From Wolfiporia cocos (lineage: Eukaryota; Basidiomycota; Agaricomycetes; Polyporales; Phaeolaceae): a DNA stretch of 64,000 nt. This document shows, piece by piece, positions 1-64,000 of the stretch. The stretch covers positions 744,001 to 808,000 of the forward strand of contig JACCLO010000003.1 in assembly GCA_029448655.1 (NCBI GenBank), given 5' to 3'. Below the pieces are notes generated by a model. That model was not told where the DNA came from, searched no databases, and saw only the letters and a list, made by a program, of their open reading frames with translations. Each line of letters begins with the position of its first letter. Position 1 is the first letter of the stretch. The position numbers and the translations under genes were made by a program.

Positions 1-2331
1 GAGCCGGCGCGCGCGCTCGGCGGCGGAATGGAAGTGCCACGCATGGGTGTGCGGTCGCGGGCGTCCTTGAGCGGTCTGGCTGGCCCCGGCTTGTGGGACT
101 GTTGTACATAAGGGGCGGCGGCGACGATGTGCTAGCGGCCCTGGCCGTGGCCCGTGGGCGGATTACCCGAGAGTAGGATGGTCCACGGATCAACTGCATA
201 TTAGCTCAAGGTGTGGCAGCTGCTGTCGGGCGGTGGCACGCATGCACACGTATAACGGCATCGAGCGGGATGCCCAGCGCCTGCCTACCCCATCGTGCGC
301 CCAGTACAGGTGCCGTAAGAAGCCTTTCTGACAGCTGCCTATTCAAATTTTCACGACCGACTGTGGACGCTGGCAGCGGACAATGAGGGTGTTGACATCC
401 CGCCGACACATGTACCCGCCATGCCGTTACCATGTACGACAGGTCTTCCTGGACTGTTGACTGTGGCATTACTGTGTTGGACGGGGACAGTAGCATGCTG
501 ACAGTACCCCCGCCCTGACTCGGGCGTGTGCAGATGTCAGGATAACGACTGCGGCGCTGCTAGCATCTGTAGTCGGGCGCTGCGGGGGATGAGAGGGTCC
601 GCAGCACGCATAATGACCGTGTTCATGTGCCTAGCTCGAGTCTGCGGCGGACTATACTGAAATGGACTCTTTCGGGAGCGTGTGCAGCGGTGGCCCTGCG
701 ACCCTGTATTACCAGGCATCGCGTCGCGGCGATGGGCGATTCAAGCCGGTCGGCGATCTGCAAGGGTACACGCAGGGAAGAGATCGACATTGAAGTGGGT
801 GCCCGCCCGGGGGTATGACAGAGCGAGATATGATTCAAGACCGGGCGATGGGCGCAGGACGCGCTATGGCGCGTAATGGGGGCGAGATGGGGAGCGAGGC
901 ACCGCTAGCTCCAGGTTCACATAGATGCAGTCATTCAATTGCAGGGATGGAGCGCACGACCCGTTCGACGTCGCCCCAAAGCTGCGAGCGAAGCAGTATC
1001 CATGACGCGTGAGTTCTCCCTTGCTGATTAATGACAGTGGTATGGGGCTGTATCTGTGTGAAGTTCTTGCCGCATTCTCTACAGAGAGGACACCGGGATA
1101 GATATCCAGAAGTGGCACATCATTGATGAGCCTGATGCTTCGGACCATTGCGCTTAGCATGCAATGTCGGTGCATGAGCGCGGTCTCGCTCTTCGTGTCA
1201 AACGTTAGAGACAACGTCGTCCTGGTGGCTAATCAGTCTCTGAACCTCCACGTTCCGCTCAGCCACCGCCATGGGCATGGGCGCGACTGCCATTGACGCG
1301 GTCAGGTGATCGCGACATCGCGCATCGCGCGTCACACAGGCGCTCGCCTTGCAGAATGTCCACTGATATTACTGCCATCTTGCTTGCTGTACACTCGTGA
1401 TTGTGCAGCAGAGCTCAGATCTGCTATTTGCTATTTCTCGCCGGAATTAGCGCGCCGAGTGCTATCGCAGCGTGAGGGGCGTCGGCGAACGGCAAGATAC
1501 ATGTATCATGAGTAGTCCGGAGGGGGTTAGTAACGCCCCACAGGTTTGAACGGAATCATGCCTTTAGCCTTGGACCCTGTTCTTGGGATTCGCCGCGTCT
1601 TCAGCTCTTCGCCTGTGCTAACCCGGCTCGGCGTTGCGGCTTTCTACATTTTGTCCGACATCACCCACTCTGGTTCCCGAATCAACTAGTTAAAAATAGC
1701 ATGGGATGCAGTACTTGATGTCCCGAGTTGTCCCCTCTAAGTCCTATCTGATACAGAGGAAAAAGACTATGTCATGGGTGGCTAAAGAAAGCGTACGACA
1801 CGTGCCAGGATAAGCAGTGGGGCGTGACTGATGATCCTGATCAGCGTTTCCAAACTCCCAGACCCATGTCCATCAAGTGGTTGTTGCCGTGATCGTCGAT
1901 GAGGACTGCACATCCACTCACACTGGACAGATAACGCCTGCAGCGCGGTGCTGAGCGCTGGACCTCTGTCCCAGTCGAAGCTTGGCTTTTGCACAATGGG
2001 GGCGCATGTACGATCCACGTCTTGGCCAACATCTCATGCTCGCTAGGCCCATCTGCTCCCCGGCTCGCCTATGGCGCACTCGAGTATCCATCCCCACGGC
2101 CTGCCCACGACATCACCTTCGCAATGGTGCCGATCAGGGTCTCCAGCCATAAATGCGCGAATGAGCCTTCCTGCCGCACTCGACCTGCCTGAACGCACGC
2201 AATTGGACACCTTGCGGCGAGTCGTATCTCTGCTCGCTTTCCAATGCCATCGACACTTCCGCTACTGTGAGTGCGCAACTCTGTGCTACCGTGCGCGTGC
2301 AGCTGTGGCGTTGATGGACTGATGCGCGCGC
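1..2331. other. 5' stretch without recognisable gene
   Basis: Only short open frames with no familiar motif occur here, and no pair of splice sites joins them into a convincing protein. The region precedes DUF6534 copy A and could hold its promoter or older decayed copies, but I see nothing specific. Confidence 0.4.
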
Positions 2332-3960
2332 TTGCAGTGCCGTACCCCAGGTGCGTCCGTGATCCGGCCCTGGTGGAGGTGCGCTTACGGACGAGCCGCC
2401 CAGCTCATCGGAATATGTTTTAACTGGGCGTTACTGGGAGTGTTGAACCTCCAGACATGTGAGTGCCGAGTGGCGTGCTGTCGATCCCGCCCTGATCGGT
2501 ACACATTCGAGACCTCTACTGCGAATACTTCCCGGACGATCGGCTGGCCCTGAGGCTCCTAGGTGTGCATGTCGCATGCAGGCCTGACCGCGACTGACGG
2601 TGGATGTTGGATGCCGGACTGCAGTGTACGCCGTGTGGGCGTGGGAGTGGGTCCAGACAGGCCTGCTCACCGCGACGATCGTGGACATATACGCGTACGA
2701 CTTCGGCTCGCGGCTCTCGATCGCGCAGTCCCACAACAGCTGGTTCTCGGTGGCGATCATGTGTGGCGTGTCCGCGATGGTCCTCCAGAACTTTCTGTCG
2801 TGGAGGGTGTATTGGCTCTCTCGGTCCTGGGTGCTCGCCGTGATTATGACCGTGGTACGACGCGCGATCGGCCAGGCAGCAGGTGTTGCTGATTTGTGCA
2901 TTGGACCTCTGTCGTAGCTGTCCCTCATTCAAGGCGTAGCGGCTGTTGTCAGCGGTGTTCTGGTATGTGCGATCCGCAACTTGCCTTGACCCTTTCTAAA
3001 ATTGACAGGAGAGGACATGGGAAGTATCCGATATGGCCCAGGGCACGGCCCTCGTCCCTATCTATGTACGTCGGTGTATCAGGTCCTGTGCATGAGATTT
3101 GACCCTTTTTAGATCTGGCTCTGCACAAGCTCAGTACTAGACGTCTTGATCACAATCTCGATGACGACCCTGGTAAGTCCTCCCGCCCGCGTCTCATATC
3201 GTACTGATTTGCGCAGCTTCTCAGGAAGAAGACAGGACTTGCACACACCAACGCGATGATCAATCGTGTCGTCCGTCTGGTCGTGGAGACCGGTATGCTG
3301 ACGGGTACGTTACCCATATCTTGTTAGGCTTCTTGCAATGCATCGGATCGTCCTCTAGCGAGCGTCACTCTATCAGTTCTCATACTGTTCAACGTGCCGT
3401 CGGTACGTCAATGAGTAACGGAAGGTGACCGGCGGGTCCTGATTGGCTATGATTAGCTGCGCGATACTCTCATATACGAAACACCGTAAGTGATTTGGAC
3501 CTACGCTCCCCTCTCCCCTCTCCTCTCTGAAAAGGCATCGCACCATAGGGCAATGATACTTTCAAAAACGTGAGGTCCTCTCGCATAACTCTGCCACAAG
3601 GCACCTCATTATCAACACTGAACGCACCCAGATATGCCAATACCCTGCTCACCAATCTCAATAGTCGCCAGTACATACGGCAGCACAGCAAGCACACCGT
3701 CAACCTCGCGAAGAGCACCATTCAGTTCGACTTTGCACATGGCACAATGGAGAGTGCTACTGGATCCTCTGAGAGTGGTGCGGGAATCTCCCTGAATGCG
3801 CACCAAATGAAGGGCTTTGCGGCAGTACCAGACAGGCTGACCGAGCAGGAAGTGAGTATGACATTCTGAGCACCGCGTGACTGATGCGAGAGGGTTTTCA
3901 TAGGATCCGGACTTAAGTAGAGCGGGCAAGGGGCGGATGAGGCGCAATTCAATCACGTGA
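2332..3960 (+). CDS. DUF6534 multi-pass membrane protein, copy A
   Basis: This is a predicted seven-helix membrane protein of the Agaricomycete DUF6534 family; its function is unknown. Canonical GT-AG introns join a continuous reading. One exon ends at 2458 (helix with GICFNWALLGVLNLQ), followed by exons 2512-2562 (YLYCEYFPDDRLALRLL), 2625-2854 (WEWVQTGLLTA and a second helix) and 2918-2962 (LSLIQGVAAVVSGVL). Later exons carry LDVLITISM, then MINRVVRLVVETGMLTG, then LRDTLIYETP, then YANTLLTNLNSRQYI, and a final exon ends at the TGA at 3958-3960. NTLLTNLNSR is the usual family C-terminal signature. No in-frame ATG precedes the first exon. The expected residues just upstream (ALVEVRL, then TDE, then AQLIGICF) fall in three different frames around 2365-2400, so the 5' end may carry small indels or a missed exon. 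Copy E shares the exon pattern. Confidence 0.75.
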
Positions 3961-5147
3961 ATTCAGCAATGGAGTAAACGGAGATCACTGAAAGGGGCAG
4001 ATACTGCTGACGCCCCGCAATTGTACGAATACCTGAGAAGTCGTAAAATTTCTCCCGAACCGAACGTACCGTATAGTACCATTAACTCTTGAAAAGATGG
4101 TCATTTACCGATGATGTCGGTTTGTACCTATGCATAGTCCAGATTCGCAATAGACCATAGCCTCCCAAAGGGCTAAGAGCTGACAAGCACCACAATCGCT
4201 AGTTGGGCATACATCCTTCGGTGGGGTATCACAGAAAGAGAAAAGACCAGGATCAGCATATATCATACTAAGAGGAGCATAAGAAGCGCTACGGCGTCCA
4301 GAATCCAGAGAGATGTCTTCCTGGCATATGCCCAGCTCGCACTCCTTGCTCGTAGTTCTATTCAGAATACTGGTATCTTGACAGGAGATGGGTGCGAAGA
4401 CATCGAGGCATTATTTGATACTAGGAGTGTACCACCAGCTGGTCACAAGTGATGCCCGTTCCACAGCGCTAGCCTAAATTCTAGTTCGCATCAGCATCAG
4501 CACAGTGAGTAGCGCTCTACATGCGACCAGCACACTCGTACAAGATCTCAGGCATCGAGCGTTGAAATCTGAAACGTTGAAGCTAAGACGGTGCCGTGCT
4601 GACAACTGCTAATATGATATGCAGTTCGCACCTAGCGCGAGGCACGAGCGCTAAGTAGAACTAGTGCTTACTAAGCGAGCCAAAGAGGAAGGGCGCGTCA
4701 ACGCGGGTTTTCTCGCGCCCTTCTTTCCCGACTCGCAGCAAGCTCGTAGTCTACAGTCTCGCTGTAAGCTCGTAGCCAACAATTTCACCCACCCACCCAC
4801 TCCTTTGTGTCGGGCGGTGGTGTAGTCGTGCCACGCATTTCGGCCATCTACCCCACTTCTCGACGCACGAGAGAGCGGGTCCCTCTTACGTCGCCACGTT
4901 CCGAGTTCCGGCTCGCGAGTTTTCGATTTCGCATCCCAAACGCACCGTGCGCGTTTCGGGATCACTCAACCTCGCGCCCTCGACGCCAGAACCGGAACTC
5001 GCGCGCAGCGCTCCGGACACTCAGCGGTCACGTGCCGCGCCGGGACCCTCTCCTCTCCCCTCAATCCACGTTCTACTAATAGTAGCAAAAAGTTCCACAT
5101 ATCTCACATATAATAATACCCCTCGCCCGCTAGCGTAAGCTCGCAAC
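3961..5147. other. Intergenic, no gene seen
   Basis: Short open frames only. Around 4640-5050 the sequence becomes GC-rich and CpG-rich with an open frame on each strand, but I recognise no motif. The last five bases (TTAAG) before 5153 are the left target duplication of the LTR element that follows. Confidence 0.4.
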
Positions 5148-5152
5148 TTAAG

Positions 5153-6088
5153 TGACACAAGCGCAACCTTAAGACACACACCGGGGGAAGGTGGGTCGCA
5201 TGAAAGCGCCTTCCTGGTCCGGGCATCTCAAGGCACAAAAGGCCAAGACAAGTCTGAGGTTTACGCTCAAGACTGCCCGGCATATATACTCCTAACCTAT
5301 TTGTACATGTTTGTGTACGGTGGCTCAGAGGCCTCTACGTACTGGTATCTAACTGGCTATGAGCTACGTGCCGGTAGTGGCATCGGAGCGCTGGGGTACG
5401 CGAGGATGTCCATGGTAACGCAGCGTAAGGGGCGGATCAAAGGAGTAGCCAGTCTATCGGGTTCGATCAGTGGTTCTCGTCGATTGTAGGTGTGCCGGTA
5501 ATGGCGGGGTTCTAAGTCCGTGATCGGGCGTGGTCTGCCACGATCGGGGTGTAGCGCTCTACGACTGGTAGGGTTCTCAGTCGTGCAGAGCGTGGAGTTA
5601 TTATCCCTGCCTGATGTACTCGTAGGTCAGGGTGTGTAAGGGGTATAGTATAATGTCTATGCCAGTAATGGCGAGTGTCCGTGCGGTGGAGACGCGAGGT
5701 GGTAGGTTTAGTGTTCTGGGTCACGTGCGAGTATAGGTCGTGCCCCTAGTCGGCGTATAGCGTATTGTACGGTGGCGGTGTAGCCTGAGTGTGTGCGCAA
5801 GGCGTACCGTCGTGCTATCGTAGCCTGTTGGACTCTAGGGGTTGACTCGTGACTCCGGGTTTTAGGGACTAGGCAGCGTATGGCTCATGCTGCCGGGACT
5901 TGGACTGAGTTTAGGGTTAGACTGCTGGTGGCCTGCTAGTGCCCATAGTGGCCTGTATTGCGGAGGGCTTCTACTAGCGTTGCCGTGGGGTTCCAGCTGG
6001 GCTCGGATAGAGTGCTGTAGCGTGCGTATGGCGTGAGTGGGGTGCCAAGCTAGCGTGTTCTACTAGGCTTTGAAATTGGCTTGTGACA
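5153..6088 (-). repeat. 3' LTR of the 7.8 kb element
   Basis: This 936 bp copy matches 11984-12919 over its whole length as far as I compared. In the plus direction it runs from TGACACAAGCG to GGCTTGTGACA; in the element sense it starts TGTCACAAGC. The minus-strand TATA (TATATATGCC) near 5284 and the downstream AGACTTGTCTT are retained. Confidence 0.9.
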
Positions 6089-6102
6089 GTACCCCCTCTT
6101 TT
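6089..6102 (-). other. Polypurine tract of the 7.8 kb element
   Basis: On the minus strand the bases abutting the 3' LTR read AAAAGAGGGGGTAC, the purine run expected for second-strand priming. This fixes the element orientation. Confidence 0.7.
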
Positions 6103-9100
6103 AGCAACTCGTCCCCGAGTTTCCTTGCAAGTTCCTTGGACATGGTTCGACTGTGCTTGTCTGCACCGGGCGTGATGTACTATCGGTCTGGTTTCGACGT
6201 TCTAGTGCCCGCGTGCTTTCTAGTCTACTTGTAGGCGTGACCAGTGATGTCTGAAGTGCTAGTGTGTAGCTTTTCTACTTCAGTGGTCCTATGCCCGCAT
6301 GTCCTTCTGGCGCTGTCTGACCAGTATGTTCGACTTTGAGCTCTGTCTGCTGTTGGATCACCTTGGACGCGCGGGTCCTTGGGTCCTGTAGACGTCCTTG
6401 CTCTTTGTCTTACGTGTTCCCTGGTTTCGACAGTGGGTTGTAGTGTAGTGCGTGTATGGTGTGTCCGCGTGTCTTTTTTCTACACAACCTGCTTGCAAGT
6501 ATCCTTCCCTGGAGCGGTCGTTGTTCGATTGACTGGCTCCGTATGTCCGTGTGTCCTGTTCGTCCGACCTATGCCTTTTGTTTTCCGCGGTTCGTGGTAG
6601 GGATGTCTCGTCTACCGTGAGTGTAAAATGAAGGTAAGTAATAAGTCCTGGTTCCTATCCATGTGTATCCTATCTGTATAGTAGGGGGGATGTGGTTCCT
6701 TTGCTTGGGTATATGTGATTCGTTACTGTAGTATGTGTCTTTTTTATGTATATGTGTTTTTTGTATTTTGTATTTTTTCTGTATGTTTTTGTTTCTTTTG
6801 TTCGCCTTCGATCGTCGGCGTGGTTTTATATCGTAAGGATCATTATTGTATCGTAATATTCGTTGGAAGTGGGGTGTCTGGGTTGCTCTCCCCGGGTTCG
6901 TATAGTAAAAGGTGTGCCTTTTGCTTATTGCACCGTTGTCTACTGCCTAAGTACGTGTGCGCGTGATGGCCTGGTTTGCCAAATGCCGCATAGTGGTAGC
7001 CCTTCACCGTGTCTTTGGTGAGGCAAGGGTTCGTTGTCGATGTCCAGAAAGGGTGATTTTCGTTAAATTGACCCGAAATAATCGATTCCTCTCCCCCCTA
7101 GATTCAAGCTGTCCTCGGCTTGTCGTTTCCTTCTACTTCTACTTATTTTTCCCTTTACTTTCTTTCCCTTCGTGCTTGGTCTGAGGGCGCTTCAGCGGCC
7201 TTGGTTCCCGAGGTTATGGTACTGGGGGTCGCTCGTGACTCGTGTTCCCAAAGGTTACGGTACTGAAGGGTGGCGTGGCGCGGACGCGAGCTCTGGTCCG
7301 ATTTCTAGGTACTTGGATCCTTCCGTGTTCGTTCAAGGTGCGTATGTTTCCCCGCATCCTTGGTGGTTCGTTATTCTATTTTATAAATATAAACGAGTGG
7401 TTAGCGATTTTAAGGGGCGCTATCCCCCTGTGAGCTTGCTCGTGCTCGGGTATAGTTTTATTCGTATCTCTAGTAGGGTTTCCCCGGTGTTTCTAGAGAT
7501 TGAGTCGTTGCAACGGGCCCGTAGGTTCCCGTGCTTAATCGTATACTTCCGAGGGATGTCTCATCTCGGTTGTATTGGTTCGTTATATTATTATGGGCTA
7601 TTCTATTGCCCCTGTGTTCGGTGTATAAGGATTATCTTATGCTCGTAGTAATCCAGGGCGTAACACGCTCGCCTGGGTTTCTATGAGCGCAAGAGTATAT
7701 GGTATTTTTATTTTATTAGAGCGTGTTTAGGGTCTCGCTCTGTTTTATTGTATAAGAGGTGGCGTGTTTTGCCGTGTTCCCTCTTTGGGTATATTGTCCC
7801 TTTTCGAGTTCCTCATAGTGCTTTTATTAAAGGAAAGTACTTAGCTGTGCCCGGTCTGTACTACCGGGAGGTCACGGCGTTGGTTCTTTTCTAGCCGTCT
7901 GAGTCTACTGGGGGTTGGTACATGGGCTGTCCAGCTGCCCGATCCGTTTTGCGGCCGGAATCGCCGAATGAGTGTGTGGGGCCCTAATGGCCCAAGGGAT
8001 TTGTAAGGGCACTGCTTGGCCCGCGTACGAGGTCGATTCGGGTTGAGGGACGATGGCGCAGTCCCGTGGTCGCGTAACCGGACATGAGAGGCGGTCCCTT
8101 TTCCCACTGCCATATTCTGGTTTAGGTACTGGGGAGTGGCGTCATGCCGGGATTGGTCGGCTTCCATGGTCTTTACTGGCGGCGGCTACATGTCCAGCCG
8201 CTGGCCCAGGTTGGTGAGACCTGATCTCCTGCTTGGTCCGTTTCTTCCTGTGTACGTTAGTGAATTATAACTTAAAGAGCGCGGTCTAGCGCGTGTAGGT
8301 ATAGTGGCTGGGCGTCTGGTTCGCGTGCGGCCCATAGTTCCGGGTTAGGGTTTGGCACGTGACGCCCTGCCTGCCTCGATCCTGTCGGAGGCGGGGTATA
8401 GGTGTATTGTTGTTACAGCCATCTGCTGGGGTGGTGTGTCGGCAGCGGCGACTTGCTTAACTTGACGATTCTAGTCGGTGTAGGTGTTTCGAGGTCGAGC
8501 GGAGGGGTTTGCTTCCTCGGCTGGTAGTTCCGGTTTCTCAGCGCTCCTGGTGGGGTAGCGCGAGGACTAGGGAACCCCTGCTTTGGTTGCGGTCCCCTCA
8601 GGCTGATCGGTTACGACGGGAGTACGCGTCGTATTGGGTTACCAGGACCCCCTCTTTAGGGTTGGTCCTTCTACTTTTCCTGTTCCTGTTTTCTCTAGAA
8701 TGTAAGCAAGTATAATATATTTACAACCCCGCGATCTACTTGGTTCGGATCGGGGGTGGGGTTGGTTCATTGACCGGAATGATACATCGGTCGTGTGGTC
8801 GTTATCCGCGGAATTTCTCGTCGCGGTGGTGGACTACCGGTGGTTCTCGTTGGTTGTCCCGGAATGGGTCGTCATGGATGTAGTGGCGATCGAATGGGTC
8901 CGTCTTGCGCTGAGCAGGTGAAGTGCGCCGGTACTCTTGCATTAGCGGGGATCGGTACTGCGTGGCGAGCCAAGTCGTCAGGCTTCGGAGTACTAATCAA
9001 GTTCATATTTCTGAGCTAGGGCTTACGCCTCCCTGTATGGGGTAGTTGCCTATCAGACGGGATTTCCTCTACCGAGGTGGCTCAGCCGGGGTCGTAACCG

Positions 9101-11781
9101 GTGCCGTTTTCCTCTCGGAGTACTTTCCATACGTTCTCAAAATGTTCCTCTTACTCTGGCCGTTCGAGCTGTGACTGGTCGTATTATTGCTGTACGATCT
9201 GGTCCGCGAGTCGGTTCGATTATCCATGGGGTGTCGCTTCGGTTTCCTAAATGATCTATTCCGTTTCGAATCATTTAGTACGACTTTTTGTGTATGGACA
9301 GTGCGGAATGTTCCGTCGCACTGCCCCTTCACGTCCTCGCCGGTTAGGGCCATTCTGGACATGGCGGGTTCAATTATTCCCGTTGGTAGTACATGTGCTA
9401 CTACCTGGGTACAATGTCCCTATGCCCGTAGGCGTGGTCATGACCTCCCCGCAGGGTTAGGTCGTCGGCATGCCCGGTCCTCCGTGTGTCTGGGAGGGTT
9501 GCGCCCGGGTGTGTCATAAAAAATTCCACGTGCCCCTTCCCGTTCCTGGGTTGGGACACGCTTCATTGTAAATGTACGCCCTTGGTCTGGGTCGTACTGG
9601 ATAGATTCCACGCGCCCGTGGTCTGGGTTCGCGCTTCATGTATTATGGGTCGTGAGTCTGGGCGAGGCTGCCATTTCCCCTCGTCCAGACCCGTGGTACG
9701 TGACGTGATGTTATCCCTTACTATTGAGGGTTGCATCGATTTATATATTTTTATAAGGTATTAGGTGGGCGCGTATTACGCGGTTCCCCAGGGTATTTAT
9801 TTTATTTCATAACGGAGTCAAAAGGGTGGAGTGCCCGTGGGCCATTCCTCCAAATAGAAAGTGCGTAGCGGGGTGTTTTACCGCTGTGGTTCGTTGCAGA
9901 GCGGAATTATCCATCGCTCGGGGTCGTGGTTTGCCCCATGGCAGAGTATAGTCCATGAATTAAAATTAAGGGGCATACCTGGTTCGTGGTGAGTCCGATA
10001 CTCGCTTCCTAGGCTTTATTCCGTGAGCCGGTTCCTATTCGGACGAAGTGCGTCCAGGCCCCGAGTTCCTCTCCAGTGTACTTGCTTTTGGTTACGTCGG
10101 TCTCGGGACAGACTGCCGGTGCCAGTCGGGTTCGATGCCGGTTGTGGATGGATGCCGTGTTGTGGCGGAACAGGTACTTGTTCGGCTTCCGCGTGCTTGG
10201 TGTATCCCAGAGAGCTCGAAAGCTCGATCCTTCGTCCTCGCGTAGCGTAGCTTACTGCTTCCTCTCGCTCCGTCGGTCTCCTTCCTTTGTTGTCCAGTTT
10301 CTTCGTATACGTCTTTTTCCTATGTCCAGTTTGTACATGTCCATCCCTACTCTTATTCGGGTTATGTTCCCCCTAGTAGGTACGCGGTTTCACAGCGTTG
10401 CTAGTCCTTAGCATACCGAGTGCTCAAGGGAGGCGCGGCCCCCAAGATGTTCACGGCAGCCTTGGATTTTGCGGTGCCGTCGGAGTGACCGGTGTGTACT
10501 TCCTACTTTTGGTCTTTTCGGGGTTACCGATATAGAGTATATCTTCTGGGATTTTTACAGTCCGTAGTATACATGAGCTACGTATAGTCGTTCGGCGTGC
10601 TCGGGAGTTTGTACCTCCTTTTCCCAAGCGCGGTGTAGTGCGTGGCGGCGTTGGCTGCGTAAAGTGCTGGTGAGGCTTTTCTACTTTACGAGCCGGTGTC
10701 GGATTCCGCTACGGTGCAGGCCTTCTGTATGAAGCAGGGAGTTGGGTACCCTTGCTGCCTAATTGACTATGTATTGTGGACTGTGGATATGTCGGACTAG
10801 ACGTTACGTCGGACGGGTTTATCGAGAAGGAATATATTGTCCATCCTAAACGAGGGTGTATGTATCTCCTATAGCGGCCCCTGGCCTGCGGGGTACTCGG
10901 GGTCCAGTGGTGTTTCATCTTCGGGGCGACCGCTTTCGATCTGCGGCACGGTTTTTCCCCCTAGGACTTTGGGTGCCACTGAGCTCTTCGCGCGACCAGT
11001 CATGGTAGGGCGGCATGGAGACTTAATCGTTCTAGCCACGGCGTTCTTCGCGGCAATGTCCAAAAGGAAAAGGTCCTGTGCCGGGGGCGACCAAGCCCAG
11101 TCTCCGGCGGTGTACGTAACGAGTGTGTATGTACTGAATTCCTACAGTACGCAAAGTGGAGTCACGATCAGATTTCCCCTGTATTCTTTCGGAGCGCCCC
11201 CCGCCCACTGTGGCATTCAGCCTATAACTGCTATCGGGGTGGAGACTACAAACTCCTACTTCTCGGGTACTTTCGATCTACTCTAATCTGCACCCATCAC
11301 TTTTCGGTGATGCGCCAAGAAACGCCAAGGGGTTTTCTGCCCAAGGCCGGCAAGAAAGTGCAGCCTCCGAATCCTCGTCCAGCCCCAGAGCCAATCCGGG
11401 ATACCGGGGGACCGGGATCTATCCGCCTATGTGATGGGGCGTGTAAAAGTCTATGGTATATGCCAAGTGGCGTAATGTACTGGCCGCTGTCTGGGCCCTT
11501 CAGCCGCTGGTTAGGCGCTGGGTTCTATGGTAGCCGGGGGGACTGTAATGTCCGTACAGTCGGGCCGATAATGGCCGTAACTAATCGCTCAGCTCCCTGG
11601 TAAACTGCCAGCGGGCCCCTTATCGTCTTTGATTATTTCACGACGGGTGCACGGTTTCGCTGGTGGGGTTGTAACCCAAAGCCTTGCCCAAGCATTGCGC
11701 GAGGGTGGCCCAGTAGCTTCAGAGACAACGGTGAGGAGGGGTCCCCTCACGCTGCTCGATGTTCCCCCAGATCCCAATACT

Positions 11782-11868
11782 CCTTGACCCTGGAGTGTAC
11801 GGGTGTAAGACCTTGACCCTGGTCGTCGGGTATAGTTGCCCTTGACCCTGGTGCGGCGGGTGTAAGAT
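11782..11868. repeat. Three 29 bp tandem repeats in the 5' leader of the 7.8 kb element
   Basis: Units starting CCTTGACCCTGG begin at 11782, 11811 and 11840. They lie about 115 bp inside the 5' LTR, where an untranslated or packaging leader would be expected. Their function is unknown. Confidence 0.8.
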
Positions 11869-11971
11869 CTACAATGCCCGGATGACCGCAGTCAAACAAG
11901 GGCGAAAGAGAAATGCACGTTGCCCCTCGTGCGCCGGGGTTGGGGAGTGGTGAACACCTCCCCGGGGGTTG

Positions 11972-11982
11972 AGACTTGTCTT
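11972..11982 (-). promoter_or_regulatory. Self-primer binding site of the 7.8 kb element
   Basis: On the minus strand, one base after the 5' LTR, AAGACAAGTCT is the exact complement of AGACTTGTCTT, which lies inside the same LTR (12076-12086 on the plus strand) about 30 bp downstream of the TATA. This is the Tf1/sushi self-priming arrangement and not a tRNA site, since no TGG follows the LTR. Confidence 0.75.
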
Positions 11983-11983
11983 A

Positions 11984-12919
11984 TGACACAAGCGCAACCT
12001 TAAGACACACACCGGGGGAAGGTGGGTCGCATGAAAGCGCCTTCCTGGTCCGGGCATCTCAAGGCACAAAAGGCCAAGACAAGTCTGAGGTTTACGCTCA
12101 AGACTGCCCGGCATATATACTCCTAACCTATTTGTACATGTTTGTGTACGGTGGCTCAGAGGCCTCTACGTACTGGTATCTAACTGGCTATGAGCTACGT
12201 GCCGGTAGTGGCATCGGAGCGCTGGGGTACGCGAGGATGTCCATGGTAACGCAGCGTAAGGGGCGGATCAAAGGAGTAGCCAGTCTATCGGGTTCGATCA
12301 GTGGTTCTCGTCGATTGTAGGTGTGCCGGTAATGGCGGGGTTCTAAGTCCGTGATCGGGCGTGGTCTGCCACGATCGGGGTGTAGCGCTCTACGACTGGT
12401 AGGGTTCTCAGTCGTGCAGAGCGTGGAGTTATTATCCCTGCCTGATGTACTCGTAGGTCAGGGTGTGTAAGGGGTATAGTATAATGTCTATGCCAGTAAT
12501 GGCGAGTGTCCGTGCGGTGGAGACGCGAGGTGGTAGGTTTAGTGTTCTGGGTCACGTGCGAGTATAGGTCGTGCCCCTAGTCGGCGTATAGCGTATTGTA
12601 CGGTGGCGGTGTAGCCTGAGTGTGTGCGCAAGGCGTACCGTCGTGCTATCGTAGCCTGTTGGACTCTAGGGGTTGACTCGTGACTCCGGGTTTTAGGGAC
12701 TAGGCAGCGTATGGCTCATGCTGCCGGGACTTGGACTGAGTTTAGGGTTAGACTGCTGGTGGCCTGCTAGTGCCCATAGTGGCCTGTATTGCGGAGGGCT
12801 TCTACTAGCGTTGCCGTGGGGTTCCAGCTGGGCTCGGATAGAGTGCTGTAGCGTGCGTATGGCGTGAGTGGGGTGCCAAGCTAGCGTGTTCTACTAGGCT
12901 TTGAAATTGGCTTGTGACA
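11984..12919 (-). repeat. 5' LTR of the 7.8 kb element
   Basis: This 936 bp LTR is the partner of 5153-6088. The minus-strand TATA at about 12113-12119 is followed by the predicted transcript start and primer segment at 12086-12076. Confidence 0.9.
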
Positions 12920-12924
12920 TTAAG

Positions 12925-13789
12925 AAGCCTTATGCAACGTTCAACGCGCACAAGCGCTTATGTGCAGACCAGTGTCAAACACACTGCGCGCCTTTCCAGT
13001 AGGAGGCGTGTGTTTCATATTCACATTTAACGTTTATTCTTGCCACTTGGACTTGCTCAGACGCGTCGACTTTTCTCGCCCGCTCCGTGGCTCCTGTGTC
13101 CAGAACTTGACACATATATGCCGTGGGATGGGCACCCGGCGGTAATCTGAGGCCTAGTAGGTATGGCTTCCTCCCTCTGCGGACAGTGCATCTCCATCAG
13201 AAGATTACCACCAGTAATGTTTCTAAGCTCTCAGGCTTGTCTATTATCACATGTGACATTGATTCACTCTATGGCGCTTGTCATTGAGCCGGTCATGCTC
13301 AATCAGGTGCAGCGCTGATACAATATGTGCAGAAGTCCTTGCAGGAGTCAGCTGCACTGAAGTTATAGATATTGTCGCTTTCAGACTCTTTATGCGCACT
13401 TTACGGAGAAGGCTACAATTTGAACATCTCGGCTTCCGTCCTTCAGACTGCTGCTAGGGTGTTCTGTCTGCTTTGCTGCTTCCGTGGCATCTCGTATGCA
13501 ACAGACTCATCAAGAACTTGACTCCACCGGATCTGTTCAGGGCTCATTCCTGCTGCCTCGCCGCGGTGATTTTATACACTCTTTTCGCTCGACTGATCCT
13601 TATCGACTCGAACATGGCGCCCTCGCTTTCTCTTCTGCGAATTTGCGACCCCGCGTGTTGACAAAGAGCACTGATGTTCTCAGGATGTCTGTAGTACTGG
13701 ACCACAGTCACTGTGCCGATGGTCATGTGCCGATGCTTCTGTGACATGAGCCGTCGAGTTCCTTGGGATCTGCTCGAATCGGGTGCTAT
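12925..13789. other. No gene recognised
   Basis: A few overlapping open frames of 60-90 codons occur at 13470-13750, but none matches DUF6534 or any other family I know. The stretch may be the eroded 5' part of DUF6534 copy B. Confidence 0.35.
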
Positions 13790-14690
13790 TGGACGTCTTG
13801 ACTGTACAGCGTTTGTGCGTACGAGTGGGTCAGACGGGCCTGCTCACCGCGGCATCAAGAATACCTATATATACAGCTACGACCGGCTGCTTGCGCTCAT
13901 CTAATATCACGATACTTGGTTATCCACAACGATCACAAGTGGCGCTGTCTACGGTCGTGCAGAGCTTCTTTACCGGGGAAATACTCCAGCTATCTTAGCC
14001 TTAGACCCTAGCAGGAGTTTCCGCGTCTATGAAGCGTTCGGCTGATTGCAATTAACAAGGCGGCTGTCTGACAATAAAGTATAGCCAACGTCACAATGTA
14101 GCTTTCCCTCGTTCAGTGCACAGCAACTATTGTTACTGGCGTTTTGGTGCGTGTACCCCGCTCTCCTTGTAGATCTGCCGCAGATGTCCCGCAGGAGCAG
14201 AGACTGAAAGTTGTCTCTCCCATCGGCGGTTCGACCTCTGCCGCTGCTCTGGCTATTTTCTTTATCGACACCCTATAAACAAGATCTGATGCGGCACAGG
14301 TCTGGCTCTCTGCAAGCGCTGCGGCGGGCACGCCGATCACAGTCACATTGACAATCCTGGAGTGCAGCCCCCGCACGCGTCTTACTTCCCGCTAATTTGT
14401 GTAGCTGCTCCTGAGGGTCATCGGGGTCCCGCAAATCAGCGTGATCATCAACCACATAACCCGCTTGGTCGCTGCAACTGTCACACTGACGGGTATGCCA
14501 TCCAGGATGCATCTTTCGTTATTGCATATTCTGAGGGAGACTATCACGCGCTGTCGTGAGAACCCAATAACGATGCTCAGCCGTAAATGTAATGCAATAA
14601 CCATTGCATTAAAAGGGCAGAATGCCAACTCTGTTGGCATCTGTGGGTCTCAGTACTTAAGCTATTACGGCACATGGTCATGATGTGCTC
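13790..14690 (+). pseudogene. Decayed DUF6534 gene, copy B
   Basis: Pieces of the family occur in order but in different frames. Around 13810-13910 are VQTGLLTA-like residues and IKNTYIYSYDRLLALI followed by a stop. At about 14100-14150 is LSLVQCTATIVTGVLV, matching exon 4 of copy A. At about 14305-14365 is VWLSASAAAGTPITVTLTIL, and at about 14440-14490 is IINHITRLVAATVTLTG, the counterpart of INRVVRLVVETGMLTG. Splice-like GT and AG still flank some pieces. Stops and frame changes inside exons make it a pseudogene. Confidence 0.7.
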
Positions 14691-14959
14691 GTGACAGAGA
14701 CTGTAGCAAACTTGGCTCTGCGAGTCCTCGTACTAGCCAATGAGCTCCCACTATGCGCCTCACCAGTTGCGGATGGCGAGCCCCTGCCAGTGAATCTGTT
14801 AACGCCCTGAGTGAATCTGAACTACTTACATAAAGCTGGAGCTTGACCTCTCGATAACAGTGCATCGCACGACTCAGTGCATTGATTCCTCTCAGATGCA
14901 GCCGCTGTCATAGGAGGTCCCACGTTACACATATGCTGTATATATATTATATAGCTATC

Positions 14960-15540
14960 TGCTGAAGATGTGTTGAATGCGACCAGCATGGCTTTATGCT
15001 GATGCTAATCTCAATACTTCAACGGCCTGGTATGACCTTGGCGTTAGCTACTACTCAGGAATGAGACAGGTGCTCCACGTATGGCCGCGTTGATCAACAG
15101 GATGGTCAGTCTAGTGGTAGAGACTGGCGCGCTGTCAGCTCCTCTTTATGCAGGTATGCTGCTAGACTACCTCGTTTGTTACCGTGGCAGGAATAGCTGA
15201 TCTAGTGTTCAATCTCGCCAGTATGAGGCCGGTATGTCATCTGCCTAATGGAGGGCCGAGCAATGCTAAACTCTCAGAATCTCGACGTTACCCGATGCCG
15301 ATGCACTGGTCCACAGGTTCCGTAAGCGTAAGTAGCCATAATAAAAGTTTATGCTTGATACTTTACTTCTCAATAAACTTCATCAGGATGCCTAGGTGCA
15401 TTGATTCAACTTAAAAAGTGCGAACCCCAATTCTCCTGGATGGCTGTCAACCGTTAACTGGAGTATACAGGTATGCCAGTACATTTCTGACGACTTTCAA
15501 CAGCCTGAATTTATCCGGAGAGGATATCGCTATGTCATCA
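14960..15540 (+). pseudogene. C-terminal remnant of a DUF6534 gene, copy C
   Basis: At 15085-15150 the plus strand encodes ALINRMVSLVVETGALSAP, a second occurrence of the family signature after the one in copy B, so a separate gene remnant lies here. After a plausible intron, GIADLVFNLASMRP (about 15188-15230) matches the next helix. The NTLLTNLNSR exon could not be found. It is probably a partial tandem duplicate. Confidence 0.55.
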
Positions 15541-16107
15541 ACCTCGGAGCGATAAGTAGCCTGCGATTTGGACAAAATGTGACATCCGGTGCTATGCGGG
15601 TAATGTAGTTACTGTTGCCCATGCTCCACTCTAGTGAATGACATGGCCAGTAGGTGATTTCATTGATGTTTGCGATTGCGTTTCATCCAAACGCAATTGA
15701 ACAACACTGCGTCGTATAAAGGACAGAGGGCATTACATGAAAGAGATGGGCATCGCTTCATTGATGTGCGGTCCCTCTGTCAGCAATGTAGGTGGTACCA
15801 GACTGATGTCGGAAGGCAGCGGGCGCATGGAGTTACGATCCACACCCTTTCTTACTGTGACCATGCTTGCGAGAGTCCTGCAGAGAATGTGAAGTCGCAT
15901 TCGATATCATTTTGTGAGTTGATGTTGCATGACATTACTGTGGTCGGACAGATTTCAGTCTTTTGAGTTAACGATATAGGAATGCATCGACAAAATCCGA
16001 CATTTTGGGTCCTCATAAGCCAATTATATGTATGTAGATATCAATGCGACGCATAGCAGCAACATTACGAAAGCAATCCACCAGGCTAAACAATGGGGAC
16101 TTGCCTA
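15541..16107. other. Intergenic, no gene seen
   Basis: A 98-codon open frame at 15670-15966 has no familiar motif and no sign of splicing or conservation. The stretch lies at the 3' ends of the converging copy C and the Inp2-like gene. Confidence 0.4.
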
Positions 16108-18619
16108 TTATGTAGCGGAATAAATTACCATGTTTGCGGACGAGCGGGCATCGGCGCCATCGACGCCAATATGTGGCATACTGCTACTGTGCGAAAGCGT
16201 CATCCGCGGGGTATGATGAGTAGCGTCCAGATCTGCGCCCTGAGTCCGTGACGGCTGCTGCTCCGCTAGTCTTCTTCGCCGCTCGCCGACCTTCCAAATC
16301 ACGTCCTTGAGTTCTTGGACAACCTCACCGCCAGGGCCCCACCTCTCCCCTCTTGGCATGTATATCGAGTCATCTGCCATTGACAGCGAGTTAAATCTTC
16401 CTGCACCCCCGCTACTCTCGCGTCGTGCCTTCGCTGACGCGATACGCTCTTCACGTGATAGCTTTGAGCGCGGTCGCGTGAATGGTATACCAGCTCCAGT
16501 GTCAGCCTCGTATACTTGCTCTGCACCGGGGAGCGGCAGATGCTGCGAAGTCGCTGTGAGTAGCAGATGCGCCGTCGCATCGTCCACATCAACGTCGTCG
16601 CTTTCACGCGCGAGAGGTACGTTGAGGCCCAATGCTGGGAAGGTGGACGCACGTGATGGAGGCGAGAAGGGACCTGGCTTGTCAGACGCCTCACTCTCGC
16701 TGTCCCGCCCCAATCCGGGAGTGCCATCAGCTGCGGCGTCAAGATCAGCATCGAATGCTGGACGAGGGCCCGAGACAATGTCTAGCAGACGTTCGCGCCC
16801 GCGCTCGCACTCCCGAAGGGCAAATCCCAGCTCTTTGCGCAACTTGTCGTACGCCTCGAATGCAGGATGCTCCTGCGGGGCGGATGCGCTCGACTTGCCA
16901 AACGATTTGTCGTCCTCGGTATCGCGTATGGCCGCAACGCACTTCTCCAGGTGCTCCCGCGCGTCATTAAGCGCAGAGGAGATAGCGTCGACATGTGCAG
17001 CGAAGCGCGTGAGGTGGCTCGGCATCGGTGCGAACGAGACCATTTCAGCCATCGTCTTCGCTGGCTGCGACGTCGGCTTCGAGCTCCGGAGCTCTTCTTT
17101 CGTGCGCTTTTTCTCGGCGTCTTTCAACGCGTGGTTGAGGCGCGCGGACGCGTCCTCGAACGTGCTCGTCAGCAGTGCTATGACCGAGCGCACATCCTCC
17201 CAATATGACTCATCTTCCTCTCCCTCGAAACGGAGAGCAAGCAGGTGTGAACAGGCGTATCGCTTGGCCGAGAGCGAGCCGTGCAATGCCAGCCGCAGCC
17301 CGGACAAGGAGAGTGGATGCCGAGTTGTATGTACCGCGGTGAGTCGCGAGGCTGGGGGGATGGGGCTGAAGATCGAGCCACTGCTCCGATGCGAACTGGT
17401 GCGCGGAGAATGGCTCGAATGGGTCAGTGGCGGAACACCGAAAGTTTCCATTCCGGAGCTGCGCCGCTTACGCCTGAGATCGAGCGCCTCTGCGCCGAAG
17501 TAGTCGTGGTCGGCAGACTTGGATAACGGCGACTCCGGCGGTGCCAAAGACGAGTCGTCCTCCTCCTCTTGCACGTCTTGTAGTTGCGTTGAAAACTGTG
17601 GGCTCGCAGGCGCGCTCACGCTAGGAAGCTTCGACGATCCTGCGCCCGCATCTACATTCAAGAGGAAGGAAACGTCGGACTGACGCTGCTTCCAGCGCTT
17701 CTGCAGGTGCGCAGTAGGGCTGCCAGCGGACGCTAGTGCGGCATAAGATCCGTTCCACGTCGCACGTTTATTTGACGGTGTTGAAGCGGTGCGCTGGCGA
17801 CCGAATGGCACAGACACAGGCCGGGGATTATCCAGGAGGGAGAAGGATTGCTTCACTGGCGATGAGGGCGCATACATCTCAGACAGCTGCGAGAGCTGAT
17901 CTGGATCGGTGAGGGCGGACAGGAGCTGGCGAACATTGTCGCATTGCGTTTGGGTCGTGTGCAGCGATGATTGCAAGGTAACGCGCAGACCGGACGAGGG
18001 GGAGTGGGAATCGGGACTGTAAAAGATGCTGCAATCGAGCACGGTCAGGTGTATGCAACATAGACACGGCACACGTGTACCTTCGTTCCTCCTTCTCAAT
18101 GATAGAGAAACCTTCGTTGATGGCTGAGTCCCATTCGTTACCAGCGGAAATCAGCTCATTCACAGACTGCAATGTCTATCATACCTTCACTTAGTTCGGT
18201 AAATGACAAGGCTATGACAGACTCACGGCCGACATGGCGCTTGCCTTCCCTCGATCGACCTTAGATGCGTGCCAGATGTATGTTGCGCCGCCAAAAAGGA
18301 AGATCGCGACAAAATAGAGTTCGACCGCTAAGGCAACGATAGCTACGGAGACCATGACTACCGGCCAATGTAGCTCGGCGAATGCTGACGATACCCTAAG
18401 ACCATAATCGTCTGCCGTTCGGAGTAGCGGATCATCGTCATGTTCAGGTTTGCCCGCAACAGGTTGGTCTGGAAGATTGGAGGAGAACGAGCGGCGGGTC
18501 AAGCTGACTGGTGCGGCGAGAGACGTGGATAGCAGGGAGGAAGATATGACGTCGTACTTGAAGCGCTCGGCGAATGCAGTTTCGGGAGAGGGTGATGAAG
18601 GGAGTAAAGCATTTACAAG
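16108..18619 (-). CDS. Vezatin/Inp2-like (myosin-binding, peroxisome) membrane protein
   Basis: This is likely a member of the fungal family with the 'myosin-binding motif of peroxisomes' (Inp2/vezatin type), which links organelle membranes to myosin. Three exons join cleanly: 18619-18227, 18175-18081 and 18028-16108. The first carries FKYDVISSSLLS and a hydrophobic segment at about 18290-18370. The second carries VNELISAGNEWDSAINEG and IIEKEER. The third begins IFYSPDSHSPSSGLRV and continues with QTQCDNVRQL, a patchwork I associate with this family. The rest is a long serine-rich and charged region with likely coiled coil (around 16850-17150). More 5' exons probably exist; an open stretch at 18942-18812 behind a good acceptor is a candidate, but its phase does not fit, so the start is unresolved. 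The large plus-strand frame at 16307-17503 is its antisense shadow. Confidence 0.65.
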
Positions 18620-19671
18620 CTAATGCAAGCGTTAGTAATCTGCATCAAGCCCGCAAATAATGTTCGCTGTAGAACGTCGAGTCTCGTCGCATTTACGGCA
18701 AGATTGTTCGTCCCGCGGTACAAGCAAGGGTGCTGGAACCGGCTAAAATGAGCGCTGAGAATCTGCATCCCGAGCGGACTGACGGCATAGGCAGGTCTAA
18801 TATTACCTATGCCGGGGAGTCTCCTCAGCAAGCGGGTCTCCAGTGAATCGTCGCTTAGGACAGCTGGCGGGCGACAAGGTTGTCTCTTCACTATCGCGTA
18901 GTTCAGTACGCCTCCCGGAAGCAGGTAGCAGTACTCGTCGCTGAAATGAAATATAAAGACCTAGAGAGCGAACTCACATTTACGACCATGACCAGCGCGG
19001 GATGGCCAATCCGTTTCTGGTCCACCTCATCGTGGTCAAGCTGTGCCTCAAAGTCCGAGGACCCTCCGGGAATGGAACGCGAAGTCTCGCCAACTCCTAC
19101 GGCTACCATCAGGCCATGGTATCATGGGGGTGGTCGTATCTCACGCACGTCTGAAATACTCCTTGAGCGGGTGCTCCTCGAAGACGGGTTCAGCCATACA
19201 AGTGAGTGCAGTAGCCGCTGTGACAGCCGTTCAAGAAATAAAGGAGCGGAAGGGGCCACAAAGTGGCTAAGTTGGTAGTCGTTACGATGCGAGAGCGGTG
19301 CCGCACTCTCAGCATTCAGCGGATCACATTAATGTGGTGACCTCGGAGTGTGACCATCCCTTGTAACCTGTAACGCATGTGATCTGTCGTGACAGGCGCG
19401 GTCATGTGGCACGCCTTAGTAAAAAAAAAGCATTACGGTATGGAGTCGACTGTAAATTCAGCTCAAGCCTTGCCCTTCAACGGAGCATTATCTCGTTGGG
19501 ACCCTTATTCTCTTTGCTTGAGCAGATAAACACTTGGTTCTCGGTACACGAGGGAGAGAGGGAGAGAGCATAATGTCACTCGGACGAACGCCGCCGCGTT
19601 TACCTAAGATGATCTGACAGACTTGTCTCAAATCATACGGAGGGAGAATCACCACCTCATCGTCGCAAGTA
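18620..19671. other. 5' region of the Inp2-like gene and spacer
   Basis: This contains possible upstream exons of the minus-strand Inp2-like gene (18812-18942 and about 18965-19109, each with splice-like borders) and then a spacer with short frames only. I could not connect the exons in one phase. Confidence 0.35.
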
Positions 19672-21027
19672 TCAAACGACCGAGTTGCGCCGCGCGCGCA
19701 GATTATCTCTCGGCGCCGCATCGTCCATACGTCCCTGTCGCACCACATGGTCTGTCGCCGGCGGTAGCGTGTACTTCTCGGCTGATGGTCCCTTGAGGCG
19801 CGCATCGTGTGCACCAATAGACGTGTCGCTCTTGAACGACACCGGCGTCGACGCGGATGTGCCGTGCTGCGCCGCAGCGTGATGCACAGGCTTACCGCTG
19901 CCGACCGGCGCAAGCTCGACAACATACTGCTCACGTTTCCGGATGTAGTCGCGACTGTTCAGATTGGTTAATAGGGTATTGGAGTATCTGAGGTCGTGAC
20001 ATCAGCATTGTATCTTCTCGGAGCGACCGAAGGCGTACAGCTTGGTCAAAACCAAGGCACTGAGGGGTGACCCAATCAGTAGCTCACTGACGATCGCATG
20101 GAGCAGACATACGGTGTCTGATATACCAACGTATCACGCAACTGTTGGACATGAGCATTCAGAACGATGGTTCATGTCAACTCCTGTCATCACGCACCGG
20201 AGCGCAGATGGCGAAGATAATGACCAAGATCGAAAAGCCCGCTGGTGCACTGGTTGAGCTCTTACCCGCAGAACCGGAGGAGCAGAGGAAGAGACATGCC
20301 GGTTAACGAGCCTGTCTCGACAACCAATCGCACCATGCGGTTGATGAGGGCGTCAGTACGTGCGATCCCCGACTTTCTTCTCAGCAGCTTGGCGCCTGTT
20401 AACGAGACGTCGACGGCAAGGACGAGTAGTTGACTACATACCAACACGACCATCGAGACAGCAATGAGCATATCTGCCGCTGCAGAACCTGCAAGCCAAA
20501 CCTGGACCGAGTTAACGCAGCACGTGGAGAAGAGACCAAAGACCTCACGGCTGCAGCCTTCATCGTACCGCCTTGCACTTCAGATGCTAGCTTCACTTTT
20601 CTCTCCTGGTGCTTTGTTGAGCTACATAGTAGCATTTGCAGTTGAATTGCTCAAACATACCAGAACACCTGCTACAATCGATGCCATGACCTGAACGGAA
20701 GCCAACTGAATGTAACAGTTATATCAATATCACATGATCAGTATAATAAGGCAGACAGCTGCATACCACTATTATACAACTTGCCAGGATACGTGATTTA
20801 GACAGTCGATGAATCCGCCAAGCGAAGAAGGTTTGTACTGTGGCAGAGACGATGCCACACATGATTGTCAACGCGAACCATGCGTTATGGAACTGAACTA
20901 GGAGGGACTTCAGTCAATTATCTTAATCTGCCAACTGCCCTTCGCTTAAGAAATCGCAGTTGCGAGCTAGGTTTGCACGCAGATTAATCTGCTAACTGCG
21001 GCAGATTAATCTACTGTGACAATAAAA

Positions 21028-21114
21028 TGGCACATCCCGAATTCGAACCAAGGACCTTAGCGCAGAGGAGAATAACAGCATCACAGCTTAATTAGCCAAC
21101 TAAGCCATTGCGGC
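21028..21114 (-). other. tRNA-like module in left arm of the foldback element
   Basis: This is the inverted counterpart of the right-arm module. On the minus strand it contains GGCTTAGTTGGCTAATTAAGC, whose GCTT/AAGC ends make an intact D-stem, then GGTTCGAATTC and the terminal GTGCCA. The 5' acceptor strand has diverged (GCCGCAA). Confidence 0.55.
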
Positions 21115-21404
21115 AACAGGTACCATTGACCAATTAAAATATATATAATGCAAACTTTACACACAATTTTCGCAAATCATCAAGGCAACTAACTGCTCCA
21201 ACAAGCATACAGAAATCAATGATAGTGGTAGCTTGATTTACCATGCTTGACCTGGAGCAACTCACCATGGGAAAGCTGAATACACTGGAATCACAGGTCT
21301 TTAGAGGCAGATTCATTTGTATTTGTGTTATGGAAGATGTTAAACTGCGAAAATGAAGTTTACAAAATACTCTATATATTGCTTAATATGGGGGCAACAC
21401 CAGT

Positions 21405-21491
21405 GGCACTGTAGCTCAGTTGGCTAATTATGCTGCGATGCTGTTATTCTCCTCTGCGCTAAGGTCCTTGGTTCGAATCCGGGATGTGCCA
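21405..21491 (+). other. tRNA-like module in right arm of the foldback element
   Basis: The module starts GGCACTGTAGCTCAGTTGG (A-box TAGCTCAGTTGG), has the B-box GGTTCGAATCC, and ends GTGCCA, pairing with the 5' GGCAC. The D-stem in this arm is imperfect and the anticodon arm is ambiguous, so a functional tRNA is unlikely. A tRNA-derived (SINE-like) origin is probable. Confidence 0.6.
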
Positions 21492-22019
21492 TTTTATTGT
21501 CACAGTAGATTAATCTGCCGCAGTTAGCAGATTAATCTGCGTGCAAACCTAGCTCGCAACTGCGATTTCTTAAGCGAAGGGTGTTGGCAGATTAAGATAA
21601 TTGACTGAAACTCTACGAACTAGGGATAGCAGATCTTCATAATTGTAGACATAGATCTCCATCCCGCCTGCGGTGAGCAGACTGGTCTGGACCCACTCAA
21701 AAATGAGCATGCCATATGCTAGCGTTGAGTGTGAGCAGTCATTTGTAGCGAGGTGTCTTTCATACCCAGGCATTTCATAAACAATCGATCGTTCAGGTAG
21801 TGATCGTAATAGAGATCTAGATCGGTGGATGAGTGCACTTGTTGGGCATTGGTAGCAGAGCTGTGTCTTACAGACTTGAAGGTTCAGAAGCCCGAGAAGT
21901 GCCCAATTGAAACATATTCCGAGAAACTGTCACGTAACAGTCTCGTTAGATGCTCATTAATCAAGCTTGAACCGAAATACCTGAGGTCCTGCTCTGATGG
22001 TAATCGCGTCTAGTCAATG

Positions 22020-22869
22020 GAGGTCCTGACCGGCTATGTCAGCACTCACAGCAGGGCGATTCTCATCTTTCCGAGAACAAAGTTTCCAGGTGTAGCGGGT
22101 CCTCATTGGGGCCCCTCCAGAGTTCACCTTCAGTAGCTAGCTATTTAAGTCTCATTCAGTCATTGCAATAAAATCCTGCAGGGTCTCTTTATAATCATCC
22201 CATGATCCGTCAAGCATGTACCATCGATGAACCTGCGCCAATCAGGTGGGTAGCCGGTCGGTTCTACTCCAGACCTGCCATAACGGATTGTATACCAGTC
22301 TTGTGGTATGATTGTATCCGTAAGACACCAGCCACGAGGTTAGGGAGAGATAGAGATAACTCGCCTTGAGGCTGTATTACGGAGACCATATACCTATCAA
22401 GCGCCTGTATCCCGAGTACATGGTGGAGCCAGGTATTGAATCCTATGTTGGAACATGGATTTGCCGTAGACGAGCTCGCGCATGCCTGGACGTCGCGCAC
22501 GCACGTCGGGAGTCGGGTACTATCGTGCCATAGCCGAATATGGTACGAGGGGAAAATGGTATATAATAGCTCGATTTTATGTACTGTACCTCACGCGATT
22601 GCCCTACGGGCATCGTCACACCTGTGGACAAACGCGCTCGTTTAACCAATGTTTTGATTGCTCTGACATCCTAGACAGTATAGAGTCAGATGAGAATATA
22701 GTTTCAGTACTTGACTAATGTCCAGCACACTCGCGATGGACTCTGCAGAACGCCAGCTACATCGCGACAATCGAGCCGCCAGCTCTTCGGCAAGAGTTCA
22801 ATTGTATTCGATGCCTAAAACTCATCACAGAGGGCCTTTGGGATGCATCATAGCTCGGTAGTCAATTGC
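22020..22869. other. Intergenic, no gene seen
   Basis: Only overlapping frames of 60-80 codons without recognisable motifs lie between copy D and the hAT-like element. Confidence 0.4.
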
Positions 22870-23365
22870 ATCACGATTAGTGTTGTGAGGTCCGGTCCGG
22901 TCCGGTCTTTTGCATGTTTTGGGCAGGACCGAGGACCGGGACCAGGACCGGACCGCCATGGGCAACGAGGGACCGGACTGAAGACCGGTCCCAAGTAGGA
23001 CCGCGGTCCTATAGCGGTCCTAGGACCGGTCTGGACCGGTCCAGGACCAATCAAGTGGTTATTGACTTAACTATAGTTTTATATGTCAGAAACTGCAACA
23101 AAAGTGTACTTACTACTCGATATATACCAGAACATACTAAGTACAGCCCAAAAATTGGCTATGGTGCACTGATTCTTGATTTCTGAAAGTAAAATCGTAT
23201 ACTGAAGTCAACACACAGAAATGACACTGCAGTAACTGCACACCTCAAGTTGTATCTGATGAGATCATGTGTTGCATTTTTGTATGTGCCACAATGAGTA
23301 GCATATAACTACCGCTAAGCAGCGCTCTGCCAATAACTGGGTGATATTGAATGCACCATGCATGT

Positions 23366-25203
23366 TGACACAAACGTACTCGTTTGTGGGACCCTGTACA
23401 ACAGGGGAGTCCCTACACCCCCTACAGGGCGGTGTACAAGCCTCAAAGGCGACCGGTCGGCTGTATCCCCAAGGGGGAACTCCTAAGGCAGCCAAGGGAG
23501 CTGTCACAGATTTATCTGGGGCTTACAGCATTTTTCCTATGATTATAGCAATTTACCTGGGGATTATACGTCTAACTACAAGTCGTCTACGCCACTCACG
23601 CTTACGCTTACGCTTGGCTCACGCCTCGCTAACGCTAAGTGTAACCCTTGGCTCACGCTAAGCTAACGCTTGGCTAACGCCAAACCATATGGTCTCGCCC
23701 ATCAGAGCAAGACCAGCCACGTCATAGATCTTAGATCATAATGATAGGCCGAGCGCGGCACACTCGCATAATAATGTCCACACGTACAAACAGTGCCTCG
23801 CGGCCTTGTACTATTGGGTCGGCCTTCCTGGCTTCCCACCGCCATAAGATCCTTGATCACAATGGCACCTCAGGCGCGCCACGCCTTCGCATAATAATGG
23901 CAACACGGCCAAATAGCACTATATTAGCACCAAGGCAATATCGCTATAGGCTCGGCCTTCTCGGCCATCCCACGGACTCGGTGTTCTCCAAGTCCCGGGC
24001 TTCTGCCATCACGGCGTTGCCCAAACACCGGTCCTCGCTTCACGGCTAAGACCGCCATATGTTCCGGTAACCATCCGGTCCGGACATATCACATGCTACG
24101 GTGCCCTGCTGGCCCAATAGCATTACGACCTCGGCGTCCCGCCTTGGTCAGCACACGATGACCGGCCAATCGCCATTATACCTCACGGTATCCGGCAACC
24201 GGCATCCCTTATACCCGGGCTGCGCCCGTATTCACATGTCCATCTAACGATGAGACCACACGCTCTCTCTTTTACCATTGGCTCGGCCATTACCGGCGGG
24301 TCACGGCCTTTGTAGAGTAGTCGTACCACTTGGTCGCCCTTATGGCAACCAAGTCCACACTCCTTATCGGGCATGCACTATACAGTAGCACATGACCCGT
24401 TATATTTGTGTATATAAGTAGGGCCTTGACGGCCTATAACCTTAGTTCTATTCTTCTCGGCGTACGCCGTAGAAGAACCTCCTACCTCCTATTGTGTCTG
24501 ATAACCTCTTCCTCACCTAAGTCGCCTAGTTCATCGCAGGATACTGGCTTGGTGAGTCCCACAGAGCCATCTGTGTCAGGAGCGAGCGTCGTAGGATTCA
24601 AGGTAGAACGTCAGGGACGACGTTTTTCGAGAGGGGGGGTAATGTCACAAATTATTCCACTAATAGTTTGTACTCCCTCGCTATAGGACGCACGCGCGGC
24701 GCTAGGCGTACGCCGCGCCTCTGCGCTGTAGCCACCTCCAGCGCCTCCCAGTTACTGCAGGTCACCTGGTCGTTAGGTTAGCGCTGTAGGGTAGCGCGCG
24801 CCTCCGGTACTCACGCTTGGCTAACGCTTAGCATGGTCACAGTAGTTACATGATGCGTCACTTAGCACATGACCCAGTAGATACGGCGCACAGGCCTTCT
24901 CTTTAGGGCAGTACTAGTAGTCCCATCGCTCATGTATATATTACGACGGAATGTGGGCTTACTCCCCATTCCTAAGATTCTCGACAATTGGGCATAGCCC
25001 CTTTCTTACTCTGTCTTGTGTGCGCCTCTGGCCGGGGGCCCTTCGTCTCTTGCTTGACTGTGTGCCGGCTCCCTTGGCTGCCTTAGGAGTTCCCCCTTGG
25101 GGATACAGCCGACCGGTCGCCTTTGAGGCTTGTACACCGCCCTGTAGGGGGTGTAGGGACTCCCCTGTTGTACAGGGTCCCACAAACGAGTACGTTTGTG
25201 TCA
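23366..25203 (+). mobile_element. LTR-derived element with inverted ends nested in the hAT-like element
   Basis: The two ends are 136 bp inverted repeats (23366-23501 and 25068-25203) starting TGACACAAACG. The insertion is flanked by a 5 bp duplication CATGT (23361-23365 and 25204-25208). The empty site survives at about 62733 (CACCATGCATGTGTACC), which confirms the borders. A polypurine tract GAGAGGGGGGGTAA (24629-24642) precedes a probable 3' LTR, 24643-25203, with a TATA near 24935. The left arm is an inverted copy of that LTR's end, not a direct LTR. The interior is rich in GCTTGGCTAACGC-like short repeats (23590-23690) and has no coding motif. Confidence 0.75.
24643..25203 (+). repeat. 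Probable 3' LTR of the nested element
   Basis: This is a 561 bp segment beginning TGTCACAAATTATTCC directly after a polypurine run and ending TTTGTGTCA at the target duplication. TATATATT lies near 24935. No direct partner LTR exists in the window. Confidence 0.6.
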
Positions 25204-25719
25204 CATGTGTACCATAATATGTGAGTGTTAACACTACTGGATGGGAGAATACACAACAGCATGTCAGTCAGCAAAACTAGTGATAATATGAGGACAACCT
25301 GTGTGTGCCAAGCATTGCCCAAGACAATAGCAGTACTTCATTGTATCATAAATCAGAAGGTTTTTGGTTGTTACTATTCATGTCAGCTTCTGTCTGATGT
25401 GTTTACCCTAATAGCCAGTGGTATATACATGATGCAGACCCACTCTAGGGGGTCTTAAATACTTTGGTTTTATTGTAAATTGGTCAGTCATGGTTCCCTA
25501 CCTTGGAGTAACCACATTATAAGTGCTATTCTACGATAAATTCGGGACCGGTCCAGGACCGGTCCTGCAAAATCTGACCACTCAGAAGGACCGGGACCAG
25601 TACCGTGTCAGGACCAGGACTGGACCGGACCGTTGAATCGGTCCTAGTCAGTCCGGTCCTGGTCCGGTCCTTGGTCTTTAGCGGTCCTTGAGACCGGACC
25701 TCACAACACTAATCACGAT

Positions 25720-26239
25720 GATTCATCTGGGAGCCTCGAACCTCAAGCTGTTCAACGAAGTGTGATCGGAATTTGTGTGTGTGGGATGCATACATTAGGC
25801 TATCCCTCGACCTGTCGGGAACGCATAAGAGTTGAGGGGAAATCGTCACAATCAATCAATTCGAGGCGGACCATGTGCACGAGCCTCGATATAGCACTAT
25901 TTAAATATATATAAACGCGCGCCGGTTATAGGCGCGTCTCAGATGAACAATTCATTATGACGAGACGCATTGCCATCTAAGATCTGAGGCATGCCTGAGG
26001 ACTTAACAACATGGACACGTTCGGCTAACACAATTCGCGTTCTCATGAACGCCATACGAGAAGGATATATACTGTTACATACATATACATATAACTGCCC
26101 CCTAAGTCAGCATCCTGCATTCAACACTCACATCCGGAATATACAGCATTAAATAAGGCATAGAAACTTACAAAACATCATCAAAGGTGATGAACAGACC
26201 CACACACCCCGGACGACATAATCCCATAACACCAGAAAA
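25720..26239. other. Spacer, no gene seen
   Basis: AT-rich spacer downstream of DUF6534 copy E. No motif or repeat was recognised. Confidence 0.4.
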
Positions 26240-27851
26240 TCAAGCAATGGAAATGGAATTACGCCATACACACCGCTCATTGTCACATTTCGTGAAATTC
26301 TTCCGGCTCGGCTCCAGGTCTTCCTTATGAGCGACATCACTTCTTACCACCGGCTCCACATCATTTTGGTTCAGCGGAGTGTCACTATTTTCAGTGTCGT
26401 TGGCAGTGACAGCAGAAGGGAGCAGCATTGAGCGTCCGCCGAACTCGAGCGGTGACGCTGGCGCACTCCGCCTGCCTCCAAGGCGCGAGAGTTCTAGGAC
26501 ATGTTGGTCGTGATTACGGACATAGTTGCGGCTATTGAGGTTTGTGAGGAACGTGTTTGAATATCTGTATGTGTCGGCAGCTGTGAGTAAGTAACATACT
26601 ATATCATGAAAGTGCGAGGCATACAGCTTAGTCAAGATGATGGCGCTAAGAGATATGTTGATCAATCAACAGCAGGACTTGAGCTGAGGATACATACGGT
26701 GTTTCATATACTAGGGTCCTATGTAGCTGCCAAAACGTTAGTCATAAAACATTAGCACTCGACAAGACGCAGTCCACGTACAGAACCACAAAATGCAAGG
26801 ACAATTACTAGGATGGATATGCCAGCTTTTGATGTGGTTATGAGCTTTCTCGAAGGATAGCAGACCAACGTACCCGTCAATGCACCAGTTTCCACAACCA
26901 TCCGCACCAAACGATCAATCAGAGCGTCTGTGCTCGCAATGCCTGACTTTCTCCTCAATAGCTAGACTGCGTCAACGAAATTTCCTTGGAGACGGTCGAC
27001 AGCCTACCAATATCACCATGGAGAGCGCAATAAGTACATCCGCAGCGGCTGCGCATGAAAGCCATATCTAGAAAAGATTAGATGGGATTCTCAGTGAAAA
27101 TGCCTGATCTTACAGTAGCAGCGTTCTTCGAGGCGCCCTGCATGCCCGCGGCGATCCTCGCTTCTCTTTCCTGCTTGGCTATCTAGTTGACTGCAAGCTG
27201 ATTAAACGTGCATCTACGTACCAAAACACCAGAGACTACTGATGCCACTAACTGAGCCAATGCCAGCTAAGCAGTGAAATCCCATCACACGCGAGAGTCA
27301 GATACGAATATGGCCTGTTTCCAGAGACTGCACACGCACCACTATGATGATACTTGCTAAAATGCGAGACCTGGAGAGCTGATAGATCCGCCAGGCAAAG
27401 AATGATTCTACTGTAGATGCAATTACACCACACATGATGGAAAGGGCAAACCATGCGTTATGGACCTCAACGAGAGAGAGGATGTTGCCATAGCTATAGA
27501 CGTAGATTTGCATGCCGCCCGCGGTAACTAGTCCGGTCTGAACACATTCAAAGGTGAACATGCCATACACTGCGGCTAGATGTAAGTGGCAGGCGCAAAT
27601 ACTTAAGCAGTACTGCTGTACCTATGCATTTGAGCGGCAGTTGGTCTTTTGGAAATTGGTCTTGGTAAAAATCTGGAGCACGTCTGAGTAGCTATATATA
27701 TTGATGGTGTACACTCACAAATTTGCAGGTTCAATAACCCAAGGAGTGCCCAGTTAAAACATATTCCGAGGAACTGGTCAGTGAGTACCATCGCTGTTAG
27801 TACATCTGCTCGTCGTATGCGATCGGCTGTACCTGTGGTCCTGCGCTGCAT
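26240..27851 (-). CDS. DUF6534 multi-pass membrane protein, copy E (intact-looking)
   Basis: This is a predicted seven-helix membrane protein of unknown function. All expected exons join in phase through GT-AG introns. ATG at 27851 leads into LTDQFLGICFNWALLGLLNLQI, then FYQDQFPKDQLPLKCI, then VYGMFTFECVQTGLVTAGG with HNAWFALSIMCG and FFAWRIYQLSRSRILAS. LALAQLVASVVSGVL and a short charged exon follow, then WLSCAAAADVLIALSMVIL, LIDRLVRMVVETGALTG, AGISILVIVLAFCGS, LHRTLVYETP and finally NTFLTNLNSRNYVRNH. A hydrophilic tail ends at 26240. The exon layout matches copy A, including the small LHRTLVYETP exon, so the two are ancient duplicates in opposite orientation. An alternative in-frame start lies at 27944. 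This is the best candidate for the functional member of the cluster. Confidence 0.8.
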
Positions 27852-29523
27852 GTTCGATTCAGCACCGAATTGCATTCTCGTTATCGGGGTGAGGACGCAC
27901 AGCAATGGAACTGATACAACCATAGCTATAGAACGATGAAGCAAAAGTGGTGCATTGCAGAGCTAGTGTTATATCGCATTCGAAACCTATAAGAGTCTCG
28001 TAGTCAGTATCATGATTCATTACAATGACCTATCTGTCATACAAGACACAGCGTTCACAGGCAGAACTATAAAACCACCTAGTGATCCGTCTTAAATGTG
28101 CCATTGGTGAATCAGGAAAGAATGTTATATAAAGTGCGTCAGTGTTCCGATCGTCGCGCCTGATGATGAATAAGCTTTCAGAGACTAGAGTAACACATAA
28201 GTTAGGTGATATAAATGATCTAGAGCCACTCACCGGTGGCCAGTGGCATAGACGTCCACGGGGTGTCTAATGCAGAATATTGACTCCAATGTTAGATTGC
28301 CACCATAGCCTCGACCATCGGCCTGACCAGATTCGAGCATCCCATTGACAGACCCACTCAGATGAACCGTTGCATTGTGCTTCTTCCCCCGCCGCGCGCT
28401 CAGCAGTTACGAGTGCGAGATCGCACGTGCGTACGAGGTCGCCGGGTCGTCCGTCGAGGCGATCGCGTTCATCATCCCGCGCAAGGTATGCTTCTCCTTT
28501 CTCACTTGAGGCTGAATCGTTAATGTCCCACACGATCTGCATGGACTTTGAAACCCCACCTGAGTCTCTAAAGCTAGTGGGTGAGTCTTCAAGCTTCAAG
28601 CGTCAATGACCAGGCGCTTCAGCGACGCCCCGGCCTTGAAGCTTTGACAGAGCGCGGTGGCGGCTAGGGCGGAGTAACGATGCTAAGTAATAGGTAATTT
28701 GCCTCGTGGCGCTCGGTACGGTGGGGGCGTCGTGTGCAAATATAAAAACAAGATCGGATCTGCAGAAATATGGCATGTTGATCGCGATCGGATGTCTTAG
28801 ATTTGCATCTTTGCTATGAAATATCTGCGTGTCCGAGTTTTCTACTGGAAAATCGGGTGCCCATCTACTTCGAATACATGAATCAAGCTCGTTCGTGCAG
28901 GGCCGACTAGGCCGACGCGCGACGCGCGACGCGCTAGCACGAGGCTATTGGTCGTCAGCGCTTGTGCTTCAACATGACATGTTTGCCTTGAACAGTTGAC
29001 CGAAAGTCATATGTCTACTCAGATGAATTTCAGTTAAGGGCCGAATCTCTAGATGCCTTTGCCTCTGTAGACTTGTTGCTGTGCAAGGCATTGCTGAGCC
29101 GGCACTCGAATGCGAGAGACGCTGAAGTGATTATGACGCAGAACCCGTGTTTTCCTTGCTCATCTCGTATTTCCATGGAATACCCATCACGAAAGATCGA
29201 TGAATACCACAGTTCAAATTTGTAGCAGCGAGCACTACACGTCGTCACTACTACCCCATTCTGAGTGAGCAAGATCGCCGAGACGCAGGATAGAGAGAAT
29301 AGCGAACTCTTACACGTATCGAGTTGCGTGGGGGCATCCACTAACGCGCTTGCTCAATAAGACACCAGGGGGAAAGGGACTGTCTTGGATTCCACTTAAT
29401 GCGAGTCACCGACACGAGAACGCTTCGCCTTCGTAGGCGCATCAGCCGCCTCAGATCCACGCTTCGACCTCGTGCTTCTCTAGTAGTATGTGAAGGAAGT
29501 GAACTGATCCACCGTCTTTCCCT
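27852..29523. other. Intergenic with unassigned open frames
   Basis: A minus-strand frame at 28267-28599 (110 codons, hydrophilic) and one at 29030-29341 (103 codons) have no family signature. A GACGCGC triplet repeat occurs near 28916-28933. Nothing else was recognised between copy E and the FunK1 gene. Confidence 0.35.
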
Positions 29524-31113
29524 CTACCCAATCCCCCTGTTGAGTGCGTTGATAAGGAGTGTGATCAGGTCCTGGTGCCCGGAAAACGGGTCGCGTGTCG
29601 GGAGGGCTCCTTCGGGGCTGCCTGGTCTAGGTGTGTCCTTGCCCGTGTTAGGCGGGTTGGACTTTCTGAAATGCTTGGCGATGGTCGAGATTTTTTTTAC
29701 CAATTTTCCTCTGCAGCTCGGCAGCATCGAAGGCACTGAGCTCAGGAGCAGCCGCACGGTAACGATCTTGATACATGTCGGCAAGTCCTGTAAGTACCAC
29801 CAATATCACGACCATTATCGTCCCAGCGCTCGTCAGCCGTATTGTGAATGCGGCTCTCTAGTTGAACTGAGTTAAGGTTATGGTCATGGAACCGAAGTGC
29901 GAGCCAATAAATGATGTGAATGAACGACTCAAGGTCGTCAGAGACGTCATGTCGCTTGGAAGGGTACCTGAGCAGCGCGGCCGACATGAACTGCCAAGTT
30001 CCCTGGAGAGACCGTTGTGACATGCTCGCAGATAGCAGATATTATACACTTACTGAGCGCGTCGCCTGAGTAGGCCCACTCTCCAGCTCTTTTCTATACT
30101 TGCACAGATCCCAGTAGATCAAAAACGCGCGATGGATCTTGTTTCCTTCATCATCCTTAAGAGGATCGGGGTCGAACACGATGTTGTCGACACTAACGGC
30201 ACGATGCAGTATACCTGCTTTCGTCCATGCCTCACCGTGTGCTATGCATAATGTTCAACCGAAGCTATCCACGGAGTGCATCTGCATATTAACTCACCTT
30301 CTACAGCTTGCTGAAGGAATTTTAACCAAGTAGACTGCTTCCTTTAACGGTTGATCGACCTCCAGTACGATGAGGCGATAATGAATGCGCTTCTGCAGCC
30401 CTGCGTTGCATTCCTGAGATCTTGTCGTCTGGACAGAGTCGTCGCAAACGTCTCCGCCACTGAGGGGAGTGGCAATGTGGTGCACGTCATGCTTCCAGAG
30501 ATGCAAATAAATGTCGTGTTCGGCATGAGCTTTCTCAGATCGCCAACTGTCTTTGAGGAACACTAGGCGGCACTTGAGCATGTCGCAGGCGACATACCCT
30601 CTCGTGCTGCGCCCCGTAGCGGAATCGCTGGTGAGTCGTGGTTTTCCGATGAAGTATCGCGCTACGACGCAATTGAGCAAGGCGATCCGGAGGGGATCGA
30701 CGCAGCGGATACTGTGGGGGCCTCAACGCGCAGACTGGAGGGCTGGTATGTGTAAGTACAGGCGAGCACACAGGGATACGTACGTGGGTGCTCCAAAGGG
30801 TAAGCCTCTGGAGCAGATGTCGCGCCCCCGGTATCAGTGTAACTACGTACAGCTGAGTATGTACTAGCGTCTCACAGGTGCCTGGTGTAGAGTATACTAG
30901 GGCGGCAGAATGAATAAGATAGGAAAAGTATATACCGAGCTTGCTAGTGCGCCGACTGCCCCTGACACGCCGCGGCGGCGTCCCGCCGCTCCCGAAACGC
31001 AACATGAAGAACGTGCGGACCTGTTTTGAGTCTCGGTAACAGGGTCTGCGACAGGGGCAGCCGATGAGCTGGCGCTGAATCTTCTGACTGCTCGCTAGTG
31101 GGAGGAGTGACAA
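29524..31113 (-). pseudogene. FunK1-type fungal protein kinase lacking catalytic aspartates
   Basis: This is recognisable as the basidiomycete FunK1 kinase-like family. The N-lobe ARYFIGKPRLTSDSATGRSTRG with VFLKDSWR and HIATPLSGGDV lies at 30680-30440. The catalytic-loop region LHRAVSVDNIVFD lies near 30200, the activation segment FLIYWDLCKYRKELESG near 30115, and GTWQFMSAALLRYP with DDLESFIHIIYWLALR at about 30020-29920. A C-terminal part LADMYQDRYRAAAPELSAF lies near 29785-29725. In FunK1 proteins I know these positions as LHRD and IDWD. Here the HRD Asp codon is GCC (30198-30200) and the second Asp is TAC (30114-30116). Exon borders and the start are uncertain. It is either a pseudokinase or a decaying gene. 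Confidence 0.65.
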
Positions 31114-31647
31114 GAGGCGCAGATCACCTGACCGTGGCGTGACGCGTTTTCAGTTAATGGTCCCGCGGCCGGTCAACGTTTCAACAGCTGCGTTGCCTCC
31201 GAAGTCTCCTACAGATCTAGAGATAGGCCTGGACAACGGAATGTCGTAGCTAGCTAATCTTCTGCGCCTGTCAGGTTGGCCCTTCGCTTTCGAACTATAC
31301 GCCCATGGCGGCTGGTATGGAATATCTGTCGTCCGTCAGAGACAAGAACGCTCGACGCACAGGTACATGAAATTCCTAGTCTCATCTCACGTCTTCAAGC
31401 TTCAAGACGCGCATATGATCCATGCATTTCCGTGGATCGTTCAACTACTTGGTTTGATACCCTGATACCTTGTGCTTGCTTCAGAACTGGTCAGAAACCC
31501 AACGCCTGGACCGAGTCGAATAGGCCAGCCGCCTACTCGGTCTTAGACGCTGACCTGCAGCGTGCAGTCCTGCTTTACTGGATTATGCTGGTATAGCGCA
31601 AGCTACTCGCATCCACGCCCACCGAAACAGCGAAGTGGTGGTGCGGA

Positions 31648-32983
31648 ATGGCTGTAACAGGATCAACATCCATCGGGCGCATCATCAACTTCTGGCGTCC
31701 AAATTCACCTAGGAAATCCTCTTTCTCTAGCCGCACGTCTAGTTCTTGGCTACGCGAATGGCCTCCGACTACATCTACCTCGACACAGGCTTTTCGCGGC
31801 TCTCGCCCTGCTCTTGCGCTTGCACCCCGATATGGCGCTGTAGACAGCATTCCAGACTCAGACCCAGCCAATACAACCCCCTCTGGCCACACTTCCGCCG
31901 CAACCTATCTCGTCTCGCTCGGCGCTGTGCTCTCCTGCGTGCTCTGTGCCCTCGTCTTCGTGTTTGTCTTCAAGATGCGCAGCCGCCGGCGCGTACGCGC
32001 GCTCCAGGCTGAGTCTGCACTAGCAGGAGAGCCCGACTCTGGGGAGAAGTCTGCCCGACTGCAGTCTCTCAACGGAAGCGAGACGACTCTCACGGAGCCG
32101 AACCAGAGCCAGCTGAGCACCAACTTGAAGCGTTCGTCGGCGACGCCGAGGAGCTCGCGCTTCTCGACCGTCAGGACAATCGACCACCCGCGCGCATGCG
32201 CATGTCCGCAGTGCCTCAGTCGGCTGCGCGGGGCCAACTATCGTATACCCGGCATTCCCATCCCAGCGCAGTTCGAGACGCCCCCGCCGTCGACGCTCAC
32301 GCGCACCACAAGCACCGGGGGCGGGAGCGGGTCCTCGCCGCGTTCGGAATCGGGCACGCGCCGGGCGTCGTTCCCGCACGTGTACAGCCCGCATACACCC
32401 AGCCCGCTCGTGGACGAGAACGCGTACCGGCACGCAAGCATCTTCTCCGAGCCGAGCCCGCCGCTTCCGCCCACAGAGCACGAGTGGCAGCTCACGCACG
32501 GCACAGGCATGTCTACGGCAACGGTGAGCACGCTCAGCCCCGCGAGTCTCGCGCAGGACTCGCCGCTCTCGAGCCTGAGCACGTCACTCGCACGCGAGAT
32601 GTCGGTGTTGCCCGAGACTCCGCCCGCGCTGGAGAGGGAACGGGGCGCGCGCGTCTCCCTGACAAGCGGTTTTGCGTCGATCGATGACGTCGACGTGGTT
32701 GCGGGCGAGATGGAGACTATGTCGCTGGAGGTGCGGATTCGAGCCTGTGGAAAATGTTGAACAGCGCTGACAGAATGTATAGCTGAAACTGAGCAAGCCC
32801 GTGGAGAAGGACCTTGCGAGCTCGAACGTGTGGCTGTCCGATGCCGATTGGGTTTACTCCGAAGAAGCAGCGCCGGCACTCACACTCATGAACGGTACCT
32901 CTAGCGACTTTGACGTCAAGATGGATGTCGTGCCGCTCTCGACTCCTGCACCCGACCCGGATGCTAGTCTGTGCTTGACCTGA
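31648..32983 (+). CDS. Single-pass membrane protein with serine-rich cytoplasmic tail
   Basis: Two exons (31648-32730 and 32783-32983) are joined by a 52 bp intron (GTGCGG to TATAG) in phase 0, giving 427 aa. Residues 1-85 are S/T/P-rich. Residues about 86-110 are a strong membrane helix (YLVSLGAVLSCVLCALVFVF) followed by RSRRR, suggesting an extracellular N-terminus and a cytoplasmic tail. The tail contains CACPQCLSRLRG and proline/serine-rich runs and ends in an acidic segment encoded by exon 2. No family was recognised. There may be an upstream exon carrying a signal peptide, since the N-terminus shows none. The GC-rich antisense frames here are shadows. Confidence 0.65.
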
Positions 32984-33352
32984 AATTTCTCATATACTTA
33001 TCCCTATTTGTGACACGTGCATTGAGGAGTGCGGGGTTTCATCTGCTTGACTCTCTTCATTCGTGGCGTGCATAATATTTGTGTACCAATCGCTTAATCA
33101 TTGCCACATTCAACTCTGACCTCGCCTGAGAGGGCGACTCATTACAATACTGATGAGTTATGTGGATCTTGAACGCAAGCAAAAGGGATAAACTTGGGTT
33201 CAGCTTGAGATTCACCCATGCACACAAAAGAAATGAGCCCTCAGAAGAATTCGCTTGTTCGTCAATGTCGTATACTAACATACACCTGATGTACCACTAC
33301 CACGATCATGATAGCAGGAGTGAGAGGGGAAGAGAGGCGATGAGACAACGGC

Positions 33353-34547
33353 TTAGTCGAGCATGTCGAGGAGCATCTCGCGACGGTTGTTGTTCTTCCA
33401 CGACTCGTATGCATCGTACCCATCCTTCGCCACATCGAAGAGCGTGCCAAACGAGATGGCGTCGGAGCCGGTGTCACGACGGTTGTTCTTCCAGCTCTCG
33501 TATGCGTTGTGGATGTCGCTGGCGGCGTTAGCACCGTCGCCGACGATCTTGAGACCATCGTCGATGTCGTTAACCCAGCTGCGGCGGTGGTTGTTCTTCC
33601 AGCTCTCGTACGCGTTGTGGATATCCGAAACCGCGTTCGCGCCGTCGCCGACGATCTTGAGACCGCCGTCGATGTCGCTCACCCAGCTGCGGCGGTTGTT
33701 GTTCTTCCACGACTCGTACGCGTCGTAGCCGTCCTTCGCCACATCGAAAAGCGTGCCAAACGAAATGGCACCAGAGCCAGTGTCGCGACGGTGGTTGCTC
33801 TTCCAGCTCTCGTACGCGTTGTGGATGTCCGAAACCGCGTTCGCGCCATCGCCGACAATCTTGAGACCGCCGTCGATGTCGTTCACCCAGCTGCGGCGGT
33901 GGTTGTTCTTCCAGCTCTCGTACGCATTGTGGACATCCGAGACCGCGTTCGCGCCGTCGCCGACGATCTTGATGCCCTCGTCGATGTCGTTGAACCAGTT
34001 TGTGCGCCGGTGGTTCTGCGTGAAGCTGTCGTACGCGTCCTTGACACCCTCGTACGCGTCGTACGCGTCCTTGCCGATGTTGAACACCGACCCGAGCGAG
34101 ATGGCGTCGCTCCCGTCGTCGCGCGCAGCGTGTGTGTGTGCGTGCTGCTGCGCGTGCTGGGCGCGGTGCTTGCTCCCGTGCCGGTGGGAGGCCATCCCGC
34201 TGCGAGGGTGGCTCTTTTGGTGGCCCTTGCGGTGCGCAGCCTTGTGTGCGTGCGCGTGTGCGTGGTGCACGGCGCTCAGCTCCCGCGCGAGGATGTCGAG
34301 GTCGCTGCGAGAGATGAGTGAGCGGAAACAGCAGACATGTGACAGTATGACGTGCATACCGCCTGCTGATTGCGTGCATCGGAGCGGAGTGTGCGGGGAA
34401 GTGGGACTCGCCGGAGATGTGCCATGCAGGGCTGTTTTGAATGCGTCAGCGAATGTAATGGGTCGGCATGATTGAACGGGGGACTCACGCAGCGAGCGCC
34501 GGGGCGGCGGCAAGGGCAGCAACAGCGAGGACAGCAGTGGAGCGCAT
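33353..34547 (-). CDS. Secreted Kex2-type repeat protein (candidate peptide precursor)
   Basis: Two exons (34547-34489 and 34304-33353) give 336 aa. Exon 1 encodes a clear signal peptide, MRSTAVLAVAALAAAPALA. The next ~60 residues are His-rich (HAHAHAHK, HRHGSKHRAQHAQQHAH). The remainder is seven repeats, each ending in a dibasic NHRR or NNRR. Four are type 1 (about 35-37 aa; WVNDID, KIVGDGANAV, HNAYESWK). Three are type 2 (about 32-40 aa; GSDAISFG, LFDVAKDGYDAYESWK). The order is 2-1-1-2-1-1-2, followed by a short tail EMLLDMLD. Regular RR spacing in a secreted protein is the pattern of fungal Kex2-processed repeat proteins, whose units are cut in the Golgi and released. No neighbouring modifying enzyme is evident. 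The unspliced 432-codon frame starting upstream is less likely. Confidence 0.75.
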
Positions 34548-35988
34548 CGTGATCGTGATAGATAGTTAAGGAAGGGTCGTAAAAGGTGTGTGTAGGTAGA
34601 AAACGAGAAGGTCGTGACGAAGAAAAAGCGAAGAGAAACGAAACAAGTCAAGCTATGATGATCATGTTAGAATGTGCCGCAGAAACGACAATGGGGTCGA
34701 GAAACTCACTATCCAGTACCTGAACTTGGAGAAGCTTGGCTCGGTCAGATCAACTGAGGGGCTGGAGAACCAGAGCCATCTGGAGGACGCATTTATACGG
34801 CTCTGACTCGTGAAGCGCCTGCATGGATAACTTATTTGTGAATGCGGGTGCACTGCGTTGCAGTTCTGGCCGCATGTAGTCTGATGGTGATCGCGCTGTG
34901 CATTGCCTCTTCATGACATATGATCATCCCTGGATGGTGGCGCTACGACGCGGTCTGCGACTGCAAACCCAAGGGTGCTAGCCCGCTGATGGCCTTTGAC
35001 AGATGACGCTAGTAGAGACGAGGACTGATGTACCCTGTCTAAGACACTCTCGATCACCAGGAATGTCTCAGCCACAGAAGTACTCAGGAGTACCTGTGTG
35101 AAATGTTAGATCATGGTTGAAGCCGCACGCGGTATGGCCGGCAGTGTCGAATCGTGGTCTTCGCCACCATTCGCCCTCGAACCACAGCCAACGCATACCA
35201 CAACGCAAGGACAGTCAATACCGCATGGCCGTCGACTTGTTGATGGAGATTGATGAGAATGACGGGTTTGCTGGCACAAGCTGCCATCAGCCAAGCTGAT
35301 TGACGGCACCGCGGGCGTGCCGATGGAAACGGCGAGCTGCTGCACATGGCCTAGATATCGGACTCCGCTGGTGGAGTGAATCAGCAATCTAGGCTGTATG
35401 TTTCATGGGTTGCTGTGCCACACAGCCTCAGGACGCCTGCCGACGACAGAGAAACCGACTCGTCAATGTTGAACTCGTGCAAAGGGGCCAAGTAATATCC
35501 ACATACAATACACCCTCACTTAAGTGCGTGCATCTATCGAGGATGAGGCAATGGCACTGGCAGAGGATGTGGCGGTAGTAACAAGCTGACGCTTACCCGC
35601 TAACCGAGATCACGATGTGATCTGCGAGCGATCAATTCGCGATCATTTTTTCATGGTGTCCTCCAGCTTCCTAGTACGTCCTTCGCATGTCAGTCAACTT
35701 CAAACCATCAGCTATTTACTCATGAATGGTGCTCGCAACATGGTCCATTCACTGCATACCCCTCGCACCCCGAGTTTGGGATGCAGTTGTAGCCTAGACA
35801 CGGATTATGTAATATTGAGACGCGTCGGTCTGAATCGGAAGATCCAGCCCCCGATCGACTCGAACCAACCGCTTCCTCGGTCATGACAGTCCGCCGCCAT
35901 CTACGCCCGTTCGCCCTCCTCCTACTCTATGCCCAGCTAGTATACCCTATGGTCCCCCAGCTTAGTCTCTAAAATATTCCTATTCCTA
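34548..35988. other. Divergent intergenic region
   Basis: This lies between two divergently transcribed secreted-protein genes (33353-34547 minus, 35989-37258 plus). It holds only short open frames; none shows a motif. It should contain both promoters, but I identify no specific element. Confidence 0.4.
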
Positions 35989-37258
35989 ATGCACATTGTC
36001 GCTCCTTTGTTTGGTCTCATCCTCGCCGCGACTTGCGTGCACGCGAGTCACTCGCATTTTGAGATTATGCGTCGGCATGGGCAGCACGCGCGCCTCGCGC
36101 GCCGCGCGCACTCGCCAAACGGGCGGTGTGGCGTGAAGTCTGCAATCAAGGTGCATGATCTAATTCCCTGCATGGTATTGGCTGTTTACAAAGGCGTACA
36201 GGCGAACAATGCAAGCCAGGCACCGTCGAACGTAACTGTCTCATCTGTCAACCTGAAGTCGAGCAACCAATCTCTCCCATCGCCACTTCTCGGTCTGATT
36301 GATGTCGAGTCGACCTGTGGACCCACCGGTGCTACGAGTATGTCGTCCCTCCATCGTCCTTCATATATGAACCTGGCCTAATCGTCACCGACCCTTCAGG
36401 GGACGTTACTCCTACGAGCGGACCGAACGGCAACATCGACTGGCTCAACTGCGGCGTCAGTGACGGCGGCTGGAGTCCACCGTACGTCACCCTCAAGGAC
36501 ATCATTACGCAGGACCTCGCAAGCGCACTGCAAATTCCCGGAAGCCCGTTCACTGCGTGCGCTCCCTATGTTGCGCTATTTGAGCTGTATGCTGGGCAGC
36601 ATGGGAGTGAGTATGCATAATGTCCCAGTATGCAGTCGATCAGCAGAATGCTGACTATGGCGCGGATATGCAGTTCCTGCAATCCTCGTCGCAGCGATCG
36701 CGATGCAGGAAAGCACCTGTAACGCGCAGACCATCGGCGGCGCAGGCGAGCAGGGCCTCATGCAGCTCACGCAGGACAAGTGTGACGGTGCGCCCAACGG
36801 AGACTGCAAGGATCCCGTGCGTGCTACATCCCCCATCCCATTCAGCACTGGACGCCACTTACATCTTCTTCAGGATTATAATATTCGTACTGGAGTAGAG
36901 TTCTTCAGCGCGACACTGCAGAACAACGGTGGAAGCCTCCTGCTCACCATTGGAAACTACAACGGCTGGCCGTTGGGCATGACCTTCGTGCGTTATCTTT
37001 TTCTCGTACCAATCTCATGCTAACATTATATACAGGGGTCAGCGACCGCTGCAGCGAATGGACCGTGTTGTCGCTGCCAGAACAATCTGGACTAGTGCGT
37101 TTTCTTACTTCACATACTACTTGATCTGATAATCCTTCGATCATGCTGGTGACAATAGCTTGCACCAGCTCCTCAACGGATGGCTGCAAGGCATCAACCC
37201 ATATACACACAATCCGCGGATCGGCAAGTACTTCAACCTCGACCGGTGTAAAGCATGA
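35989..37258 (+). CDS. Secreted lysozyme-like / GH23-type lytic enzyme
   Basis: Six exons (35989-36337, 36400-36606, 36674-36816, 36874-36987, 37036-37094, 37159-37258) join in phase to 323 aa ending at TGA 37256. The N-terminus MHIVAPLFGLILAATCVHA is a signal peptide. After a His/Arg-rich pro-like stretch (RRHGQHARLARR, possible Kex2 site) comes GPTGAT, then NIDWLNCGV. The catalytic domain follows: AILVAAIAMQESTCNAQ supplies the SLT-type catalytic Glu (ES), GEQGLMQLT matches the GLMQ motif, and NYNGW the third motif. Cysteines (CDGAPNGDCKD, CCRC) suggest disulfides for extracellular use. A role in cleaving peptidoglycan or a similar glycan outside the cell is inferred from the family. Confidence 0.85.
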
Positions 37259-38149
37259 TATTCGCCGGGCTGGCATAACGTTTGGTATGGATATGTATGT
37301 TGAAATGGCTGGATGTTGGAAACTTGACTTTGATTTTGCTTGGAAACTACGGAAGCCGTTACAGCGCATGTATATCTTGTTTGTTTAGATGTAGCAAATA
37401 ACATCCATTGTATCAACAGACCACTGCAATATCGATGGTACATGATTGCCTTGAAGAGTTGCGGCAGTGTCGGGAGAGCATGATGATGGCTTGGTCTTGG
37501 GCGCTGTCTGTCGAGAGTCTCTCGCGAATTTCTTCACCTTCAACGTGTAACCGCAACCTGTGGAAACCGGAAATATGCGTCATTGATCATACAACAACAT
37601 ACTCAGACTCCTCACCGGACACAATTACAGAATTAAAGCTCCCTGCGGCAGAATATCGTACAATACAGAATTGTAACGTGTCTGGCGTTAGCGGCAATGC
37701 TACTATCATACCCATGGTGCTAAATAGACACTAAGTCGTGTTTACTTGAGCATAACAGTTTCTGAATAATTTCTTATCGTTATGATCAAATTGCAGATTG
37801 CAATGTATGTATGCCTTATAAGTTGTAAAGGAGAACGGTATCATAAGTTCTGCGCATTCCAATCCAATCATCCAGGACCACCAAATATCACTAGAGCGTA
37901 ACAGTCAGCAACCAGTTATACACTCCCGATCCAAGGGAACAGTCCCTGCAAGATTTATCAATGAAGGAGACATATCGTGGAATAAACCATTATTCGTCGC
38001 TCACCGGTGGAACATAGAATGTTTGCGCTTTCATCAGCAAAAGGCGAGATAGTAGATAAGCGTAGATGAAGTAATGTCAGACTGGTATACGTTATCAGAC
38101 CGATTTAGGCCGATAAAATATGTTTTGTATTTTGACCTCTGGGAAAATA
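37259..38149. other. Intergenic, no gene seen
   Basis: A 108-codon plus frame at 37408-37734 has no motif and low plausibility. The rest is AT-rich. Confidence 0.35.
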
Positions 38150-38402
38150 TTGAGGCATCCGGTAAATTGTTGCAAAGTCACGGGTGGCATCTGGTGAACA
38201 CTGGGAAACTCATAAAGGCATCTGGTGGATTGTTTCACAGTTGCAGAGGCATCTGGTGGATTGTTTCACAGTTGTAGAGGCATCTGGTGGATTGTTGCAC
38301 AGTTGTAGAGGCATCTGGTGGATTGTTGCACAGTTGTAGAGGCATCTGGTGGATTGTTGCACAGTTGTAGAGGCATCTGGTGAATTGTTGCAAACTTACA
38401 AG
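38150..38402 (+). repeat. 31 bp minisatellite
   Basis: The unit AGGCATCTGGTGGATTGTTG with a CACAGTTGTAG tail is exactly 31 bp, with starts at 38216, 38247, 38278, 38309, 38340 and 38371. Degenerate copies lie upstream from about 38150. The third to fifth units are nearly identical, suggesting recent expansion. It is probably non-coding. Confidence 0.9.
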
Positions 38403-38856
38403 GGCCCCCGGTGAATGGTTTCAAGTCAGCCACCAGATGCCAGGCCTCATGGGCCAGAATGTATTGACTCAGACATTATATTGTGACCAATCGCCCAGAC
38501 TGATGATTAATCTGAGGCACTCGAAGTACGCCCAGGGCAAATTATAATTCGCGCGCGGTTACAATACAGTGGTCAATACTACTAATGGCATACTACATCG
38601 AGCGAATCTACTGGGCAGTCAGGAATCGCAGAAATCGTGGTGCAGAGTAGGTATTACAGCATTGCGAGGGAGGGAGATCGGAATATTTGAGTACGTGAGA
38701 GCAACGATCAATAAAAGCAGCAAAGACAGTGACAATTGTAGGGAGCGGGTCAGGCACAGAGCAATAAATTGATACGAGCAAGGAGCACTAGCAAGCAGCG
38801 AGAGCGTAGAGTCACAGAGCAGAGATGAGGCATCAGAAGAGCTCTAGGAAGGCGAG

Positions 38857-39018
38857 GATGAGGGGTCCGCCGAGGATGAGGGGTCCACTGAGGATGAGGG
38901 CTCCACCGAGGACGAGGGCTCAGCCGAGGACAAGGGCTCAGCCGAGGACGAGGGCTCCGCCGAGGATGAGGGCTCCGCCGAGGATGAGGGCTCCGCCGAG
39001 GATGAGGGCTCCGCCGAG
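38857..39018. repeat. Nine 18 bp in-frame repeats
   Basis: Nine contiguous 18 bp units of the type GATGAGGGCTCCGCCGAG. They are open in several frames: the minus strand reads repeated SSSAEP (part of a 136-codon frame, 39254-38844), while the plus strand reads EDEGSA without a start codon. The array lies just downstream of the DUF6698 gene and may be its low-complexity C-terminal tail. Confidence 0.85.
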
Positions 39019-39271
39019 GACGAGTGGTTTGGCGAGGACGGGGAGCTCGGCAAAGACAACATATCGGCGGAAGCAAGGGTGCCTTGCTCTAAGTTAACGC
39101 TCCCAGCGACTCTGCCCGCCGCTTCGTCAGCGGCAAAGCCAGCGAAGATGAGATCCAACGCGGACGGCCCCTCGAGTCTTCGAATCCTCTTCCCGTTGGG
39201 CGCAACAACCTTGACTTGTCTCCCCCATATTTCCCTAGGCTTATTGTGAGACACCTAAGGATCCGGTCCAC

Positions 39272-41010
39272 TTACTTGTTCCACCAAGCAATCGTCTTTT
39301 CCCCCCACTTCTTGTTGGTGAACAACTTGATGATGTTTTCGTAAAATTCTTGAATGACGAAATTGTCTTTGGCTTCGCTCCACGATTCCTGTGAGCTATA
39401 TGCAAAGTGTGCCTAAAAAAATTATTAGCGTTGCACGAGAATCGAGATCAGAACGTACGAGGCAGGCAGTATATGCGATTGTTTCCTTCGTCACGTCCTT
39501 CATCTTGTAATACTTGGATATTGAAGGGCGCCCAGGCCTGGCGCCAGGCGTATACTCGCTGAAACCAGCCTTTGGTCCTCTGAATAAGCAGCGGTAATTA
39601 TACTGAAGATGTCAGCAGAGTATCTCTGAGAAACTACGCACGTACCGCAGCCAAAATAGGCGACAGGAGTAGATTGATGTTGGGACGGTCCCTTACAAAT
39701 TCATTCTCGGGATAGCAGAGCGAGGGGAAGTGGTCCGCAGTAATCTCGACCTCGCCTTCGAGTGCTGCTCGACAAAATCTGTGCAAAACCATTAGAACGT
39801 AAATCAAGTAACAAGCGCGACTTACTCGGCAGGGTCTTCGTCAAAGTCATCTCGCCACTTGCGTGGCACAAGGAGCCGACCTGTGGCGGGGTGATGGAAT
39901 CCGCGTTTTTTCTTGTCAACGTTATGGTCAATTTTGGGGATGTCGGGGCGGTCGAGGTCAGGAAGATACGAGAGAGCTAGTCGTTTGAGCTTCGCAACAT
40001 CGTCGTTGCGTGCGTTGCGTGCCTTCGACGCGAGCTAACCAAAACATACAGTCAGAAGATGAGATCTCAAATATATGTACGCACGAATTTCGCCAGCTGT
40101 AGAGTGGCGTCGGGATACATCTCAAAGTAAGCGATTTGCGCACGCAGGCAAGGACAAGCTCGGATGAGCTTGTGATAGTCGTCGAGTTGGCGTCGGATCT
40201 CATCATTAGAGCTGCGCGCTATCAGACAGCGAAAAAATGCGCAATACCTGCATATATGTGCACTATATGGGTGCATATATGCAGGTATCTCGGAGCGTAA
40301 ATCAAGAAAAACGCACAGACGCTTGAACTCAGACGTGCACCATTCGGCTTCCGGGACTCCATCGAGCGTCATCCCAATCTCCAGGGAAAGCTTGATGTCC
40401 ATGAAGGTATTAATGGCGCGCATGACCCATCGGCCTGCCTCCGCATATGATACGAGACACCAGCTGGCGATGCGGTATCAGAAAGGCGCATATATGCTGC
40501 AAAACTGGCAACTTACCTATTTGCAGGGATGACAGACTTCGCATCCTTGTGCTGCATGCAGTTGATCAGGTCTTTGAATTCCTTCTTAAGTCCCGGCAGC
40601 TTGAGTACCGGGTCCTCGTCTTCTTCGTCCTCGTCCACTTCTCTCTCCTCTGGATCTTCTTGATTTTCTTGATTCTCTTGATTTTCTTGATCTTCATTTT
40701 CTTGATTGCTTGCCTCGTCCTCTTCTTCGTCCGAAGATTCGTCTCACGCGCGTCTCGCATTGGAGGCTCTGCCTGCTGTTGCTGCTCCAGCAGTGACTTC
40801 CTCGCCAGAGGAGCGGCGATGGTGAGAAGCACCGGTCGAGTCCACGCGAGCGCGCTTCACTGCCGGCTGATCATCCTCCTCACGCGTTGTTTGCGCACCT
40901 TTATAGGCTGGCCGTGGGCCTGGACGGGAAGCTGGCGTAGACTGGGAATGTTGCGCATGAGCGGTGGCTCCCTTGGCACGAGAAGCTAAGGATCCAGATG
41001 CGCGAGCCAT
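39272..41010 (-). pseudogene. DUF6698 family gene with one in-frame stop
   Basis: This Agaricomycete family of unknown function is frequent near transposons. Exon 1 (41010-40517) starts MARASGSLASRAKG and runs through an acidic EDQENQENQEN region to KEFKDLI. Later exons give YAEAGRWVMRAI, then CPCLRAQIAYFEMYPDA, then ARNARNDDVAKLKRLAL with KRGFHHPATGRLLVP, then EVEITADHFPSLCYPENEF, then RPSISKYYKMKDVTKETIAYTA. The last, AHFAYSSQESW with EFYENIIKLF and KTIAWWN, is a strong family pattern. Introns are canonical. The only lesion is a TGA at 40744-40746 inside exon 1 (ARRA, stop, DESSDEEE). The upstream base context (CGCGTGA) fits a CGA to TGA change. The 3' end is uncertain: WWNK followed directly by TAA (39272), or splicing into the 18 bp-repeat frame. 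It may be translated from a downstream start. Confidence 0.7.
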
Positions 41011-41179
41011 ATTTGATATAGTCGAGGCTCGCCTATCAGTGAAGAAGACTACGGAGATGAAGGAACGAGATTGAGTTGCGGAAGCCGACGCGCGCTCCGT
41101 TTTAAGCGCGTAACGCGCTCACGTGCTCTCTCCACGCTTCAGCATAAATCAAGCTCTACTTTTTTTTGTGAACGTAATA

Positions 41180-42678
41180 ACGGCATAGAGTCTGCTGAAC
41201 TGTAGAAGGCGCGAGCAGTTGAGGAAGTGGCCCTGCGCCGGCCCTGATCTTGTGCTTCCTGCAGAGCGAGGCACGAATCTGAAAACGCGACCAGGTGACG
41301 TCACATCTGTGACGCGACGCGCCCTGACGCGCCTGACGCGTCGGTGGCTGGTTCCTCCTATGGCGCCTCCGACCTCCCACTTGATTCTGAGCTTAGTCCT
41401 TAGCATTTGATGACTCTAAATTGCTAGAGCTCTTGAGCGAGTTACTATTGAAGCAATACAAGGTCTCTCCTTGAAGTTGAAGTCTGCGAGTGTTCCACAT
41501 GGCAGCTAAATATCATAGACATGCTACTGTCAATCAATTAGATGAGATATGTGGTCAAGATAATGTTTATAATGTATACATATGAGTAGAGAAACATAGT
41601 TCTGAGAATATGAATGCGTAACATAGCGTATTTACCACTATAAATACCGTGCACTATGATGTCACAGTGTCTCCAAGGTTGCAAAGTGGTAGAGAGTCCA
41701 ATTCGTATTATCTGTACCTTTTGCCATTGCACAATATACTATATCATATAAGCTATATACAAAAACATTTTCATGATTTAAGGATTGACTCTCAGTGAGT
41801 GGTGGGGCGTTCCATTGGGTGGTGTCTAAAACACATGCCAATCTTTGAATAGGCATATTATATTAACAAGCATGATCGGGCGGTCGCTATAGTAGTATCA
41901 TCTTCTTCATTGTATTAAGATAGTATGTGTATATTTATACACTATGTAGCCGTACAGATCTCACGCAGCACATGTTCTACGACCGCATGTCTGTTTCGGC
42001 CCTGACTTTCTCGATATTTTCCTACACCACTCACCAAAGAGCAACGATAAAATCATGATCACAGCACTTAAGTATACAGTGGATCCTACACTATATGTGA
42101 CTAGAGCTTCAGGATTTCTGACAATGTGTTGCCGTAGCTGTGGACTGCACAACTCGAATGATGTCGAAATCTGCTTCAGCCACTTCAGCCACCCAGACGA
42201 AAGTTTGGGGTTTATCTGAGTTTCAATAGTAGTTAGGGTTACACATTTGGTCAATGCGCGCTCACGCTTGAGCAATTGAGTCTCGTCCATTTCTCAGATA
42301 CGGTCTCAACTGCATGATCGCTTTGATAATAATTCGCACTGTCTAGGAAGGCGCGAGAAGTTGAGGGAGTGGCCCTGCGACGGCCCTGATCTTGTACTTC
42401 CTGCAGAGCAAGAATAAATAAATTCTGAGCTTGAGCAATTGAGTCTTGTCCATTTCTCCAGTACGGTATGAGTTACATGATCGCTTTGATAATAATTCGC
42501 GCTGTCTATGGAGGTGCGAGAAGTTGAGGAAGTGGCCCGGCGCTATCTCTGATCTTGTGCTTCCTGCAGAGCGAGACTAAAATAACTCTGAGCTTGAGCA
42601 ATTGAGTCTCGTCCATTTCTCCAGTACGGTATGAATTGCATGATCGCTTTGATCATTATGCGTGGTCAGTCGACATTA
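41180..42678. repeat. About 163 bp satellite array, left part
   Basis: Units share TTGAGCAATTGAGTCTCGTC, ATGATCGCTTTGATAATAA and AGAAGTTGAGGAAGTGGCCC. Unit starts near 42268, 42431 and 42594 are 163 bp apart; a diverged unit lies at 41180-41300. Shared motifs across the 41.4-42.2 kb stretch are weak. There is no coding. Confidence 0.75.
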
Positions 42679-43386
42679 TGTTACGATTATTTTGATTTCT
42701 CGAATATCCGCAGAACTCACCACCGGTCGAATACGATACAGGGACTTGTCGCGCAACCAACTCCCCTGGCTACTCGTGACTCTACTGGGCGCATCCCCAG
42801 TTGTACTAGTCTATAGGGCACGTTTCATCACTGGCAGATCCAACTCTGCCACCGTTTCATGTTCATCGTTTATTAGCTGATAGATGGCGTTCAACCGCCA
42901 TCATTCCTATCTATCGTCTCGGATATATCACTACATACTTATCAAACGTTTGGTACTATAGCGTAGATAGTATCGGTGACATCTGGGACAGGCTTGACCC
43001 CTGGAAGCTAACGTAGTATATAAACTCGTGTACTTACTGTCGAAGCTCTTTAGCTCGACCTTGTTGTACAAACAAGAAGTCTTATACTCGTTCTCAAACG
43101 TAGGAAACTACGCTCAGTATTTTTCACTCGAGCAATCGAACGACTAAGTCCTCGAAGTGCACATTGACTTCTTGGACTTAGGCGAGTCTTATATTCTACT
43201 CGACTCGCACCTGAACAGATTGTATCCTCTAACGCGTATTGGATATTGACCGATCTCCTAAGGACTTCACTTGGGACCCGAAGGCATCTAACGAGTATTT
43301 GCCTTGCACACGGCTGCGTGCCTACGTGCAGAAGAACAATTTATATTCGCGACTCGAATATACGGACGGGTATTCGACCCGTAACA
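42679..43386 (+). repeat. Solo LTR of the chromovirus family
   Basis: This is a 708 bp copy of the LTRs at 51972 and 59723, here in plus (sense) orientation, beginning TGTTACGATTATT and ending CCCGTAACA. It is flanked by a perfect 5 bp duplication CATTA (42674-42678 and 43387-43391). The TATA near 43013 and the primer segment AGCTCGACCTT at 43052-43062 are intact. It arose by LTR-LTR recombination of a full element inside the satellite. Confidence 0.95.
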
Positions 43387-43391
43387 CATTA

Positions 43392-43990
43392 TACCCTTGC
43401 GCTAGTTCATCCCTGAGCTTGAGTAATTGAGTCTCGTCCATTTCTCTAATGCGATATTAATCAAATGATTACTGTGTGAGCACTTTAAATGGTCAGGAAC
43501 ATAATACCGCTGCGCTAGTTCGTCTTAGAGCTCGAGTAATTGAGTCTCGTCCATTTCTCAGATACGTTCCCAATTATATGATCGCTTTGATAATAATTCG
43601 CGCTGTCTAGGAAGGCGCGAGAAGTTGAGGAAGTGGCCCTGCGCTGGCCCTGATCTTGTGCTTCCTGCAGAGCGAGAATAAATAAATTCTGAGCTTGAGC
43701 AACTGAGTCTCGTCCATTTCTCAATTACGATGTTGACAAAATGATTACAATGTGGGAGATCAAATGATCACTTTGAATACAATATAGGCCGTCCAACTAG
43801 TGGGGAACACAACACCATCACGCTGATATACTCCTGAGCTTGAGTAATTGAGTCTCGTCCATTTCTCACAGTGCGTCTTTATATTGCCATCGATTTGATT
43901 GAGTATGCGCACTGTCCATCGATCTGTGGATGTCCTACTTTGTTAGCTCACCCTTAGAGTTTTACAATTGAGCCTAGCTCATTTCCCACA
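43392..43990. repeat. About 163 bp satellite array, right part
   Basis: The array resumes after the solo LTR, with unit starts near 43419, 43531, 43695 and 43840. Some units are shortened to about 112-145 bp, indicating internal deletions. Confidence 0.75.
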
Positions 43991-44277
43991 TACGATCCCG
44001 AACGAATTAGCAATCGCAATATTATGCACGCTAAACAACAATATAGAAACATACACAATTCCTGAATGATATTATGCATAAACAAATATAGTAAAAATTT
44101 CAATATATTACTAGAAGATTGTATCAATTATTCGAAGTTGAAACTATCCATATCCATCAAGATCTGAGTCCGGAATCAAGTTTGAGGTCGTAAGCGCCTT
44201 ATGGTCGATCGGCCACTGACGCGTCAAGACGCGTCGCGATAAACACGTGACTAACACATGACCGCGTCCAATCATTC

Positions 44278-44532
44278 CACTTTCGTGTTCGGACCTCTAC
44301 ACTTCGAGACATTGCGAGCGACAGCGATTCTGAATAAACTACTGATAGCGTACATATTTGGAACATTTGTGATGTATACATCCATCATACATCACAAACG
44401 TTCCAAATATGGAATAAAATTCTTCTGATATCTCGCTCGTTACATACTTATTCTCTGTACGCTATCAGTAGTTTATTCAGAATTGCTGTCGCTCGCAATG
44501 TCTCGAAGTGTAGAGGTCCGAACACGAAAGTG
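44278..44532. repeat. 255 bp foldback element
   Basis: Outer inverted arms (44278-44353 and 44457-44532) start CACTTTCGTGTTCGG and are nearly perfect over about 75 bp. Between them a second hairpin (TTTGGAAC...GTTCCAAA, with TGTGATGTATAC and its complement at the centre, about 44355-44413) is nested. I found no clear target duplication. It could be a MITE or a transcribed hairpin. Confidence 0.75.
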
Positions 44533-45107
44533 GCTGAGGTCGATCAACAGATTCGAACTCCACAATCTAATCAAGATTACATAATACTTGCCAATCTAAG
44601 CGCAAGAAGCAGCATTGAGCGCGTACAATGCATTTGATCCGTTCGGAGCGCTCATGGACAAGGCTCGACGCCTGGACATAATGGAATTGAAATGATTATA
44701 TTATTGACTTTGTTGCATTCTGTGTGCTCTTGAACACAGAATCAAAGTATGACACAAAGACAAGTCTATTGACGTGATGGTGCACGTGAGCGACACCGCC
44801 CTACGCGTTTTGCTTTTTTGCTTTTTCTCTATTGAACGCCACGACTACAAGCTATATATTTATTACTATCTGCAACAGTACAAGAGGGACGGGAAAAACA
44901 AATCTCAATTTAATGAGGAGAGGCGGAATTTCTATTGCACAACAACAGACTTTACACTCTGCATAGCAAGACATACGTTGAGAGACGATAGCAGCGACAG
45001 GAGCGAACACTAACGATGGTAGCATACAATAATACTGAACAAAAGCGACGATAGCAACAGCAGGCCGTACTTGCAAAAATAAGAAGCGATGTGATTTATG
45101 CGATGAA
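44533..45107. other. Spacer
   Basis: This contains a weak tRNA-like relic on the minus strand near 44545-44610 and otherwise short frames. No gene is supported. Confidence 0.35.
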
Positions 45108-46072
45108 TCAGACGTTGCGGCGGACACGTTTAGTATCTGCGCGCGCGCTGTCCCCGTCGTCTGTGATATTTCTCTTGCATTTGCTAAACGTTTGATGTCC
45201 TCTGGAGGCATCCTCTATGAGAGTAGTGTCTTCGTCCGGAGCAGACTGGCTAGAGATGGCGACGTTGTTGGGAGGCGGAACGGGAGGCCGCTGAAAATCA
45301 ACGATGAGATTGAGAAAACACCCCCTAACAGGTGTATCACATACCCAAGTGATTTTTTTGTCGGGGAATGCGGTTGGTATTTTCTTTGGGTCAGGGAGAA
45401 GGTCACTATATGCGCATATATTCAGCTTAAAATGGGCCGAGCTGGGCACTATGCGTTAAGACTCACTGTATGCAGAAGCCCTGCGAAATCATTATCTCGT
45501 CCTCCATCCTTCCTTGGCCACGCTTGTCCAGGCCTAATCTTATATTTCCTAATGCCTGGAAGAGGACTGCAGTAGTAGTGCGGGCGGCCTCCCACGAGCT
45601 ATGCCGCTCGTGCGGGTATTTGACATCGGCATTATGAAAGTCGCCTAGTAATACTGAGGAGAGCCAAGTTGCCCTATGAGCAATTGAAAGAGAATCTACA
45701 AGCATTTCATAGGCAACGGGGCGGTAAAAAGGAATAGTCGCGCCCAAAGCACGCGAGTCAGCGGGGGGGGGGGGGTGTAGCGCTGCAACTCTTTTATGAG
45801 ATTGGTAGTGCGCGTGGAAATTATGTCGATGGCAAAGATAATGTCGCTGGAGTGGACAGTCTCTGAGGATAGTCCGAAGTCACTGCGAGACACGTCCAAG
45901 GACATTGCGAAGTGGGTGGAAAGATAAGGGAAAAAACGTTGAAGTGGGCGAGCATACCTATAAGCGCCATATTACCTATTATGGAGTTGACGCCACCGTG
46001 ATAAGGTTCTGGACTTCCATAAATGGTCATCGACCTCGGCCACTTTGACTTCTGACTTTCATACCTCCCCAC
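45108..46072 (-). CDS. Hypothetical protein, spliced, with homopolymer frameshift
   Basis: Consecutive minus-strand pieces join at plausible splice sites: MTIYGSPEPYHGGVNSIIGNMALI (ends near 45960), then SRSDFGLSSETVHSSDIIFAIDIIS, then FYRPVAYEMLVDSLSIAHRATWL through GQGRMEDEIMISQGFCIQ. The last exon starts LNICAYSDLLPDPKKIPTAF and ends KRVRRNV at 45108, a basic, possibly nuclear-localising tail. A run of 13 C on the minus strand (45763-45775) separates two reading frames: 13 gives a shift, and a length different by one unit would keep the frame. I do not recognise the family. The 5' end approaches the 124 bp satellite and may be truncated. Confidence 0.5.
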
Positions 46073-46204
46073 ATTGCAATACAGTGCATGTCATCTGCTT
46101 TGCTATATGTTTTATATAGAATAGCTAGGCAATGAGCAAGAAATGTGTAATTTATTAATCCAGGTTTGTGGTGTATTATAAGCTAAGTCCTTACTCATGC
46201 GCTT

Positions 46205-46365
46205 AGGAATGCGCATAGTATCACTTACCTACTGCACCAGGAGCGTGTACAGTATACGACCAAGACAGAAGGAAGGCTCAATGACGTCGAGTTAAGCACT
46301 CACCTTCCTCATATTCATTTAGAAGAGTAGAGATGCGCACAGTATCACTTACCTACTGCACCAGG
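46205..46365. repeat. About 124 bp satellite, left part
   Basis: The unit is typified by GAGCGTGTACAGTATACGAC, GAAGGAAGGCTC and TTACCTACTGCACCAGG. It continues after the TRIM at 46972. Subtracting the TRIM, units are about 123-125 bp apart. Confidence 0.8.
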
Positions 46366-46557
46366 TGTTACGAGTCTAACACGGCTGAGCCCACGGGAAG
46401 TGGTAAGCGTGTGAAACCGTTTACCCAATTAGGCAACAGGGAACATGCTTATATACCTGGAACCACAGTCTCGCCTAACCGCGAGATTACGCCCTTTTAG
46501 CGAAAAGGGCTAAATGCCTTGCATAGCACGCTGGTGGTTCTGCGTGCGACCGTAACA
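46366..46557 (+). repeat. 5' LTR of the TRIM
   Basis: 192 bp. TATA (TTATATA) lies at 46449-46455 and the primer segment AACCGCGAGAT at 46477-46487. Confidence 0.9.
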
Positions 46558-46559
46558 GT

Positions 46560-46570
46560 ATCTCGCGGTT
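46560..46570 (+). promoter_or_regulatory. Self-primer binding site of the TRIM
   Basis: ATCTCGCGGTT, two bases after the 5' LTR, is the exact complement of AACCGCGAGAT at 46477-46487, which lies about 25 bp downstream of the TATA. The 11 nt length and placement match Tf1-type self-priming. Confidence 0.75.
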
Positions 46571-46780
46571 TCCCGGTCGCAGGTTCGACTCCCGTTGTCG
46601 ACATGCGGCTGAGAGCACACCTAGTAGGCGCTTATAAACGGTGAACGGTAGCTCGGGGATTAGGTGTACGTACCACCTTTCCTGACCAATTGGGGGTGTC
46701 TCCAACGGCGAAGCGCTTGAGCCCATCGAGGGGGATGGTAGAGCATGTTGGGGACAACACACACCTTAAGCGGGAGGTAG

Positions 46781-46971
46781 TGTTACGAGTCTAACACGGC
46801 TGAGCCCACGGGAAGTGGTAAGCGTGTGAAACCGTTACCCAATTAGGCAACAGGGAACGTGCTTATATACCTGGAACCACAGTCTCGCCTAACCGCGAGA
46901 TTACGCCCTTTTAGTGAAGGGGGCTAAATGCCTTGCATAGCACGCTGGTGGTTCTGCGTGCGACCGTAACA
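46781..46971 (+). repeat. 3' LTR of the TRIM
   Basis: 191 bp. It differs from the 5' copy by a few bases only (for example in the CCGTTTACCC and TTTTAGCGAAAAGG regions). Confidence 0.9.
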
Positions 46972-47880
46972 CCAGGAGCGTGTACAGTATATGACCGAGA
47001 CCGAAGGAAGGCTCGATGATGTCGAGTTAAGCACTCACCTTCCTCATATTCGATTAGAAGAGTAGAGATGCGCGGTAAGAACCTACTCACATATTATGTT
47101 AGAAGCGTGTACAATATACGACCGAGACGAAGGAAGGCTCGATGATGTTGGGTGATGTACTCACCTTTTGCAAAAAAAAAAATAGAGCCACGCGAGTAAG
47201 TAGCCTAGTTGAGTGTTCTTGGTGAGGAACATGTAGATGCGCGCGAGGAAGTAGCCTAGCATGACGAGGAACATGTAGATGTGCGCGAGGAATTAGTCTG
47301 GCTCGACGGTCCGAGTAAGGCACAGATAGGTGCGCGAGATCTGCAATTGCAAATTCTTGTGTTCGCGTCTTCGTTTATTGGGCGTTCCGTTGGTCTTCGC
47401 GTCTTCTTCCGCTTGGCACCCCGCTGGGCGTTCCGAGAGATGATCGACCTATTGCGAGCACAGTGTGTGGGTGTACAGATGAGATGACTCGCGGGTCATT
47501 GTCACCATTGCTACAAAGTCCAAATTGGCCGTCAATGCATCAAGGATAGTATATGACCGAGACCGAAGGAAGGCTCAATGACGTCGGAATAAGAACTCAC
47601 CATTCATGTCTACGCTTAGAGGGTAGAGATGCGCGCAGTAACACTAACCTACTGCACCAGGAGCATGTACAGTATACGACCGAGACCGAAGGAAGGCTCG
47701 ATGACGCTAAGTTAGGCACTCACCTTTCTCATATGCGCTTAGAAAGGTAGAAGTGCTCACGGAAATACTCACCTAATGCATCAGGAGCGTGTACAGGATA
47801 CAACCGAGACCGAAGGAAGGCTCGATGACGTTAAGCTAAGCACTCACCTTTCTCATATGCGCTTAGATATGTGCAAGACA
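46972..47880. repeat. About 124 bp satellite, right part, with interspersed spacer
   Basis: GAAGGAAGGCTC recurs near 47001, 47128, 47564, 47689 and 47813 (the last intervals are 125 and 124 bp). Between 47165 and 47540 a different short repeat occurs (GAGGAACATGTAGATG at about 47223, 47264 and again near 47906), and GGGCGTTCCG recurs. It is non-coding. Confidence 0.75.
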
Positions 47881-48242
47881 GTAGTCTAGCCAAGGCATCT
47901 AAACGAGGAACATGTAGATGTGCGCGAGGAAGCATTGATACTAGCTTCTTCCGTTGGGCGTTCCGGTCAGTTAGCGTTCCGTTGGGCGTTCCGAGATGCG
48001 GTCAGGTGCTATCTCCTATAGTCAGATACTCTCAGCGACAAGTTAAGGTTGGAACGCGGAAAAAGCAACCGGATATGAGAGGGAGTTGTTAGGGAGTCGT
48101 GAAGCCGTGGTACATGCGTGCGAGAAAGTGGCTAACTCAAGAAGAAACGCGTGCTTGACGCGTCTGTGGCATCCGGTGCTTGCAGTTATCCACGACCCTT
48201 TACTCGATTATGCACCTTGTTTTCTGGACTATCTTTCTATAC

Positions 48243-51200
48243 ATGACTCTACGTTGCATTGACTGTGGCAGAGAAGACTTCTACAACAAGCATGGTCTTG
48301 AGAGACACCAAGGCAAGTGCCCGAAAAGTGGTAGAGTCCTCAAGGATGCCATCAGAAAGCGGAAAATGCGACAAAAAGATGTTACTCAAAGAAAATTGCC
48401 GAGAACCGAGGACGGTGGAGGCGTACTAGCACTGCACGAAGAGCTAAGGTTTGAGGAGGAGATATCTGAGGTTCGTTGACCAATTAATTACACACGCAAC
48501 TAACTCTCGCACAGATGCCAGAAGCGTCTTCGTCTACCGCAAATGATACCTTCGTATACTCTATAAGTAGGACAGGGCGAAAACGTCGAAGACCCGCATA
48601 TCTAGTCGACTGCGTGCCCACAACCGAGGAGGGCGTAGCTCTGCAGGTGCCTGGAGCGGTTACTCGACTAGACATTTCCCCGCCCACATCCCCTGCTTGC
48701 GCAAATGTCCCGGATTCTACTTCAACAACTCCCGAAAATGGCACCGTAGATTCGTCAAGTACATCCTCGTGCTACGATACAAAACCTGACAGGTTTGGTA
48801 TCTTCTGACGATATTCCGCGACCCCAAAGCATATTCCCCCAGATGCGTCGTCACTAAGCGACTTGTGCGACTCTCCTGTACTTCAGAATCCAAACCACGG
48901 TGCCGCATTATCTGTGCGACGTGCAGGTCCCCCAAATGCGCGCGATGCGCACAGTCCATTTCATCCATTCTCGAACTCCTCTGTGTATAGGTTCATGAAG
49001 TGGGATCTCGATTCATCTGGTGCCATGTCAAGGAGCAAGTCACAGAGCCTTCTAGACGACGTCCTATTTGCTCCTGATTTTGAGCTGTCTGACTTGAGAG
49101 GGCTGAATGTTGGACGAGAATGGGAACGGGTTGAATCCTCAGAAACCAGCGACCCAGAATTTTCCGCTGCAGATGGATGGAATAAAAGCTCTGTCACAGT
49201 CAGACTGCCGAAAGAGAAGGAAAAATGGGCCGACGAGAGCGAAGCGCCGCAACTGGAGGTTCCGGATGTATACCATCGTAGCCTTCTGGATATTATTAAG
49301 ACAGTCTGCCGAGATCCTGAGGCAAGCTCCTACCAGTGGATCCCTTACAAGCAGTTCTGGAGACGACCGAAGAATTCTTCCGACGGGACGGTTGATGAGG
49401 AGTCGGCAGAAGTGGACGACATCCGTGTTTACTCAGAACTGTTCAACTCTGATGCTATGCTCCTGGAGTATGAGAAAATAGGCTCCCAACCTCCTGACCC
49501 AAACGATCCTGCGGATACCGAAGTTGCAATTGTGCCGATCATGCTATGGTCAGATTCTACTCACCTCGCCAGCTTTGGTTCCGCTTCTCTGTGGCCCATC
49601 TACGCGTTTTTCGGTTTTATATCGAAATACATATGCAACAAGCCCACTTCCTTTTGCGCACATCACCTCGCCTATGTGCCATCTGTAAGTATTCGCTTTT
49701 TCTATCTATCGTGTATTTTATTAATGTGGTCATATCTCAGCTTCCTGACTTCATCCAAGATAGATATCAATCACTTTACGACACAGCTGCAACCGCCGAC
49801 GTACTACGATTTTGCAAACACGAGCTCATGAATGCCATATGGCTGCTCATCCTCAATCCAGAGTTCATGAAGGCATATGAACATGGCATTTTAGAAAAAT
49901 GCGGCGATGGTATATTACGCTGCCTATTCCGTCGATTTTTCACATATTCAGCTGATTATCCTGAGAAGTAAGGACTGAAGTTTATGATTGATCGTGTCTC
50001 GTATGCTAATGTGAATTTATTACAGGATATTACTTGCGTGCATTCGCTACCTGGCTCAATGCCCTTGCCCGCGCTGCCTGATACAAAAGGCAGATATTTC
50101 TGAGATGGGCACGCCTGCAGACACAGAGCATCGAAATATACTTCGCGTCGACACTACTTCTATTCAGAATTTGATCGATGGCGCGAGGAGGTCGGTATTC
50201 AGGAAAGGGTTTGCGCTCAATAGCAAGAAAATTACCAAGATTCTCGACCCAAAATCACTGGTGACGACTAGGGTGAGCGATGCGATGACCATAAAAAATT
50301 GCATGCTCATGGGTGTCTAGAGTGCATTTTCTCAACGACTTTCAAAGTTTGGCTTCAACTTCTACTCAATGTTTGTGCCTGACCTTCTGCATGAATTTGA
50401 GCTTGGTGTGTGGAAGGCTGTATTCACACATCTACTGCGTATTTTGTATGCAGAAGGCAAAGACAGAATCCAAATTTTGAACAAAAGGTACGGAAATTTA
50501 TGGTCGTTGTATGAATATGCTCAAGTATACAACCTAGGTTCCGCCTTGTACCCACATTCAACCACGACACAATTCGTCGTTTCACGAACAATGTGTCTGT
50601 GATGAAGCAGCTGGCTGCAAGGGACTTTGAAGATATTTTACAGGTGTGTTACAAAATACGTTATTTGTATTTCCTCGCTCACCCCCGCTCTAGTGCATCA
50701 TTCCCGTCCTCGATATGTTATTGCCACCAGAACATAACGAAGTGGTCCTCACGTTGCTGTTCGAGCTGGCTACATGGCACGCCCTTGCGAAACTACGCTT
50801 ACACACGGAGGATACCCTCACAGTCTTTACTCGCGCGACCGAGTCTCTCAGGGAATCACTCCGTGCATTTGTCAATACTACTTGCGAAGCCTATGATACA
50901 CAGGAGTTGCCTAAAGAGCACGCTGCTCGCAGCAGGCGTACTGCAGCAATGCGCAAGCGAGGTTCCGTTGTCAGCAATAGAAAAAAATCAAGGCGAGGTA
51001 AAGGGAAGGGGAAAGCGATAGACACGAACGCCAGTGGCGGAACGGCGAACGAGTTATCGAACGGGCCGAAGATTAAGAAACTAAATCTGTCAACTTACAA
51101 GCTCCATGCGCTCGCTGATTATCCGCAGGCCATCCGACAGTTTGGCACGACGGATAATTATAGCACTCAAGTCGTAAGTCATTAGTATGTTTTATATTGA

Positions 51201-51971
51201 GTCGGTCTCATTGTGCTACAGGGTGAACTTGAACATCGCCGTGGCAAGCGATGGTACGCGCGCACGAACAAGAACAAGCACGTCGGTCAGATCGCAAAGC
51301 ACGAGTGTCGCGCACGGCTGCTTCACTGCATCTCCCAAGACGAGCAGAGACGGGCACATGAGGAGGTGCTGCACGAGTCCGCGGCAATTGCTGGCAATGC
51401 GACATCATCGATTTCCAGGGCGGGCGGTTGCAGCCATTTACGCAGTGGGGTTGCGGCCGTCAAGATGACGACAAATATTCCATTGCCGGAATATTCCTCC
51501 CCTTTTGATCACTATCATATGTCTGACTATACCCCAGTTTGGGAGAATATCCCGCACTGGCTCAAGGCCAACAAAGATGACCGCGCCTTTGAGGTGAGCG
51601 ATTTTGTTTTGAAAATCACAGAATTAACATTTTTGATCATTAGAATTTTATACCTCTCCTAAAAAGCCATCTCCTGTCGCGCTTGATGGGGCGTGAGTTT
51701 GACAGCGACGAGAACGAATTCACACCCAAGGAGCACGCAACACTCGAGATTCTCGAGAACAAAATATACTTCCACAAGGTCGTGCGCGTAAACTACACTA
51801 CGTACGACATGAGACGTGACCAGGACACGATCAATCCGAGGACCCACCCGGATGTGATGGTGCTCGCTCATGAGGACGATCAGGACTACAATGGGAACAC
51901 TCACCCGTATTGGTACGCGCGCGTAATCGGAATATTTCACGTCATGGTGGAGCATACCGGTATATATTCAA
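48243..51971 (+). pseudogene. Plavaka-type (CACTA-related) transposase gene, 5' part, split by a Ty3 element
   Basis: From ATG 48243 the protein opens with a C2H2-like finger (LRCIDCGREDF with HQGKCPKSGR), then a variable region. The conserved transposase body follows: SSVYRFMKWDLDSSG; SFGSASLWPIYAFFG and CAHHLAYVPS (intron at 49684); DFIQDRY with TADVLRFCKHELM and FRRFFTYSADYPEK (intron); CPCPRCLI; NFYSMFVPDLLHEFELGVWK; NNVSVMKQLAARDFEDIL; WHALAKLRLHT; KLNLSTYKLHALADYP; EHRRGKRWYARTN; VVRVNYTTYDMRRDQD. The 5' part ends at the target site 51971. GT-AG introns fit throughout. Between 48800 and 48865 the frame is not continuous (intron or frameshift). Apart from this the only lesion seen is the Ty3 insertion. 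Terminal repeats of the transposon were not identified. Confidence 0.8.
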
Positions 51972-52679
51972 TGTTACGGGTCGAATACCCGTCCGTATAT
52001 TCGAGTCGCGAATATAAATTGTTCTTCTGCACGTAGGCACGCAGCCGTGTGCAAGGCAAATACTCGTTAGATGCCTTCGGGTCCCAAGTGAAGTCCTTAG
52101 GAGATCGGTCAATATCCAATACGCGTTAGAGGATACAATCTGTTCAGGTGCGAGTCGAGTAGAATATAAGACTCGCCTAAGTCCGAGAAGTCAATGTGCA
52201 CTTCGAGGACTTAGTCGTTCGATTGCTCGAGTGAAAAATACTGAGCGTAGTTTCCTACGTTTGAGAACGAGTATAAGACTTCTTGTTTGTACAACAAGGT
52301 CGAGCTAAAGAGCTTCGACAGTAAGTACACGAGTTTATATACTACGTTAGCTTCCAGGGGTCAAGCCTGTCCCAGATGTCACCGATACTATCTACGCTAT
52401 AGTACCAAACGTTTGATAAGTATGTAGTGATATATCCGAGACGATAGATAGGAATGATGGCGGTTGAACGCCATCTATCAGCTAATAAACGATGAACATG
52501 AAACGGTGGCAGAGTTGGATCTGCCAGTGATGAAACGTGCCCTATAGACTAGTACAACTGGGGATGCGCCCAGTAGAGTCACGAGTAGCCAGGGGAGTTG
52601 GTTGCGCGACAAGTCCCTGTATCGTATTCGACCGGTGGTGAGTTCTGCGGATATTCGAGAAATCAAAATAATCGTAACA
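51972..52679 (-). repeat. 3' LTR of the chromovirus
   Basis: 708 bp, TGTTACG to CGTAACA, next to the left TTCAA. On the minus strand it is preceded by a polypurine tract. Confidence 0.95.
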
Positions 52680-52692
52680 TCAGCCCCTCCCT
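52680..52692 (-). other. Polypurine tract of the chromovirus
   Basis: The minus strand reads AGGGAGGGGCTGA directly before the 3' LTR. Confidence 0.8.
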
Positions 52693-55375
52693 AGGCATTC
52701 GTCGGCCTCGACGAATTTCCCAAGTTCCCCTCTTCAGAGTGCCTCGGCGTCCTGTTCGTTGTAGATGTCGCCGTTCCCGCTGAGGGACGGGGTCGTAGGA
52801 GTTCGCCATACGAAGTGTTGGCGGCATTCATTCTGTCGATGACCTGGTTGATTGAGCCCACAAGTTCTGCAAATATAGTCGGGACAGTCGAGGATCCAGT
52901 GGTTAGCGGAGCCACATTGTCGACACGGCTGCTCAGGTGAGGGCCTCGCTGGTACCCGTAGGGAAGGGATATCGCGGAGGTATTCGTTATGTTGGTACCT
53001 CCAGTGGTGTGCGGCTCGGTGGAGGTTTCGTGCGGCCCATGTGGGTAGGAAGGCGGTGTCTCGTTCGTGCTCCCTCGCACCTCGCTCAAACTCCTCGCGG
53101 GTAATGCTCTGCACCGACGGAGATCGTCGAATAGGCGGCGTGCTATTCGCTCTTCGCTGTCGCGCTGGGGTAGCCCTAGGGCTCGTCGGGCGTGCAGGTG
53201 GTTCACGTCTCCCGTTGCCTCCCATACCAGAAATACGTGGCGTCGGGTCTCTAGCTCCTGTTCGGCGGGCTCTCTGAGTCTCGGTAGGCAGAGGAAATAA
53301 TACTCTATCACCCTCCATAAAATCAAACGGCCTTGCAACTCGGCGTCGTTCGTTGGGGGTGGAAAAGCGGGCGGGTCGCGGTGTGTATTCGGGTCGACCG
53401 GGAGTAACGTGCTCGCGATCCTCGAAGTCGTTGAGCGCGTGTCGTAGTCGGGCCGTTGTAGTGGCGGCCAATCGGTCGATAAGTCTGTCGGTGAGTAGCT
53501 CGAGTCCCTCTCTCTGCGATCTGATCTGCCCCTCCATTCGGACGAGGTCCTCGGTGATGTTCTGGTACGAGCTGTAAACGTGGGTGAGGTCCTGCGCGAT
53601 GTCAAAGAGGGCCGACCAGCCATCGGCTCGGCCAGCAAAAGGTCCCTCGGCCCTGTACCAGAGGAGGGCGTGTCTAATCTGTAGATGCTGGGGGGAGTAC
53701 CTTCTTGGTGGCGTACCTCTCGGTCGGCCTTCTCGACGATCTGCATCGCCGGGGGTCGCGGTACGGCGGGGAAGCTGGTGGCGAGTCGTCGACATACTAT
53801 TACTGTCCTGTTTTCGAGTGTCGGGGTTGTCCTGACTCTCGTCCTGTGGTAGTCTTTTATCAGTTCCTTGGAGTGCTCCAAGTTCGCCTCGTCTTCCCAT
53901 GAGTTGTCGGCCGTGGCATAGCCTTTCCATTTGACAAAGTACTGATGCTTCTTTCCTTTCCATCTATCAGCCAAGATGGCTTCGACCTCGTATTCTTCCT
54001 GTCCCTTGATGATATCAGGTGGCGGCCGCAAGTAATTGGGTCCGTGCACCCTTGTTTCTTTGAATGGTTTTAGTAAGGCGGCGTGGAATACCGGATGAAC
54101 TTTCCAGCTCGTTGGTAACTGTAGCCGGTATGTCGTGGGTCCCATCTTTTCTGTGATGGTGAAGGGTCCTTCTCTTTTCGGTGCCAGCTTGTTAGATTCG
54201 TAGGGGATTGTTAGGTTCTTTGCGTCGAGCCAGACCTTATCCCCTTTCTCAAGCTTCGGCAGTTCTCTGAGGAACCTCCCTGCCATTCTTTTCTGGGCTA
54301 ATTCATGCGCGATGAATGCCATCTTTCGCGCCTCTTTGATCTTCTTGATCCTGTCAACGGCGGCCGGGACGTTCCCTACTCGGTCATAATCTGGGAATCC
54401 TCTCGGGATGTATCCTAGGATTATTTCGAGTGGCGCTGGCCGGTTTTCGGTTCGTCTGGTGTTATGCGCAAATTCGACGTCTGGTAGTCGTTGTACCCAC
54501 TGAAATGGGTCGTTCATGCAATAGATGCGGAGGTACACTTCGATCTGTTGATTCATTCTTTCTGTCTGTCCGTCGGTCTGCGGATGGTACGCCGTGCTCA
54601 TTGCTGATTCTGTTCCTTGCAGCTTGCATAATTCCTTGAAAAGCTTTGATGCAAACTGCGGCCCTCTGTCTGAAATGATTTTTCGGGGGATGCCATATAG
54701 CGAGTAGATTTTTCGGTGAAATATTTCTGTGGCCTCTTCGCTCGTGATCGTTTTGTCGCATGGGGTGAGAGAGATGGCCTTGGATAGGCCATGGTTGACA
54801 ATCACCATCATGGAGTCATACTTTCCGACTCTTGGCAGGTCGGTGACAAAATCGACCGAGCACTGTGAGAAGGGGAGGGCGTCTTCCCGTGTCGGTATTG
54901 GCTGCAAAGGGGGTTTCAGCGGATTTCTATCAGGTTCCATCTGTTGACAGATTGCACAGCCCCGGACATATTCCGCTATCATTGTTCCCATGTCGGGCCA
55001 CCAAAAATGGGTCTTAACCTGTACTGTTGTACCCCAGATTCCAGGGTGTCCGGCTGGGATCGTGTCGTGGTATTTTGAGATGATGTCCCGTCGAAGGCCC
55101 TCGTCCCTTGGCACGTACATCCTGTCCTTGTAGAGCAGTATCCCGTCCGTTTGTTGCCATTCCTCTGCGGTGGTTTTTGCGGGGAATTCGCCTGTGCCCC
55201 CTAGAGCGCGGATCGCCTGTTCCGCAGATTCATCTCGATCGTTGGCGTTCTTGATTCGATCGATGATCGGGATCTGGATCGCGTGGATGACAAGTTCATC
55301 GGGGATCATGGTGATTCCCTCGTTGTCTTCGTTGCTTTCGTCTAGGTGATACAACCTGGACAGTGTGTCGGCCAT
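52691..55375 (-). CDS. Chromovirus integrase with chromodomain (3' part of pol)
   Basis: 894 codons from ATG 55375. Residues 103-143 form the HHCC zinc site (H103, H110, C140, C143). The catalytic triad is D175 (SVDFVTDLP), D236 (ISDRGPQF) and E272 (QTDGQTERMN). A GPF/Y-type module lies near residue 403 (EGPFTI). The chromodomain at about 461-512 (YEVEAILADR, FVKWKGY, SWEDEANLE, ELIKDYHR) would guide integration to modified chromatin. The last ~380 residues have no known domain and overlap ORF3 in another frame. The frame upstream of this ATG is open back to the stop at 55448 and continues RNase H sequence (WHLFLSQFDLKLQHVPG), so this is the downstream half of a single pol polyprotein cut by one TGA. 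Confidence 0.9.
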   Translation of the reverse strand: MADTLSRLYHLDESNEDNEGITMIPDELVIHAIQIPIIDRIKNANDRDESAEQAIRALGGTGEFPAKTTAEEWQQTDGILLYKDRMYVPRDEGLRRDIISKYHDTIPAGHPGIWGTTVQVKTHFWWPDMGTMIAEYVRGCAICQQMEPDRNPLKPPLQPIPTREDALPFSQCSVDFVTDLPRVGKYDSMMVIVNHGLSKAISLTPCDKTITSEEATEIFHRKIYSLYGIPRKIISDRGPQFASKLFKELCKLQGTESAMSTAYHPQTDGQTERMNQQIEVYLRIYCMNDPFQWVQRLPDVEFAHNTRRTENRPAPLEIILGYIPRGFPDYDRVGNVPAAVDRIKKIKEARKMAFIAHELAQKRMAGRFLRELPKLEKGDKVWLDAKNLTIPYESNKLAPKREGPFTITEKMGPTTYRLQLPTSWKVHPVFHAALLKPFKETRVHGPNYLRPPPDIIKGQEEYEVEAILADRWKGKKHQYFVKWKGYATADNSWEDEANLEHSKELIKDYHRTRVRTTPTLENRTVIVCRRLATSFPAVPRPPAMQIVEKADREVRHQEGTPPSIYRLDTPSSGTGPRDLLLAEPMAGRPSLTSRRTSPTFTARTRTSPRTSSEWRGRSDRRERDSSYSPTDLSTDWPPLQRPDYDTRSTTSRIASTLLPVDPNTHRDPPAFPPPTNDAELQGRLILWRVIEYYFLCLPRLREPAEQELETRRHVFLVWEATGDVNHLHARRALGLPQRDSEERIARRLFDDLRRCRALPARSLSEVRGSTNETPPSYPHGPHETSTEPHTTGGTNITNTSAISLPYGYQRGPHLSSRVDNVAPLTTGSSTVPTIFAELVGSINQVIDRMNAANTSYGELLRPRPSAGTATSTTNRTPRHSEEGNLGNSSRPTNA
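52734..53963 (-). CDS. ORF3: overlapping zinc-knuckle protein of the chromovirus
   Basis: A 409-codon frame overlaps the 3' part of pol in a different frame. It begins opposite the chromodomain; a more natural start is the MSTTRHQLPRRT methionine near 53790. The middle has a possible helical stretch (LELLTDRLIDRLAATTTARL). The C-terminus has two Cys/His knuckles (CRQCGSANHWILDCPDY and CRTCGLNQPGHRQNEC) and ends DAEAL. The same frame is preserved in the diverged element remnant at 61688-61897, including LDCPDY, TC, QPGHR and EAL with stop. This argues for selection on this protein over the pol frame. Similar double-knuckle proteins are common hypothetical proteins in Agaricomycetes. It could bind nucleic acid, an inference from the knuckles. 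Confidence 0.65.
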   Translation of the reverse strand: MERKEASVLCQMERLCHGRQLMGRRGELGALQGTDKRLPQDESQDNPDTRKQDSNSMSTTRHQLPRRTATPGDADRREGRPRGTPPRRYSPQHLQIRHALLWYRAEGPFAGRADGWSALFDIAQDLTHVYSSYQNITEDLVRMEGQIRSQREGLELLTDRLIDRLAATTTARLRHALNDFEDREHVTPGRPEYTPRPARFSTPNERRRVARPFDFMEGDRVLFPLPTETQRARRTGARDPTPRISGMGGNGRREPPARPTSPRATPARQRRANSTPPIRRSPSVQSITREEFERGAREHERDTAFLPTWAARNLHRAAHHWRYQHNEYLRDIPSLRVPARPSPEQPCRQCGSANHWILDCPDYICRTCGLNQPGHRQNECRQHFVWRTPTTPSLSGNGDIYNEQDAEAL

Positions 55376-55447
55376 GACGAGTTTCCTTCCGGGGACGTGT
55401 TGTAACTTTAGGTCGAATTGTGAGAGGAATAGATGCCATCTCGCTTG

Positions 55448-57742
55448 TCACCGATTTAGGCGCTGTGCGCTTCTCCAGTATGTCAGGTTCTGATGATCAC
55501 TTCGGATCAAGATCCGATGCGGTGCTCCTTCTAACAGATGCCGCCATTCTTCTAAGGCTCGGACTATTCCGAGTAGTTCGCGATCGTAGATTTCATAGTT
55601 CCGTTCTGTAGATGTCAGGGACTGTGAGAGATATCCCACTGGTCGTTCGCGCCCTGTTTCATCTATCTGTTTTAGCACTGCTCCTGTGGCGAACTGAGAT
55701 GCGTCTGTTTCGAGGATGAACGGTTTTTCCTTGTCTGGTGTTCCTAGTGCGGGTGCCGTTGTGAATGCCTTCTTCATGAATTCGAATGCTCTCTGTTCTT
55801 TCTCCGTCCATTGGAACCCCGTCCCCGTGACCGTTTTTGTGAGGTCTACCAGGGGTCGGGCGTGCGTAGAGTAGTGATCGATAAATTTCCGATAGAAGTT
55901 TGCGAATCCTAAGAAGGATCTGACTTCTTTGAGATTTCGAGGAGTCGGCCACTCCTTAATCCCCTTGAGTTTCGCTGGGTCCATCTGGATGTTTCCTGGG
56001 GTGATGACTAGTCCCAGAAATTCGACTCTGTCAACACCAAAGGCGCATTTTTCAGGTTTCACAAAGAGATGGTTATCCACCAATCTCTGAAGGATACGCC
56101 GTTCTCGTTCCTTGTGTGTTTTCTCGTCCTCCGAGAAAATGAGGATGTCGTCCATATAAACGAGCACCCATCCTTCGAGGATTTCTTCTTTCAGGATTTC
56201 GTTCATCATTGCCTGAAAGGTCCCGGGTGCATTGCACAATCCGAAAAACATAACCGTGGGCTCGTACAATCCTCGGTTTGTTTTGAAGGCCGCTTTCCAT
56301 TCGTCTCCCTTCTTGATCCGCACGTTGTTGTATCCTGCTCTAAGGTCCATTTTTGTGAAGATCTTTGCCCCCTTTAGCTTTTCCAGGAGCTCTGAGATTA
56401 GTGGTAAGGGATAGACGTTCTTTATCGTCCCTTCGTTCAGATATCGATAATCCTGACAGGGTCGTAGGCCGCTGTCCTTCTTTGGGACGAAAAAGAATGG
56501 TGACGCCATCGGGGACTTTGAAGGGACTATGAATCCTTTGGCCAAGTTTTCCTTTAAGAATTCGTCTAGCGCTTGCTGCTCTTTAGGTGAGAGTGCATAG
56601 ACTTTGCAGTCTTTCGGCACGAAATCGGGTTTTAATTCGATTGCGTGGTCCCATGGTCTCGACGGGGGGAACGCTGCTGCGGACTCCTTGCTGAACACCT
56701 TGGCGAAATCCAGTAGGTGTTTCGGGACCATTTCCTCAATTGTTCGTTCTGGTTTGGGGGTCTTCTGCGCGAATTCCTGGGATTTTGTCAACGCTTTCCT
56801 GACAGCGTTGATGATTTGTATCTTTGTTCGGAACTTCTTTCGCGTCTCCCCTTTCTTTCCTATGATCCTAGGGTTATCTTTCGCAAAGCGTCGGATCGCT
56901 TCGTACTCCTCGGGAGTATAGACCCGCTGCGCTGTTTCTTCTGGCTGGTCCGTGGATCCAAACCCTTTCTCCCCTCGTTCTGTTTCCTCTAGGTCCTCGA
57001 CCTCTACAATGTCGGGGGTGAGGTGCCGTTCGAAAATTATCTGGGCTATTCGCATGCCCGGGATAATTCTATGTGCCTTGTCTGAGTAGTTGAAGACGAT
57101 GGCTCCGACGTCTCCTCGGTAGTCCGAGTCTATGATTCCGGCTTGTACTACCAACCTGTGTCTGAGGGTGTTGCCTGATCGTCCGGCCAGCCTTCCATAC
57201 GATCCTTTCGGGATCTTCATTTTTACTCCTGTGGAGACGAGTTTCCATCCTCCGGCGGGAATCTCGGTTTCTTCTGCGGCATAAAGGTCATACCCCGCAG
57301 CTTCTTGGGTCCCCCTTGTTGGAATCTTTCCTTCTGGGGCCACTACCATCTCCACCATATCCATTCGGATTGTGGCTTCCTGTTTCTTTTCTTCTGCCCC
57401 TAGTATTGATCGTACATCGACTGTCTGGTCCTTCCAGTCGATAGTGGGGTTTTCGTCTTTTAGCCATCCATACCCTAGAATCATATTTTCTGTTCCGATC
57501 GATCCTACCAGGAATCGGACTTTTCTCGTTTTCTGGGTCTTCGGGTATCGTAGTAGTATGGTGGCTTCTCGGTCTATTCGCCCATCTTTGTTTTCTGTCC
57601 CGTCAACATTTTTGACGATGATCGGGTTCTTCAAGGGTTGCGTGGGCACCTTGTATTTTTCTACCACCCTGCTGTGGATGAGGTTGGACATTGCTCCTGA
57701 GTCGATTAGTGCGTTGCACTTCACGGGTTTTGCCAGCGTCAT
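55448..57742 (-). CDS. Chromovirus protease-dUTPase-reverse transcriptase-RNase H
   Basis: 764 codons from ATG 57742. The frame is open further upstream and overlaps the end of gag in the -1 frame, so frameshifting could make Gag-Pol. The protease active site is DSGA at residues 14-17. Residues about 134-264 are a trimeric dUTPase with all five motifs: [10 protein letters not shown] (148), YGRLAGRSG (182), [10 protein letters not shown] (201), GMRIAQIIF (229) and [10 protein letters not shown] (256). RT follows, with [20 protein letters not shown] and YMDD at 529-532. RNase H has [13 protein letters not shown] and RSDHQNL. The frame ends at TGA 55448-55450 after QRLNR. In relatives this position is normally an Arg before QARW, and translation is open again directly after it, so the stop looks like a recent CGA to TGA change. 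Confidence 0.9.
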
Positions 57743-57831
57743 GATTACCGGAATGAAGAGGGATCGATTCTTCTCGAACGAGGTAATTACATGTGCTGCT
57801 TTCTCGGAGGGTAAGACCGTGGGCTTCCCTC

Positions 57832-59688
57832 CTAGGCAAAATCCTGTTCTTCTACGAGCCGTGCTAGGAGCTCGGGGTTCTTGGCTTTCAGGGCCCTAAT
57901 TGCTGTGACCGCTCTGTTAGCGGTGATGTATTCAGTCTCTTCTTCGGAGACTTCTTCAATGCGAGCTTCTTGCTCGGCTTCTTCTTCTTCGGTTTTTCGA
58001 GTAGTCCGCCTAGGGCGGGCTGGCTTCTTTGGTTTCTTTGGGCAATCTCGCGACATATGCCCTGGCTGATGGCAGGTGAAACACTTGCCCTTCTTGATGT
58101 GATCGTCCCTTTCCTGGGTGGTCATTCGATCTACATCCATCGCATTCGGATCTTTCGGTGCGATTGTCTGAGGAGCGCTAGTGCGTCCGTTATTCTGGTT
58201 CGAGGCCTGCCAAGCCTTCTTCTTGATAAACGTCTTATCCCGTTTCAGGAATATTTTGTACGTATTTTCATAGTACGAGGCAGCGGACTGCCATTCGTCA
58301 ATGGTCGCCGGCAGCGGCCGTACACCGATGATGTATCGGGTCGTGTGTTCGGGTAACCCTTTCTCGAAGAGGGTTATGAGCAACGCGTTTCCGTCCGCGC
58401 TGTATCGATCGTACTGGGCCTTTCCGGCCAAGTTGTTGAATTCGGTGATATAATCATCGACGTCCTTTCTGTCCTGGGCTACTTCCAGTATTTTCTTCCG
58501 CGCCTTTTGTACCTCTTCGATGGCTCCGAAGGCCTTCTGAAAGTCTGCATCGAATTGTGCGAGACTAGGCGGGAAGAATCGTTTCGTCAGGGGGTTCGTA
58601 TAAACCCGGTGATAGTTCTGTTTCCATTGGCCCGTCTTCCCCTTGTTCGAAATATAAGAGAGGATAAAGATCACTCTCTGAACGTCATTTTGGAACGACG
58701 TTTTGTACATCGTAAACCAGGAATTGCACTGGTTTATGAAGTTCTGCATGTCGGATCGTTCCCCGTCGAACACGTCTGGGGGGTTGATCTTTATCATCGG
58801 GGGTCGATAGTACGGGTTCGGCGCCGGAGGTTGAGGCTGCGGCGCATTCGGTGGTGGAGGGCCTCCCGGGGGTCCTCCTCCTCCCGGGTATCCTCCACCC
58901 GGGTTTCCTGGATTTCCTCCGGAGTTTCCTGGGTTTCCTCCTCCAGGGTTCCCTCCTCCGGGGTTCGCGGGGGTTCCTCCTCCGAATCCTCCAGGAGGGG
59001 GGGTGTTTCCTCCTCCGAGTCCGAAGTTTCCTCCCAATCCTCCTCCGCTTGTACCTGCGGAGGTTCGTCCAAATAGGCCTGAAGGCCATGTTCCTGGGTT
59101 TGTCGTTCCCATTCCTCCGCTTGGGCTAGTCCAAGACGGATTTCCTCCGCTACCCATTCCGGGTGCGTTCTGTGGGGGGTTTCCAAAGAGGTCTGTTCCT
59201 CCAGCCACAGACCCAATCCCACTCTGCGCAAAAGCAGATATAAATCCTGGAGGGTCCTGTCCTCCGGTCTGGCTGTTATCTGTTCCTGTAAGGTTTCCAG
59301 GATTTCTCCCATCATCTCCGATGCGTTCAATTCCTGCCATTCCTGTGGCGCCCGAAGGCTGATTCGTATTTCCATTGGCATCGGAGGTTCTGTTGATGGT
59401 TTCGTTTTCGGTCAACGTCGCGGTTGACATCGGAGGGATTTCTCCGAATCGTTCGAACGCTTCACGCGTTATTTCCCAAGCGGTCGTTCTTGCGGAGGGG
59501 TATACTTCTACCCACTTCGATGCCCTATCTTCTCTCGGAATGACAACAATTCCTCCGCGGTTACGGAAGGCTCCAATGGTGTCAGTCCACTCGTATTGGT
59601 TGAGTCTGTAGACTCCCTGAATGTCCTCGGGCAAGAGTTCAATCAGTCGTGCTGGGAATTCTGGTCCAAATATCATATGCCCTTGCAC
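57832..59688 (-). CDS. Chromovirus Gag
   Basis: 618 codons from ATG 59688, about 35 bp inside the 5' LTR border. A unique N-terminal ~80 residues ([18 protein letters not shown]) are followed by a long Gly/Pro/Asn-rich linker (GGNPGNPGG repeats, residues about 200-285). The retrotransposon Gag domain follows ([19 protein letters not shown] through [11 protein letters not shown] and [15 protein letters not shown], residues about 300-450). A CCHC knuckle, [15 protein letters not shown], lies at about 535-548, then a basic and acidic tail. It ends with TAG at 57832; pol continues in the -1 frame through this stop. The capsid-forming role is from the family. Confidence 0.9.
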
Positions 59689-59710
59689 CGTGGTAGGTGA
59701 GGGAGTGATA

Positions 59711-59721
59711 AGCTCGACCTT
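59711..59721 (-). promoter_or_regulatory. Self-primer binding site of the chromovirus
   Basis: On the minus strand, one base after the 5' LTR, AAGGTCGAGCT is the exact complement of AGCTCGACCTT in the same LTR (60057-60047), about 30 bp downstream of the TATA (plus-strand TTTATATACT near 60085-60095). There is no TGG-type tRNA site. Confidence 0.8.
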
Positions 59722-59722
59722 C

Positions 59723-60430
59723 TGTTACGGGTCGAATACCCGTCCGTATATTCGAGTCACGAATATAAATTGTTCTTCTGCACGTAGGCACGCAGCTGTG
59801 TGCAAGGCAAATACTCGTTAGATGCCTTCGGGTCCCAAGTGAAGTCCTTAGGAGATCGGTCAATATCCAATACGCGTTAGAGGATACAATCTGTTCAGGT
59901 GCGAGTCGAGTAGAATATAAGACTCGCCTAAGTCCGAGAAGTCAATGTGCACTTCGAGGACTTAGTCGTTCGATTGCTCGAGTGAAAAATACTGAGCGTA
60001 GTTTCCTACGTTTGAGAACGAGTATAAGACTTCTTGTTTGTACAACAAGGTCGAGCTAAAGAGCTTCGACAGTAAGTACACGAGTTTATATACTACGTTA
60101 GCTTCCAGGGGTCAAGCCTGTCCCAGATGTCACCGATACTATCTACGCTATAGTACCAAACGTTTGATAAGTATGTAGTGATATATCCGAGACGATAGAT
60201 AGGAATGATGGCGGTTGAACGCCATCTATCAGCTAATAAACGATGAACATGAAACGGTGGCAGAGTTGGATCTGCCAGTGATGAAACGTGCCCTATAGAC
60301 TAGTACAACTGGGGATGCGCCCAGTAGAGTCACGAGTAGCCAGGGGAGTTGGTTGCGCGACAAGTCCCTGTATCGTATTCGACCGGTGGTGAGTTCTGCG
60401 GATATTCGAGAAATCAAAATAATCGTAACA
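59723..60430 (-). repeat. 5' LTR of the chromovirus
   Basis: 708 bp, next to the right TTCAA (60431-60435). It contains the promoter TATA and the predicted transcript 5' end/primer at 60047-60057. Confidence 0.95.
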
Positions 60431-61194
60431 TTCAACATCTAAAAGACCACACCACATGGATTTTCTCTGGGTGCGCTGGTTTGGACGAGATATAACAGCT
60501 CTAGGGGGGTTTCAGACACGCAGACTCCACCGCATCGGTTTTGTGCCTGATGACGATAGGAATGCTTTCGGCTTCTTAGACCCTGACAACGTTCTTCGTG
60601 CAGCTCATCTCATTCCGGCCTTCGCGGATGGACGTACAGATTGCCTTCTCAGTTCATCCGGCACCCACCAAATTCATCGTGAAGATGACATGGACTACGA
60701 AAATTATTATGTAAACATGTAAGTTGTTTGATATCTCAGTCTGACATTGGTTAATTGTTCCAAGGCATGTTGACAGGGATATGTTCATGAGATACTTAGG
60801 TGGAGGTGTTGGACACAAGGGGAGCATGTCACAAATTATTACCCTACCCCCTGCAAGTCATCCCACCGAGCGTGCACATCCCCCAATTAGCGAGAAGAGA
60901 GCCGCTCAACAAAATCTGGAACTCACTTACGAGGCTGAGGCAAATAACACAGAGGGCGAGGAAGAGGACGACGGCGGCGGGGAGGAGGAGCATGTGGCAG
61001 ATATGAGGCTCATCGAGGAGGAGCTGGACTATGGGTATCAAGTCGCCAAGGACGAAGCAGACGAGCAGTGTGAAGACGAAGAGGGAAATGGGGGGGGAAA
61101 TTACGAAGACGAGGATGGGGATTTGGGTCCTGAGGAGGACGGAGTCGACGATCTGGATGACCCGCTCGGCGAGAACGGCTTTGCACCACTTTGA
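60431..61194 (+). pseudogene. Plavaka-type transposase gene, 3' part
   Basis: After the right TTCAA the transposase resumes with MDFLWVRWFGRDITALGGFQ, RLHRIGFVPDDDRNAFGFLDPDNV, AAHLIPAFADGRTDCLL and YENYYVNM. A short intron (60718 to about 60776) follows, then DRDMFMRYLGGGVGHKG and a long acidic tail ending at TGA 61194. Leaving out the element and one TTCAA, HTGIYS at 51971 runs directly into STSKRPHHMDFLW in frame. The acidic C-terminal tail is usual for this family. Confidence 0.8.
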
Positions 61195-61687
61195 GCAATG
61201 TAAACGGTTCCTCAGATGTGCTCAGATTTCTGTAGTTCGAGCGTTCTTAACATTATGTATACCATGAATTTTACATATCGTAATTTTACATGATGGTTCC
61301 GAGGCCTCTAGGTGCGCGCCACGTTGTGTGGCATATGCCACAGGTTACAGTATATCTACATAGGTAAGCTGCGACTGCTCCTTGCAATTCATATGCCAGC
61401 CTGACTACCAAACGACAATTCTATACCAGTCTGATGATTAGTTTCCCAGTCTGGTGATTAGTTTCCCAGTCACACGTTGAGTTTGTCTGACGCTGATAAG
61501 ATACCTTCAGAGTGGCGATTGAATGCCACTCTGCTGTCGATCTTATCAGCGCTTATCTACAGAGATCAGATCCTTCCCCGATTGGCAAGTACCTCCAGCA
61601 CAGTTAAATTACCTCCAACACTGGTAAGTTGTCTCGCGTTTTGCTGATGTTAGGCGTCAATCGGATGAGCTTCTCTATGACCGCTGA
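61195..61687. other. Spacer with short repeats
   Basis: ATTAGTTTCCCAGTC occurs twice near 61440-61470. A hairpin TGATAAGAT...ATCTTATCA lies at 61493-61543, around GAGTGGCGATTGAATGCCACTC, which is itself a perfect stem (61510-61531). It could be a terminator or a transposon end. There is no gene. Confidence 0.4.
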
Positions 61688-61897
61688 TTGAATGGGACAT
61701 GTACCGACGAAGGAACATGCAGGGCCTGGCACTGGGTCCTCGACTGTCCTGATTACAGATGCCCTACCTGCAGAGTCACGCAGCCAGGACATCGCGTCGG
61801 CAAATGTGCCCCCTACCGAGTATGGATTCCCCCTCCAATGCCTCCACTCCCTGATACAGATGCGGGGTACAACGACCCTGACCCGGAGGCCCTCTGA
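61688..61897 (+). pseudogene. ORF3 C-terminal remnant of a second Ty3 element
   Basis: A 69-codon plus-strand frame with WHWVLDCPDYRCPTC, QPGHRVGKC and VWIPPP, ending DPDPEAL and stop. It aligns with the end of ORF3 in the full chromovirus (ILDCPDYICRTC, QPGHRQNEC, VWRTPT, EQDAEAL). It is followed by a polypurine tract and LTR, so it is the 3' end of an element truncated on its 5' side. Confidence 0.8.
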
Positions 61898-61952
61898 GTG
61901 GCCGTGATGCTTGGATTTCATTGAGGGTGATGAAGGCTTGAGGGGGGGGTGA

Positions 61953-62494
61953 TGTTACGACTTTACCAGGTGCACCCGAACATATTCTTTGACACCTCAC
62001 TGTGTATGAGGACTTAGCGTTCAACCGCCGTAGCCAGCACTCTATTTCTAGGGGCCTCCGTTCAACCGTAGGCCCTGTTTCATGTATAACAACCCTATGA
62101 CCACTCCCTGTGTTCGCATCGCGTTCTAGCTGATATTCTGTGTCTAACCACAGTAGTTCTATGTTTCATCCCTTGTTGCGCTCAACCGCAACCCTTCTCC
62201 TTTATTACTCATATCGTTAGCCTGATGGACTTAATAGTAGCAGTACCAAGGACACTATAACTCCGATTAACTGACCGTAGTATATAACCTGATGTAAATA
62301 CCAGTCGAGTTCCTCAGCTCGACCTTGTTGAAATACAGGGATCTTATACTCATTCTCAAAGGCTTGAGCAATTAAGCCTGCAGCTTGTATATCGACACTC
62401 TGACTCTGAGGAGTCCAACGAGTAGTGCGCTACTCAATACGCTGAGTAACTCGGTCTAGTTATTTTGCGTTGAGTGGATATTTGATCCATAACA
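61953..62494 (+). repeat. 3' LTR of the truncated second Ty3 element
   Basis: 542 bp beginning TGTTACGACTTTACC after the polypurine run TTGAGGGGGGGGTGA (61938-61952) and ending TCCATAACA. It is diverged from the 708 bp LTR, but TATATAACC (62281) and AGCTCGACCTT (62316-62326) are conserved. It abuts a hAT-like fragment. Confidence 0.8.
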
Positions 62495-62901
62495 TACCAG
62501 AACATACTAAGTACAGCCCAAAAATTGGCTATGGTGCACTGATACTTGATTTCTGAAAGTAAAATTGTATACTGAAGTCAACACACAGAAATGACACTGC
62601 AGTAACTGCACACCTCAAGTTGTATCTGATGAGATCATGTGTTGCATTTTTGTATGTGCCACAATGAGTAGCATATAACTACTGCTAAGCAGCGCTCTGC
62701 CAATAACTGGGTGATATTGAATGCACCATGCATGTGTACCATAATATGTGAGTGTTAACACTACTGGATGGGAGAATACACAACTGCATGTCAGTCAGCA
62801 AAACTAGTAATAATTGAGGACAACCTGTGTGTGCCAAGCATTGCCCAAGACAATAGCAGTGCTTCATTGTATCATAAATCAGAAGGTTTTTGGTTGTTAC
62901 T
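62495..62901 (+). mobile_element. Internal fragment of the hAT-like element
   Basis: Matches 23125-23365 and then 25209-25372 with few differences, running straight through the site where the nested element sits in the first copy. It is truncated on both sides by retroelement LTRs, so its terminal repeats are missing. Confidence 0.85.
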
Positions 62902-64000
62902 TGTCACAAGCCAATTTCAAAGCCTAGTAGAACACCCTAGGTTGACACCCCATTCACGCCTTACGCACGCTACAGCACTCTATCCGAGCCCAGCTGGAAT
63001 CCTACAGCAACGCTAGTAGAAGCCCTCCGCTATACAGGACACTACGGGCACTAGCAGGCCACCAGCAGTCTAACCCTAAACTCAGTCCAAGTCCCGACAG
63101 CAAGGCATACGCTGCCTAGTCCCTAAACCCCGGAGTCACGAGCCGACCCCTAGAGTCCAACAGGCTACAATAGCACGACGGTACGCCTGGCACAACCTTC
63201 AGGCTAAACCGCCACCGCACACTATGCTATACGCCAACTAGGGGCACGGTCTACACTCGCACGTGACCCAGTACACTAAACCTAACACCTCGCGTCCCCA
63301 CCGCACGGACACTCGCCATTACTGGCATAGACACTATACTACACCCCGTACGCACCCTGACCTACGAGTACAACGGGCAGGGATAATAACCCAAGGCTCT
63401 GCACGACTGAGAACCCTATCAGTCACAGAGCGCTACACCCCGATCGCAGCCGATCACGCTCGATCAACCTACACTATACCCGGCCCGTACTGGCCCGACT
63501 CCGATCGTGGCAGACCACGCCCGATCACGGACTTAGAACCCCGCCATTACCGGCGCACCTACGATCGACGAGAACCACCGATCGAACCCGACAGATTGGC
63601 TACTCCTTAGATCCGCCCCTTATACGCTACGTCGCCATGGACATCAGCGCTCCGATGCCATTACCGGCACGTAGCCCATAGCCAGTTAGATACCAGTACG
63701 TAGAGGCCTCTGAGCCGCCGTACACAAACATGTACAAATAGTTTAGGAGTATATATGCCAGACAGTCTTGAGCGTAAAACCTCAGACTTGTCTTGGCCTT
63801 TGACGGCTAGTGGTCCCGGGACCTGGAAGGCGCCTTTGAGCGAGCCCCCTTCCCCCGGTTGAGTGCTAGTTTGTTGCTTGTGTCATAAGACAAGTCTCAA
63901 CCCCCGGGAAGGTGTTCACCACTCCCCAACCCCGGCGCACGAGGGGTAACGTGCATTTCTCTTTTGCCCTTGTTTGACTGCGGTCATCCGGGCATTGTAG
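62902..64000 (+). mobile_element. 5' end of a second copy of the 7.8 kb LTR element
   Basis: LTR at 62902-63885 (984 bp, same family as 5153-6088, longer by small insertions), then the leader up to the window edge, matching the reverse complement of about 11872-11983. TATATATGCC lies at 63750-63759. The element continues outside the window. Confidence 0.9.
63784..63897 (+). promoter_or_regulatory. Self-primer and its binding site, second 7.8 kb element copy
   Basis: AGACTTGTCTT at 63784-63794, about 30 bp after the TATA, is the exact complement of AAGACAAGTCT at 63887-63897, one base after the LTR end (63885). Complementarity stops at 11 nt on both sides. Confidence 0.75.

Follow-up and report, generated by a model that had tools for sequence, protein, structure and literature searches.

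The window, a stretch of 64,000 nucleotides from Wolfiporia cocos, contains a chromovirus, a short TRIM-like element and a long LARD-like element, the last of them with a second copy. The boundaries of the three elements were set from their LTR ends and 5-bp target duplications. The relevant features are the following.

5153..12919, reverse strand: LARD-like element of 7767 bp (5' LTR 11984-12919, 3' LTR 5153-6088; duplication CTTAA)
12113..12119, reverse strand: TATA box of the LARD-like 5' LTR
12076..12086, reverse strand: putative primer word of the LARD-like element, AGACTTGTCTT
11972..11982, reverse strand: its putative primer binding site, AAGACAAGTCT, LTR end + 1 nt
46366..46971, forward strand: TRIM-like element of 606 bp (LTRs 46366-46557 and 46781-46971; duplication CCAGG)
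46450..46455, forward strand: TATA box of the TRIM 5' LTR
46469..46474, forward strand: U3 arm TCTCGC, able to pair with the TRIM word (noticed post hoc; might lock its 3' copy)
46477..46487, forward strand: putative primer word of the TRIM, AACCGCGAGAT, presumed RNA nt 1-11
46560..46570, forward strand: its putative primer binding site, ATCTCGCGGTT, LTR end + 2 nt
46574..46611, forward strand: predicted hairpin downstream of the binding site
46766..46780, forward strand: purine-rich tract upstream of the TRIM 3' LTR
51972..60430, reverse strand: chromovirus (5' LTR 59723-60430, 3' LTR 51972-52679; duplication TTGAA)
60086..60092, reverse strand: TATA box of the chromovirus 5' LTR
60047..60057, reverse strand: putative primer word of the chromovirus, AGCTCGACCTT
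59711..59721, reverse strand: its putative primer binding site, AAGGTCGAGCT, LTR end + 1 nt
61953..62493, forward strand: diverged piece of a related chromovirus LTR, with the same word at 62316-62326, TATA + 35 nt
62902..64000, forward strand: second LARD-like copy, ending at the window edge (LTR 62902-63885, TATA box 63750-63756)
63784-63794 and 63887-63897, forward strand: word and putative binding site of this second copy

The element at 51972-60430 has a Ty3/gypsy pol with a chromodomain past the integrase, and its matches comprise gag, protease, dUTPase, reverse transcriptase (RT), RNase H, integrase and chromodomain. Its LTRs are identical at 706 of 708 positions. Ty3 sequences head the solved-structure lists for both RT and integrase, and its putative affinity to the Tf1/sushi group is based on domain matches (SH3_Tf2-1, chromodomain, RVT_1). 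No binding site was seen for the diverged LTR piece at 61953-62493. The LARD-like element is a long LTR element with a non-coding interior: the 17 overlapping frames of at least 90 aa all lacked a Pfam match at E 0.01, and the best tblastn hit to protein pieces of the chromovirus and of two further families, F2 and F3, was no better than E 0.62. The identity of its LTRs (936/936 positions) indicates that this non-coding element was copied recently.

The 606-bp element is TRIM-like by size and structure only: it is shorter than 1 kb, has LTRs within 100-250 bp (identical in 187 of 192 alignment columns, with a gap in one of the remaining columns) and carries a purine tract, and a tRNA-complementary primer site is missing, TGG being absent from the 10 nt past the LTR. 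A second copy of its word lies in the 3' LTR (46891-46901). The hairpin downstream of its binding site contains an exact B-box-like word (46582-46592). A tRNA reading of this stretch was considered and rejected: ARAGORN reported zero tRNAs in the window, Rfam gave nothing at gathering score, and the fold predicted here from the TRIM alignment is a hairpin.

The initial annotation had pointed out that an 11-nt segment downstream of the TATA box is complementary to the sequence just after the 5' LTR. Re-reading confirmed that the four pairs it had named (4/4) are exact 11-nt reverse complements at the claimed positions, and the claimed spacing was upheld: the distances from TATA box to word are 27 nt in the TRIM, 35 nt in the chromovirus and 33 nt in the LARD-like element, and the spacers between LTR and site are GT, G and T, respectively. 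The annotation had also proposed a genome search for other LTR elements with this arrangement, which yielded F2 and F3, both RT-bearing and with distinct words of their own. The geometry is fixed across the six word types that are now distinguished, two of them (TRIM-A and TRIM-B) belonging to the TRIMs. In all six the word starts with A, is preceded by a pyrimidine and lies 26-35 nt downstream of the TATA box, the binding site follows the LTR by 1-2 nt, and the helix is limited to 11 nt at both sides.

The pattern scan that gave F2 and F3 is weak taken alone, and its reversed-sequence control, with 25 words of which 4 pass the pyrimidine-purine rule, is not a clean null: the two control entries seen 15 times correspond to the sites of the LARD-like element and the TRIM in backward orientation, which turn up because complementarity survives reversal. 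Acceptance of F2 and F3 was based on their LTR end and relatives. Scan words in loci L004, L010 and L024 were discarded as long inverted or tandem repeats, as was the tandem repeat GGCATCTGGTG of the window, and isolated words elsewhere, for example in L002, were left out.

Exact pairing was found in 92 of 104 copies, among which repeats of the same word inside one family are non-independent observations. By set, the exact copies are 10/12 for TRIM-A, 0/2 for TRIM-B, 14/14 for the LARD-like elements (13 loci and the second copy in the window), 7/8 for F2, 9/9 for F3 and 18/19 for the chromovirus (the window copy and 18 loci), to which a site-anchored sample adds 34/40. The TRIM-A, LARD-like, F2, F3 and chromovirus counts were recounted on loci. 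The TRIM count omits L013, L014 and L016-L030, where 5' word and site are absent (3' parts, solo LTRs or reduced matches), and the LARD-like count omits L042 and L045-L060, with the LTR alone or an unaligned site. The site-anchored sample is unconditioned on the word. It was drawn from 100 listed of 243 places (17 listed sites with A and 83 with G) and comprises all 14 A sites not otherwise counted and 26 of the 83 G sites; since the listed sites are mismatch-free, its 34 exact words among 40 copies chosen by site alone come from a sample selected for an intact site.

Shuffled controls, also called for by the initial annotation, preserved dinucleotides and covered a 35-nt promoter window together with the 22 nt past the LTR (3000 per type). 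A match of at least 11 nt was reached by one shuffle for the chromovirus and by none for TRIM-A, LARD-like, F2 and F3. TRIM-B itself reaches only 6 nt, owing to a CpG change in the 5' word, and its own shuffles hit 11 nt once. The pairing goes beyond chance and beyond hand-picked examples.

Independent mutation of word and site, which according to the annotation would speak against its reading, was looked for. The differences between families are joint, and one-sided changes occur in few copies. Twelve of the 104 copies are without a perfect Watson-Crick pair, 11 of them with a mismatch or wobble (in L061 together with a deletion in the site) and one, L109, in which the word was not found; all substitutions seen among them are CpG transitions and the other exceptions are deletions. 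Between TRIM-A and TRIM-B, word and site co-changed at two positions, a covariation that depends on one diverged copy (L015) with partial support from L061. F3 and the chromovirus have yet other words, each matched to its own site. The claim that pairing is maintained and not a product of shared ancestry stands in that words and sites differ jointly between families and subfamilies; it needs qualifying for the LARD-like word, which is not independent of shared ancestry, as its leader aligns with that of F2 and the two helices differ by one compensated change.

Folding of the leader, a check suggested by the annotation, predicts that the word:site helix closes the leader in seven of seven folds, with 10 or 11 helix pairs formed and a mean pair probability of 0.86-0.96. 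When the helix and its inner hairpins are considered together, two-sided changes affect 9 pairs and 57 cells, compared with 5.7 and 17.0 in shuffles, and 0 of 500 shuffles reach either value; further pair types in the same test show no excess (14 vs 13.7). Taken by itself, the 11-nt helix scores lower in covariation than one slid control both in LARD-like/F2 (0.097 against 0.119 at +2) and in the TRIMs (0.066 against 0.073 at -3), slides which pair just 55.6% and 47.1% of cells, respectively, and the single doubly changed pair of the LARD-like/F2 helix is equalled by 462 of 500 shuffles. Prediction and covariation together point to a folded leader that joins word and site. Conservation alone was set aside as evidence: 30 LTRs carry the LARD-like word unchanged, but 7.6% of all 11-nt windows of this LTR show the same invariance, and 15.3% of those free of CpG. 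Among 12 TRIMs, variability places the word at the 46th percentile and the site at the 31st.

The 11-letter start sequence fits the site behind the first repeat, so that the RNA most likely folds onto itself and initiates its own copying. Self-primed reverse transcription of the Tf1 type, as the initial annotation had proposed, is in our estimate the best explanation of these pairs, with a probability of about 90%, the 606-bp TRIM and the 7.8-kb LARD-like element included; geometry, joint changes of word and site and the predicted fold all favor it. It appears to hold even for elements without a recognisable protein. The RNA would begin at the word, whose assignment to the 5' end is based on position alone (a pyrimidine-A step 26-35 nt past the TATA box). 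Nucleotides 1-11 would then fold onto the site downstream of the LTR, a reverse transcriptase would cut past nt 11 with its RNase H, and the freed 11-nt RNA would prime minus-strand synthesis. The end of the pairing at 11 nt is compatible with a cut between nt 11 and 12. The enzymes would come from the chromovirus, F2 and F3, with the TRIM and LARD-like elements retaining primer and site in cis and borrowing Gag-Pol in trans. The site of a new copy may be copied from the primer, in which case word and site would drift jointly.

Four of five families have, directly upstream of the presumed start, a U3 stretch able to pair with the word, and from TRIM-A to TRIM-B the U3 arm co-changed with word and site. 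Since in the RNA this stretch could pair only with the 3' copy of the word, the hairpin would hide that copy. We tentatively suggest that the non-autonomous elements might be priming-independent parasites, with a private primer and site and a helper for Gag-Pol only, in which the U3 hairpin hides the 3' word and leaves the 5' word free to prime. If true, a Tf1-type element would be independent of a match to host tRNA or to the primer of its helper, and tiny non-coding elements could found new families with new words. Annotators would gain an easy check on fungal LTR elements without a tRNA-type site, and the compensated changes would offer a natural series for asking how primer words change.

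Several other scenarios may be considered. The TRIM and LARD-like elements could carry a relic pair, with a helper RNA supplying the priming word in trans, an unlikely situation for which the LARD-like and F2 words, one base apart, leave some room, as they might cross-prime with one imperfect pair. Nevertheless, the pattern matches to the TRIM-A site (at most 2 mismatches) all fell in TRIM loci (12/12) and the TRIM-B site was found once, two odd 2-mismatch matches having proved to be sequence unrelated to TRIMs. An autonomous parent of the TRIMs with the same word was not found with site patterns that require a GTAACA LTR end, so that a helper with a different LTR end escapes them. It is also rather improbable that the words form a structural leader stem, involved in packaging, dimerisation or translation control, with a tRNA or half-tRNA as the primer: strong folding of the leader and covariation in its other stems speak for it, yet the site lies 1-2 nt past the LTR, as a primer needs, the word sits at the expected RNA start, the helix stops at 11 nt in every type, and the TGG of a tRNA-type site is found in the first 10 nt past the LTR in none of the six word types. 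Common descent of one ancestral pair, decaying without maintenance, would agree with words mostly identical within a family, with the LTR tips TGTTACG...CGTAACA common to the TRIM and the chromovirus, and with the TGTGTCA ends common to LARD-like, F2 and F3; it seems very improbable, as family words differ and still match their own sites, no match between types is longer than 7 nt and the pairing survives double changes. Chance complementarity picked by eye is close to negligible, for although the initial three cases were selected after reading and F2 and F3 came from a scan for the pattern itself, in each of the five exactly paired types at most one of 3000 shuffles reached the match and the site-anchored sample was chosen without regard to the word.

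Self-priming as such is already known in fungal chromoviruses. In Tf1 of Schizosaccharomyces pombe, RNA bases 1-11 can pair with a site that follows the 5' LTR, RNA structure is involved and RNase H cleaves between bases 11 and 12, and self-priming is proposed for Tcn1 of the basidiomycete Cryptococcus (PMC7175516). A similar mechanism is proposed for Tj1 of S. japonicus (PMC4600332), and self-priming is regarded as probably widespread in the Tf1/Sushi group, in which marY1, Maggy and others are placed (PMC6317226). Like the Tcn1-type elements, the window chromovirus belongs to Ty3/gypsy, carries a chromodomain and shows an arrangement suited to self-priming; its dUTPase domain lies between protease and RT, and elements of Postia placenta are described with dUTPase at variable positions (PMC2864245). 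In contrast to Tf1 and Tj1, the elements described here include some without recognised coding, and their RNA start and cut sites are predicted from sequence. A literature search found no report of self-priming in TRIMs or LARDs. The three LARD families of Laccaria bicolor are classed by their non-coding interior, and the terms PBS, primer binding and self-prim are absent from the main text of the paper (PMC3411680); the LARD-like element resembles them as a long, LTR-bearing basidiomycete element with a non-coding interior. TRIMs are described with a tRNA-complementary site (PMC6934838). The 606-bp element is like them in its size, its short LTRs, its site past the 5' LTR and its purine tract upstream of the 3' LTR, but unlike the described TRIMs its site is complementary to a word of its own LTR.

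The three elements of the window are delimited by their LTR repeats and by 5-bp duplications:

46366-46971: TRIM (606 bp, family TRIM-A), duplication CCAGG
51972-60430, minus strand: chromovirus, the coding element, duplication TTGAA
5153-12919, minus strand: LARD-like element (7.8 kb, no recognised coding), duplication CTTAA

An 11-nt LTR segment after the TATA (the word, a putative primer) is complementary to 11 nt behind the 5' LTR (the site, its putative binding site), which lies 2 nt from the LTR in the TRIM and 1 nt in the chromovirus and in the LARD-like element. On re-reading, the complementarity claimed in the initial annotation is exact in all four pairs of coordinates. Its proposal that the TRIM and LARD-like elements prime themselves like Tf1, the fission yeast element whose RNA 5' end folds back as its own reverse transcription primer, thus starts from real pairs, and the pattern extends beyond these cases to two further families, F2 and F3. 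As far as sequence can tell, the pairs are best explained by Tf1-type self-priming, which the non-autonomous elements would have kept in cis.

Some other features of these elements were recorded. Direct repeats of ~124 bp lie on both flanks of the TRIM (46202-47869). Elsewhere on the contig carrying the window (C23:2107836-2108854), two TRIM matches overlap and contain two distinct binding sites, consistent with a tandem of three LTRs and two interiors. A repeat at 62494-62906 interrupts a related chromovirus LTR and adjoins a second LARD-like copy, and pieces of it are present again inside 23124-25380. The chromovirus dUTPase domain is located between protease and RT (55448-57895, minus strand); elements of Postia placenta are likewise reported to carry a dUTPase (PMC2864245). 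One reading frame of the window, 680 aa long, shares 98% identity with a Wolfiporia cocos protein across 94% of its length.

Six word types were compared, including that of TRIM-B, a diverged TRIM subfamily (loci L015 and L061).

Word types included in the geometry comparison
Chromovirus: AGCTCGACCTT
TRIM-A: AACCGCGAGAT
LARD-like: AGACTTGTCTT
F2: AGACTCGTCTT
F3: AGATTTGTTCT
TRIM-B: 5' word AGCCGCAACAT; its site matches AGCCGCGACAT

All six begin with A preceded by a pyrimidine, 26-35 nt from the TATA, and in none is Watson-Crick pairing extended by the base before or after the 11, a G/T wobble being possible at the following position in LARD-like, F2 and TRIM-B. Each word matches its own site over 11 nt in five of the six types and over 10 nt, with one CpG mismatch, in TRIM-B. 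The longest match between types is 7 nt.

F2 and F3 emerged from a pattern scan (an 11-nt word after a TATA, its complement behind a CA end) of the window and 61 loci (L001-L061) fetched from the same assembly (64,431,438 bases, 76 contigs; the window is C23:744001-808000). Besides the known words, the scan gave others, two of which later proved to be new families, F3 (L025) and F2 (L049), both with many copies. The stretches between paired LTR matches contain RT or RNase H sequence: F3 has two open pieces (417 and 348 aa) that share a frame, and F2 has an RT piece (338 aa), with additional pieces in a different frame. The word:site pair is exact in 8/8 fetched F3 relatives, in 6/7 of F2 (the remaining one with a single CpG change) and in 15 of 16 chromovirus copies (in the other, a CpG change has produced a G-U wobble). 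Since the one-sided substitutions are CpG transitions (L007, L012, L015, L061, L071, L087, L099, L105, L106, L108, L122), they suggest cytosine methylation and decay of copies.

Changes on both sides of the helix also occur. Relative to TRIM-A, the TRIM-B locus L015 has other bases at word positions 2 and 9, and the corresponding positions of its site have changed too. In L061 the TRIM-B word recurs with a CpG substitution, and of the site five letters remain ahead of a deletion. In the TRIM alignment two pairs of the 11-nt helix are changed on both sides, a value reached by 5/500 shuffles, and slid controls show at most one; the covariation score (0.066) is slightly exceeded by a slide of -3 (0.073). 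From LARD-like to F2 leaders, position 6 goes from T-A to C-G. This helix has four doubly changed cells (reached by 5/500 shuffles) and a single doubly changed pair (equalled by 462/500), with a score of 0.097 and a higher one, 0.119, for a slide of +2. When 35 distinct leaders are taken with their inner hairpins, 9 pairs and 57 cells are changed on both sides, the structure being derived from one of its sequences, which biases the count of paired cells in its favour; shuffles give 5.7 pairs and 17.0 cells, none of 500 reaching either observed value, and slid versions do not go beyond 3 pairs and 18 cells. Further pair types are about as numerous as in shuffles. Nearly all of this covariation lies in the hairpins, the word:site helix contributing one pair.

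The LARD-like/F2 site occurs at 243 places in the assembly at ≤1 mismatch; among 100 listed, the varying position is A in 17 and G in 83 by our own count. For 40 listed places, the upstream sequence was taken irrespective of the word, and 34 have an exact pair. The 14 sites with A face a word with T in ten cases and with C in four, and the 26 sites with G face a word with C in 25, no word being found upstream of the last. The four A/C cases have leaders of the F2 type, and a CpG change that hit the site is therefore their best reading. The LARD-like pair itself may have arisen from the F2 pair by a CpG change in the word that was then transferred to the site: if new copies obtain their site by copying the primer, a single change plus a wobble step could turn one pair into the other. 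Tf1 reportedly does not have its primer removed, the subject of one paper by its title.

Leader folds were computed for the stretch that begins at the word and ends 60 nt beyond the site. All seven predicted folds contain the word:site helix, 10 or 11 of its pairs being formed at a mean pair probability of 0.86-0.96, single-strand folding indicating what can form rather than what forms. Inside the predicted hairpin behind the TRIM site lies a B-box-like word, GGTTCGACTCC (46582-46592); a tRNA search of the window found none. The U3 upstream of the word may provide a further arm:

46469-46474: TRIM U3 arm, pairs with 46481-46486

Four of the five families show such pairing above the level of shuffles (p = 0.025, 0.006, 0.037 and 0.045), and F3 does not (p = 0.22); the combined Fisher value of 2e-4 comes from a test conceived post hoc. 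By longest exact match, only TRIM-A (0.005) and F2 (0.044) stand out among the five, and TRIM-B, with its CpG changes, is unremarkable (0.22 and 0.19). The arm is found in 39/40 LARD-type and 29/38 F2-type LTRs of the loci examined, and in the chromovirus it reads GTCGAG in 14 of 16 copies (L079-L094, our own reading). Its possible pairing with the primer word is a lead.

Common LTR ends point to putative Gag-Pol donors of the non-coding elements. Because the TRIM and the chromovirus have the tips TGTTACG...CGTAACA in common, and the LARD-like element, F2 and F3 the end TGTGTCA, the chromovirus would serve the TRIM, and F2 and F3 the LARD-like element. The TRIM site joined to a GTAACA LTR end matches in TRIM loci only (12/12), and the TRIM-B site with this end was found once. 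None of 17 LARD-like frames of at least 90 aa has a Pfam match, and tblastn of the element against chromovirus, F2 and F3 protein pieces gives nothing below E 0.62; the pieces from F2 and F3 have strong matches to the chromovirus. The LARD-like LTRs are identical at 936/936 positions and the element has no recognised coding, so a non-coding element has been copied in recent times.

The literature reports or proposes self-priming for elements of fungi, of vertebrates and, in some cases, of plants (PMC4600332, PMC6317226), and for the basidiomycete Tcn1 (PMC7175516). Among the matches listed, no paper was found that describes self-priming in a TRIM or a LARD, most subscription papers being outside coverage. 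A paper on a bivalve TRIM mentions the self-priming of Tf1 and others and, in its available text, proposes no clear priming mechanism for its own element (PMC6934838). In Tf1, the first 11 bases of the RNA are reported to be complementary to the site, with the cut between bases 11 and 12 (PMC7175516). Self-priming of the Tf1 type is therefore already known, and what is new here is a variant of it rather than a class of mechanism.
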